Assembly: GCA_006384855.1 (NCBI GenBank)
Contig: VCJN01001088.1
Location: forward strand, 1-64,000
Direction of reading: 5' to 3'
Source of the DNA: Tetraselmis striata
Lineage: Eukaryota > Chlorophyta > Chlorodendrophyceae > Chlorodendrales > Chlorodendraceae
DNA: 64,000 nucleotides
In this document: piece by piece, positions 1 through 64,000 of the stretch
How the letters are laid out: every line of letters starts with the position of its first letter
How positions within the stretch are numbered: the first letter of the stretch is position 1
The notes under the pieces: generated by a model
What the model was told of the DNA's origin: nothing
Seen by the model: the letters and a program-made list of their open reading frames with translations, nothing else
Databases searched by the model: none
Translations under genes and position numbers: made by a program

Positions 1-37
1 TGGCAGGAAAGTGTGGAGGGAAAACGGAGTAGGGGAG

Positions 38-3000
38 CGCTGCGTATAACGCAGCGAAACTAGAGGATGGCAGGCTCAGCTGTTATGGCTGCTTTTATGT
101 CTACTCGTGCTGCACCCAAAAAAAGCGCAACGACTGGTGCCTAGTAATCCGTACCAGAGCAGCACAATAGCTGGAAAAGCGGTTCAGAGAATGTAGGAAA
201 CCCCATAACCAAGTTTAGAACATTTCAAAGTTGAGTCTGGTTTTGCCAGTCATGAGCAAACGCAGAGAGCGGTAGATTGCGGAGAAGGGGTAGCGCTAGG
301 TCATGCAGGGGGCACCGGGGAGGTTACCGCTGCGGAGTCTTGTTGGACTTGGAGATGGCGGAGGGGTGCGACGCGGCCAAAGAAGAACCACGCGCCAGGC
401 GAAGGAAGGACGTTGGGGTCGATGTAGTCGAGAACGACGTCGGAGTTGGTGGCCCAGCCGCCTTGGTAGCGAATGTGGCACAGTGGAGCTCCGATGGCGT
501 TAGCGGCAGATGCTGCTCCTTTGCGAAGGCTGTGTGAGCTCCAGGAAGTGCCGGCGGCGGGGTGGGGGGGGGGGGGGGGGGGGGGGGGGGGAGGGCACCG
601 ACAAGACGAATGGCCGTACCAAGACAGTCCGACATTGTAGCGGCAGTCCAAGACTTCGACTGCTCGCTCGGGGCGACCGCCCAGAAGTTCGTTTCGGCCA
701 AGGCAACAGGGTCCAAGGGGACAGACTGTACGTGGTCGATGAAGTGGTGCAAAAGATGCGCTATGCGCGGGGTGCTCCGACACTCATGGAAGGAGCAGCA
801 CGCGCAAATCGTCGGGGCCGCGTCGACCGGCGCGGCCTTTCTCGCGGTACACCTGCAGGGTAATGTTGTAGTCGTCGACATGCACGTCCCGCACTCGGCA
901 GGACACGCTTGCAAGTCCCCTTGCAAAGAACATGAAGTTGACAACCGAGGCCACGAGGGCTTGGAAGTCGTACTGGTACTGTGGGAAAGGAGCAAACACA
1001 ATCGACTCTGCCCGGTCGACGAAGTTGTCAGCGACATTTGCAGCAAATGGACACGCAAAGGGGCAGCTTCCATGCGGCATTGCCTTAGCATCAGGCCACA
1101 ACGAGCCGCGGTAAGGTGCATGCTGTCCTTGGCGATTGGGTGGATGTTGTGCAGCTCAAAGAAAGTGTTGATGGCTGACAGGTAGGGCTGTAGCGACTTT
1201 GCCCCAATGTGCCCCCGTTCACCAATCCAAGACATACCGGACAACATTAGCAGTGGTCGCCTCCAGCGGGCTGATGTTCTCGGAGTCGTGGCAGAACTCC
1301 GCAAACTGCGACAATCTTCCGGCGTAGCTCTTGAGCGTCTGAACGGAGAGGGAGCTGGAGAGTAGGTCGAGGGTCCGGTGTCCTAGCTCGGTTGAACCGA
1401 ACGCCTCCTGTAAGCGAGACCGGAGTGAGGCAGCCCAAGGGGCGGCGGCCTTGGGCTCGTCAATTACTTAAGTACAACGCTTGGCCGACGGAGTAACATG
1501 GGGCCGGTCATCTGAGCAAAATATTCAGCGGCAGCGGTTAGGTATCCGGCGGTTGGCCGGTAGTTGCTAGACGGGTTTGCAACAACATCAGTTCGGGTTT
1601 GTAGGGCCAGGTTCTGGGAGGAGGGCCACCCCGCGTGCCCTTCGCGCTCGTGGCGCCTATCACGCGCGCAACGTACACGCGCGAAGCTTGGTCGTTGCGA
1701 ATCAGTTGTAACACGCAGTGTGACAACCGACGGACGCAGCGATATGGTTTGAGAGGCGGATTGTTGAGCCGCCATGTGCAGATGTGCGAATGGTTGAGCC
1801 GCACTCGGCTGTAGATGTAAGAAGCGCCGCACCGAGGAAGGTCTAAATGAAGTCTGTAAGGTTGGGGGGGGTGGGGGGGGGGGGGGGGGTCCGGTCGTGA
1901 CACATGGCGCTCATCCCGCCGTTGAGCTGCCAGGGTTCTCCGTGCGTGCGGCGGTCACCGAAAGGTGGCCTCGCAGAGCGCCAGCAGCTCCGACGAAAGG
2001 CGCCCCACACCGTCACTCGTGCCCACCCTCGCGGCCACGCTCGCGACCGCCGCCACGCCCACGTCCACGCCCACAGCCTGCGGCCGCTGGAGCCACTCGA
2101 GCAGTAGCGGTAGCTTTCGCGATGCTAGCGAGCGTCGCCTCGAAGATGCGACGCTCGTAGTCCTTCGTCGGGTCCCTGAAAATCGCTGAGGCCAGTCGCT
2201 CAGCCGCAGGCTGAAAATGCTGAGCTCGCAGCACGTCCATAACACCTTGGTCACCGTGCACACGTTTTACCTCGTTAAGCCTCCGCAGGAAGGCTAGACG
2301 AAAGCGAAACGCCTTGTCGATGGCCTCGGCATGGTTCCGAGCGCGCTCGAGGTAGGGGTGATATCTTGATTGGTACCAAGGACGTAGGGCAGCAGCTCGT
2401 CGAGAGCTACGAAGAGTGCAGCCATGTGAGCTCCGAAACACGACAACCAAAGATACCCCTCCTGGGCCGGCATACGCCGGTCATCTTGCTTAAGACCCCT
2501 AGGTACTCGTTCGTCAGGTCGGTGCTCAGGGGAAAGAGCCCAGGCACTCGGCTGACCGGTCGAACGGCCTTTAAACTAGACTTTGCTCGCTGTAATAGCT
2601 CTGGCACCGCGACGTAGTCGTCCTTGTCACTCACGGATTTTGCTCCGCCACGGCCGCTATGGGCTAGCTCTAGCAAGTCGGGGCGCTCTGCGGCTCCCCC
2701 GCTGCATGTCGGCTGTCCCGCGACACGCGGCATGGATCCAGAGGCATGTACTCCGTCTCCGACAACACGGTTACAAGCCGTCAATTGAGCCGACGTTGTT
2801 CCAAGCTCGCGCAGCAATGTAGAATGGGCCTTCATGTCTGCTTGTAGCGATTCGAGCGTCGGCCCCAGGACGGGTTCTTCTCCATATGACATAATGACGC
2901 ACGGACGTACGGATGAAAATATCACACACGGGTGGTGAGCCGGATGTGGTCTTGAACAACCTGGGGTGACCTTGCTCGCGACAGGTTACGAGACAGTCAA

Positions 3001-3114
3001 TCGCTGCGTGTAACGTAGCGAAACTGGAAGATGGAAGGCTCAACTGTTATGGCTGCTTTTATGTCTACTCGTGCTGCACCCAAAAAGGGCGCAACGACAG
3101 GTGCCTAGTAATCG
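38..3114 (-). mobile_element. Tyrosine-recombinase element, fossil
   Basis: About 3.1 kb bounded by two direct repeats of roughly 112 bp (38-149 and 3003-3114), about 88-90% alike by eye. Each begins with a small palindrome around GCTGCGT. On the minus strand the part near 300-1430 resembles a tyrosine recombinase: a helical core-binding region and a C-terminal His-Ser-Leu-Arg-Lys plus Gly-Gly-Trp box typical of DIRS/Crypton recombinases. A second coding-like stretch near 2010-2925 has no family I recognise. No reverse transcriptase is visible between the repeats. This suggests a Crypton-like element or a non-autonomous DIRS relative. It is broken, with several breaks, and moderately old judging by repeat divergence. 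G-tracts lie at 564-591 and about 1873-1889. Confidence 0.6.
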
Positions 3115-4980
3115 CATCCATAGTTGCATAGCAGATGTTGCCCGCCTGGATGTACGGTACACGATAGTCATACGGCGGCATACCGGAATGCAGTGATAAA
3201 CCAGCAACGCTTTATCTAGTCGCGCTACGGTACATGTAGTCGCTGTAATATATATACTACTTGCTATTAAAAAAATTCTACCAGTATTTGCGCTAGTGTG
3301 AAAGTCGCTAATATAATCATAATATGTACCGGACATCACCTGCCGGACAACATACTGATTTTAAATAATAACATGTCATTTATATATTACAATAATGGTA
3401 AAAACCCGGGTCTCCGGGGGAGGGGTCATACCTGTTGCTCTATGGTGGCAAGAATTGTGGCTCCTGGGCGCTATACTGCTGGAGTGATACACGACTATTG
3501 AGATAAAAAATATGCTACTTGGCAACGGAAAATATTGCACGCAAATGATTACGCGCACGTGATCACCATGCCCTTGGTCATCCGAGCGGCGGTCAACACC
3601 ATCTAGACTAGCCTGACGAGTACGGACAGCAGCGAAAAGGATTATTAGTATAGAGGTCGCACAACCCAGCTAAGGATACATATCGGCCAGTTGCTCTTGG
3701 TCATCTTAGCCACCAGCTGCGCACTCAGCCTCATCATCTGTAATTTTTTCTAACCCTCCGTTCTCTCAGTCGATGCAGCCACTCTCATCCCTCGCGTCGT
3801 CCACATTACCGCCATCACCGCGGTCACCCATGCGCCATCATGATGCGCTTATCGCGTGGCGTCATAATGGCGGCGAGGTCGTTGGGCAAGTTTCTGGAGG
3901 AGATGCGTCGCACCCGGACAGAGCCGGAGGGCGACAACTTCGGGCGCCCGCAGGCCTCACCCCCACCCCGCCCCCGCTCCGCCGCCCGGCAGTGCCGCCC
4001 ACTCGCGCGCCGCAACCACTCCCCTGAAGCGTCTGACCACCGGCTCGACTCCGGGAGTGCGCGACGCTAAGCGCCGGATCTTACTCTAGCGGCAGCGTAA
4101 CGCGGCGCGCGTGCCGTCAGCAGATCCGGCAGCACGGGAGCCGCTCCCCGACGTTCTTGTTCCCGCTGCACCGGCGCGGTCACCGTCCCATGAGCCACAG
4201 CAGGAGGCAGACGTTGCTGTCGGTTCCTTACCTGTCGAGGTAGAATCAAAGCCTTCTACTCCACCGGGGCATGGGCCGACGCCAGGCCGTCCATCGAGCA
4301 CACCGCCAGAGAAGGAGCGGCCTTGTTTTGTTTCGCCCGCAGCCCGTCATCGGTTTGTCCGACGACCATATGCAACTTACTCGCCGCCGGTGTTTGATCG
4401 TAGGTCCAAGCAATGCCAGCCCCGGAGGCAGCACACATGGACACGCTGAGGCCGGACATATCTTTCGCCCGCGTCCGGCGTGCACATCTCAAGCGGCAGC
4501 ACGCCGGGGGCGCCTGCTCACATGCCCCTTTCCGCACTGTTGGCGTACGACTATCTGATTGACGGCTATCGTGGACCGCTGGCCTCAAAAACCGGGTGCG
4601 TCTGAGGCTCCTTGAGGGAATCAGAGCCGGCGCTTGCGATGCGACGTGGGAGAAGTTCTTTTGGCTGACGGTAGCCGACGCCGGGACATTCGTGCGGCTA
4701 ATGGAGAGCACGGATGGTGCGGTGCGGCTGTCGGTCGTGCAAGGGAGAAAGCATGGAGAAGGGCACCTGCCAGAACTGATAAAAATGGCCGTTGGATAGA
4801 CAATCTGCGCCTGAATGTGGACACGCGGACATCCTTGCGTGTGTGCTTCCTCTTGTCTTCACCCTCACAATGAAAGACTTTGTGGAAAACCTCAGGCTTA
4901 GCACATTGACGGTTAGCGAGCCCCCAAAAACGCGCGCACCAACCTCACCACCCGCCCCCCCACGATTCCCGCCCCCAACC
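3115..4980. other. No recognisable gene
   Basis: 3115-3760 is AT-rich and shows no coding signal. 3760-4980 is GC-rich with overlapping open frames on both strands, proline/arginine-rich and unlike any family I know. It may be the 5' part of the retroelement remnant that follows. Confidence 0.4.
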
Positions 4981-4989
4981 ATCCACCCC

Positions 4990-7775
4990 GGCGGCACCCG
5001 CAGCCCCTCGCATCCCGCCGGCCCTCTATGGCCATGTCCGTGGCAACTATCACAAGTGCGACCAGTCGGGCACTACTTCCGAGACTGCCGCTCGACTGGC
5101 GCCATGCATAAATCGCGCGCGATGGAGATGTAGTCCAGCCCCCGCCCCACGTGCCTGAGTCCGTAGCGACTGCGCTAATCCCCGGTCACGCCCGGGTGAC
5201 ATTGTCAAATTTGTAATGATTTTCAATTTCTCGGTTAAATTTGCGCCCTCTTGCGATGGGGTACCCGGCCCACGCAGCGAGTGCCACGATGAAGCGCCGA
5301 CCTCGGGGCGGGCACGTTCCCGCCCTCGTAGCATGTTCGAACCACCGCACGTGGTCTCTCCCCGCCCGTTGCCGACCGCTCGCCCGCCGCACTCGCCGTT
5401 TCCGCCCCGCTTTTTCCGGTCTTGGGGCGTCTACTCCGTTGCCGACTTTAGTTCAAATTTTGGTTTTCGTGCAGCGGTAGTCTTGCGCGCGTCGCACGCT
5501 CTCGGCCACGAAGGCCACGCGTTTTATTACATACCACTCGACCGCCGTACCCTCGGTAACGTGCTTCGTGCTAACATGGGCGTACTCGTACCGGTGCATT
5601 TTTCGTTTTTCGGGGTCGTTTTCCGCCATCTCGGGGAATATGTTGTATATATACAACAAATGTTGTATATATATAACAGAAAGTATGGGCCCAATACTAT
5701 GGGCAAAACTGGCATGATGACCACCATGGCGTCAGGGGAGGTCCAGAGGGCCCTAAATAGGATACTTAAGTTGGTCCGGGACCGCTCGGGTCGGCTGATC
5801 GGGCAGTGCAAAGCGGCCACGCACCATTCCCAACCCACCGTTTCACCATGAGACAACATATTCAGCTCAAGAGCCGTGTAGCCGCCCGTCTTGGGCCGTA
5901 TCAAGCCCCTGCCGCCCCCGGGGGTATTACGCCAACAGAAAGCTATGAAGTGTGGAGAAGTCGCGGAGTCTGTCGTGAACGACACATGCCGCATCAGGTG
6001 GGACAATAGCACCGAGTCCCCTGAGACATCAACGTGCTAAAGTTGCAATCCATCGGCGCCGGCACCCTCTCTCAGGTATGACTCCCAAACCACCCAGCGC
6101 TAGTCTAATACATGGATGATATGTCGTCGGCAGGTGATGATTATGTCGACGCGTGTGGGCGCCGCATCCGTGCGATCGCATCTGGCTGTTGAATCGGAAT
6201 TCATTTTTTTTTGAAATGTCACAACAACGGCCGACTTACATGCGCCCCGTAGGCGCAGGTCAGTCAGCCATGCCGACCAGCCCTATCGGGAACTCGAGGC
6301 AAGCTACGCCATGCCCATGGCCTCACGTTCCAAGACATCTCCGGCAGTGCCATGGTCGCGGCGCCAGCTGTCCCTGGTGTCCCTGTGCCGAACAACGATG
6401 GTCCGATCGCCGTCCCTCTGTCGCGTATCGCCGCCGTTACTGTTCCGTCCGACTGCGACAACTCGGCAAACGCCCCGGCAACGACAACGCCACCAAGCAA
6501 GCCCGCTGCATTGTGTGCCGTGATGGCGATGACAAGGTGGGTTGGACGTCCTACAAGTGCCCGGACGAGGAGAAGGGCACTTGTAAAACGTCGTATATCT
6601 TTGTGCATCCCGAGCAAGAGGCGCAAGGGCGTCGCATGTTGGACCCGTCACCGCCGCAGGACCGCCCCAGAGCTCGCAGTTAACACCGTCAACCGCCGCA
6701 CGGACTAGGCCGCCACCGGGTAACCCTCCCCGTAGCCAAACCCCCGCCGTACCTCAAGACCTTCTTTTCCCGGTCGATTGGCGGCTGATGGTTGCTCCTC
6801 CGCAGTGCCCCGGCCGAAACCAATCGTGTGATGCTGGTTCAGCGAGGTAACTAGAGGGCGGCGCTTCTGTAAGGAGCGCGGCCCGCATAGTATTAGTAGT
6901 ATGTAATTAAAATCCGTTAATGATGCCGACGCGACCCGTGTTGTATACTCGAGTTGTATATATACCATACAACATATTTGCCCGAGGCACTAGGTTTTAT
7001 ACCGGTCGTTGTCGCGTTGTACGCTAGCCCCCATGTTGCAGGCACCCGCCCCGAAGCCCGGCATGGTTGGGCGCGTTCGCCACGGTCTCCCCGTCAGGAG
7101 GCGGATGTGCCACCCCCGCCGAGACGCCAAGGTGTTGGATCGGGTCACGAACGGTTTCTCCATCGAGTGGGGCCCGGCCGGCCCTGCGCCCTCGTCGGTG
7201 TGCCCCAACCAACATTCCGCGTACGAACACGAGGATTTTGTCGACAAGGAACTCGGCAACCTCGTACACCACCGTGCTCAGAGTCCTCCAACGCCCGCAT
7301 GTGGTTAGCCCCCTGGGCGTGGTTACCAAGACCGGCTCGTCCAAATTACGTTTAATTTTGGACCGAGCGAATATATGACCGATATTTCGTTCAAGATGGA
7401 CTCGTTGTGCGCACGTGATGTCGCGCGCCGAGGCGACGGCATGTTGGCTGTTTAACTCACACATGGCTATCAAGACGTCGAACTCCACCCCAACTCCCGC
7501 CAATTGCGCGGTTTCGAGCGGAAGGGCGAGTACTATACGTGTACGCGGTGCTCCCTTTCGGCATGCGCACAGCCCCACGGGTCTTCCTTAAGACGATGGG
7601 CGTCCTTGTCCGCCGGATGTGCGGATACGGTACCCGTATGATCACGCACCTCGATGATAAAATTTTGATCAAGGAGGGGAAGTCTGTCCTAAACGAGGCG
7701 GTTCTCCAACTTAAACACCTAGGATTTGTCGTCGATTCTGGACGGACGGATGCATATAATATATACAAGTAGACC
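4990..7775 (+). mobile_element. Retroelement remnant: zinc-knuckle and RT scraps
   Basis: Near 5020-5130 the plus strand has a CCHC-knuckle-like stretch ending in His-Tyr-Phe-Arg-Asp-Cys, as in gag proteins. Near 7290-7775 there is a reverse transcriptase piece with the LPFG...AP..F box and a Leu-Asp-Asp catalytic box, closest in style to DIRS/LTR-type enzymes. The element is heavily broken and its ends are not defined. Palindromic TTGTATATATACAA-type motifs sit at about 5640-5680 and 6940-6975. Family placement is uncertain. Confidence 0.45.
6440..6645 (+). other. Cysteine-rich zinc-binding fragment
   Basis: One plus-strand frame reads a CxxC pair, then a Thr-Ser-Tyr-Lys-Cys, a second Cys and a His. 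This spacing is reminiscent of the C-terminal zinc ribbon of piggyBac/IS4-like transposases. No upstream catalytic domain was found, so it is probably a scrap. The assignment is tentative. Confidence 0.25.
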
Positions 7776-7839
7776 CGTTGCAAGAGTGTGGAATCCAGAG
7801 AGCCTCAAGGATCAATCGTGGTAGTAGCTACACTGTACA

Positions 7840-8085
7840 GCCCGGCGTCCACCGACCCGCCGACCCGGGGCCCGGCGTCCGTCGACGGACGGGCGGCGAG
7901 GCGGACAGGCGGCGGTCGTCTGGCGTCCGGCAACGGACGAACGACGGCGTCCGGCGTCCGGGTCCGGTCCACGACTTCACGTGGCGGGCTCGGCGCTTCG
8001 CGCCATGCCCGCCCCGTAGACCTGATGAACGGCGACGACCGGCCCGACCGGCGGCGGGCGGCCGGCCGGCCGGCCGGCGACCGAT
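7840..8085. repeat. GC-rich cryptic simple repeat
   Basis: Repeated CGGCGTCC and GGACGG words and a GGCCGGCCGGCC run make long open frames on all strands without a protein-like composition. I treat this as low-complexity DNA at the end of the retroelement debris. Confidence 0.6.
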
Positions 8086-8220
8086 ACCTGTACCGGTATA
8101 TGTACGGGTAGTAAGCAGCATGTACAAGTAAGCGCGACGGCTATTTTGGCCTGCGCGGAATTATCACGGAAACTACAACGGATACATGTTGCATCTATCT
8201 AATAATTTATTCGAAACTCG

Positions 8221-8335
8221 GCGACAGACAGACAGTCAGACAAACAGACAGACAGATAGATAGATAGACAGACAAACAAACAAACAGACAAACAAACAAA
8301 CAAACAAACAAACCAACCAACAGACAGACATACTC
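8221..8335. repeat. GACA/GATA/AAAC tetranucleotide microsatellite
   Basis: Interrupted tetranucleotide repeat moving from GACA through GATA to AAAC units, directly left of the Ginger-like transposon. Confidence 0.9.
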
Positions 8336-8414
8336 ACCTCGTAATTAATATGGTAGGATATATACGTTCATACCCATGTACGAAAATGCCTTGCATATAC
8401 TCAAGTCATCAATT

Positions 8415-8790
8415 TGACATGTGTGTACACATGTCATATTTTTAATTGGCATGTGTACACACAGATCATTACTTTGCATGTAGTGTACACACATGTCGAT
8501 ACCGTAATGACATGTGTGTACACGGGTCATATTCACTTTGACCCGTGTACACACAGGTCACTTTTCATGACCCGTGTACAAACATGTCAAATTGATCATG
8601 ACCCGTGTACACACGGGTCATTACGGTATCGAAATGTGTATACACAGCTCACAAATGATAACCTGTGTATACACAGGTCAAATTATTTTTTGACCCATGT
8701 ACACATAGGTCATTTTTGACCTACGTACGAACACCTCTATTTTCTTGTACATATGACATAGCGAATTCGACCTGTGTGCGAATAGGTCAT
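8415..8790. repeat. Left subterminal array of palindromes
   Basis: About twelve units spaced roughly 30 bp apart. Each is a near-perfect palindrome of the form TGACCYGTGTACACACRGGTCA (degenerate 22-mer), for example at 8415, 8508, 8539, 8599, 8659 and 8691. The symmetry and regular spacing fit repeated protein-binding sites, as in other transposon subterminal regions. The open frames here are by-products of the repeat. Confidence 0.85.
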
Positions 8791-9958
8791 TCTGGATGTC
8801 CCATGTACCGCGTATTGGGACCGAAACTACAAGGATTCAAAACGCCCGACGTTACGGCTCTTGTGCGCCCGGCGGTGCGAAGCTACGCTACCCTGTACGG
8901 GCGTGCGCATTTCAAACTACCCAAATGCATACATGCTCTTCCGCCCCGCCCGCCCAAAGTGCCAACAAGGCAGACGCCGAACCGACCCATACCCTAGGTG
9001 TGGCAGACCTGGCCGAAGCCGCGGCGTTTGCGTCAGAAAGTGCCCACCCCCGGAATGACGCAGGAAGCCGCCGCCGCCGCCGACGCCACCACGAGGCGGC
9101 CGGCCACGCGGCGCTGGAGCGCTCCGCCGCCATGGCACTCCACCGCACAGCGTTCAACGATGAACTGGCCATGTGGATGGAATCCGGCAGACACAATATC
9201 ACGATGCTTACAGAGGAGGCTTGGCGAACTGCCAAGCGCGATGTCCTAGCATGGACTCCCTAGCGACTGCCGAAAGGGTAGTAAGTTCTCCTGCGTGATC
9301 TTGCCCCCCCCCCCCCCCCTTGCGCGCAGAGCTTCAAATGCGTGACCGTGAGCATAGCATGACGCCGATCGCGCCTGTCCGAAAGCGCATGTTTTGCATC
9401 ACAGGTCCACCTCTGATCTTGCAAGCTGACAACTGGAGGGAGTTCCTCAACAATGCTGCATTACAGTGGCTCTAACAATGGTAACACGGCTGTAGCATTG
9501 GCTCTAACAATGTTGCGCCCGATAACAGTGGCTGTAACAATTTTACTTACTTTGCGCGCATGCCCATGCTAGTCTTGCTGGTACAGGTGTTGCTGTTGCT
9601 CAAGGCCAAGTTGCAGGTGCCGGTGCCGCACCGGGCGGGATGACAAAAGCAGACTTCGCTGAGGTATTATTATATACCCCCCCCTCCCCGGCGCTATTCC
9701 CTACTGAGCATACACTGACTGCGGCTTTTATGTGGCCATGCAGGTGGTGACGGCACTAAAGGAGTTGTGGCCCGGGTGCACCATGGTAACGGGGCGCCTT
9801 AGGCACAGCCCAAGCAATGGCTGCAGCGAGCGTTTCAACCGCACCATTGAAGAGAAGGCGCGCTGTTCTGTTGTGAGCACAACACACCGAAGTGGCCGGT
9901 GGCGGCTCAGTAGGTAGCATGGCAGTACAACACCAACTTTCACTCAGCCATCCAGCAG

Positions 9959-10044
9959 GTGCGACATGCGCACCCCATGCATGATTGTATATGCCGCATA
10001 TAATATTTCGAATACCGACCATTTATATGCTGTCTGATGCGCAG
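9959..10044 (+). other. 86-bp intron, copy 1 of an introner-like pair
   Basis: Starts GTGCGACATGCGCACCCCAT and ends ATGCGCAG; flanked by CAGCAG and GTG. Phase 0. Splicing joins AIQQ to VPYVAKFG in the transposase. Same length as, and about 70% identical to, the intron at 10331-10416. Confidence 0.75.
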
Positions 10045-10330
10045 GTGCCGTACGTTGCAAAATTTGGTCAGGTGCCGCGTATAGGCATGCAATCCCTGCG
10101 CCTCCGCGATGACCTGGCCAACTCCCTGACCGCGGAGGCGGACCTCAATGCTGCACTGGGCTTGCCGTAAGACAAGGCCATCGATGATGACAGCCCCGCT
10201 GCATCTAAGCCGATGGCTGAGGATGCAGCAGCCCCGCCCAATGATGGCCTTGCGGCAGAGCTTGCAAGCCCCGCTGCATCTGAGCAGAGGGCAGAGGATG
10301 CAGCAGCCCCGCCCACTAATGGCGCAGCAG

Positions 10331-10416
10331 GTGCGACATGCGCACCCCATTTAGGAATAGAAATGCCGCATGTAATGTTTGGAATGCGTTCTACTGATAT
10401 GATGTTTTATGCGCAG
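10331..10416 (+). other. 86-bp intron, copy 2 of an introner-like pair
   Basis: Begins with the same 20 bases as copy 1, carries ATGCCGCAT at the same offset and ends ATGCGCAG. Also flanked by CAGCAG and GTG, but in phase 1 and between unrelated exon sequences. Confidence 0.75.
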
Positions 10417-11669
10417 GTGTCGCAGGTCAACCTCAGGCGCATGGGCGGGTGGCACCGCGGAAGTACAGCCCTGGCCCTGGCCACAAGGAAGATTTGAACC
10501 CATTGACATCCACCGTTGCGTGCAAAGCTTATGTGGCTGGTAGAGTGTGTGGGATAGGCCAGAGGATACCTACGGGAGGGCCGCTAAAGGGGCACCAATG
10601 CAAGGGATGCGGGATGTTCGACATCTGCACATGTAATACATGTGCCATCCCCCCATGTCCGTGCATATATATTGTGAATAATGCAGACTGACACAATTTA
10701 TGTGCGCGCATGAGGGACAGAAGAGGGCTACTGCAACGAGCAGTGCCCCTCTATAGGGCGCGGCTGGCAAGGGGACTTTTTCGTCCCAGCTCTGCAAACC
10801 CGGTGGAGCAGCCGCATGATACAGGTGGCATGGCAGCGGGCCAACATCATGTGACACCGGCTCTACGCCCGCGCCCTCGCGACCCTGTAGGCTCTCCTGA
10901 AGATGCAGTTGTGACGCCCTTTAGGCGGAGCGCTCGCCAGGCATGCGGTGATGCTCATGCCAAGCAAGCCGGCGCCATTGCGGCAGCTGTGGCACGGCGG
11001 TTCGGCCATGCGCCTGAGGTTGGCGACGCTGTGCACGTTGCCGTCCCTGGTGTGGATCGTGGGAAGGTTGATGCAACGACATGCACATTGGTTGTCATTG
11101 AGGTGAGTAGCAGACTGTATGAATTTTGCCTCTGTTGGCCGCACATCACACCTGCAGTAGGTATATTTGTACGCCGGTGCATTAAATGAATTAGCTGTAC
11201 CACCCTATTGTTGTTGCCGTACCGCTTGGCAAACCTAGCTGGGGTTGTGAACAGATGTTATTACGGTCAGTCAGACTTTGCTCCCATGAGGCCAGTGACC
11301 CTAGCACAGATGGGACTGCAAGGGGTGGTTGACAAGTAGAGGGATCCAGGGAGTTGGAAGAAAATCTCGCTCCGAGACGCTGTTATATCGGTGTCCCTCC
11401 ATACGCGGGCAAGGTATGATGAAGTGCAGTTGCAAGGGGCCTTGCAAAACCAATGCTTGTGCATGCCGAACAGCTGGCCGTAAGTGCAACTCTAGATGTC
11501 ACAACAGCAACGCCACTTGCGTGAATTTGTATGACGCAGGTGCGTCCACCAGTGGGGAAATGTGTAGAAAATGACAGTACGCAGTGAAAACCCGATGAAA
11601 AACGGTTTAATTTGATGTATTTGAAAATCAAGTGCAATTTGCGCAATGTTCGCACTTGGGCCATACCGG

Positions 11670-12150
11670 GTGATAGCCCTGTGTACACACAGATAAGTTT
11701 GCATGGCCCAAATAGCAAATCTGGTCTGGAACTGGTGTGTTCACACTTGGGACATACCCGTGTTTGATTTGTGTATACATGGGTCAACCATGTAAAGACA
11801 GACCTAAAACCCGACACCTTGTCTGCACATTGGGCATATGTGAAATGGCATGGGTGAAAACATGTACTTGGGTCATATGTCATATGACCTGTGTACAAAC
11901 ATGGCAGCGATGTTCGCACTCGGGTCATTTTCTTTGACTTGTGTGTACACAGGGCGATTTCAAGTGATCTGTGTCTACACATGTCATGGTCAAAAATACC
12001 TGTGTGCACACATGTCCATGCAAGTGAACTGTGTGTACACAGGGCATACAAGGTAATGCCTTGTGTATACACAGGGTACATAAATGCCCTGTGTATACAC
12101 AGGTTATTTTGACCATGATCTGTGTATACACAGGGCATTTTCGTACATGG
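11670..12150. repeat. Right subterminal array of palindromes
   Basis: More than ten spaced palindromes like CCTGTGTATACACAGG, clearest at about 11945-12140. It mirrors the left array and runs into the inverted ACCCATGTACGAAAATGCC motif. Confidence 0.8.
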
Positions 12151-12187
12151 GTCTTAACACATATATATGTAGTCGCTATATATCCTC

Positions 12188-12597
12188 TCCCGAGGCGAAA
12201 AAAAATCAAAAGAATGAGACTGCGCCGCGCCTCACCGCGCCGCGCGCGCGGGCGCAAAATATGTGCGCGCGCGGCGTGCGCCATCTGCTGCCGCATATCT
12301 GCTGACACAGATCGGCAGCACTTGATAGTGGTGGTGGTGATGACACACCGCGCCGCGACAAGCAGCAGTCGTCCATCCAGCAACCCCGCCGGCAATCTAC
12401 AGGCACTAGACAAGCAAGCACCGACAGCAGCAGCGTGTCGCGATATCGTTCCAGGGGTGGTCGTGTCCTCGTCCGACGCTAAACGAATCGGGGCACGACG
12501 GCTAGTTCCCAACCGCCAACTAAATATATATTGTCGTGCGCAGCTCCGGCCAGCGGAGTACCGTAGGACAGTGAGAGTGTCCTCCGCGGTGCCTGCG
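12188..12597 (+). promoter_or_regulatory. Upstream region of the chlorophyll reductase gene
   Basis: Very CG-rich (12225-12275), then a TATA-like AAATATATA at about 12522, some 75 bp before the ATG at 12598. The TATA role is inferred from position only. Confidence 0.35.
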
Positions 12598-13336
12598 ATG
12601 GCCTACGCACCCAGCAACCCCCTCGCCTGCCGCCCGCTCGGCCGAGCCGCACTGTCCGCTCATGGGCGGGCGGGACGCCCCGCCACGGTCCGCGCCCGCG
12701 CCGTGAGGGACGACTGGCGCAGCAAGGCCTCGCCTATTAAGCCGGGCAGCACCTACCCCGCCAAGGAGTTTTGTAGCCAGTGCGGCCTCTGCGACACCTA
12801 CTACGTCGCGCACGTCAAGGACGCCTGCGCCTTCCTGGGCGACGGTGCGCGCTGCTCAGACGAGAGCATTCCGGCTGGTTGGGGCCGCGCCGGCGATGTT
12901 GCAGCGTGGGATGGGAGAGTGGGTGCAGCTTGCGGGTGGGGTGTCGGGAGTGTCGCTCGGGCGCCCAGTAGCTACACGGGGAGTGGCACCGCCGAGACGG
13001 CCTCCAGTTTGGGGCCTGGGATATCTTCTCGTGGGTGGGGTGCGTGCCTGGAGCGCTGAAGCGGATGGATGGGCCGTCAGGGTTGAGCACCGGCTGTTGT
13101 TTGTCAGCTGGGATGGGGCTGTGAAGGGGGCACGTCGCAGTTCCGCGACGGGCCACCTCGATTGTGACACCCGCATATGCTCAAACGTCTCGAACGGGTG
13201 TGGCTGGCAGGCATGTCTAGAATCGAGGCGCTGGAGGAGCAGGTGCATGGCAGGTCCAGGTGGGGGCCCGCCTGATGCCTCTGCTTCTCCCACCAGCATG
13301 ACGGCAGGGGAGGCAGCCACTACAGGCATGACATGT

Positions 13337-13368
<32 letters not shown>

Positions 13369-16083
13369 TGGCTCGCGCTTCTGTCAGGGACCTCGACAGC
13401 ATGGACGACCTCCACTTTGGGGTGCACAAAGAGATGCTGTACGCGAAGAATATCCCGCCGGTGGATGGTGCGCAGTGGACGGGGATCGTGACGCAGATCG
13501 CGCTGGAGATGCTGGCGTCGGGGCAGGTGGAGGCGGTGGTCTGCGTGCAGGTGGGCCCATATTGATGCGGCCCGGCACGCGTGGCCTGGCGGAGCGCCAG
13601 CTAACTGCGCGCTGCCCCGTGGCGTCCATCCACCAGAGCGATGAGACGGACCGGTTCTCCCCCAAGCCGCTGGTGGCGCGCACGCCGGAGGACATCATCG
13701 CCGCGCGCGGCGTGAAGCCGACGTTGTCGCCCAACCTCAACGTGCTCGCCACCGTGGAGGCGCTGGACGTCAAGCGCCTGCTCTTCATCGGCGTCGGGTG
13801 CCAGGTAGACAGACCCTGCCGTGGCTCTCGCGACCTGGGAGGCTAGCGGGCCGCGATGGGGAGGGCGGGGGGGGGGGGGGGGGGGGGGGAGCGGGATGCA
13901 GAGGGGGGGTGGGGCTGAGAAGGTGGGGCGGGATGGGTGCGTGGCGCAGGTGCAGGCGCTGCGCTCCGTGGAGAAGTACCTGGGCCTGGAGAAGCTGTAC
14001 GTGCTGGGGACCAACTGCGTGGACAACGGCCCGCGCGCCGGGCTGGAGAAGTTCCTCAACGCGGCCAGCGACGACCCCGACACCGTGCTGCATTACGAGT
14101 TCATGCAGGTGGGCGCCGTGGTGCCGGTCACTCTGCGGCGGTGCCGGCTGCCTTGATGAACCTCCACGCCTCGCGGCAAAACTAGAAAAGGATACAGGGC
14201 ATACGCAATGAACATATATGGTCAGCATCTCTCGTAGCCACCACTCCATGGATGGTAACGATGCTCGCTTGCCGATTCGAGAACGGGTCTGCCAGGGAGG
14301 CGTGGCAAAATGACTCGTAGCAACACATGCGATTTCTTAGAGTATTAGAAGGCAGTGGTCACGTCGTGTATGACACGCCATGCGTCCCTTCACGCCGCCC
14401 TGCGCGCACGCCCCCCCGCGGTGGCGCACGATGCGTTGCCGCCCTCCTTCTCCCCCTCCAATAGGGTCGTATCCACCGGCACACCACCCGCTCTGCCTCC
14501 TTTGCACCAAGCATCTAGCAAGGTGGCGGGCCGCCATCGCTGCGGGAGGTGCGCTGCCCCATGTTGGCCCATGTCAGCAGCATCGACGCAGCATGGCATG
14601 GGATCGCACGTCGGTGCATTCACGGCTAGCTGGAGGGTGACGATGCCCTAATATCATGCCGCGGCTGACAAATCGAGCCGGCCGAACCCCCCCCCCCCCC
14701 CCCCCCCATCTTCTGTTGCCCACCCCCGGGCTTCACCAGGACTACCGCGTGCACATCAAGCACCAGGACGGCTCGTTCGAGTACAAGCCCTACTTTTGTC
14801 TTCCCGCCAACGACCTGACCGACGTCATTGCGACGTCGTGCTACAGCTGCTTCGACTACCCCAACGCTCTGGCAGACCTGGTGGTGGGTTACATGGGCGT
14901 GCCGTACTACAGGGTCGACATGACCGCCCACCCCCAGTACCTCACCGTCCGGAACGAGAGGGGCGCGGAGCTGCTGGACTCGGTGCGCCACCGCCTGGAG
15001 GTGAGGGCCTGCCAGCGAAGGCGACACGGGCCACAGCCCCACAGCCCCTCCCAGCGTGGCCGTGGCGGGCAACCATACCCCGTAACATTCAATTGGGTTC
15101 GCGGGTCAACAAGTGAAGTGTTTTGCAGGATTGGGTTGGGACATCCGTTTGGTATTAGTGGCACCATCTTCTATATTCCAAAGTAAATGTAGTTTTCCTC
15201 TCATTGCGGGAGTCAAAAACAATAATTTCTCCCGAGCCCGAAGCCGCTCGTATCTGAACCAGCTGGACTGCGAAGCTACTTGGCCATCCTGTCGCCACCT
15301 CAACATGCAACGAATCCCGCTGTTCTGATGTAGTGCTTTTGTGTGCACGTTGCGCCAGGCCATCCCGACGATGCAGTCCGGCGACCGCAAGCCGTTTGTG
15401 CTGCAGACGGTCATTGCGGACGACGAGGCCAAGCTGGGGCTTGGGCCCGAGGAGCCGGCGCCCCTGTTTGTTGGCAACATCATCGCGACACTGCTGGAGA
15501 GGATCGGCCCCAAGGTGGGGGCGCCCTGCCCGCTGCCCCCGATGTGTCAACGCTCAAGTCATTCCCGCCATCATCATTGCCTGGCTCCCCAAGCAGCCGG
15601 CTTGCCTCTGCGGCGGCGCTGCCCGGCCGCGTATTGATGATCGACCTCCCCTCATGTGGCGCGCAGGGCCTGGAGTTTGCGCGCTACTCCATGGATTATC
15701 ACTACATCCGCAACTTCATGTTTGTGCAGCGCCACATGGGAAGTGCGCGCGCTGAGCGGCACGTCCCGGAGTTTGCCAAGAGGCTGGTGGCCATGTACAA
15801 CAAGGACGGGGTGATTGACGCCCGGCTGCGGATGTCGCCAGATGGCAAGCCGCCAGAAGAGGCACGCCCCCCCCCCCCCCCCCCCTTGCCCAAGGCACCA
15901 CCCACCTCCCTCTCCCGGCACCCGCCCTCTCCCTCTCGGCCTGCCTGCCGTGGGCTACACACCCACTGAGTCCCCTGCCACCCTCTGTCTATGTCCCAGG
16001 CACAAGACGGCTTCCCCGTTGCCCCAGTCGCAGGCCTGTTGTTGGTTGTTGCGATTGGCGTGCTTTCAGCCTGGCTGCTGTGA
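12598..16083 (+). CDS. HCAR: 7-hydroxymethyl chlorophyll a reductase, chloroplast (9 exons)
   Basis: Reduces 7-hydroxymethyl chlorophyll a to chlorophyll a with ferredoxin, the last step of chlorophyll b-to-a conversion; an FAD and two [4Fe-4S] enzyme of the FrhB family. Exons: 12598-12844, 13211-13253, 13388-13550, 13637-13804, 13950-14108, 14740-15000, 15359-15514, 15667-15861, 16000-16083, all phase-consistent, giving about 491 residues. The first ~35 residues are Ala/Arg/Ser-rich, like a transit peptide. Then come CSQCGLCDTYYVAHVKDACA, GAQWTGIV, KPTLSPNLN, GVGCQVQALRS, LGTNCVDNG, CYSCFDYPNALADLVVGYMG and GLEFARYSMDYH. These match plant HCAR rather than cyanobacterial BciB (LGTNCVDNG, GDRKPFV). 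The last intron would use a GC donor. Its final exon adds a 27-residue hydrophobic tail; without that splice the frame runs to 15969 with a Pro-rich end. C-tracts sit in introns 2, 5 and 8, a G-tract in intron 4. Confidence 0.93.
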
Positions 16084-17270
16084 AGATAGCCAAATCTACC
16101 GCTCTTACGCGCTCGACCGCAAGGCGACAGCGCCGCCTGCTGCTGTGGCGAGACGCGCCTGTGCGCCGCTACTGCCGCTGTACATGTTTACGCCTCTATG
16201 TTTACCTGTGTGAGTACGGCCGGTAGCGACCCCCGCTGCTGAATGGGACCAACAGCCCCATTGCTTATAAGCAGAAAAAGTACATTCTCGTGCTGGCTAT
16301 TCCTTGACCGCCACTCTAGGCCGCTTAAAAAAAAACTGATTGCGATGCCCACATGTGCCTTGTTCGGCTGCCATGTGCAGCGCATGGCCGGCGCGCAGCG
16401 AGGGCCGCGTGAGGCTTGTTTGTGATCGGGGCTTCTGATATTACACACTGACGGTACTGTTCATGGCCAGTTGGCCCTTTGAACTACCTACTCATCAAAG
16501 GATTTAGATATGAATAATTGCTAAATTATATACTGACTGTGGATACAAATAGTTGTAGGATATTATTCGCTACTGTTGCATGAATTATACTTACTAACAA
16601 TAGTGATTACATGGGCACAATATGATATGAACAAGTGTCCTTTACTTCAGTCGCTACATGACAGTCCGATATTCGGTGGCACCCGTCGTCAGCCGGGTAT
16701 CGTCTCGCAAACGCCTCACTCGCGGCTGATGATGGGTTTTGTTTATGGTCACATTTGCTCATGAGAGGTTTATATTACATCGGGGTCTATGTACTCTCAC
16801 GCGTACGCGCGCGTACACAACGAACGCCGCTCGTATCGGCTTCTCACTCAAGATAAGTCGACGCAGGATTAACCACCAGCGTCGCAGCGCTGGACAACAC
16901 CAGCGACTACAGCAAAAGACCCTCCGTTTGCGCCTACTCAACGGGGATACCATCTGCTTTTGCGCGAGTTCTCACTCACGCATGTAAGCATCACGGAATG
17001 CACGGAAAGTACTAAGGAAGGAAAAAGCCTACATTCAGCAAAACTCCTAATAATTAAATAACCCAGGTCGCTGGGCCCGACGAGGACGAGCTTGGCAATT
17101 GGCGACTAGTCGGCCTGAAACACCGTCCGCTGAAGCCGAGGGGGCGGCTATATCGGCCTGCCGACCGAGACATTTGCCGAGGACAATGTACAGCGCCGCA
17201 GATATCTTCGCAATCTACCAACGTATCCAGCCGCCCAACCGGCTTGAGCGGGCGGCTACGATGCGGGCCG
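16084..17270. other. Intergenic, no gene seen
   Basis: Mixed composition, AT-rich at 16440-16640. No protein family or RNA gene recognised. Confidence 0.5.
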
Positions 17271-20200
17271 CTTCAACAGGTGGCTAGCCGCGCTCGGCCA
17301 GCTCCTTGAGCATGGCAAGCAAGTACTCGCCCAGCCGCCCGCCCTCCTCGACGACGCACGGCACGATGCGGTGTCGCCGCGCGTCTGGATGGGAGGAGTT
17401 GGCTTCCACTTTGAAATTGGTTTGCTCTCGCAGGCACGCCGCGGACCCCCGCTTGACCGCGACTTGCGCCGCGGTGGGGTTTCTGAACGATTCACGTGAC
17501 GACAGCACAACTAAGGCGCACCCATGGTCCCATGTAGTCAAGCTGTACCACGTCGCCCGGCTGGGTCGGGTCCGCAGAATCCAGCCCGCGAATCGCTATT
17601 AGAACATTGTCGGGCAAGTCCCCCCGCCTCTGCTTGCAGGGCAGCCACTACCAGCGCGGTGGCGATGCGCCCGTGTACTTAGTGCCACGCGCCAGCGCGC
17701 TGCCAGCGCACGATGTGCCGCTCAAGTGCTTCGTCGGCAGCGCCATGGGACAGATCACATTATCGCACGCACGAGTCCTCGGGGCCCAGCGGACTGTCGC
17801 CGAGGGCAACTACGGTGCGTGCAACACTTATGCAACGCGACGTACGGTTCGGGTTTCGCAGCGCAAGCTGCGGGAATGTCGGAGGCCATGTGTGCGACGC
17901 TCCCTTGGTCAGACTGGGACAGTACATATGTATGCGTTCGGGCAGTGTGGCGGCCTTAGTACAAAGGTCGAAAAAGGCGCGCCACCTGCGACAGAACTCC
18001 GACGACCTTACGTAAGCCATTAGCTTCGTCGATAGCGGAAGTGACATGAGTTAACTCACCGAGAGTGAACTTTGAGAGGGGGGGGGGGGGGGGGGCACAT
18101 CGAGCGTACCGGCAGTGGTGTCGCCGGCCTTGTCGACATGGTTTTCGACTGCGCGATAGTGATATGAAGGCCATGTCGGTTACATTTCCACGGTTGGAAG
18201 GAGTCAGACTCTCTGTGCTGACTAAGCTGCCACGCTCGGCGTAGCGAGACATCTTACGGGGTAGGTAAGAAAGAGGTCTCTGGGCTAGCGAGCTGCTCAA
18301 GCAGCCTAGGGGCTAGCAAAGCCATGCATTTTACGCTAACGTTCGACGAACGAGCCGGCATGGGTATAGAAGGCCCCGAAGCGTTGCTCGTGGTGTGACT
18401 CGTGGACTAGCGAATCGGCGGCGATGCCCTCTCAGCATAGTCGATACGCTGGTCCGCCTGAGACATAAGCTAGCCGTTGTCTCATCGTCAGCCAAGTTCA
18501 TTATATGCGCGAGCTTGGAGAGGACCTCAGCGTCCCTCTTGTGCATAAACTCCGAAAGCGACTCGGGTGGCGGTAATCTACGAAGCAGGTGTGCGAAGCG
18601 CTTGACACCGTACACTTGCACGAAGGCAGCGACGCATGGATGTGGCATATATCGGATAACATGCGTCGGATAATAACTCGCGAGCTTGGGATAGGATGGC
18701 GTCCTACTGCGCCGCCGGCCGTCGTAACTCGTCGCGCACGGAGGTGGGGTCAAGCCGACGGTGGCGCGGTACCCCTACTTGTCAGCGTCGAAACCCGACG
18801 GTGGCAAGATCGGCGGGGAGGACGAATGGGTCCCTGGCGCCCATGAAGGTGGTGTCGTCCATAGGACAAGGAGGCGGCGGGCAGTTGGGGCAAGGCGCGC
18901 CTAGGGCTCGGTGCAAGAGGCCTTCCCACAAGCGGATGACCGCGCAGTCCTCGGCGGGCTCGGACGCAATCCTCGTAGTCTTGTCGGGTCCCCATGAGAT
19001 GGATAGCTCGGCCGCCGCGAGAGCCGGGTTTGCCGGGTGTAGCGCTACCGCAGCGCCGAGAGCCGTGCCTACCATCGTCTTCATGTCGATGGGAAACGCA
19101 AGACCGATGCCGCCCATGCCCAAAGATGAGGTGGTGATCTAGTTACCAAAGATAGGGCCGACGGCGAGACAAAAAATTAAAGAAGGTAGCAAGGGGAAAC
19201 CATGTCGAATGCCGCGTATCTACATGAGCAAGGCCACTGGTCCGTTGCCCTCTGACTCGTGATCATACAACCAATTCTCAGAGGAGCCAGCGTAGAGAAT
19301 GTCAAACATGGGCAAGGAGAGCATGGTCGGCGCCCAAACGCCCCCGTATAGCTCGCCGGTCGGTCATACCGTAGGCGTTAGAGGCGTCGACAGAGAACGT
19401 CGCGAGGCGTGTGTACATCTCCAAAGCGACATGCATCACTCATTGTGTCATGTCCGTGCCGACAGGCATGTTCAAAGCGAACGGCGACAGCGGCTCGACC
19501 GTAACTGCCATGTGGTCGTGAACTGTCCACATAATAGCCCAAGCGGCCACGCGCGTCGGCACCGAGCAGAAGCCGATAGACCGAACCAGCGGACGATGAA
19601 GAGCATCTTGCGACCCAAACTGCCCCCGTAGATGTAGGTACGCGTCGCCTCGTCCTTTTTCCACCAGGGGAATTTGAAATTCGAAACTTCTTCCAACTTT
19701 ATTCCCCTTAGTGATGCTAAACAAGAATGCCGTCTTACGGCCCGGCGGCCCGAACCCGCACATGGTCCGCTAATTTAACGGTGCGTAGCGTGCAAGAAGG
19801 CCATGTCCCTCAAGTAGCGCGCGGGCATACCCCGTCCCCTTTGTATTTTCCTCTTTGATTTTTTGTAAGACCCCTCCCATGATCCATACCCGTACCCTAA
19901 TCCGTCTTGGCCGGGCATTCCTCGTGTTTTTAAGGGCCCATACAAAACCAACCAGTCTCCCTCCTGGCGATAGCTTGCTGCCGGTTGAGCTGTCCCGGCG
20001 GTTGCAGCCAGGGCGCCCCAATGGACGCCCCCTCCCCTTCCACCCCTTCCCCACCAGCAAGGTTGCAACGCTCTGGTTGAGGCAGCCGAGGCATCCCGCC
20101 GGCAACGCTTCATATGTTGTGCTCGGGGGAGGTTAGGGGTGATGCGGTGTTGGGTTAACCAGCTCGTGATGTGCCTCGGCCGGGGAGGCACGAGGGCTTC

Positions 20201-20584
20201 GACTTGTCCCGCTGATATGTTGCAACGTGGGAGAGGTCTAGAGGCCGGCAGTGGTGCTAGGGCCGGCCTAGTGTGCGTCGCGGGTGGGAGGTGGCTGCGC
20301 TCGGGATACTATGGCCCCCTTGAGCCGGGTATTTTGAAATTTGAAATTTGTTACAATTGAATAAAGTTTCCGTCTTGACAAGCTGCCTTTACCTTGGCCC
20401 TGAGGAAGGGCCCGCTCTTGACTATCTCGCATAGAGTCCGCTTAATCAAAGCGCGTACGGCGTGGCCTCTGTCGGCCACGTGGCTATGTTGTAGTAGATG
20501 CAGTAGTCGCTAATTCTGTATCATTGGTGCGGCACATCACTACACATCATGAGGCATAGGTGGTTTATTACGCTCACACAAAGG

Positions 20585-20925
20585 GCGTGTAAAGATATGT
20601 ACAACACAAATCCCCATGTTGGTACCGGTACCCAGTGCCTGGTGCGTTTTGCGCGGTATCCTTGTAGATGGTGCTTCTATACGCGCGCATTAGGTCTGGG
20701 TTCGATCCCGCAGGGTGATATATATATTTGTATATGATATGATATTGTATCCCGCATGTTGGACGACCCGGCAATGCGGATCGCCACCGAATCCAAGCCG
20801 AACGTTGCTGGACGAAGTCCTCCATCCTATGGGGGGGGGGGGGGGGGGGGGGTGGAGTGTAAGGATATGCACCACACAAAGCCCCAGTGCCGCCTGGTGC
20901 GTTTTGTGCGGTATCCTTCCAGGGC
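20585..20925 (+). repeat. Two diverged copies of a ~75-bp repeat
   Basis: A segment running from GTGTAAAGATATG through CTGGTGCGTTTTGCGCGGTA to TCCTT at about 20588-20665 recurs, diverged, at about 20858-20922. A 22-base G-tract lies between them. Function unknown; both copies look like pieces of a dispersed element. Confidence 0.6.
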
Positions 20926-21464
20926 GCCAGCTTGCTGTCCTCGCTATCCCGGCCGCAGAAACCCGTGACCACGTGACCGCGCCGTACATGCGCATGTTCC
21001 CGCCGTTTACTCTCCCCCGGAAGTCGCAGCCTGCTCTAGCGCTGCGCTCCACCGGCCAAGGCCAAGCAGCGAGGCCGCTCGGCCGTCACGCTGCTGAGAT
21101 CAGCCCTCACCTTGAGTTGCTGCCCGCGGTATCCCCGGACGTCCTCGGAGGTCGGAGGTGAAGGCGAGGGAAACAACCCTTGCACCGCTGTCCGTATATG
21201 TTCTCCAATCTTGTGCAGCACACAAGTGCCGGATCGCCCGACGCGCGGCAGCCACATGCCCACGCTCCTTGCCGAGGTCACCGCCCAGGGCGGCTTCCTG
21301 GGCCCCGTGCACGGTTGGATTAATTATAGCCGCCACCGTGTAAGGATGTGCCGAGTATTGCAATGCCCCCCGCCGTACCGCGCGGGACGCAGCGAAGTAG
21401 TACGAAAGTGCGATTTTATTTCGAACAGTCCTCCCCCGACCGAGTCGTACATGATCTCCCCATC

Positions 21465-21545
21465 TCACCCTTGCAGCGTCTCTACGACGGCCGTTTAGGC
21501 AGCAATCCAGTTAGGGAAAGCCCTGGGTAGGCGACGCTCCGTCAT
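21465..21545 (+). repeat. Dispersed repeat copy B
   Basis: Shares CTACGACGGCCGTTTAGGCA and GGGTAGGCGACGCTCCGT with the copy at 47965-48060, with a different spacer. Probably the end of an unnamed interspersed element. Confidence 0.6.
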
Positions 21546-22489
21546 AGTCATCAGGTAAGTAAGGTACTACTACTTTCCTACTTAACACGTTAAAAACGGC
21601 GGAAAAGTCCCGGAATGGGGGTCGAGGAGGCAAGCAAGTGCTTGACGCGGTCGAAAACGATACAAGAGCACAACACGGTCGTAAAAGCGTGCCATGGACT
21701 GCAAGGTATTGAGATCGTCGGATGGTCGGGTAGATGGTCGACTAACTATCCATCGCGATGGCAAGCCGAGCCGGCATGCGCTCGCTGCAATAACACGCCA
21801 TGCAGGTCGTCGCCTCCTCGGGGACGACGTTACTAGGGGGTATGCCGTGTGTCTCGGGCGGTAGAGAATAGGCCAGTCGGCTCCTCGGCAGCATGAGCAT
21901 GGATCAAGCGGCGCCGCAGATCATCGATGTTCCCGGCGGAGGGCTCCGCGACTCCGTGGTTCTCGGCAAACGCTGCGGCGTTGGGTAACTGACCGACACG
22001 CAAGAACAGTCGCACCGCCTTCCGTGCCCATGCGAGATGCTGCCACAGAGTAGCTGCGCCAGGTCGACGGGTCCGAGGCAGTTGGTTGTATTGTGCTGTC
22101 GCGGGCGAGCGGTCTCGTGCAGTAGCGCGGGGATGTCGCCCTTCCGCCTGAGGGCGAGGCGGTGATCGATTGTTGTTCGGACGACGTGTGCGTAGGCATC
22201 AACAACGTGGACCAGAGGACGGCGGTTGGGCAGATAATTGCTAGATGGCACGTGGCCTCCCGCATGATGCCCCGCGCGGTGTTTGAGATGTCCCATATCG
22301 GTCGGATAACAGCGCCGATGACATCGCGAGCAGATTACGGGATTCTGGGGACGTGCGGACGCCCGTGTCGCGCACGCAAGGTAGGAATAAGTCGAAATTG
22401 TCGAGCGCCCACTGCAAGGAGAATCCGGTCTAGGTATGCGCGGCGTCGGCATCCTGGCGCCAAGCGACACCATCGGTGGAGGTCGGCGT

Positions 22490-23551
22490 AAAAGAGAATG
22501 AGAGCTGGAGGTCCCGGCCTGGCGGGGGGTGGGGGGGGGTTGCAGATCGAGGGGTAGGAGTTGGGGCTGCTATGGGCAACAAGAGTGCCACCGGGCATCG
22601 GCCGGGGGGGGGGGGGGTAACGGGGCTGGCGGAGGTGGGGGTGGGGGTGGGCTGGCTGCTACGTTGAGCTAACCCTCAGCAGCAATACCAACACATGGAG
22701 ACGAGGGGGGCCGAGGGGGGGAACGCGATGACCTTTGGGCGCATGGCATGCTGGTCGGCGGCGCTCTCCTACGGCGCGTGCTGAAATCGAGAGGGTGTAC
22801 CGTGCTGAAATCGGGCTTAATGAGGAGGAGGGATGATGGCGCCGAAGGAAGCATAGCGCTGGGTACATGCGTGATGGGAGTAGCGGGGTTGGGAGGGCCG
22901 TATGCTGGCCACGTAACATAGGCTGGCGGCGGGGCGAAGCGGGCGAGGGCGGTATGGTAAGTTGCCACCCAGCATGTCGCTACGGGAGCAATGAGGCCCG
23001 GGAGCTCCGTGTTAGCCAAGCGATCCGTCACAGACGACATGCCGCCTACGTGGCCCTCGGGAGTCAAGGCTGCAACGATACGCATAAGCATGTATCGCGC
23101 GTCGTCGCGGCCCGCCTCTTCGCGCGAGTCGGTGTGGATTCACCACCTGGGTCAACACCCCACCCGGTGCGATAGCGGCCCCTCTCGCCCAGCGCACGAT
23201 AGCACCATCCATGCAGTAGCGCTTGCTGGCTGTGTGGTCCGAGGCATAGGTCGCGCCGTTATAATCTGAAAAACACTGATATTATATTTCGGCAGGAAAA
23301 CCGGCTTGTCAACTACTTTAAGCGCTGTTGCTCGTCATCGTATACTCTCAGAAGATGTTTATATCGTTTATGGACAGAGAGTTGATATAAAATAAGGATC
23401 AATCATTATATAATTCCACTCCTAATCACGTATCATTTACACAATAACATCCTTCAAAATGCTTGGTCGCTATCAGTCGCCACGACATGCGTAGTTGTCT
23501 CCTTCACAAAAGCCTCTCAGATATGGTACACCTATGTCGAGAGATCAAGCG
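22490..23551. other. Intergenic, G-rich then AT-rich
   Basis: 22520-22660 is strongly G-rich with a 13-base G run. 23260-23460 is AT-rich. No gene recognised. Confidence 0.45.
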
Positions 23552-26500
23552 TCACATAGCTGTCTCCTCAAAGTCATTGCCATCATCCCAACGAAAGGAC
23601 GCACTGCGTCCAGGAGCTGTGCCGGGTCTCTGCTCCATTGGGTTGACGATCGTTGACTTCTTGCTGCCCGAGTGGCGCGGAGTAGCCTGATACCGGTGGT
23701 GGGCAGGGGACCCGCCTGGCCAAGTACCTTCCGCGTCCACCGGGCCCGCCAAGCGCCCTAGCTGCGCGTTCACGGTGTCCTCAGGCAGCAGGGGGTCGCC
23801 CTCAGCCCCATCGTCGCCCAGGTTCTGGAAAGGGGCAGTCTCGGCGGCTTGTCCCCGGCTGTATCCGGCGCGCAACGCGCCCTCACCCCAGTTCTTGGAC
23901 GGGTGTACGCTGGGCGCCGTCACGGGCCGGAACTGCTCTCTAATCAGAAGCAAGGAGGATTGGCTCACGAGCCGCTTGGGCGCAATCCGGCCACTGTCCG
24001 ATCTGTCCCTTCCAAAGGCAAGATGCTCAAGCTCGTCGTTAGCCCTATTCTCCGGCAGCTCCAGGCTTGTCCAGCTGGGCTCCAGGGCGCTATCCGGAGG
24101 TGTAGGGCCATGCCTTGCGGGCTGGGGCGCCAGGCCGTGGGATGGCACCTCTGAGCTTGTGGCGCTCCGCACGGGAATGCCAGTGCCTGTGTCACGGGTC
24201 CTCAGGCGGCTGCCGGACCTAGCATCCGCAGCACCGGCATCAGTGTTGACCTTGGCCGCGCCGTGTATAAAAATGGGCGCCGGCATGCCACCGGCCGTTG
24301 GACAGGTAGAGCATTCCGGGATGCCAAGCTCCTGTATTCCCGGGCTGCTCGCCGAGCGGCTCATTAGGTTAAGCCGGGACAGGGATGCGCGGGCGAGGCG
24401 GGCTGGCAGGGGCCGGGGCGGAATCATGTCTGCGGGTGCCGGCATATGCAGCGGAGCATCCCGAGATGGTTCCCCGTCTCCGGTGGGCGGGGTGGGTTCG
24501 AGGTTGCCCCTCCCGTCCACCCCGCTGCCCAGATCTGTCCATGTGATGCTGCGCCTGGGCCTGCCGGTGCCTGCGTCCCTGGCTGTGCGATGCCGGCCTT
24601 GCCCGTTGACATAGCCGTCTGAGTGCTGACCGGGTGCGCCGGGCAGTGGGGGGCCGTGCGCGCCGAAGCGCCGGACGAGGCCGTGAAGAACGCCAGACAT
24701 CTTGGCAATGTCGCGCTGCCACACCTGCAGGGCACGCAGCTGCCCCATGGCCAGCTGGGTATGCCGCTCCACAGCCCGTATGGCGGCATGAAACGGAGCT
24801 GAAGAGATATACTTGGCCGAGTCCTGGTATGGGCCAGACAGGTTGGCGGCCACCTGTGCGGGACACATCACTTCAGCCACGTTGCCGATTACGCGCAGCA
24901 GCCACTTTGCTTATGCTTAAAGGAGGCGTTTTCAGTGGTGCACACAATTGCGAAAATTTTCCCGCAGAAACTCGTCACCCGTACGTAATGAACATTTGTA
25001 TTTGATTCTATATCGCGCGGCTGCACCGGCCTGGCGCGCATCTCCGGACGGATCCTCTCCGTAGCATGATGGTCGGAAGCTTGAGCTGTGAATACACTAT
25101 GTGCTTCCCATATCGAGGTTAGAGATAGCAAGCTCTAACAGCAACTCAGTTTGGGCAAGTGGATGCAGCGACTAGCACGCTGAAATAAATTTCGATTCCC
25201 CAAAGAACCCTTAGCATGTGGGCAGGCATCAACATGCACGACCGCGGACTTGGACTCAACATGGTGACTTGGGCGGGCAGCCCCCAAAACCCCGGCTACC
25301 TCGGGGTCCAGCATGTGTTTGGCCGCCTTGGCGCCGTGCGCTCAACCTGCGTTGACCGGGTTCAGCGCTGTACTCCGAGTCATGCTGTGTATAGGACGGA
25401 CGGATCATCGCATCGGATTGGACCGTGGACCGACATGGTACGATAAATCATTACTTATAGTATTATCGTACATACCACATAAATGGACTACCCGTACTGA
25501 CGTGGCATGAGTGCGGGTAAAACTCCGAGAATTAATTTGCTTGGTGATACCAAAAATGATGAAAATCAGGACGATACGCATCCGGACAGACGCAGATGCA
25601 GCACAGATTTCGTAGACGAATAGTTACAGCATCGGATACCTATCAACGGATTCCATGCGGATCGGCCCATTGCATTTTAGGTTTGGCCGATGTGGATCTC
25701 AGCACTTTACGTGTAGTTGATCGCACCGGGGGCCAATTTCGGCCACTCCAGATAAAGGGAGAAGGCAACGTGATGGTATCGTTAGCGACTATACATCGGT
25801 ACCCATTCCTTTATTGCTATCTGTTTTGAAACAATATACGTAAATGTTCCCTGAAAATGGGCAATACCCAATAAAACAATGTCCTTAATGCTCTCTGAAA
25901 TCGATTCGCAATGCGAGTACTCGTACATGTACCGGTAAGATGTGTCACTTTCTTTTCAAGAAAATCCAAAGTCTCATCAGAATTGCCTTTCCATCCTTTC
26001 TCTTCTTCTACAATAGTCGCAAGTTGCCAAACTTCCATATTTCAACAGACTGGTGCTGTCGAGTGTCGAATCAGTGCTCGATATGGCGATATGTAACAGC
26101 ACATTGTGATAGTCGCTACGCGATGGCGCGGCGATGACCGTCGGCATTCTTCCCTGCCATCGCAGGACCGACGGCCAACACTGTGGGGGCAGACACTCGG
26201 AAGAGCAGTCTGGAGCAGCAGAGATGCAGGTTGCCCGTGCAATTGGGGTTGCGGCGAGAGAGGTAGTGATGGTCACCTCAGCGGCATTGGGCTGGCCGTT
26301 GTGCAGGATATCCGTCGTAGCGTCCGCGCCCAGCGTGCGCAGCAGGGTCGCCGCAATCGTTTGCACGCTGGCCTCCCGACCCTCGCCGTCCAGGTTGCTC
26401 TCGGGGTCAGCCGGGCGCCATCGCATGGAAAGCGCGGAGGGGAGGCGCACCGACAGGCGCGATCGCAGCTGCCGGCCGCGCCCCTCGCCGGGGAGACCAG

Positions 26501-26819
26501 CGCCCGACGCGGCGCCCCCGCTGCGATAGCCTGTACCGGCGAGCCTCTTGAAGCTCTGGGCCAGGCCAGCTGACAGCCTGGAGATGCCCCGCTCGGGCGG
26601 ATTCCGGCGGCCGCTGGCAAGGCGCCCCAGATTGCCGGTAGAGTTCCGTCGACACGCGGGCGCATGGCGACCTCCGGCGCCGGCATCACAGGCTGCTGCC
26701 CCGGCAGACGCGGCTGAGTGGTCGCCGAGCTCTCTCCGGCTGGCTTGCCGGGCAAACGAGCGTTCAAATCCGGTGCCCTGCGACCGCGATCGCGACTCCT
26801 TGAGGTAAAACTCCAGGTC
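23552..26819 (-). CDS. Coiled-coil/low-complexity protein segment; possible polycystin C-terminal tail
   Basis: Two phase-0 exons: 26819-26277 (after a CCCTTCAG acceptor) and 24853-23552 (after CCCGCACAG, stop at 23552). They join GQPNAAE to VAANLSGPYQDSAKY and give about 614 residues. Exon 1 opens with DLEFYLKES and is Arg/Ser/Gly-rich. Exon 2 has a likely coiled coil (FHAAIRAVERHTQLAMGQLR and on to HGLVRRFG) and then a disordered Ser/Pro/Gly tail. There is no start codon, so an upstream exon is required. The polycystin gene ends just upstream on the same strand, and this would suit its cytoplasmic tail. However, the only phase-matched donor I see there is a weak GC donor at 27400. It may be a separate gene with a missed first exon. 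Confidence 0.5.
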
Positions 26820-27218
26820 CTGAAGGGAGGCGGCTGTGCTGGCTGACGGCTCTCCGGCGCTCGACCTTAAGGACTATCAAGGGCGGGACACCAACATTTC
26901 GAGTCTGAGACCGGCGGGGCAGCCAAATCATTGCAAAGCAGCAATTGCATACTATTGCATACTAACTAAGGACATATTATCTGTGCTGCTGTATATATGT
27001 GTCTTGCCATGCTGTATACAATGTAATAATATAGTAAAATATATTATTCATTTATGTGTATAAGTATGTGTATGATACATAATATGTGTACATACTATAG
27101 TTATATCCCCAACACCGGGGCGCAGTGGGAGTTACAATCAAAACACTGCCGATTTAATTTTGTTGAAGTGACGTGCAGCTTTAGGTGCAGAGGCAGCGCA
27201 ACTGCATGGAGAATATAT

Positions 27219-27308
27219 AAGGGTGTGTTTGTGTGTGTGTGTGTGTGTATGTAGTGTGTGTGTGTGGGGGGGGGTGTTTAACATGCGGCTGCTGCACTCA
27301 CACACACA

Positions 27309-27345
<37 letters not shown>
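27219..27345. repeat. (GT)n then (CA)n microsatellite pair
   Basis: A GT run (27219-27266) is followed by a short spacer and a CA run (27297-27342). The two could fold on each other. Confidence 0.9.
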
Positions 27346-27360
27346 CTTGCTGCTGAGGAA

Positions 27361-30300
27361 CTAAGACCACTGAGGTGAGTTAAGCCCTGATGACATGGCC
27401 TGTCCAAACTTGGCGGCCATCAGCAGGGCATTTAGTTTATTGCGTGGGCCGGGGCTGGCGTCGGTGTCCGCAAAAACGGCATCTGCCTCCTCCTCCAGAC
27501 GCCGCTCCTCGGCCACGTACGCCAGCAGCTGGGCGATGACGTCCCGGCGCACCCCCCGTCCCGTCATGCGCAGCCGCGCGTCCAGCAGCAGCTCCGCCAG
27601 CTGAGTGGGGATGCCCGGCAAGTCGCTCATGCTGGTCTTGCCAGGCTCCTCGTCACTCTGCGTCAACAGGATACGAACGATGTCAGGGAACTACACAGCC
27701 ACAAGCGACGTGGAATTCGAGTGAGCTTTCTAGTGACATTGAGGCAAGCGTGTTATCGAGCGGCCTTTCTGCATGGCTCTCGATGAAGGGGATGAGGCGA
27801 CAAGCGCGAGATGCGGTTGATTTGATCTCAGAAGCCAAAGACTCCTTCCCAAGAGCATCGGGCGGTCGATCACACGATTCCCTCTTTTGAGGAGGACCTA
27901 GCAGGCGCGGAAACGGGGGGAACAACACCCCGCAAGGGCGCGCAGGAGAGACAGACAAAGGGGCGAATATCCATACTTAACGGGGTTGAAAGGCCGATTT
28001 AAGGCACCGGCTCTGTAAGGATATAATGTGAACGTCAGAGTCCCTGCCAGTAACGGCGCAACGCCGCCGCACCAAGATGCCCGTGAGGCGCATGTAGGCG
28101 TGGCGCCCACCTGGATGAAGTGCTGTGGGGTGAAGCCAAACAGGGCCACCATGAACGTTGGGATGACGATGATGACGAGCAGCATGAGTGAGACGTAGTA
28201 CACTATCTGCAGGAGGCGCACGATAGGTAGCGTCTCCCTCGCATGAGTGAAGGCTGCGGCGTGCACTCCACCCAAGTCGCCACCGCCTGCGATTATGGCA
28301 CACGGAAGCATGGGCCTTACAGCTCCGCGGCGCAACTGGCTGGGGGGGAGGGTGTCTGGGGAACATGCTGGCCTGCACAGGATGACAGCGGCGGCGTCCA
28401 ACGGACTTTCAAAAGATGTGACAACCAACGCATGAAGACAGGTGCCTCACCCGAAACAAAGGCGTCCACCAGCTGGTGCAGTGCGCCCCTGGAACGTGGA
28501 GAAGGGCCCGTACACGTCCCCCAGCAGCATGTGCCCCCACGCGGTGTACATGAAGATGCAGCACGCTGAGGTGAGCAGCAGGGCCAGCAGGTCGCCCGCC
28601 ACTGCCGCGAGGTTGGCCGTCAGAAAGGTGACGCGCGGCTGCCAGGACCAGCTGCCAATGAGGGCGCCGATGGAGAGCATGAGCGCCATGCCCGTCAGCG
28701 AGGTGAACGCGTCACGCTGCAGCGCAAGAGCGCGCAGCTCCTGCAGGTCGCTGGCCATTGCCTGTTGCGCGGCGGGGCAATCGCATACGTCCGTCTCACC
28801 CGGCTGACAATGCCAGCAGCGCCACAGGTACCTGAGCAGCGGATCGATGCTGCGCCCAGCGGACAAAACACAAATCGCGGATTGCCTGGGGCTCTAAATG
28901 GTGCACGGAAGCCGGAGACGAACCGCGAAGAAAGCGACAAGAGAAATGGGGGGGGGGGGGGGGTGGGGTGGGGGGGGAGCCCGAGTCTGCAACGGTGGAG
29001 GAGGGGCTTGGAAGCACCGGAGAAAGGCCGGTAGCCTGAGCAGCAATACACCTTGTGTTTCCCATAGCGGTGAGAGATGGCAGGTCCTAAGAGCGTCCCA
29101 GTCCGGGCAGGGGAGAGCACCGGACTAGCGTGTTGCAACAAATTTCAATTTTGCAGAATGTCATCCACAGCAGAGCGCCATGCATCGGCCATGCAGGTGG
29201 CGGCAGCAGGCAGACCTGCAGGCCGGTCATGTTGGAGTCCAGGCGCCAGCGCTCTGGGCAACCGGGGCACGTGGCGCCTGCAATGGCCTCCACGCCTTCG
29301 GCACTCTGCCAGCAGAATTCCACTCGTTGTGACTAAGGCATTCAGGGCAGAGCCGCAAGCCACGGGTGGCAGCTGCCTCCCTGGCTAGGGGAGCGCGCTG
29401 TTGGGGGGGGGACGGGGGGGGAGGGCACTGCAGGGCAAGGGTAGGCATCCGGCGCACCTTTTTGGGCAGGAAGTAGCGAACAGGGGCGAACGCGGCGGCG
29501 TCATACACCTGCCGGGCGGCGAGCGGTGGGGCAGCAGGAATGAGCTCCAACTCCGGCTGGGCATGCCGGACCCATGTGGCCCAGCCAGGGAGCGAATGGA
29601 GCCGTGGGGCAATACGACATCGCCGCCCATGCTTAACTCGCGTGACTCGCGGTTGACAGGTTCATGAGGGACAAACGCACACCCGGACATGCACGTGCGC
29701 ATGTGTGAACCCCCAGTTCATAGGAAGCCCGACCCTGTGGGCCACGGCAGCGAGGAGAGAGTGGCAGCAAGTGCTGCTAGGCAGGCGAGCAGGGCGCATG
29801 GCGCCGCACCCTGTATGCAAGCCGTGGCTCGGCCGCGAGTCCGCCAGACAGGGAGACCACCGCCAGGGCGGCACAGGCAGAGAAGATGGCGCCCATGGAC
29901 AGGAAGGTGAATGACACCGCCGGCCGCCCGTGTTGCGCTGAGGAGGGGCCCGCCTGCGGCGCACCAGTTCTCTGTGAGGCGGCGCAGCTAGTGGTGATGC
30001 GGAGCGCGAGATGGGGCCCCGAATCGGGCATCACGTGGCTGTGCCCCCCACTCCCCCCTCTCCCCCCCCCCCCCCCCCCCCCCAAGCCACCCACACTTGG
30101 GCGCTACGTTGCCGTTTCCCGGACCCCGCAGCGTTGCGCAGGACTAAACAGAGCCCTGGGGAGAATACAACAGAAAGAACCGGAATGCAATAGAAATGGA
30201 AAACCGATAGAAGGGTCGTGGCATATTAAGACGGCCAGGCCCTGCCGTTTAACATTGTTTGTCACCTACGCGGTAGTATATAAAATGATGACACATGCGT

Positions 30301-33300
30301 TCGGGATATATATAGCGCAATGATTATGTAATCTACTATGCACAAAGACATGTATCTGTTATCTCTCAGATGCACGGGGCAGAGCTGGGGCGCACCTCAT
30401 CACCGTTGGGGTCATCCCCGAAGACTGAGCCTCTGGGGGTGGATGCGGCGATGCTGGCGCGCGAGGATGGCGCGCGGCTGGGGGCTCTGCGGAAGCTGTG
30501 CCTGCCGCTGGGCAGGCCGGCCAGAGTCGCCTCCGAGTGCATGCTGGCCCGCCGGAGCCGCAGCCAAAGGCGCAGGCGCTCAGTCGCCCGCGCCAGCGCA
30601 CGGCGGAGGGGCGCCACCGCCCCACCCTGCAAGCCACCATCGCAACCGGTAAGAGACGGTAAATATCGGTCGATCCACGGCGCCACCTGACAGCACACGC
30701 CAAATGCCACTCAGCTCCACCCTGGCACCCCGGCACTTCCCACCGGTGCAGTCTTCCGGCACTCGCATCCGGGGGGATCTGCATTGCACTAGGGGGGTCT
30801 GCATTGAACCAAAGACGCCAGACATCATGCGACTAAATACACATGCCGGTAAATGCGTATGCACGGTACATGTACTTGTTTGCAACGGCTACCTGTAGCC
30901 ACGTACGACAAGTACCCGTGGTATACCCGTGGTAAATTGGCACGAGTAGTTGCTATATAATTGTGTACCCATACCAATTGATCGATCGCGACATCCTGCT
31001 GCATGGACCGCGCTCTACGCGGGCTGATTTGGAGTTACTGTACGCGTACACGGATGTAGTGGCTACTTCACTTTGTCGCCCCTGGCACAGAACTGGCAAC
31101 AGTGAAACCCGTGCAGGGTCTCTACGACGGCTGCTTGGGCTGCGATCGAGAAGCACCGAGTATGTGACGCTGGCGTCGATGCTATGACCTTGCGACGTTT
31201 CTATACAATTTTACCGGTGACCGCTCCTCTTGAAGCCAAAGCAGGAATACAGAGCTCTGCGTGGTATGTACTTCTGCTAGGTCACATGGATGGGTGTCGA
31301 CAGTGTACCTGGACCAGAAAAACGGCGGCGGACACGGCAAGGAAGATGGCTGTGACCACCGCGTGCACCGGCAGGGCGCGCCTATCCAGGGACGGAATCG
31401 TCTCCAGCTGGGCAATCTTGTATCTGCGCAACACGTTGGGGGGTCGCGTGCAGTGCAAGTCAATATGGGCACTGGCAACCGAGCGGTAGTAAAGACAAGG
31501 GCACCATTGTGACAAGTACGAGTACGATATACTGCGGGTTAGTACAAGTATGCTGCGTACGAGCAATAGAACAATGTGTGCCTGAGACTACCGAGTATAT
31601 GTGCGAGATAATGCGCTGCCGTGTGACAAGCATTGTGCTTTCGATGCGAATGTCGCCTCGATTGCTACACTGGTTTCGGAGCGGTATACTACAAGTGCCA
31701 AAAATGATCCAAAAGCGATCCAAGTAGTGGTATGAGGCGGATCCGTTGTCATGACGACCCCATTTCAGCCCCTTTAATTATGAGGATATGCCGGACGCGG
31801 CGGAGACACTTGATAGTGTACACACCCCACCTTTTCTGCCATCGCTTCTATGAGCGTGAGTGCTCAAAAGCTGAATGATGACACACTTGACGAAATGAAA
31901 TCAGGGTATGCAGCAGATGACTACTCCGAAAGTCGGGACATATGTCCAAACATGATGACGGATTTACGAGGGACATAAAATTCTGTGTAATCCGAATAAC
32001 CGTCAGCTCATTGACAAAACATTGTATGAGCTGCATGATACCACTGGGCATAGTCTTGTACCTTGGTCCTAAGAGTACTTTGGCCCGTGCCTGGTTTTGG
32101 AGCAGTATACTATCAGGCACACCCATAAGGAAAATGGCGAGTAAGGTGTGGTGGCGGTATGGCAACTAGATGAATGGCTGGGGATTTTGGGGGGGGGGGG
32201 GGGGGGGGGGGGGGCACACCTTATGGAGCCGTCTAAGGCTTGGCTGTAAAGAGCACGCACGTATGCAAACAGCTCCAACCGCGGGTTAAAGGACAGCGAC
32301 TCAAAACTGAGATCCTGCGGGGTACATTCCATTGCCATGCTCAGCCCCCCCCCCCCCCCCCCCCCCCCACCGCGCCCGCGCTTCTCAATGATGAATAAAA
32401 ACATGGAAGTTATAAACGAAAAATCGCGTGCCTCTGAGCGGGGGCTGAGGTTGGCGCCGCTTACCCGGGAGCGAATGTCCCAAAAGCCGCCGTCCCTCAT
32501 CGCCTGGACAACCTGGTCTGCGCGCTCCGCGGGGACGCCACTCTCCACCACCTGGAATTGGGCGGGATGGGGGGGGCAAGCACAATAACACAGCGGGCCG
32601 CTTGTCACTGATCACGGCACTGCCATAGGGCAGCAGGTCTTGGTTAACATACAGTCAAAATGTAGTGGCTCCAAAACCACGCCGCGTCCCTGCCTCGTGT
32701 AGGGCAAACATGAACCCTGTACCCTGCTGTATGTACGGCGCATCGGATCGATATGTTGACGAGCACATTAATGCAGCCGCAGAACAGGAGCCGGAGCTCC
32801 TAATTTTCCGACAACTCGGCGGCCACAGAGCCCCTATATGGTTTCGGAGCACGCCTCCCTGTCTGCGGCTGCACGCTTGGGGGTGCTCATGTCGGGTTTG
32901 TCAGGGTTTTAGGGATTTGGACGCACAAGCCCGACCAGACCATCTGCCACCCGCACCATAGCATGTTGCCATGCGCCGTGACGTCCTCGACAATTTACGA
33001 CCCAGGAAAAGGCCTAGTCTGGCGGGAGCGGGGCTCACCAGGGGGAAGCCATCCGGCGTGCCAGGCAGGCGGGCGGAGAACCAGCCGTAGGGGTTGCCAA
33101 ACAAGTTGACCTCCGGGTCGCGGTCGCCGGCCCGCTCACCCAGCACGCCCGCGCTCAGGTTGTAGTAGCGCCCCTCCAGCCCCTGCCCGCAGCCGCAGCT
33201 CGCGCAGTCAGCGGCCGGCAGGGTGGAAGGAAGGCACCCGTGCGAGCCGCCTAAGGCAGGCCGCGGCCGCCGCACCTTGAGGCGCCAGTTGTAGAGCTCA

Positions 33301-36300
33301 GAGGACAGCATGAAGGCGGGGTCGCGGCCGTAGGGGTGCAGCGGCTCGGCCTGCAGCGCGGCGCAGCGGCAGCAGCGGTCAGCAGCCAGTCCGCTGCCGG
33401 GGCGCTCCACCTCAATTTAAAAGGATGGTGCGGACGGTGCTCCGCACAAGCCGCTACACAGGAGCGAAGGACAATACCCATGCGGCAATTCGCTTTATTT
33501 TAACATTTCATCTCCTTTTGTCTTATTCAAATAGTATTCGATTATTTCTATTTCTTTCTGTGTTTCTTTTCTGTTATAATCATTTCTTAAAAAACTCTCA
33601 GGCAGCAGCGTCGCTTGTCATCCCCGGGGGGAGGGGGGGGGGGGGGGGGGGGGGGCACACCTCTGCAAGTAGCTGCTGGACGTAGCCGCCCTCCTCTTGA
33701 CTGCCACTCTGACCGGCGAGGGCCGTGGCCAGCGTGTTGCAGGCGGACATGAACTGGGAAAAGCGGCGCCCGCCCAGTGGCAAGATAGCGCCGCCACCTC
33801 TCTTTGCCTGCGGCGGCAAACAGCAGGCTGACGCGCTGAGCGAAATGGACACGCGGGATGAGGACGGTGCGTGCAAAGCGGAGAGGGCGAGGTCCGATTG
33901 GAGAGGGAGTGGGGGGCGAGCAAGGATCCCTTGGAGATACAAAATGGCAACAAATGTGCAGTTCACATGACAAAGAATGTATGGTAAGAGATGGCTGCCA
34001 CGGGCCTCAGCGATCAGCGATATAATGATATACCATAGCCAAGTTTTGGGCTTGCGGTATATCATCATCGTTTTGCCCCCCCCCCTCCCCCACCCCCCGC
34101 CCCGCAAAAAGAAAAAACAATTATGCGGAAGTAGCTCAACAATTAGCGCAGAAATAGCTCAGAAAACAAATTCCACACCGGTCTTTCGAGTCATTGCGGC
34201 AAAGCAGATTGTTTGTTGGACCCGCAAACCCAATCAAATGTTACGGTACATTGGTATACACACATACAGACATAAATACGTCAATTTCACGCCATTTCCA
34301 GTACACCTGGGGGATGTTGTCAGCTGTGTGTAGAATTCATATATAAATATATACATGTAAAAATATATATACTATATACTATGCCGCAGATGCAGCTCCA
34401 CTATGCAGGGCGCTTGGCGGCCGGGGCGTCTCACTCATACAGGGGGTGGCAGTGACGGAATTGTAGCGGGTGGGTGGATTGGTGAAGGAATTGGGGGGGG
34501 GGGGGGGGGGTGGGGGGGGGGCTGCCTCACCGCCAAGCTGGGGAGTGCATCCTCACAGGCGGCATAGTCCGTCCTCTGACGCGTCATGTGCAGCTTCACA
34601 CCGCCCAGCAGGACGTTGGAGCCCGAGGCCGCGTCGTACCATCGCGGGCGGGGGGCAGCGTCTCCTGCGCAGCACGCCAACGTCAACGCGCGACAGAGGG
34701 GGCGACAGACCACTCCGCGCGGCAGTCACAGGAGGTCCGCACAGGTACCGGTACCGACGCAACTACAACAACCTTGTTGTACGCCACAAAGTAGGCTTGC
34801 ATGCAACCCATAAGAGCATTCGCTACGATTCCGCTACAGTTTTGTCTGCGTTTGACCTCTGGTAGGCAGGGCGGGTTCTTATTTGCGGTGTTATGATGTT
34901 ACCGCGCCGGCACTCGCACAACAACAGCGCCGCAAAACAAGGATCGCAATAGCTGCAGACTGGCAAAGAGGCTCTTGCCCATGCTCGTCACAACCCAGCC
35001 AACGGGGACTGCCCCCACGGTGAATGGACACAAGTACGCGTGGCACAGCAGGACACTGCGATGAATTGTTCGGCACGTCAACATCGCGCCGGGCGGGATC
35101 CCCGTGGCACAGCTTGACACGGCTGCGAGCGCGCACCTTACCCCGCGCCACGGCATGCGCCGTCCCAAGCACATACCCGTTCCATGACTCCCCGGGTGCA
35201 GCCCCTGTCACAGCGTCTCCTGCGCTCTTGCCGATGACGTCCACCTCCGGCGTCGCGGATGACTGCAGAAGCACGCGCCGGCCGGCTTGGCTCGGCGGGG
35301 TGGACGGCGGCGGGCCTTCCGTGGTGAACTGCACCACGTACCGCCTCTGTGCGCCGCCCAGCACACACCGTCAGCGAGGGCACCCTCCCAAGCATGCATG
35401 GCAGGGTCGAATTTAGTATTGAAAATAGAACCGAGATTTCTCTTTTGAAAGTAGAAAAGGAAAAAGTTTGTAGTAGAACTACAAATGCCGCAGAAATAAC
35501 TCGGCATCGCAATCCTGGAAACATATTGATGCAGGACATTGGTCGATTCTTGGAAAGTAAACAGGCACATTCACCGAAATGGTGAAAAGGCAAGTTTTTT
35601 TAAATAGTGTGCGAGATGGCTTGGGGGGGGGGGGGGGGGGGGTATTCCAGTTGATTTCTGCGTAGGGGATATCTATATTTAGGAAGGCGCAGTTTAATTT
35701 CCAGGAAATGTCGACCCTATTTCCAAATTAAGTACTGTTCTGCCATTGCAGGCCTGAAAAAAGTGGCGGCGGCGGTGGGGGTGGCGCATGTGCGTGTGAT
35801 GGAGGGGGGGAGGGTCATACGTGGGCGTTGGGCACGGTGAAGATGGGGTGATTGTACGGCAGGGGAGATGCTGACTCTGCGGCGCTCTCAAAGTCGGCGT
35901 TGCCGGGCACACCGGACTGGGCGGCTCGCTCCAGCGCCAGCAGCACGGATCCCTGCGCATGAAGGGTGTGTGCCAACAGCAAGGGGGGGGGGAAGGGGTT
36001 CAGGGTCGTGTGGAGGATGGGGGTGCGCAGAGGGATGCTGCCATTGCCACTGCCACTGCCATATGGCAGCCGGGTGTGGGGTGGGGGTGGGTGGGTGGGG
36101 GGGGGGGTCTAGGACTATACATACACCTACACACATTTATATATACATGCAATTACACATACAATTACACCTAGACTTATCCATATACATATGCATATAT
36201 CGATACATACACATACACATACACATGTGCATATACATGTTTAGTGAAACATGGAAGTCCAGGGCTGGGCTCGGCAAAGCCCTTACGTGGGAAAACCCCA

Positions 36301-39300
36301 TCCTGTCAATGGCGTCGCCGAGGTTGGACAGCTGGCCCGGTGAGCGCTGCAGCCAGCCAGGCGGCAGCAGCTCGCGCAGGGCCTCGACCAAAGTGGCCTC
36401 CGTGCTGCCCACCGCGCTGCTCACGCCCAGCAGGGCCTGCAGCACCGCCAGGGCCTCCACCTCTACGTCCTCCGGCGGCAGCTGCAGCGCCCCCATCTCC
36501 GCGCTGCCCATCAGCCGGACCAGCCGCTCCCCCAGTGAGCCCAGCTCCAACTCCAGCGCCTCCACGCTGGCGGTGAGCGACGCATACCGGCCTCCCTTCA
36601 GGTCCAGCGGCGGGGATTTCTCCCCCGGCTCCATTGCCGCCGCCGCTGCCTGACATCATACCGCACGCACAATCACCGGGCGGCACCTCCCCCTCAGAGC
36701 CCACCGCAGCGCCACGCCACGCTAAGCCTTATTTCCGTTATCTTTCGATTGTCCTTCCCTTACGAATACACCGGAGCTCAACAATCGCCCGCGGCCATTC
36801 CTTGCAATTGGCCCACGCGCAACACCAGTTTGCCCTTCCGGAGCGCAGTGCACAGCCATGTGCAGCGTCGGCGGATCTGCCGTAAGCGGCCCCCCAAACA
36901 GCAACAACAACACTCCCTGACTGGCCATTTCTGCAAGTGGTACAGAGGCATTCAGAAAAAAGCGGACTGGAGGCTGCTGCCATCGTCGCCATGGACTTCA
37001 GGGCTCAGCAAAGATACATAAATATAGACAGGATACCATCATGGGTTGCCCTCTTCCCCAAACGGATGCCGTCGATCCTCACGCTGGCCACCGAGGCGGA
37101 CCCGCACCTCCCAGTTCACGGCGCCCCGCAGCGGCGACCCCGGCGGCAGGAGCTCAGCCAGCGCAGCCGGCCGCAGCGCCGCCAGCTCCTCCAGGGCCGC
37201 TGCGGCAGCCGCCCGCGCAGCGCCGCCGTGCCCCTCCCACAGCAGGGAGGCGGAGGACAGCTCCAGCCGCAGCGCCATCTGCAGCAACCCACCGCCTTCG
37301 CCGGGCGCCGTGGCCTCCACCACAGCATAGGCCAGCACGTCCGGCAGCAGTGCCAGGACCGCGGCCGGGATCGCTTCTGCCAGCCCAGCCGTGGGGTCGT
37401 ACGACTGGCCGTCCGCTGTCGGTAGCAGCGGCAGCCGCAGCCGCAGCTGCGCCACGGCGCGCCACTCCACTGTGACGGTGCGCACCGCCCACGCAACGGC
37501 CGCCATCTCATCCGCGGAGCGCAGCGTGTAGTTGTAGGTGTACGCGGCCGGCAGGCACCACGGCGGGCCAGCGCCCATCGCTGCTGGGGAGCAGCGCGGC
37601 TGCCCATCCGCCGGCACCTCCGTCACCTGAGGGCAGCCAGTCCACCCGCGGACATCAGTGAAGGGGGGGGGGCAGCCAGCGCGCCTGAGGCAAGGGTCCT
37701 CATGTGCTGGACATGAGGCACTCCTCAGCTCACCCACCCCACCCCATATAGACGGGGGGCGGGAGCTATCGTAACCCAAATTGCCCTTAAATTGATTATT
37801 TTGTTGGGTTTTTGCTGTCGTGTTTTGCTGTGCAATATTTCTTCTTTGTTGTTGTCGCTTTTTCATTTTCTTCTTGTTTATGTTCCCTTGTTATGCTCTG
37901 CTGCTTGTCCTTAGACCTCCTGCGCCCCGACGCAGCGACAGGCCCCCATGACATCCCATGCAGAGTGCGCGTGGCGGCCAGCCTTGCCTGTATGCGATCG
38001 GAGGCCAGTGCGCGCCGGCTGCCATCCGCCGCGACCGCCCAGGCGGCAGCCCAGCAGCGGAGCATAGGCACACACTGCCTTCATCGCACGGCGCCTCGCC
38101 ATCGGCGTCCGGGGCGGGCAGCGGCGAGCCGTACTCCAGCGTCATTGCTGCGGGATCGCTGCCCGCCCCAGGGAAGGGCAGCAGCTCCAGGACAGCCTCC
38201 GCCGAGTCTTCCGCCGTTACGGCGGTACCCAGATCTGCCAGAAGCGCTGTGCGCAATGCGCAGTCCACGGGCGAGCACACTATACCATCGCCGCAGTCGT
38301 GCAGTCCCGCGGCGGCGCACGAGGCGGGGTCCTCCACCACCACTATGGTGCGTGTGACGGAGGTGGGCGTGGCGGAGCTGCCGTCCAGTGGCAGCAGCGC
38401 AAACTGGATGACATGGATTGTGCCAACCGGTGCGGAGGTGTCGATGCCGCAGCCCTGGCACAAGTGGTGTAGGTTGGGGAGGATGGGGCATTGGATTTAG
38501 GAGCACGGTGACAAGGGGGCTGAACTTCAACTCATACTATTTAGGGGCATGGTTTAGGAGACATTTCGGAGCAAAAAATGTAAATTTGTAAGTACCTAAA
38601 TTGTAGTTTCAGAAGTTTCAAATTTTGAATGGGGGCCATTCTGGAAGATATGGTTTAGGAGCCATTTAGCCGCATGGTTTAGGAGGCGTTTCAGAGCATA
38701 TGGTTTCGGGTTCATTTCAAAGCAGGCAGTATAGGAGCCCTTAATGAGCATGCATTTTATGAGCCATTTCAGAGCATGTGATTAAGGAGCCATTTCAACT
38801 CGACCCATTTAGGAGTACGTATGGTTTCGGAGCCATTTTAAGAGCACATAGTGTAGGCGCACGGTTCAGGAGCCATTTAGGCGCATGCGCTTTAGGAGCC
38901 ATTTAAGAGGATATGGTTTAGCCGCATGGTTTAGGCTCAATTTAGGAGCGTACGGTTTTGGAGCCATTTAGGAGCGTATGCTTTAGGCTTCATTTAGTGG
39001 CATATGATATAGGAGCCAGTTAAGAGCATACAGTATATAGGAGCCATTTCAGAGCATGTAGTTTAGGAGCCATTTCAGAGCATGTGGTTAAGAAGCCATT
39101 TACGGGATCGTTTAGGCGCATGGTTAGGAGCCATTTAGAAGCATGCGCTTTAGGAGCCACTTAAGGGGATATGGTTTTGCCGCATGGTTTAGGATCTATT
39201 AATTTAGGAGGATGGTTTTGGAGCAAGGTGACACAAGAGAGCGGTTCATAATAGGACTCGGGACATCCAGGTGGGCATGCGGAAGGGGTAGGCTACCCGC

Positions 39301-42300
39301 AAGCCGTGCGATGCAAAGCGGTAGGTGTCGCAGGCGCCGGGCTCCGCACACGCCTCGGCGACACTCAGCTCCGCCGGCAGGGCCAGCACCGCCGCGGTGA
39401 GGTCCTCCCCCGCGGGTCCCACGGCGGTGGCACCCGCGTCGCAGAAGGAGAGGTCACCGTCGGTGCAGGCAACATAGAGGCGATTCTGAAGGGCGGGCCG
39501 CAAAGGGAGTGTAGGCGCACACACACACACACACACACATATCAATCAGCGCATGGGAGGACGGTCACGGGGAGCTGGTGGGGCGGAATAGCTTGCTCTG
39601 CTTGGCAGTACCTGCGGCACCTCAATTGCGGGCGGTCCAACCAGCGCGATGGCAATGGCGCCTTCATCGCCGGTGAGCGAGGTCAGCGGGGTCAGGGACC
39701 CGAGGTCGCTGGCACAGATGCCGCTCTGTGAGCAGGGCAGCTCGGGGTCCGACGCGCAGGCGTGCTCGCCAGGTGGGCAGTCGGGAAGGACGAGCACGGT
39801 GCGCGTTATGCTAGCAGCCGGGCCTGATGGCACTGCGGGGTCGGAGACCTGCGTGTGAGAGCGCACAGTGCGGATGAGGCGTAGGGATCGAAAAGATCGC
39901 TGTAGGAGTAAAGTGAGCGGCTGATTTGAGGGTGGTGAAAGCCGGCATGCATGGCCAAGTGCCGTCGTCCAGGGGGCGGGGTATTCTCTTGCGGACAGAC
40001 GCAGTGTATTATGAGCATCTGTTGCCAAGGCGCGGTCGTACGGCAGACCGGGATTGGCTGGGGTGTGTACCTGGTAGTGGATGGTGTAGGCCCCGCGGAC
40101 GGTGGTGTCAATGCTGCAGGGCGCCAGGCCCACGCCGACGAGAAGGTTGCCGCCCTCCAGCGGGTTATCTGGGCACACCTGTCGACGCAGCGGGCATCGA
40201 GATTTGCGTCAGCAGCGGACTTTGCGCTGCAGCAAGCGGATGCCTGCTCGCCGCCAGTGCCGTCATTTCCACCCCCGACCCCCCCCCCCCCTCCCTCTTC
40301 AGAGCACCGCGGGCCTGGTGGGCCAGGGACACAGACCTGCACATGGCTGGAGAGGTCGCCGCTGACGGCACTGCTTGCCATGACACCAGCTTCGCAGGCC
40401 GATGCGTCCATCATGGGCAGCGGGCACAGCCCATAGCCAGACCCCATCGACAGCCTCACAATACTGGGGCCGATAAGCTCCAAGTGCAATGAGGACACCA
40501 AAGCGCCGGCCCGCTCATCCACATAGTTGCCGTTGGCGCGTTCAAACTCCGCGCCCACAGGCTCCAGCGACGGCAGGGCGCAGCTGCCTCCCAGGCTGCA
40601 CGCAAGGCCAGCTCCATCCTCGCCGCCCCCCTCGCAGACACGCTCCTCAGGCGGGCAGCTGACATAGATGAGACGAGCGGCCACGGTGCGCTGTACGCCC
40701 GCCAGCACCGCGACCGTGTACTTGATCACGTAGGGGCGGCCCTCCGGCGTGGGCTCCGCCGAGCTCCACAGGCCGGGCGAGAAGAAGCGTTCGACGCGCG
40801 CCATGGCGTCCTCCCCGTGGACGGTTACGTCAACGCCTGGGTAGCGGCACATGGTGACATGAACCGGGCGGTCAGCGGTGAAGCAGCGCCTGCACATCAC
40901 ATCCTTAAGAATGCCCCGCCCCTTTGCATGCAGAGCGCTGCGCTCACAGGCCGGAGTTCCCCGACGGGGCACGCCGGGTGAGCAGCCAACGCCGCCACAG
41001 GGGTCGTTGGCGCGTTACAAGCCGTGGGCCGGGCCGTCCCACCTGGGTCCTGGAACGGCGTCCCCACGGTGATGTGGTGAACTTGGGCGGGGACGTTGAC
41101 GCCCGGCAACACGCCCACCTCGCAGGACGGCGGGTGACACTCGCCCAGCAGCAGCGCCACCGGCAGAATGCTCCCGGAGTCTGCCAGCTCCACCAGCGGC
41201 GCTTGCGCCCGCGACTGCTCACCGCCGAGCCCGAGCGCCAGGGCCAGAAGCTCGGGGGGGCACAGCGTGCGGCTCACCATGGCGCAGCGCTCGCTCAGCC
41301 GCATGCACAGCGCGTCCCCGTCCGCGCACGGGCTGATCACGACCACCTGCACCAGGCGCGAGCATCGGCTCAGCCAAGGCAGCATCCACGGTGGTGAGGG
41401 TGCAGGGACGTGCCTCAGAACCCCACACAATATCACCCTCCTCATCGCGGGGCGGCGATGCGGTGTGTGGGCGGCATTCATGGCACTGGTCCTCCGGGCG
41501 TATGCCTTGCGCTGGAACAGCTCATATTTATTATGTGGGGAGGGCTCTGGGGGTTGCAGGGAATGGTTGCGGCCGGGCGCAACGGACTGGCTGGTGATGG
41601 CCTCTTGCTCATACCTCCCGGGTGGCGGTGGCGGTGTTGCCAGCGCTGTCGGTTGCCACATAGGTGATGAGCTGCCCCTGCGGAGGGACCCGGCGCGAGC
41701 ATGCCGGCCAGCTCAGCGCAGTCCAGCGAGCAGGGTAGGGTAAGGCGCCCTTCGTTGCTGCCACTAGCACACGAGTGATGGGGGGGGGGGGGGGGGGGGG
41801 GGTGCAGCGCACGCACCGGCTGGCCTGGCGCTGTCAGCTTCCACGTGTCCACCGCCTCTAGCCCAGTGACTGAGACGGGCAGAGCGCCGTCCACTGCATC
41901 CTCTGCATACGCACCTGCGAGCAGTAGAAGCGCCGCGTGCTCATTGCTCATTCAATCTCGTGCAAGGGGGGGGGGGGGGGGGGGGGCGGGGGCGCACTGC
42001 TCAGCGTCGGGAAATGGGGGCGGGGGTTGGGGGAGTAGCTGCCCAGCGCGGTACCTGGGTCAACGAAGGGCTCAAACTGCGGCACTGCCGTGCGGGGCCG
42101 CCCGCGCAGGCGGAGCACCGGGGGCGTAGCGTCGAGCGGCGCATCCGCCGATGGCGCCCCTCCAGGCAGCAGGAACGCCAGCACCGACGGCGCCAGGTGT
42201 TGCAGCAGCAGGGGGCTGGAGGTGGGTGCGGATGGCATGGGAGGGCCGGGAGGAGGGGGGTAAGGAGGCGGTGACGCGGGCGGCTCGAGCTGGGACCCTG

Positions 42301-45300
42301 ACGTGGGGCTGTGGGCAAGAGGCCGCGGTGTTAGCTCGGCGAGGCGTACAATGCACCCCCCCCCCCCCCCCCCCGCCGGGCCCCCGCAATGCCCGGCAAG
42401 TGGCAGGCGTGCTTCAGCGAAGAGGCATGGTCGAGTCGCGGCTTCACCTCGGAGGGCTTGATGCGGGCGTTGGCTCCGGTGCGGGCGTGGCGGAGGGCGC
42501 AGGAGGAAGTGTGGCGCCGTCCGCAGGCGTGGGCGGGGGTGGGCCCGGGGGCTGGGCTGCGGGGTTGATTGGGGGCGGTGGCGCCGGAGCCAGCGTTGGC
42601 GCGCTTGGCGTTCGCTGCGGCTGCGGCGTGGCGGTCTCCATCGGCGGCGCTGGTTGTGGTGGTGGGGGTGGGGGTGGAGGCTGACCTGTGCTTGCTGGGG
42701 TTGGGGGAGGCGGAAGAGTGGGGGTGGGGGATGGGGGGTCCGGTAGGGGGGGGACGGAGGGGGGAGGACTGCGTGGCTGGAGGCGTGGCGGACTGCGGAT
42801 GAAGGGCCATGGCAAGAGCGTTAGTTTGTGAATGGCGCCGCAGAGCCAAGATAAGCCTTCAAGGAAGGAGCCGTTGGTGAGGGGTCAGTCCTCACCTCGG
42901 GGGCAGAGGCCCGGGAGGGGGTGGCGTTGTAGGACTTGCAGGGGGCTGGTCGGTTGGAACTGGGGGCATCGGGGCGGCGGCTGGGAGGGCTGGCCGGGGT
43001 GGGCTGGGCGGAGCGCCTGGGCCCGGGGGGCTGAGCGGCTGGCTTCCAGGGGGAGGGGAGGGACTGGGCGGCGGGCTGCATGTGCACACAGCGATGCCAA
43101 TCAGTGCACGCAAGGAGCGGCAGCAGTATGTGGCGCACGGTGCCGGCCCTTTTGGGATGGCGCATGCCCGGAGCTAGATGGAGGGTCCTCAGGGGCACGC
43201 GGTGATTCACCGCTGTGCGGTCCGGGACGCGAGTCCGGACCATCGAGAGCCGTTTAGCGGAGGATGCGGGCAGGGGCGCTTGGAGGTGGGGAGAGCTCAT
43301 CACAGCACACCTGGGAAAGGGCGGGGACGGCGCGGAGGGTCCAGGCGGCGGCGATGGAGGCAGGGGGCTCTGTGGCAAGCTGCCGATGCAACACAACGCA
43401 GATGGGGTGAGAGCGCTGGTGCTGTCCCAGAGTACCGCCAATCAGCCGCAGGCACAAGCGCATTCCTCAGGCCGGCGACGCATTACCTCGGGGAGGACGG
43501 AGGAGGGGGTGGCGACTGCGGCGGTGGGCTCGATGGCGGGCTGCGTTCGATGAGTTGGATGTCAATCAGTACACGCAAGGAGCGGCAGCAGTATGTGGCG
43601 CACGGTGCCGGCCCTTTTGGGATGGCGCATGCCCGGAGCTAGATGGAGGGTCCTCAGGGGCACGCGGTGATTCACCGCTGTGCGGTCCGGGACGCGAGTC
43701 CGGACCATCGAGAGCCGTTTAGCGGAGGATGCGGGCAGGGGCGCTTGGAGGTGGGGAGAGCTCATCACAGCACACCTGGGAAAGGGCGGGGACGGCGCGG
43801 AGGGTCCAGGCGGCGGCGATGGAGGCAGGGGGCTCTGTGGCAAGCTGCCGATGCAACACAACGCAGATGGGGTGAGAGCGCTGGTGCTGTCCCAGAGTAC
43901 CGCCAATCAGCCGCAGGCACAAGCGCATTCCTCAGGCCGGCGACGCATTACCTCGGGGAGGACGGAGGAGGGGGTGGCGACTGCGGCGGTGGGCTCGATG
44001 GCGGGCTGCGTTCGATGAGTTGGATGTCAATCAGTACACGCAAGGAGCGGCAGCAGTATGTGGCGCACGGTGCCGGCCCTTTTGGGATGGCGCATGCCCA
44101 GAACTAGATGGGGGGTCCTCAGTGGCACGCGGTGATTCACCGCTGTGAGGTCCGGGACGCGAGTCCGGACCATCGAAAGCCGTTTATCGGAGGATGTGAG
44201 CAGGGGTGATTGGAGGCGGGGAGACCTCATCACAGCGTACCTGGGAAAGGGCGGGGACGGCGTGGAGGGTCCAGGCGGCGGCGATGGTGGTGGGGGGCTC
44301 GATGGCGGGCTGCGTTGGATGCACAGAACAACATTGAGCACGAAGCAGCGGGCGGGATTGCCCGGCGCTCTGCAGAAAGCTGCCAGCACAGTCTCTGCAG
44401 TCGTGTACAACCCACCTTGGAGGCGACGGCAGTGGGGATCCGGGAGGCGGGCTGCAAGACAATCAAACAGTGTATCAGGTCCTGTGGCAGATGGTAAGTG
44501 CAGCATGGCACGGCGTGCAGAGGTCATTGCGCAGGCTGGCAGATAGGCAAAGGCCAGCAACAACACTGCGCGAGTGCTCTTCCGCTGCACTGCATCTGAC
44601 GTACCTTGGAGGTGGGCTTGGAGGTGGCGATGGCAGAGGGGCGCTGGCCGGGGAGATGCGGGGGGGGGGGGGGGGGGGGGGGACTGATTATGATTTGTTG
44701 AACTGTTGGCTATGGGAATCGGAGCTGCCACGCATCAGGCCGGTCTGGCCAAGGCCCACTGACTGCCAGCAAACAGCACCCACCTTGGAGAGGGAGGGCT
44801 TGGCGGTGGGGCGGGGGGACTCGCCGGAGATGGCGGAGGTGGCGGACTGAAAATGCGCGGGAGGGGGCAAATGTACAGACTCAGCACATCAGCAACATGT
44901 CGGAGCACCTCGGATGTCGCCAATATGATAAAGTGTCGACATCATGCAGAGTGATTGAAGAAGGGTGTTGGCACCGGTCTCAGGCAGCCAACTGGAAATG
45001 GGAGGGATGTTGAGGTGGTCGTGCCAGGGCCGGCACTACAAGCCTACCTCACAGGTGGCGGGCTGGGTGGTGGCGGGCTGGGGGGTGGGCTGGATGGAGG
45101 AGGGCTTGGTGGCGGACTGCCGGTGCCGATGCGCGCACAAGGCCCTGTCAGAAGTCTACAGACGATGTGGAATGTGCAAGGCTTGTGGTACTGCGTCACT
45201 CCCGCGCAGCCTCAGTTGCACCGAGGGTCTCCATGCATACTGTGGGTGCGGGCCTACCTGGGGGGAGGAGGGCTCGGCGGAGGCGAGGGCGGAGGCGGGC

Positions 45301-47688
45301 TTGGTGGCGGGCTGCATTTGGCCAATTGTTTCGCGGCGCACAGCTCTACGTAAGTCCTCCTCCGCCAGGGCAATGGCACCGTTGCAGGCTGCCACACCAT
45401 CGGCGCATTTGGTAATCGCGCGCTAGCCCTCCTGCCACGCTGTGAATGTGGGCGTACCTGGGAGGTGGAGGGCTGGGCGGAGGGCTAGGCGGAGGGCTAG
45501 GCGGAGGGGGGCTTGGCGGCGGGCTGTACATGCACAGTCTGTTTTCAGAATTCGGCCCACCCGTTGCAGCTGCGCCGTCGTTCACGCGGGGCTGCTGGTC
45601 CATGCAGGCATGCGCTTGGTCACACAGGGGCTCTTTGGGGCCGCTGAGGGTGTGGGGTCACCTGGGAGGTGGCGGGCTGGGTGGAGGGCTGGGTGGAGGA
45701 GAAGACGGAGGGGGGCTCGGTGGCGGACTGCGGTTCCGCAATGGGCGCATGCGAGATTGCCGGTGAGACCCCAGCTGACAACCCACCGCAGGAGCTGTGC
45801 AACAAACACCCTTTCTGGGACACTGGTGGCATTGCTTACCTGGGAGGTGGCGGGCTGGGTGGAGGGCTGGGTGGAGGCGAGGGCGGAGGGGGGCTCGGTG
45901 GTGGGCTGCGGTTCCGCAATGGGCGCATGCGAGATTGCCGGTGAGACCCCAGCTGACAACCCACCGCAGGAGCTATGCAACAAACACCCTTTCTGGGACA
46001 CTGGTGGCATTGCTTACCTGGGAGGTGGCAGGCTGGGTGGAGGGCTGGGCGGAGGCGAGGGCGGCGGGGGGCTCGGTGGTGGGCTGCAGGTGCAGGATGG
46101 GATCGGAAACAGCAGGTGAGTCACTCCGGTCACTCCTCCATGAAGGAGCCATGCTGCGGGATGTGGTGCACTGCCCCGCCAGAGCATACGCCGTCTCACG
46201 GTCCGGGAACGGCACAGGGACGCTGAGAGTGGTGGCCTACCTGGGAGGGGGAGGGCTTGGTGGGGGACTGGGTGGAGGGGGGCTCGGGGGCGGGCTAGGC
46301 GGAGGGGGGCTTGGCGGCGGACTGCGGATCCACAGTGCACGAGTTCAGTTCAGTTGCTCTTCCTCCCATTTGCTATACATCGCCAAGTTGTGGTAGGCTG
46401 GTTCATCCTGGGATTGTCTGCACTGCGATAGGCATGGCCTGGCAAATGGTGCTCCGGAAAGGGGCGTACCTGGGGGGAGGTGGACTTGGTGGGGGTGAGG
46501 GCGGGGGCAGGGGCGGGGGTGGAGAAGGTGGAGGTGAGGGTGGTGGACTGGGCGGCGGCACGAGGGCGTCCACCGTGCCCCCGGTGCCGCTCGCAGCCTC
46601 GGATCCGTCCACGGCACTGTAGAGCGTGGCGGTAAGGCCTAGGGTGTTGACGTGCCAGTAAATACACCACGACGTGACCTGACACAGCGTGCATGCGCCG
46701 GCGGTCCCCACCACCGCCGAGGTGAGCGTCGTCGCGCCTGCCGCCGGTACCCATCTCTGCCCTGGATACTGAGAACACGTCTGAAGCAGCTGCCTCCGCG
46801 ACGAGCGATCCCACGTTACAAGCTCCTGTGACCGTGGGGAATGATTAGTGCTAGGATGAGAGTTGCCCCTTATATGTATAATCCCAGGCAGAAGGGAACC
46901 AGCAATTGCTCCAGTAATTTACCGGACATATCTTAGGAACCACCCCCTCCACCATGAGCCCCCTGCCCGCTGCCAACCAGCTCGCAGGCGGGGGAAGGGT
47001 GCCCACTGTTACAGCGAGCGGCTACATGCCTGCAGCTCTAGTGACTGCCTGAAGCGGCCAGGGCGCAATACGCGGGTACGAGGAATCGCTAGAAGGCGAG
47101 AGAGCGGCCCTGAACGACAGCGCACTGCCCGACCGATACACTGATACAGGGTATACAATTCTCAACGCCCGAGCCTCGGAGAACGCCGGCAATACGGTGC
47201 GAGTGCAATGGGCGCCTAGGATTATCGAGTGCAGGGGGTGGCGAAACCTGCTGCGTTTCCAGTTCAGAAACTGGATCGAACCGCCTGCCAGCCGTGCTGC
47301 TGAAGTGCTCCCAGGGCGGCTGTTGAACTGCCGCGCTCAGACCTGCGGTGCAGGGAATGGGAGCGGCGTCTGGCAGCCCGTCTCGGGTCGTCAACATCCC
47401 GGCATAGAGCTCGTCTGCGTCCGCGTCCGCATCCTTGGTTCGGGGCGGTATGTCCCGTGAGTCCCATTGAGCGACGCAACACATTGCCACTGACATGATG
47501 AAGGCCACCCTCGCTCCGACCCGGACTCCAGCTGAAGCGGCATGCCTGCGGGCGGTATCCCTGCTACGTGTGTTCCGTACGCCGCCGCGTACGGTAGGCA
47601 ATGCCGCAACTCGGTGCACCGCGACGGTGCAGCCCAGGGGCACGGCCAAGTCCATATCTGTCCCGTCATTGTACAGAGCGCCCGTCAT
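27361..47688 (-). CDS. Giant polycystin/TRP-type cation channel with proline-rod and Ig-like ectodomain
   Basis: About 46 exons, ~2,500 residues; ATG at 47688 proposed, stop 27361. Order: exon 1 (47688-47248) with a weak signal-anchor; Cys-rich exon (46828-46470) entering the SPPP rod; 17 symmetric rod exons (46321-42448); Ig-like DUF5011/HYR-type region (42215-42055, 41914-41817, 41677-41615 with YVATDSAGNTATATR, 41346-41043, 40836-40337, 40178-40071, 39848-39612, 39485-39297, 38454 to ~38070); 37626-37083, 36645-36287, 35952-35821, 35346-35232 of unknown fold. Polycystin ectodomain: 34664-34531 (NVLLGGVKLH), 33753-33661, 33410-33276, 33182-33039 (NPYGWFSARLPGTPDGFPL), 32551-32465, 32314-32220. 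Membrane part: 31423-31309, 30626-30396 (cytosolic loop), 29971-29810, 29508-29458, 29305-29216, 28761-28451 (S4-S5, GPFSTFQG), 28253-28111 (S6), 27657-27361. Likely a cell-surface or ciliary Ca2+-permeable channel tethered to the wall. Two homopolymers are one base out of frame (44660-44682, 28486-28489). S1 was not found. The end of the 38.4-kb exon is uncertain. Confidence 0.8.
31090..31150 (+). repeat. Dispersed repeat copy C (partial)
   Basis: GGCAACAGTGAAACCC and GTCTCTACGACGGC match copy A at 47965-48060. It lies in an intron of the polycystin gene. Confidence 0.5.
38540..39225. repeat. Degenerate tandem array, ~28-bp unit
   Basis: About two dozen units of the type GGAGCCATTTAGGAGCAT then RYGGTTTA, variably diverged, filling the intron between the exons at 39485-39297 and 38454. 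AT-richer than its surroundings; no coding signal. Confidence 0.85.
43094..44310. repeat. 465-bp tandem duplication, two near-identical copies plus a diverged third
   Basis: Copies at about 43104-43568 and 43569-44033 look identical over nearly their whole length. A third partial copy (44034 to ~44305) has many substitutions. Each full unit carries two rod exons (54 and 69 bp) with their introns, adding 41 codons. Confidence 0.9.
44660..44682. repeat. 23-base G tract inside a coding exon
   Basis: On the minus strand it encodes polyproline in rod exon 44683-44605. The frame before and after agrees only if the run is 22 (or 22 plus a multiple of 3), so the count is probably off by one. Confidence 0.7.
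45662..46083. repeat. 178-bp exon-plus-intron unit, three in a row
   Basis: Rod exons of 66 bp start exactly 178 bp apart (45727, 45905, 46083). The intervening intron TTCCGCAATGGGCGCATGCG and on through CTTTCTGGGACACTGGTGGC is almost identical between the two intervals. Confidence 0.9.
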
Positions 47689-49290
47689 GTCGAAGCGCTG
47701 GCGTCACTTTGTCCGAGTGGTGGGCAGCTGCTCGACGCTACCGATACACTAGCATTTCGTAGTGCGCTGCAAGCAGGAGGGAACCCCACCATAATCGCTA
47801 GCGACTACCGAGTCCGCCCGCCGCAATAGTCGCTAACGTCGCGCCGCCGTATGATCCAAAAACCGCAGCGTCGGATTAATTTCAATCCCGTAACGCCTTT
47901 CCGCGGAGCGTTATTAACGTCTTGCTTAAAAACGTGTATATTTGTTTCGCCCCCGTGTGATAAGACGGGCAACAGTGAAATCCTTGCGTCGTCTCTAATA
48001 CGACGGCCGTTTAGGCAGCGGTCTACTTCCGGAAGGCATGCTGGGTAGGCGATGCTCCGTTGTAAAGTCAACAAGCACATTGCCGAAGCATTCTGTAAGA
48101 CTAATTGAAGGTTAGGATTTCCAACACAGTTGGAACACCGTCTAATAAAACACTGCTATTAAATGTACAATTTTAACATCAGTGCTTCAACATATGCGCA
48201 CTGCAAACATAACTAAAAGCAACCATGAAAGGTTGCCAGCAAAAGAGAGACATAAGCTTGAAACAAAGGTCACGCAGGAGGGTAGGGAGCCAAGAACCAA
48301 GGAAGACTGAGCCAAGGGAACCACAAAGTCGCCAAGCTGCCAAGGAACCAAAGGGTCAAGGGAAGCGCTAAGGCCAAGGAACGACCAGAAAGACCGAAAG
48401 GAAAACATGAAACCAATGGGGACCACCGCCCCGGGGTAGGCCATCCATCAGTTGCGGCGAGAACGCTTGCAGCCAAAGCAATGACCCGGGTCATACAACA
48501 CATGCCGAGGAGCGACGCGACGCAGGCGCATGAGCACCATCACGTGCCGTCAAATTATTCCGCACTGGAGCCCATGTTCGAATATGGGAGAAAGAGAAAT
48601 GGCAATTTCTGTTGATGCGTGTACTACCTCATGGAGAAATAGTGATGTACACATATTGCATTCGCACCGGAAAAGTAGCGATCGGGTTGGAATTAGAAAT
48701 CTCGATTTCTCTCGGATTCTGAGAGAAACGGAGCCGATGCGGTCCGACAATATGAGTAGGCGGCTTGACTGTGGGATGGGATCGGCCCGCCCTGCCCCGC
48801 CCAACCTGCTCATCGTTGGTCGGTCTCCGCCCCGCCTCATGTCGGTTTTGATACGTCCGAATATGCATATGACCCGCTGAGTGACTGGGGGGCTAGGGTT
48901 GCGCGGGCTAAGTCAGAGCGGGCGGGAGGGGCGGGGCGCGGTAACAGCCAGTTGGTCGCTGCAGAGAGGAGTCGCGACGACCCGCGGCGGGGGCGGCTGC
49001 GACTCGCCAAGTTCCCGTCCACACCCGTCGGCCGCCTATCTATACGGTATAGCTAGGCGACGGATTCGGTCGACAAAAAGGGGGAGGGGGGAAGGCTGCG
49101 GGTTGCGGCGGCTACGCATCCTCCGCCGCGCCGTCGGTGGGGCTGGCGTCCGGGTGTGGGGCTGACATCATCCCATCCGGTTGTGTTTAGCGACGCCTCG
49201 ACGACGCCCCGACGATGCCCGACTACGAGATGCGCACGGCCCGCCCGTAAGAAGTGAAGCGCGATGTACGAAGTCGTTATTTCTTCTACC
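47689..49290. other. Intergenic with a dispersed repeat, no gene seen
   Basis: 47689-47960 and 48061-49290 show no convincing coding region. 48190-48440 is a purine-rich run built on CCAAGGAA words. 48880-49170 is GC-rich. Confidence 0.45.
47965..48060 (+). repeat. Dispersed repeat copy A
   Basis: The most complete copy of a repeat running from GGGCAACAGTGAAATCCTTG through TACGACGGCCGTTTAGGCAG to GGGTAGGCGATGCTCCGT; related copies lie at 21465 and 31090. Confidence 0.6.
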
Positions 49291-50719
49291 CATTATCGAA
49301 TAGCGGAAAAATGGCCAAAAGGAGCTGAAACCCCTACTTCGCGGAAGAAAGGCCGCCGGATTGAGAGAAATAGGGGCCTGCCTGGCTTTTCCCCCGCTCG
49401 AGAATTGTTTCTACTCCAACGGCAGAAATTGCGACGTCGTACATCGCGATGTACTTCCCACGGGCGCGCAGTTCGCATGCCGTCGCCAGACATCGTTGGC
49501 GCGCTGTCGAGGTGCCGCCAAGCACAATCCGACAGGACGAGGCCAGCCAGACGTCCCCACCCCGCATGCTTGTGAAGCGTGTCGGCGATTTGGTTGGTGA
49601 GGAGGACGCGCCCGATACCCCTGTGGTGGGTGTTGCCGCCGTCGCGTTGCATTCGTGTGAGACTCCGGCGCGTGTGTGTGCGTGAGGGGGGGGGGGGGGG
49701 GGGGAGGGGTCTCTCATGCTGCTGAGCGAGGGCCGATGTTACAACCTCCTAGAGTAACTATATTTGCTGTGTGTCTTTGTACAAACTCACCCATGTAGCA
49801 CGTCATGTTGAGGAAGTCAGTGTCGTCGTAGTGGGTGATGGTGAGATGGGCGGCCTTGGCTTCGATGGAAGAAAAGTTGAGTCGTATGGCTTGCACTGCG
49901 AGGCGGGGCAGCCCTCGGACCGCCCCCTGAGTGCGCCGCACAGTAACCCATCGATGGGGTCCATTTGTTGCTATGTGAATATGCCTACTTATATGATGAT
50001 AAACTTGCCTTGTAGTAATGAGCTAATCATCTGTACCTTTCTAACGGGGGTGAGAGCCCTTCCCTTTGTCGAGGCCGCGAGGGCGCCAACTTGAGTGACG
50101 AGGTCACTGTAGTGTGTTGTGAATTTAGGTTAGTCGAGAGTTCCACGCCCATGACCTTACAAGTGGTGTTAGGTGCGAGGGTCGGTAGCTTGGTGGGTTG
50201 CGACGCAACGGAGACTCTGAGCGACTTGGGCTGCGAGTCCTGGAGGGGTTGCCTCGGCTCCAAAGCGCGCCCGTGAGGGCGCATTTGTCGGGGTTGATGC
50301 GCATCCGCGTGTATTCATTGCATATGGAGAGTTTGCGCATATGTACCCGCAGGTCTGCCAAGCTGTTGCCCGCCACCAGACTGATGTCGTCCGCGGAACC
50401 TTGCCCCGGATAGGCGAGGATATCGGGCATGTTCTAGTCGTACTTGGATACTTACGGTTGATATTGTTAAGTACTGTAATGCAAGTGCAATGGAGAGGCT
50501 TTTAGTTGCATTAAAACCGAATGTTAGAGATCTTTGCATTGCATTGGCATGTATGTAGCGAGCTGGCTAAGTATATTGGTCAGAGCATAGCAGAAGTAAT
50601 AGCCATGGCAGATTGTTGAGAGCAGAAGCGGTAGCCATGACACACTCGTCGGAGGTCTTGAGGATCTTCGGGATATCTTGCATATCAACATTGTCATTGT
50701 TAGCACGGTTAGTCGGTTA

Positions 50720-51694
50720 GGCATGTATGGCACGGGACGTGCTCTACCGGTAGACCGCTCTACCGCCGTAAGTTCTACCCGCACAGCGCGCCACGTCGCA
50801 AAAAATGCAATTCGGCCGTAGAGCGGTCACCCCTAGAGCGGTAGACCGGTCTAGCATTTCGGTGGTAGGGTGGCATCGGTAGCTACCGATGCCACCCCCC
50901 GGTGTACCGCTCTACCGCTCTATTTTGAACGCGGCACCCTGTCGCTGGCGAATCCACCTTCATCGCGCTACCCCGCCTCGCCCGCCGCTCCCTGTAGTCC
51001 GACCGAAACTTCGCGCGGGCAGTACGCGGATTCCACGCCTCACGGCCATGGCTGCGCGCCCGGAATCGCCCCGCGCAGGGAGCCACGGGCGGCCGGTCAA
51101 GCGGCCAGTCAAGCGTGTCCTCTGTTTCCACCCGGCCGATCTCGCCCCGTAGTCGTTTGAAACCTGCCTATCCCCTTGGCTTGATCGCATCCGGAGGGCT
51201 AGCACAGCCCGTTCGCCCGCAGATAGTGCGCCTTGGCAATGGCGCCGACTCGGCGTTTCGGGCGCCGTGGGCGCCGGGCGCCATGCCGTTGTCCCAGCGG
51301 CACATCTCGCCATGTGGTGCGCCCAGCGGGGCACTGCCTCCTAGCGTGTTTCGACCGGAAGGGCATCGCCCCGCTGGCCTTGCTGACCCGTCTCTCTCTG
51401 GATCTCATGTCGCGGGCGGACAGCGCTCAAACGACTTGAGCCCAAGAGACCGAGCAGTAAGTGCGGCTGGTCTTTGCGATGCTCGGTAGGGCGGTAGCGG
51501 CTAGTTTGACCGGTAGAGCTGTTCCCGTGTCATACCATTCTACTGAGGGCTCAAAAAGGAACTGAAAAAGTGAAAAATACTACATGGTGATTGGCTAGTC
51601 GCCATTTGCTTTTTGCGACGTGGCCCGCTGTGCGTGTAGAAATTACGGCGGTAGAGCGGTCTACCGGTAGAGCACGACCCGTGTCATACATGCC
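50720..51694. mobile_element. 975-bp MITE with ~90-bp inverted repeats and TTA target duplication
   Basis: Ends begin GGCATGTATGGCACGGG and, inverted, GGCATGTATGACACGGG; they match for about 88 bp with some six differences. TTA flanks both sides (50717-50719, 51695-51697). A 3-bp TWA duplication and a GGC start fit PIF/Harbinger-type elements. The ends contain repeated CTCTACCGGTAGACC motifs. The interior (50900-51500) is GC-rich with no transposase, so the element is non-autonomous; it may carry captured host DNA. Confidence 0.85.
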
Positions 51695-51920
51695 TTAGTG
51701 ACCATCAATATGTATTAGTACTTGCAGAGGTACGGTACGATACAAATGTCATTATATGGTAGCATATATACGCACGCGGCAGAAAAAAACTAGTGGTGTT
51801 TATGGAGTAACGTGTGTGCATAATTACGCGATTTAGTGGAATATCGGGGTTCGTGGTGCAGTGAGGGTTACGAGCGTAACCCTAACAGATACCCTCGGCT
51901 GCCCAGCCATCGCATGAGTA

Positions 51921-51957
51921 CGATCTTCTTGGAGCCATCGTGGCTCCAAGAAGATCG
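51921..51957. repeat. Perfect 17-bp hairpin inside the RT remnant
   Basis: CGATCTTCTTGGAGCCA, three bases, then its exact reverse complement. It reads as an inverted duplication of the RT segment encoding IFLEP. Confidence 0.95.
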
Positions 51958-53116
51958 TGAACATGAAAGGGGGGAGGTTGCCGCCTTGCAAGGTTCCTCT
52001 GTCGACCGGGATTTGCTGCGTGACACCGTGGTGAGAGACGTAACGCGTGGAGGCCGAAGCGTAGATATAGGGTTTCGCACGCCAGCACGTACGCTTGGGG
52101 CTTTCCCATTCCTCGGTATGTTTGAACATGATGTGGTGGTCGGCGGCGTTGAATGCATCCTTGAATGCATCCTTGAAGTCCGCATACATGACGTCACGGT
52201 CGTGTAGGCTCGCATCCTCTAGGGCCATAATCAATGATGTGAGTGCCAAGTGCGTGCCCATGTACTGATGGAATCCGTGTTGTGGGCTAAGGATGCCCAA
52301 GGTTTCCGCGTATACCGCGCCCCCAAATTTTCCAGAAGTGTCTTCCAAAGCTTGATAACCGTGTTCCTGAGTGCGATGGGGCAATAGTTGTCAATGACGG
52401 TAGACGGAGTCCTTTTTGTGGAGGAGACAGGTGTCGCTAGTGCACTTACCGCCACAACGGAGGGGTGTGTTCGTGTGTGGTCAAGAGGCGGAAGATGTCA
52501 TCATAGATTTCGTGTCGGTCGACTGAGAGGTACTTGAGGATCTCGTTTGGTATATCGTTTGGGCCCGGGGCCTTGCCGATGCCGAGGCTGTGTATGGTTG
52601 GTCAAACATGTCGCTTCGGAGCATGTCCGGTAGGGGCAGAGACGGGACGCCTATCGGAGATGGAGTAGTTGTCTAGATTGTCGGCGTCCGTCCAGGGGGG
52701 GCGCGGCAGTACATCCGAGGTGGCACGGCGGAGCTCCCGCTGAAAGTAGGACTATACGTGGAGGTGCACGACGGCCGGGCCCACCATGACCATGGTGCCG
52801 TCCTCAAGCGTGACGGCATGGGCGCATCTACATACTTTGGCTCGGAGGAGGCACGCTGTGCGTTCAACTCCCTGGGGGAACGCCTTTCTATTTTGTCGTA
52901 CCCGGTATTTTCTTCAGTGCGTTTGATGGCTATGCGTTGTTCCACCATCTCCGCTATCCTGGCCCGTATGGAGGTTTGGCAATGTTTTCGGCACTCCGCC
53001 GGGCTCAGGTGCGGGTGGTCTAGCTTGAGCCAAATGCGGACTTTTGCTTCTGCGATGTATTCTAGTTGGCGCGGGGCTCGGCCTCGTGCACTTCGTGAAT
53101 CCATCGGCGCAGTCAT

Positions 53117-55421
53117 TTAACCGCCTTCTCGGTGCATTTTGGGAGCAATTCCTTCCCCGTGATGATGCCCTCTTTTCGCTCCGGCGGCGCCTCCATATGG
53201 ATGACATGGACGCGTAAGACACGTATGCTTGAAATGAGTTGTTTTGGGGCATGACATGTCTGGGTGCTGCCTGCGCAGCGAGTCCGCAGTTGTAAGGACG
53301 GCACCGCCTGCGCGATACATACTAGCCCAGCAGTCTAGGCTTGACATCCGTGCACTTGGGGGGGAGGGGTCTAATGAACGACATGGCGAGCATGCGGTGT
53401 TTATATGTATGGCAATAACGGTGCACTTTATCGCGGCCATTTACAAACATGGGGTATTTGTTTTTGGCCTGGTATGTACCATAACTAAGTTGTGGAGGAT
53501 ATGAATACCGGGCGGAGGCTGAATACCAGCTGAGGTGGCGGCATTCCGCGATGGAGGTGCGGAGAAGGCAAATAAGGCACGGGCCATGGCAAGCTGTATG
53601 ACTTTGTCAGAGGCGGCAGGCTTGAGCAAGCCACATCGAAAAGTGGATTTGGAGGTGTGACTGTTGTAGGTGAAGCTGCTGCCGGTGACCGTCCCTAATA
53701 ACGCATTGCACGGTCGGCACATGAGAAGGCATGGGATTTTTTCCTCGGCTTTTCAGCGTGTGCATGTGTCTCGAAGCTGGGACTATAGCGGGCCACGGGA
53801 GGACTACATTGCATGGGAGTATGGACGGGGAGGGTAACATTACAAACGTACGTTACAAACGCAAATTATCCCTTTGAACTATTAACCCGTTACATGTTGT
53901 GATTAGTGCTTTCCCATGCATGTGATGACGGCTCTTGTGGTCGGCGCCGCGATGGTGGTGGTTGGCTGCGTCGGTGTCGGCGCTACAATGGTGGTGGTAG
54001 GTAGCGGCATGAGTAGTCGGCGGAATGACTGATGTCGTGGTGGTGGCGGCCCGGGTCGTCGGGGGAACAGCCGCCGTCGTCGTCGTCGCGGCCTGGGTGG
54101 TCGCCGGCGGGACAACCGTGGGGGTGACAGCGTGGATCGTTGGCGTGACACTGGTGGTGGCAGCTTTGATGGTCGCCGGGACATCCACGAGAATTCCAAA
54201 AGGCGAGTACCAGTACATGCGAGAACAAATCCATCGCGAAGAGCAGCTCTCAGTTCTGATGAATCTTTCTAGGAGATAAACACAAACCGCCGCTTGTGTC
54301 AAAAGCGTACGACCATTCCTTTATGTATACCTGGTTGCGATATATATATCCCATTACTACCCCGTTTGCAGTAATCCTTATGAGCCGGCGGCCCTACGGG
54401 TAAGGATTACCCGGTCCACAAAATGGGGGCGGCGAAAAACTGCTGGGCCGGCGGCGGCCCGCGGCCGATGACGATTCACGCACGGCGCGCGCGCCGCCGC
54501 GGCGAATGCCGACCGCCCGATGTGCGCCATCAATCGCGCCGCCCGCAGATAGTCTCGCCGGCACTCTAGGGCATTCCTCACCCGCCGCGACCAACCTCCA
54601 ACCGCCACGTCTCGGTACGGAACGCCTGCCTCGATTCTAATCGCCGTGATCTCTGCGTGCGGGTACACTACTATTTCGGCGTTGCCACCCGTGCCCGCTG
54701 CCCCGCGACCGGCAGTCGTACTGACCCCGCTGCCCCGCCACCTGTCGCCGTTATTTTATTCAAATAATATCTGGCACTTACTCTGCCCCCCGCCCCCTGC
54801 CCCCGCGTCTGCTGCCCCACTTCACGCCCCCCGTCCCGACCATAACTTGCCCAAGAAGACTCCCCAAACGCACGTCTCCCTCCCTCGCTGCTGCCCCTAC
54901 GCCGGCCGTGGCCTCACGGCGTGCTTGCGCTGCCGTTCTCGCCGTACTCAACCACTAACCAGCAACTACGGCCGCCTAGGGCTATCGGCCATCGCGGGGC
55001 CACGTCGCCCCCGCCGACCCTCCGCAACACACCCGCCTGACCTTCGCAGCCTCCTGCAGCCTGGTTTCCCTTGCATTCCTGTGCAGACACCGGTTTGGCA
55101 CAATAGATTGCTTGGGGGTTAGCGCCGCGCACCGGATGGGCTGGGGGAGGCGGGGCGCCAGGGGAGGGAGGGGGGGGGGGGGGGGGGGGGTCCAACCGCC
55201 ACACGGGATCAGGACCTGAGGATCTGAATACTGGGACCCCCCCCCCCCCCCCCCCCCCCCTTCCCCCCTTCTTGTGGGGAGTCGGGCGCATAGCGGGTTA
55301 GATTCTCCTGAACGGGGCTAGCCTCCTGCCCCTTTCTCTAATTTCCCGAATCCCGTCTCTGAAGCCCGTTCCAACCCCCCTCCCTGCATTTGATTCCTCA
55401 GACCATCCGCCTCCCGCCAGC
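53117..55421. other. Decayed DNA and upstream region of the desaturase
   Basis: 53.1-53.85 kb may be the eroded 5' part of the LINE. 54.3-55.4 kb is GC-rich with a G-tract (55170-55190) and a C-tract (55239-55260), and no gene recognised. An AT-rich block TTATTTTATTCAAATAATAT (54752-54771) is the only promoter-like patch before the ATG at 55422. Confidence 0.4.
53950..54190 (-). repeat. Thr/Pro-coding low-complexity stretch
   Basis: Cryptic GTC/GGT trinucleotide repeat. The minus strand reads as mucin-like Thr-Thr-Pro repeats and the plus strand as Val/Ala-rich. There is no start codon or neighbouring domain, so coding status is doubtful. Confidence 0.4.
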
Positions 55422-57916
55422 ATGGGTCGCGGCGGCTACACCAGCACAGCGGCGGTCGCAGCGGGCCCGGAGCCCGCTCAGGGCGCCCAGCAGGCTGCCA
55501 AGCCCGGTGCCGCTGACCCGGGCATCCTGCGCACGCTGCTGCGCGTGGTGCTGGACTTCAACAACTCGGCGGGAGAGAACCGTGCGGAGTACTACAAGGC
55601 ATACCCCCCCTCCCCCCAGCATGACCCATCCAAAGCTTCCTGAGCTGCTGCATACTCCTAGCCTGGCCCTTCAACTGCCATCGTTGCCTGGGGGGGATGT
55701 AGTTGGGCGGCCCTGACTGATCGTCTGCCTCCCGAACCATCAATGTTGTTGGGCGGCCAGGCAGCAGAGGCCGAGGCGGCGGCCAAGGAGGCGGCGGGCC
55801 TGCGCCGCCGAGGCAGCCTCGCCAAGCTGGCGGCCAGCGAGGGGCGCGTTACGCGGGCCGAGGTGGCGCAGCACGCGGAGGTGCACGACTGCTGGATGAT
55901 CATCAAGGGGAAGGTGTACGACGTGACGGACTTTGCGCGCGAGCACCCCGGCGGCCGCGTGATCTACACCTACGCGGGCAAGGACGCCACGGACGTGTTT
56001 GCCGCCTTCCACGGCGGGCCCACGTGGGGCCGGCTGGCGGAGCTGCAGGTGGGGCAGCTCGTGGAGGAGGAGGCCGCGGCGCCGGCGGACCCCATCGTGG
56101 AGGACTTCCGCAAGCTGCGCGCCAAGGTGGCAGCGGAGGGTGCGCCGCAGAACCCCCCCCCCCCCCCCCCCCCCTTCCCGGTTCCTTCTGAGCACACCTC
56201 TCGGCACATAAAAGATATTCAGGGCATCCGCAGCAGTAGCGTGCGCGATGCCTTCCCGTAGGGGCAGCAGTACCTGGACCACGCGCACCGATGCACCCAC
56301 GGGGATTTGTATCCTGAGCGTCGAGTTGGATACACATGTGTCCTGCATTTGCTGGAGTCCCTTTGAAGTTTCGCCAATGCTTGACACCGGACAGGCGGTG
56401 TACTCTTCCGTAGTATCTTTTCGCTCCCAGGCACCAGTGAGACCCGTATTCGGCAGGTTCCTATCCGCAGTGGTGCTTCATCCAGGCAATAGCGAGCTGT
56501 GTTTTTATTTATTTATATACATTTGCACATTTGATATTTAAAAAACAAGAAAGTATTAGTACGCCGCAGCTGCCGTTGGTGCCCTGGGCACACGGCAACC
56601 TGAGAGCCGCCCCATTGTGCCCCCCTCAAAGGCCTGTTCAAGTCAAGCAAGCTGTACTACGCGTACAAGACCGCCTCCACGCTGGCGCTGGCGCTCGCGG
56701 CGTACGCCGTGCTCTCCCTCTGGGGCCGCTCCCTCGCCGGCGCGCTGGCCTCCGCCTTCCTGCTTGGCCTCTTTTGGCAGCAGTGCGGCTGGCTGGCGCA
56801 CGACTTCTGCCACAACCAGGTGCCCCCCTCCTCTCAACCCGACCCTGCCATTTCCCTGGCTGGGTGCACGTGCTGCCATCTTGCCTGGCTCGAGTTTTGC
56901 TTCGTTAATGTATATCTATTATGTTTATGTATCTTCAGGTTTCGCTCTTGTATTCACGCGAACAATGAATAAAAAACAACAACATAGAAATGATAACACA
57001 ACATAACAAAAGCACGGGCAACCTCGCACCTCGCCATGCTGATGGAGGCCCTCTCACTGGCCGAGGGCTGACCTCTTGCGCTCCCATCTGAAACGCGCCG
57101 CAGGTGTTTCAGAACCGGACGTACAACACCTGGGGCGGCTTCCTGGTGGGCTCCGTGTGGGGCGGCTTCAGCGTGGACTGGTGGAAGGGCAAGCACAACA
57201 CGCACCACGCGGCGCCCAACGAGATCACCGCGGGCGGCCTGCCGGTGGACCCCGACGTGGACACGCTGCCGCTGATCGCGTGGAGCCCGGAGCTGCTGGC
57301 CAACGTGCACGACGCCGGCTACCGCGCCTTCATCCGCCTGCAGCACTACCTCTTCTTCCCCCTCCTCTGCTTTGCGCGCATGAGCTGGGCGCAGCAGAGC
57401 GCCGCGCACCCCGGCGACGCGCCCAGGCACACCGCCAACGCGCAGCCGCTCCTCGAGCGCGCCGCCCTCGGCGCGCACTACGCCTGGCTGCTCGCCTTTG
57501 CCTTCAGCCAGCTGCGCCCGCTGCCGGCCGTCGCGTTCCTGGTGGCCGCGCAGATGGCGAGCGGCTTCATGCTCAGCCTCGTCTTTGTGCAGAGCCACAA
57601 CGGCATGGAGATCTACGCGTCGGGCGCCAAGGACTTTTTCAGCGCGCAGCTGGTGTCGACGCGCGACATCTTTGGCGGCCGCCACGCCGGCGCCGGCGCG
57701 CTCGCCGGCCGCTTCAACGACTGGTTCACCGGCGGCCTCAACTACCAGATCGAGCACCACCTGTTCCCCACGATGCCGCGCCACCACCTGCCTGCCGTCG
57801 CGGGCCGCGTGGAGGCGATCTGCGCCAAGCACGGGCTGCCGTACGAGGCGTGCGGCATGGCGGAGGGGACGCGCCGCGTGCTGGCCGCGCTCGCCGACAT
57901 CGCGGCGCTCGCCTAG
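55422..57916 (+). CDS. Cytochrome b5-fused front-end fatty acid desaturase (delta-6/delta-5 type)
   Basis: Inserts a double bond between an existing one and the carboxyl end of a polyunsaturated acyl chain, at the ER membrane, with electrons from its own cytochrome b5 domain. Exons: 55422-55598, 55761-56139, 56632-56819, 57104-57916; about 518 residues, phases consistent. The N-terminal b5 domain has the heme motif HPGG with EVHDCWMIIKGKVYDVTDFA before it. The desaturase part has the three histidine boxes HDFCH, HNTHH and QIEHH; the Gln in the last is diagnostic of front-end enzymes. The end GLPYEACGMAEGTRRVL matches, from memory, the Myrmecia/Lobosphaera delta-6 enzyme. Regiospecificity cannot be read from sequence alone. 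Intron 1 would use a GC donor (AAG before GCATAC). Intron 2 carries a 22-base C tract. Convergent with the kelch gene. Confidence 0.93.
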
Positions 57917-58213
57917 GCAGATAGGAGACCATCTCACCGTCAACTCTCTCCGATCAGTTGGCCCACCGGCTGAGGGAGCGGGGCACCCATGCGTCCCGCT
58001 CTTCCCCCAGCTATCCACGGGCGGCGCCCCACGACTGGGGTGTGAGAGATGCAACAAGCGTCTATTCCCCGGTCCCTGGTTCCCCCCCTGCCTTTTCCTC
58101 CAACACCTTGCACGTTTGCGGCGCTGCTCCCTTGCGCGTGCAGAGATTAGGGTTTTGCGACCCTTTCAAGACAAAGACCTAACCCCACACAGGGCCGCGA
58201 AAAGCTTCTACCA

Positions 58214-58251
58214 TCCAATACCCCGAGCCCTTCATGTTCGGGTATTGGATT
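58214..58251. terminator. Hairpin between convergent genes
   Basis: ATCCAATACCC and GGGTATTGGAT form a perfect 11-bp stem with a 16-base loop, 300 bp past the desaturase stop and 590 bp past the kelch stop. A role in 3'-end formation is inference only. Confidence 0.35.
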
Positions 58252-58435
58252 CCCCCGAATAAAATAAACCCTGCCAGAGGGCACGGGGGAGTGCGGTTGG
58301 GGCTTGCAGCGGCCAGGCTCGTGCATCCGCGGAGAGCGATGCGCGTGTGTGCGCCCCCGCCGGCGTGCCCCGGGTTGTGGTCGGCCAGTACACATCACAT
58401 GACACCACGACCAAACAGGGGCGTCTCAGCGCCGG

Positions 58436-58490
58436 ATTTAGGGTTTTATGTTTAGGGTTTTAAGAGTTTTAGAACCCTAAAACCTGAAAC
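58436..58490. repeat. Telomere-like TTTAGGG motifs
   Basis: GATTTAGGGTTTTATGTTTA then GGGTTTT, followed by the inverse AACCCTAAAACC. Short and degenerate; a Chlorella/plant-type telomere unit. Confidence 0.6.
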
Positions 58491-58840
58491 TAGCCCTGGT
58501 GATGGGAGCGCGGCTGCCGCTCGGTCGTGTTTGTTCCTAGAATACATACTGTGATTACATCAGCGAGCCGGGCTCAGCCCCACATAGGCGCTTGCTCGCC
58601 CTACTACTACCTACTGGTTACCCCTCCCTACGTGGCGGGGGCCACCTCGGCGGGTACTTTGGGCCACTCCCCCAGCTGGCGGAGTAGCGGCGGCTACATA
58701 CATGCGTGACATCGCCAGGGTCAGTCTATCCTTGATTCCAGGGAATCGGATATGATCGGGGTGTCGTCCACATGGACCAGCACCGAGCACATCCTGTACT
58801 CGGGATGGTTGATGGTGTACAGGCGGGTGTCGGAATGGGA

Positions 58841-61800
58841 TCAGACGGCGGCCACACCGGCACCGCTGCGCGGCGTGGGGATGGGCGCGGCCGGCAGCCA
58901 CGCGTCCATCGCGGGCTCGTACACCTCCACGCCGCTGTGCACCGCGTCGCCGCAGCCGTTGCCGCCGATGGCGTACAGGCGGCCGTGCAGGACCGCGATG
59001 CCGGCGGAGGAGCGCGCCGCGGACATGGCGCCCGCCTCCTGGCGGGGGCCAGCCCGGCACAGCAACAGCAGTCATTGAATTGCGCAGGGTGGGGGGCGGT
59101 GTCCAAGCTTCGAAACCCCACCCCCGCCCCCCAACCCCCCTACTGAGGCAACAGGTACCAGACCCAGCAGCCACATAAATCGACATCAGCTACATGCTCG
59201 GTGCGCTACAGTACAGTGGGCGGGCGTAATTGTCCCAGAGCTGGTTTCGGACCCTTCAAAATGTAAATGGACGTTTCTGGGCCTTTGGAGGGCACTTCAG
59301 ACTTCAGCCCAGGGCAGGCCATTGCGCGTAGGATTGAAGGAGGGGGAGGTCGATTTTGCCCGTTTCGACTCGTTTTGACCAGATCAAAGTGTTCAAACCA
59401 TGTCCAAGTGGACAAAACTTGACGTCGACCTGACGTCATTGGATATGCGCAGTGACGGGGGTTTCTAGTCTCATAAAGTGGCTTTGAAATGTCATCCAGG
59501 AAAGCCACGGGTCCCGATGTTTGGGGGCATGGGGATATGTGCACACGGGCAGGCCGGCAGGCCGGCGCTCGCCACTCACCCTCCACCGCCCCTCGCGCGG
59601 GTCGAGCGCCTCCACGGTCGCGAGCCGCGCGCGCTGGCTGTCCATGCCGCCCACCGCGTACAGGCAGCCCTCCAGCGCGCCGACGCCCACGTACTTGCGC
59701 GGGCGCAGCATGTGCTGCGGCAGCGTGTGCCACAGCCCTGCCCCAGCGCGACAGGCACACCGCGGCACCGCGCTTGTCAGCAACACTCCGCACCGTCGCA
59801 TTGGGCTTGCGGGTCGAGAACACATCGAACGAGCTCGCAGCATCGAGACAGTATATCCGTGCGGCGTTAGATAGTGGGGCATTCCGACACGTTTCCAGAT
59901 GACTGCGTTTTCTTCTTCTCTATGCCCGCACGCAAGGGGTCGCCAACTCAGAGTGCAGTTACGGCAGCGATATGTCCAATATTGTCCCCTTCCATCCCTG
60001 CATGATAACCCGGAGAAACCCATAACAATCCGCGAACAAATAACGTTTTTGAAAAAAACTATTTAAACGTATAAATGAATGTGAATATGGCACAAATACA
60101 TAACGAATATTCCGACGCGACGTGTTAAACAGTTCATTCCTTGAGCACAGCGAGCCGACGTAATTAATTGTACAGTACATTTGTTTACAGAGAAATACTA
60201 TACATATCAAACATTAATCTTATCTCCATCATTTTGGATCAAGTGGATGCCGCCCTATTTGAATCCACAACCTAAACCCTTGGATAACCAGCCGGAACCC
60301 TAGAATTTCAACCCATACCCAAATCCGAAACCTAAATATTTCACTCTAAACCATACCACAAACCCGAAAAAAGAGGAGTCCGTCATCAATATGTCCAGGA
60401 ATGGGCGAGTTTATTTCCAACAAATGCATCTGATCCTGTATTGCCGGCTTGGCTTGACACACTCTGTCGCGCCCAGTTGCGCTGCCGATTATGCAGTGCC
60501 CGCCAGGCACCAGTCGATGTCCTGCCAGTAGCGAAGCAGGAGTGAGGCCGGAAAAAAGGGGGGGGGGGGGGGGGGGGGGTCCGCACCAGTGGAGGCATCC
60601 ATGACGTCCACGCTGCTGAACATGGCCCTCGCCGACTGGCCGCCCACCGCGTAGAGGTCGCCGCCCAGCGTGGCGGCGCCCAGCGAGGCGCGCGCGGTGG
60701 GCATCGCCGCGGCTCGCTGCCACGTCGAGGCGCCCGGCTCGAAGAACTCCGCGCTGGACAGCACCTGCCCCACGCCCGGTCCGGTGCGGCCGCTGTCTCG
60801 GCAAAAAGGGCCCGGGAGCATGGGGAGGAGCGGGAAGTATTGGGGGGGGGGGGGGGGGGGGGGATCAGGTGCTCACCCCTGAATTTTAGGGTTTCCGATC
60901 GAAACCTAGACTCTTTAATCCTAAACTCTGCCGGAGACGGGCGAGAATGTGCTGGGCGCTTTCGAGGCGGGCATAGCTTTAGGGTTTTGTGGGGCTCTAG
61001 GGTATTCACAATTTGAGCCCTGTAAGAGATTCGTTTCCCCGTTCTTGTTGACACTAGCCGACCTCAACATGAGAGAGCCAGGACAGCTCCGCCGGAAGAG
61101 GGACGCGCAAATTGGTGCTCACCCACGTTCGTCAGGAAAGTGATAATCGTTTGCGGTGTCATGTGAATACAGCCATGAGAGCTGCTGTGGTAAGTTGTCT
61201 TCAAGCTTTGCTGTTTTCACTATCGGTACTCTTTCTTGCTAAAATCGTTTCTTTTTTTGAAGGGGGGGGGGGGGGGGGGGGGGGGTTAAGCACGCTAACA
61301 GAGGCTGGTCGTAGATACAGTTCATTTTGGAATCCTCCAGCATTCAAGCCGAAATAATGGGCATGTCATGATGTTCACATTGGAATTCGCAGAAATGCAA
61401 TCAGAATTCCCAGGATTTCCACCACCCTCTTCTTGTGAACAGATGCGATCGGTGGTGCATTGGGGGGGGGGGGGGGGTCCCACTCACCCGAGCGCAAACA
61501 CCTTGCCACCACACGCGGCGACGGCCATGTTGACGCGCGGGGACAACAGCGAGGCACAGGGGGTGAACGTCTCCGCGCCGGCGGCGTAAACCGCCACGGG
61601 CGACGCAAAGCACGAGCCTCCCACCGTGTACAGCTCGCCGCCCAGCGTGGCGCAGCTGACAAAGGACAGCCCGTGCGACATGGCGTAGGGCAGCACCGGC
61701 ACCGGACCTGACTGCCAGCTGTCCGTCTGAAAAGTGGGAGGGGGGAAGTGTGTTTGTTTGGGGGGGGGGGGGGGGGGGTCAGGGGACGCGTTTGACACCG

Positions 61801-62316
61801 CCGGCAGCGGCCGGCCTGGATTTAGTTGATGCCTATGGGTCCCACAATCATCACATGGGGCGGTCAGTGATGGCCAAGCCCCAATGATGGATGGGAAATG
61901 TGATGCATGCGCACCCATCCATGGAAATGGATTTAGTGGGTCCCACAGAGGTTTAGCAATGGCATGCACCATGAATGTTGAGACTATGCTATCTTGGTGG
62001 TGTCCTCGGGTAGTTTTCTAAACGCACGCAGCTTTAAAGTCTTTGTGAGGGGTTCAGAATGAGGTCATTTATCATACAGCCAACCCAAGCTTGATGTCGG
62101 TGCACCTCCCCAATGTAAAACCAACAGCTTCTGTAAGATGTACCACCGCCGACACATGGGGGCTCGCGCTGTGCTTCTGGCACATTAATCTATTGGTGAT
62201 GCGTTGTGCGGCCGCACCTGCGGGTCGTATAGTTCGGAGGAACGCAAGTTGCGCCAACCTGAGTCGTGGCCGCCCAGCACAATGATGCCTGCGTGGGTGA
62301 CACCGTGTCAGGCGAA

Positions 62317-62349
<33 letters not shown>

Positions 62350-63783
62350 GCGGGGTTGGGGCCGGGTTCAGGACGAGTCATGGGGGCTTGTGTTGGTGTA
62401 TTGGAGGATGACGCCTGAACGGTAGCCATCGTACTTCACGCAAGCGAGGTGACACTTGAGGAGCGTGTGGTGCCACCCACGCGCCTGTGGGTGAGGTCCT
62501 GCGGTAGGGGCCGCTGCCGGCGAGGAGCGCGCCAGTCTTGCCGGGCGGCGCCGCGCCCTTGGGACCGCCCTGCTCCGCGATGGCGGCCCCCACCAGGAGA
62601 GCAGCCTCCGAGCAGCCAGCCACTAGCGCGTGCGGCGCCACCTCGCGCGCAAGGCAGGCGGGGGACAACGCGCCGAGGCGCACAAAGCGCACGAGGAGAG
62701 AGGGCAGCAACGGCTGCCGGCTCATGGGGTCGCCGGCCACCCAGTCCACCACAGAGCGAAACACCTGGGCGCGGCGAGAGGCAGGCGGTGGCTCAGCGCA
62801 AAAGATTCCCCGTTTAGCTGCCCCCCCTCGGTCGACCGATACAAAAGCACTTCCATGAGCATCCATGTGATACATTCTTATCCATTTACCAGGCGTGCGA
62901 TTGATAGGGTTGCTCATGTAGGCTGCGCATGACATGCAAAGGGGCTACGAGGGTGAGAGGGATGGTGATGAGCCCCGCCCCACTATCCCCCGAGGTGCCT
63001 CATCACGCGGGCACCCTCCCCGGGCACAGCGCGCCGCACCTCCAACTCCGAATCTGCCACCACCAGCTCCTCGCTACCCAGCACCTCGGACAGCATCTCC
63101 TCCGGAAGCGCTTGCCACGCCGCGCCGCGGTTCTCGCGCACCACATCCGAGAAGTTTGCGCACACGTGCGCCAGCTGCGGGGCGGCCGAACACCCCCGAA
63201 ACACACAGACACAGACACAGACATAAACACACATCCATGCCTCACTCCCCAGGCCATGTCAGACACCGCTGTTGGGAGAGCAGGGAGGCAGGAGGAGCCA
63301 GGAAGGCGCAAAGGAGGGGAGGGGGGAAGAGAGGGGGGGTCGCGGCAGGCGTGCGCACCGAGTCCGCGTATAGCTCAGCCGTACCATAGGTGGCCGACAA
63401 CTGCAGCACCTCCAGGCAATTGGCGTGCGTGATGTGCGAGCGCAGGTACTGGCAGTGGGGGGGGGGGGGGGGGGGGGGGGGGTGCAATGGGGGAAGCACG
63501 CAAGTGGGTTTAGGCAAGGGAGGGGGAGGGGGAGTCCAGGTGGGAAGTAAGGAGCATGTCGGGCGGCACACACTTGCGCACCCCCTCTCCCCTTCCGGCC
63601 CCATTCCCCTCCTCCCACGGCGCCAGTACCTGACTTGGCAGCCTCGGGTTGCAGGAGGCTGTCGGGGAGGGGGGAGGCAGGGCCGGGGCGCTGGGCCGGC
63701 ACCTGGATGCAGGCCTGGTAGAGGGCAGTCACTTGCAGCAAGCTACTGCCGGCAAGGAGCTCGTGGATGGTGTCGGGCGTTAT
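58841..63783 (-). CDS. BTB-BACK-kelch protein, probable CUL3 ligase adaptor (5' end outside window)
   Basis: Exons: 63783-63703 (end of BTB: ITPDTIHELLAGSSLLQVTA), 63448-63359, 63174-63040 and 62764-62485 (BACK domain), 62288-62218 (first kelch strand set, IIVLGGHDSGWRNL), 61726-61488, 60792-60587, 59737-59580, 59038-58841 with stop TGA. All junctions keep phase. About six kelch repeats are visible, each with a Gly-Gly after a hydrophobic strand (LYTVGG, VFALGG, LYAVGG, LYAVGG, LYAIGG). Such proteins bind a substrate through the kelch propeller and CUL3 through BTB/BACK. The first BTB exons are missing, presumably beyond 64000. The 62485 junction would use a GC donor. Six sense-strand C tracts of about 17-24 bases lie in its introns. 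Confidence 0.88.
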
Positions 63784-64000
63784 CTGTGCGGGGGCGCCAT
63801 GCACAACACAGCAAGGGGTGGGGGCAGGGTATGAAAGGGGAGCTGCACGCGGCCGATAGCTAGACACAACGGTTCCCGGGGCTTTCTCGCGGCGACAGTG
63901 CTGCAGGACTTAGCCACGAGTCGTCAACCTGAACAAACGAGTACTAGACAGTCTGTCATGATATCATATCCATCAAAATTACGATATGTTGCGAATGCCG
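63784..64000 (-). other. Intron of the BTB-kelch gene running off the window
   Basis: Ends in CCCCCGCACAG before the exon at 63783. No upstream exon is recognisable in the last 217 bases. Confidence 0.6.

Follow-up and report, generated by a model that had tools for sequence, protein, structure and literature searches.

The analysed window, 64,000 nucleotides of Tetraselmis striata DNA, carries on its minus strand a multi-exon gene in which a Ser-Pro rod and DUF5011-like modules precede an S2-S6 core of polycystin type. Our hand-checked model of this gene has 45 exons (46825-27361) and a product of 2460 residues, with one one-base break read through. The product consists, in order, of a Ser-Pro rod, a DUF5011-type Ig domain, four Cys-rich/Ig-like repeats, a linker, a segment that weakly matches the polycystin ectodomain (TOP) and helices S2-S6. 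There is no convincing S1, and polycystin homology in S4-S6 is distant. The fusion that an earlier note had read at this locus, of a rod and an Ig-like ectodomain to a polycystin S2-S6 channel, is supported.

Exon chain and gene model

The minus strand between 47.9 and 27.3 kb was read in three frames, a small splice-aware coding model was then applied, and the outcome was checked by hand; the exons are predictions made without transcripts. All 44 introns of the hand model are bounded by GT-AG, the kind of site at which the boundaries were placed. The hand and automatic models disagree at six places, namely the first acceptor and the exons near 41.9, 38.4, 33.3, 29.5 and 28.8 kb. The coding/splice model scores 758 on the minus strand against 76 on the other strand, and 20 order-1 Markov resamples reached at most 9.0; because the model was trained on the same region, only the size of this gap is meaningful. 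From the hand model together with the score gap, we conclude that the exon chain is real. The earlier note had counted about 46 exons, all in phase, between 47.7 and 27.4 kb. The multi-exon chain stands, with 45 exons joined by GT-AG introns and a single frame break in the pore, and the span could be modelled from 46825 to 27361; the stretch 47688-47095 has a near-zero coding score (0.3) and no clear coding signal.

The first firm exon (46470-46825, minus strand) encodes a head of about 88 residues that contains Cys and Trp, has no Pfam match and shares one open frame with the Ser-Pro rod that follows. We picked the acceptor of this exon, at 46825, by eye; the automatic model takes 46761. Upstream, the region 46826-47688 on the same strand offers candidate first exons with an ATG at 47688 or 47655, as well as a short hydrophobic stretch, seen by eye, that is a candidate signal sequence; no signal peptide could be fixed at the 5′ end. 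Long C-runs lie just after the donor in at least three introns (32189-32214, 33626-33655 and 34493-34521; G-runs on the plus strand), and such homopolymers may favour assembly errors.

The Ser-Pro rod

The rod occupies 42448-46547 (minus strand), comprising the end of exon 1 and 17 further exons, and corresponds to protein residues 89-638, the last 38 of which lie in the following exon. Pro accounts for 330 and Ser for 104 of its 550 residues, and the longest Pro run is 8. Within residues 89-638, a Ser is followed by two or more Pro 68 times, and SPPPP occurs 18 times; these are the repeated Ser-Pro(3-4) motifs that define hydroxyproline-rich glycoproteins (HRGPs) of the extensin type. Volvocine and plant HRGPs of this type, and the pherophorins, carry Ser-Pro(3-4) motifs as the rod does, and theirs are not fused to a channel. 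A second open frame through the rod (PTTEPP..., the choice of the first model) was rejected because the SPPP frame stays open all the way from exon 1 to the exon with DUF5011.

Rod exons 2-18 all have lengths divisible by three and are all entered in phase 2 (17 of 17 in both respects), so duplication or loss of any one of them would leave the reading frame intact. Two tandem repeats fall within this region. One, with a 465-bp unit, spans 43093-44322; its 300-nt core occurs three times, two copies being 99% and 89% identical to the reference copy, and the repeat carries rod exons together with their introns. The other is a 178-bp duplication at 45660-46015 that comprises one rod exon and its intron, in two copies that are 97% identical. 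Both duplications of rod exons are recent. Frame-neutral micro-exons combined with recent tandem duplication offer a testable route for the evolution of rod length.

A polyproline II helix rises 0.31 nm per residue. The rod may perhaps form a poly(hydroxy)proline II helix outside the cell, some 100-170 nm long (105-170 nm if it is wholly such a helix), and it is presumably hydroxylated and glycosylated.

Ig-like ectodomain and linker

The rod is followed by an Ig-like domain at 41338-42112 (minus strand) that matches the Pfam profile PF16403, formerly DUF5011. The domain is spread over four exons (42308-42055, 41914-41817, 41677-41615 and 41346-41043). The protein scores 62.9 bits against a cut-off of 27 (E 3e-17), and its best stretch takes in positions 2-71 of the 71-position profile. 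This match runs over three spliced introns and so supports those splices.

What appear to be four tandem repeats of 143-164 residues each, Cys-rich and Ig-like, come next (37462-41337, minus strand, bounds including introns). Each begins with a Cys-rich portion; when they are aligned, 9 columns are invariant, and the later repeats are 24-32% identical to the first. A minisatellite (38654-39101) whose repeat unit measures about 26 bp lies inside an 842-base intron of the gene (39296-38455). The linker that leads to the TOP segment (34665-37461, minus strand) comprises the rest of exon 37626-37108 and then exons 36649-36287, 35952-35821 and 35346-35142; no Pfam family reaches its cut-off there, and none of its stretches is backed as a transmembrane segment by both of the hydropathy scales that we used. 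A search of the Ig part and linker against the PDB gave no match at E values up to 0.1, and the Ig part and two pieces of the channel found nothing in NCBIfam. Two single exons folded alone, without relatives, gave mean pLDDT values of 50.9 and 37.1 and no usable model.

Channel core and polycystin homology

Hydropathy places S2 at 31312-31368 (exon 31423-31309) and S3 at 29849-29905 (exon 29953-29810), both on the minus strand. An exon at 28451-28893, the acceptor of which is approximate, encodes S4 (28710-28654), S5 (28611-28555) and the start of the pore helix, and the end of the pore loop and S6 (28194-28138) follow at 28111-28286. The one break of the gene model lies in the first of these two exons, where the pore loses its frame through one extra base in a G-run (28489-28486); the uncorrected frame meets a stop after residue 2363, about 70 residues beyond the break. 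The automatic model instead bypasses the break with a 61-base ‘intron’, which would delete a segment ending in FSTFQ. We rejected this intron. With it, the score of a PKD2/PKD2L1 profile, made from the PKD2L1 and PKD2 pieces in PDB alignments, is only 2.2 bits, compared with 17.1 without it. The better reading is therefore a break, either of the assembly or of the gene itself.

On S4-S6, the same profile scores 17.1 bits with read-through and 13.3 bits for the uncorrected frame, which ends early. The maxima among shuffled sequences were 10.2 (3000 block shuffles) and 11.3 (3000 full shuffles), and none of the 6000 reached the real score. The Pfam family PKD_channel matches S4-S6 with an E value of 0.004 and 17.0 bits, under its cut-off of 22.4, and Ion_trans is second (E 0.015); for the whole 742-residue channel part, the PKD_channel E value is 0.058, and S4-S6 reversed, or its two halves taken separately, found nothing in Pfam. 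Against the PDB, PKD2L1 was the sole match of the whole channel part at E values up to 1 (0.44 and 0.47). With S4-S6 as the query, PKD2L1 appeared with E values of 0.22 and 0.52, and an endoglucanase, which is unrelated, with 1.1. By these sequence comparisons, we judge the polycystin homology of the S4-S5-pore-S6 region to be real but distant, and best on the read-through frame.

The segment upstream of S2 (32220-34664, minus strand) was assigned to TOP from the motif NVLLGGVKL, recognized by eye, and from a weak, collinear match to the PKD2/PKD2L1 profile. It comprises exons 34664-34531, 33807-33661, 33350-33276, 33182-33039, 32551-32465 and 32314-32220. The match is in the right place; its score was equalled by 29 and 23 of 3000 shuffles in the two sets for the full profile, and by 40 and 32 of 3000 for a profile of the C-terminal half of TOP. 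The segment had no match in Pfam, and alone against the PDB at E values up to 10 it found no polycystin, just a chance match at 0.65. A search of bacterial/archaeal and viral contigs confirmed no relatives of the TOP-S2 piece. We regard the TOP identity of the segment as suggestive. The earlier note had named three profiles by which its reading could be checked: the DUF5011 match is clear (62.9 versus 27 bits), the PKD_channel match stays below the cut-off (17.0 versus 22.4) and TOP is without a Pfam match.

It is at TOP that the chain could be divided into two neighbouring genes, one at about 47.7-34.6 kb for a secreted Ser-Pro/Ig protein of the wall or coat, and one starting near 33.75 kb for a polycystin-like channel. 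A Pro-aware codon model scores the split at 758.5 and the unsplit chain at 756.6, but two other model runs gave one gene, and coding statistics alone leave the choice undecided. The split would end the first gene with 22 residues that run out of frame over NVLLGGVKL, and the second would open with an ATG that lies within TOP and would have neither a signal sequence nor S1. By contrast, the junction of the one-gene model, 35142 to 34664, is GT-AG and in phase, and its layout is the one published for MST3 of Chlamydomonas and its kin (PMC11015965). We favour one gene and consider the two-gene reading improbable.

Gene integrity and the 3′ end

The last exon of the model (27361-27657, minus strand) encodes a cytosolic C terminus and ends at an in-frame TAG (27363-27361). 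Fifteen bases past this TAG stands a donor (27346) that joins in phase to an acceptor at 26819. The donor scores 5.82, where donors of the model span 2.08-8.43, and the acceptor 3.59, where those of the model span -0.32 to 8.75. Beyond the join lie two stretches (26819-26277 and 24853-23552, within 23552-26819 on the minus strand) that are in phase with the donor save for the TAG, free of stops, Ser/Arg-rich and without a Pfam family above cut-off. Their coding scores are 43.9 and 55.5; the part ahead of the first in-frame ATG is less clear, at 23.2 versus 17.7 for the best other frame. A model of the whole window also extends the gene into this downstream stretch, via a weaker donor. The region 26819-23552 could possibly be a further cytosolic tail of some 615 residues or a separate gene, or reflect an intron in the 3′ UTR.

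If the one-base break in the pore (28489-28486) and the early TAG, with in-phase, coding-like exons beyond it, were both real lesions, the locus would be a decaying pseudogene. The remaining exons, however, are open in one frame and have usable splice sites, and the break sits in a short homopolymer, a setting in which assembly errors are common. We consider the pseudogene reading improbable.

An apparent loss of S1

The spliced protein was scanned for helices at a Kyte-Doolittle threshold of 1.3 and on a second, biological insertion scale. Thirteen stretches reach 1.3 or more on the first scale. On the second, values typical of membrane helices (-2.5 to 1.3) are confined to S2, S3, S4, S5 and S6, and the stretches flagged upstream of TOP have values of 4.4 or more. 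The most hydrophobic of these upstream stretches, residues 1397-1415, reaches 2.07 on the Kyte-Doolittle scale, compared with 2.13 for S3 and 2.11 for S5, and the others reach 1.63. In the unspliced frames of 36700-34500, the second scale backs only 36198-36142. By these predictions, we found no convincing S1 helix before TOP in either the spliced protein or these unspliced frames, and the five extra transmembrane helices that precede the polycystin core in human polycystin-1 (PKD1) were not found in the scan.

A conventional polycystin has six helices, with S1 ahead of TOP; here, both scales back five. The exon model, which was predicted without transcripts, might have missed S1, or another helix might lie upstream of TOP, and the N terminus would then be cytosolic, as in a conventional polycystin. 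Residues 1397-1415, with their Kyte-Doolittle value of 2.07, and the strongly hydrophobic frame at 36198-36142 are the candidates for such a helix. The former contains Pro and Asp, scores 5.2 on the second scale and is separated by some 330 residues from the TOP motif downstream; the latter falls within a TG/TA-rich intron. Either helix would place the DUF5011, Cys-rich and Ser-Pro ectodomain in the cytosol. This reading seems to us very unlikely.

Given the 45-exon model, the predicted helix count is that of S2-S6 without S1, as in the MST3 kind of protein described below. With S1 missing and five helices remaining, the N-terminal rod and Ig-like ectodomain would lie outside the cell. The apparent loss of S1 is the key feature of the protein and would mark it as one of the polycystins that lack S1 and are predicted to be completed by SIP.

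Polycystins predicted to be completed by a second protein

The mastigonemes, or hairs, of Chlamydomonas cilia have as their axis MST3 (Cre06.g309951), a poly(hydroxyproline) protein that anchors them (Dai et al. 2024, PMC11015965). According to that paper, three elements of PKD2 are absent from its PKD-like domain, namely S1, the Ig-like domain and two helices of TOP; the part missing from MST3 is encoded by a small protein, SIP; and the loss of S1 is proposed to have turned the N terminus of MST3 outward. The same source gives seven further C. reinhardtii proteins with this layout. Poly(proline)-rich regions occur in all but one of them, and by the legend of its Figure S7 they have partial PKD2-like domains that SIP can complete in AlphaFold-Multimer. 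The paper reports MST3 and three of these seven proteins from cilia, in which the remaining four went undetected. In a second paper, SIP is reported in various green algae, including Trebouxia, Micromonas and Scenedesmus, and also in algae that are apparently unable to form cilia (Das et al. 2024, PMC10846610). Beyond these two mastigoneme papers, no title that we found names such proteins in other algae, a statement that covers titles only.

Compared by published description, the T. striata protein shares with MST3 a poly(proline) rod and large ectodomain (in T. striata predicted to be extracellular), Ig-like domains, a partial PKD domain without S1 and a cytosolic C terminus. That C terminus has 1,600 residues in MST3 and about 100 in the T. 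striata protein, perhaps with some 615 more. MST3 also differs in its length of 8,572 residues, its 42 P13...P11(XXP)3 repeats and its C-type lectin domains, whereas the T. striata rod is built of SPPP/SPPPP micro-exons, and Pfam finds no lectin domain in the parts scanned. The 2460 residues contain no P13 run and no P11(XXP)3, their longest Pro run being 8; judged by rod sequence, the gene is not an MST3 orthologue. With the seven other C. reinhardtii proteins, again by description only, it shares a large extracellular region, an incomplete PKD domain and, for all but one of them, poly(proline)-rich sequence; by the legend, they differ in having LRR, SRCR, SEA and small Cys-rich domains. Human PKD1 likewise bears a large extracellular N terminus on a polycystin subunit, each PKD1 being combined with three PKD2 (cited in PMC11015965). 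It reaches this topology by means of five extra helices, whereas the T. striata protein has five supported helices in all.

A proposed tethered subunit of a PKD2 channel

As the architecture is already in print for MST3 and the seven proteins, the gene is probably a further example of a recently found kind. What is added here is a probable further member with frame-neutral, recently duplicated rod exons, in which the missing S1 is the telling feature. Subunits of this kind have lost S1, which allows a large ectodomain to be attached to the channel itself and makes the fold dependent on a second protein for its completion.

We hold, with moderate confidence, that the gene encodes an S1-less subunit of the polycystin kind in the plasma or ciliary membrane, a tethered partner of PKD2 and SIP. 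The rod and Ig-like ectodomain would be extracellular and S2-S6 in the membrane, and a separate SIP-like protein would supply S1 and the TOP helices that, judged by eye, are missing. The completed subunit would then join PKD2 subunits, one to three of them in the published model (PMC11015965), and the protein probably functions as one component of a PKD2 heteromer, not as a channel on its own. In this arrangement, the rod would link a single cation channel with a glycoprotein layer outside the cell. We infer the SIP and PKD2 partners, the heteromer, the tethering and the transmission of force from the shared architecture; mechanosensing is a proposal of the mastigoneme literature (PMC11015965).

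The extracellular layer could equally be the wall, a ciliary hair or another coat. From the rod alone, tethering to the wall, as proposed in the earlier note, is possible. A rod that reaches into the glycoprotein layer of the cell wall, and not onto a cilium or a mastigoneme-like hair, is a tentative sub-case of our preferred explanation. An extensin-type SPPP/SPPPP rod without the P13...P11(XXP)3 repeats of MST3 speaks for it, as does the reported occurrence of SIP in algae apparently unable to form cilia (PMC10846610). MST3 and three of its seven relatives, by contrast, are in cilia, and this lowers the wall reading; four are undetected there (both according to PMC11015965). A more specific non-ciliary use appears unlikely to us: an S1-less, SIP-completed polycystin stitched into the wall of the alga by an extensin-type rod, a sensor of wall strain with a reach tuned by the number of duplicated rod exons. 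Should this species be without cilia or mastigonemes, the gene would raise the question of whether such subunits first served as tethers to coats or walls.

Other genes in the window

Searches of the 64,000-nt window for tRNAs and Rfam families gave no match. A gene at about 12598-15543 (plus strand) has FrhB/FdhB N- and C-terminal domains (E 4.4e-18 and 1.1e-19) and resembles 7-hydroxymethyl chlorophyll a reductase. At about 63238-58858 (minus strand) lies a BACK-Kelch protein (Kelch_1 E 3.9e-45, BACK E 2.8e-10). The gene at 55422-57916 (plus strand) encodes a fatty acid desaturase fused to cytochrome b5, with a QIEHH motif (FA_desaturase E 7.6e-29, Cyt-b5 E 6.9e-21), presumably of the front-end type.
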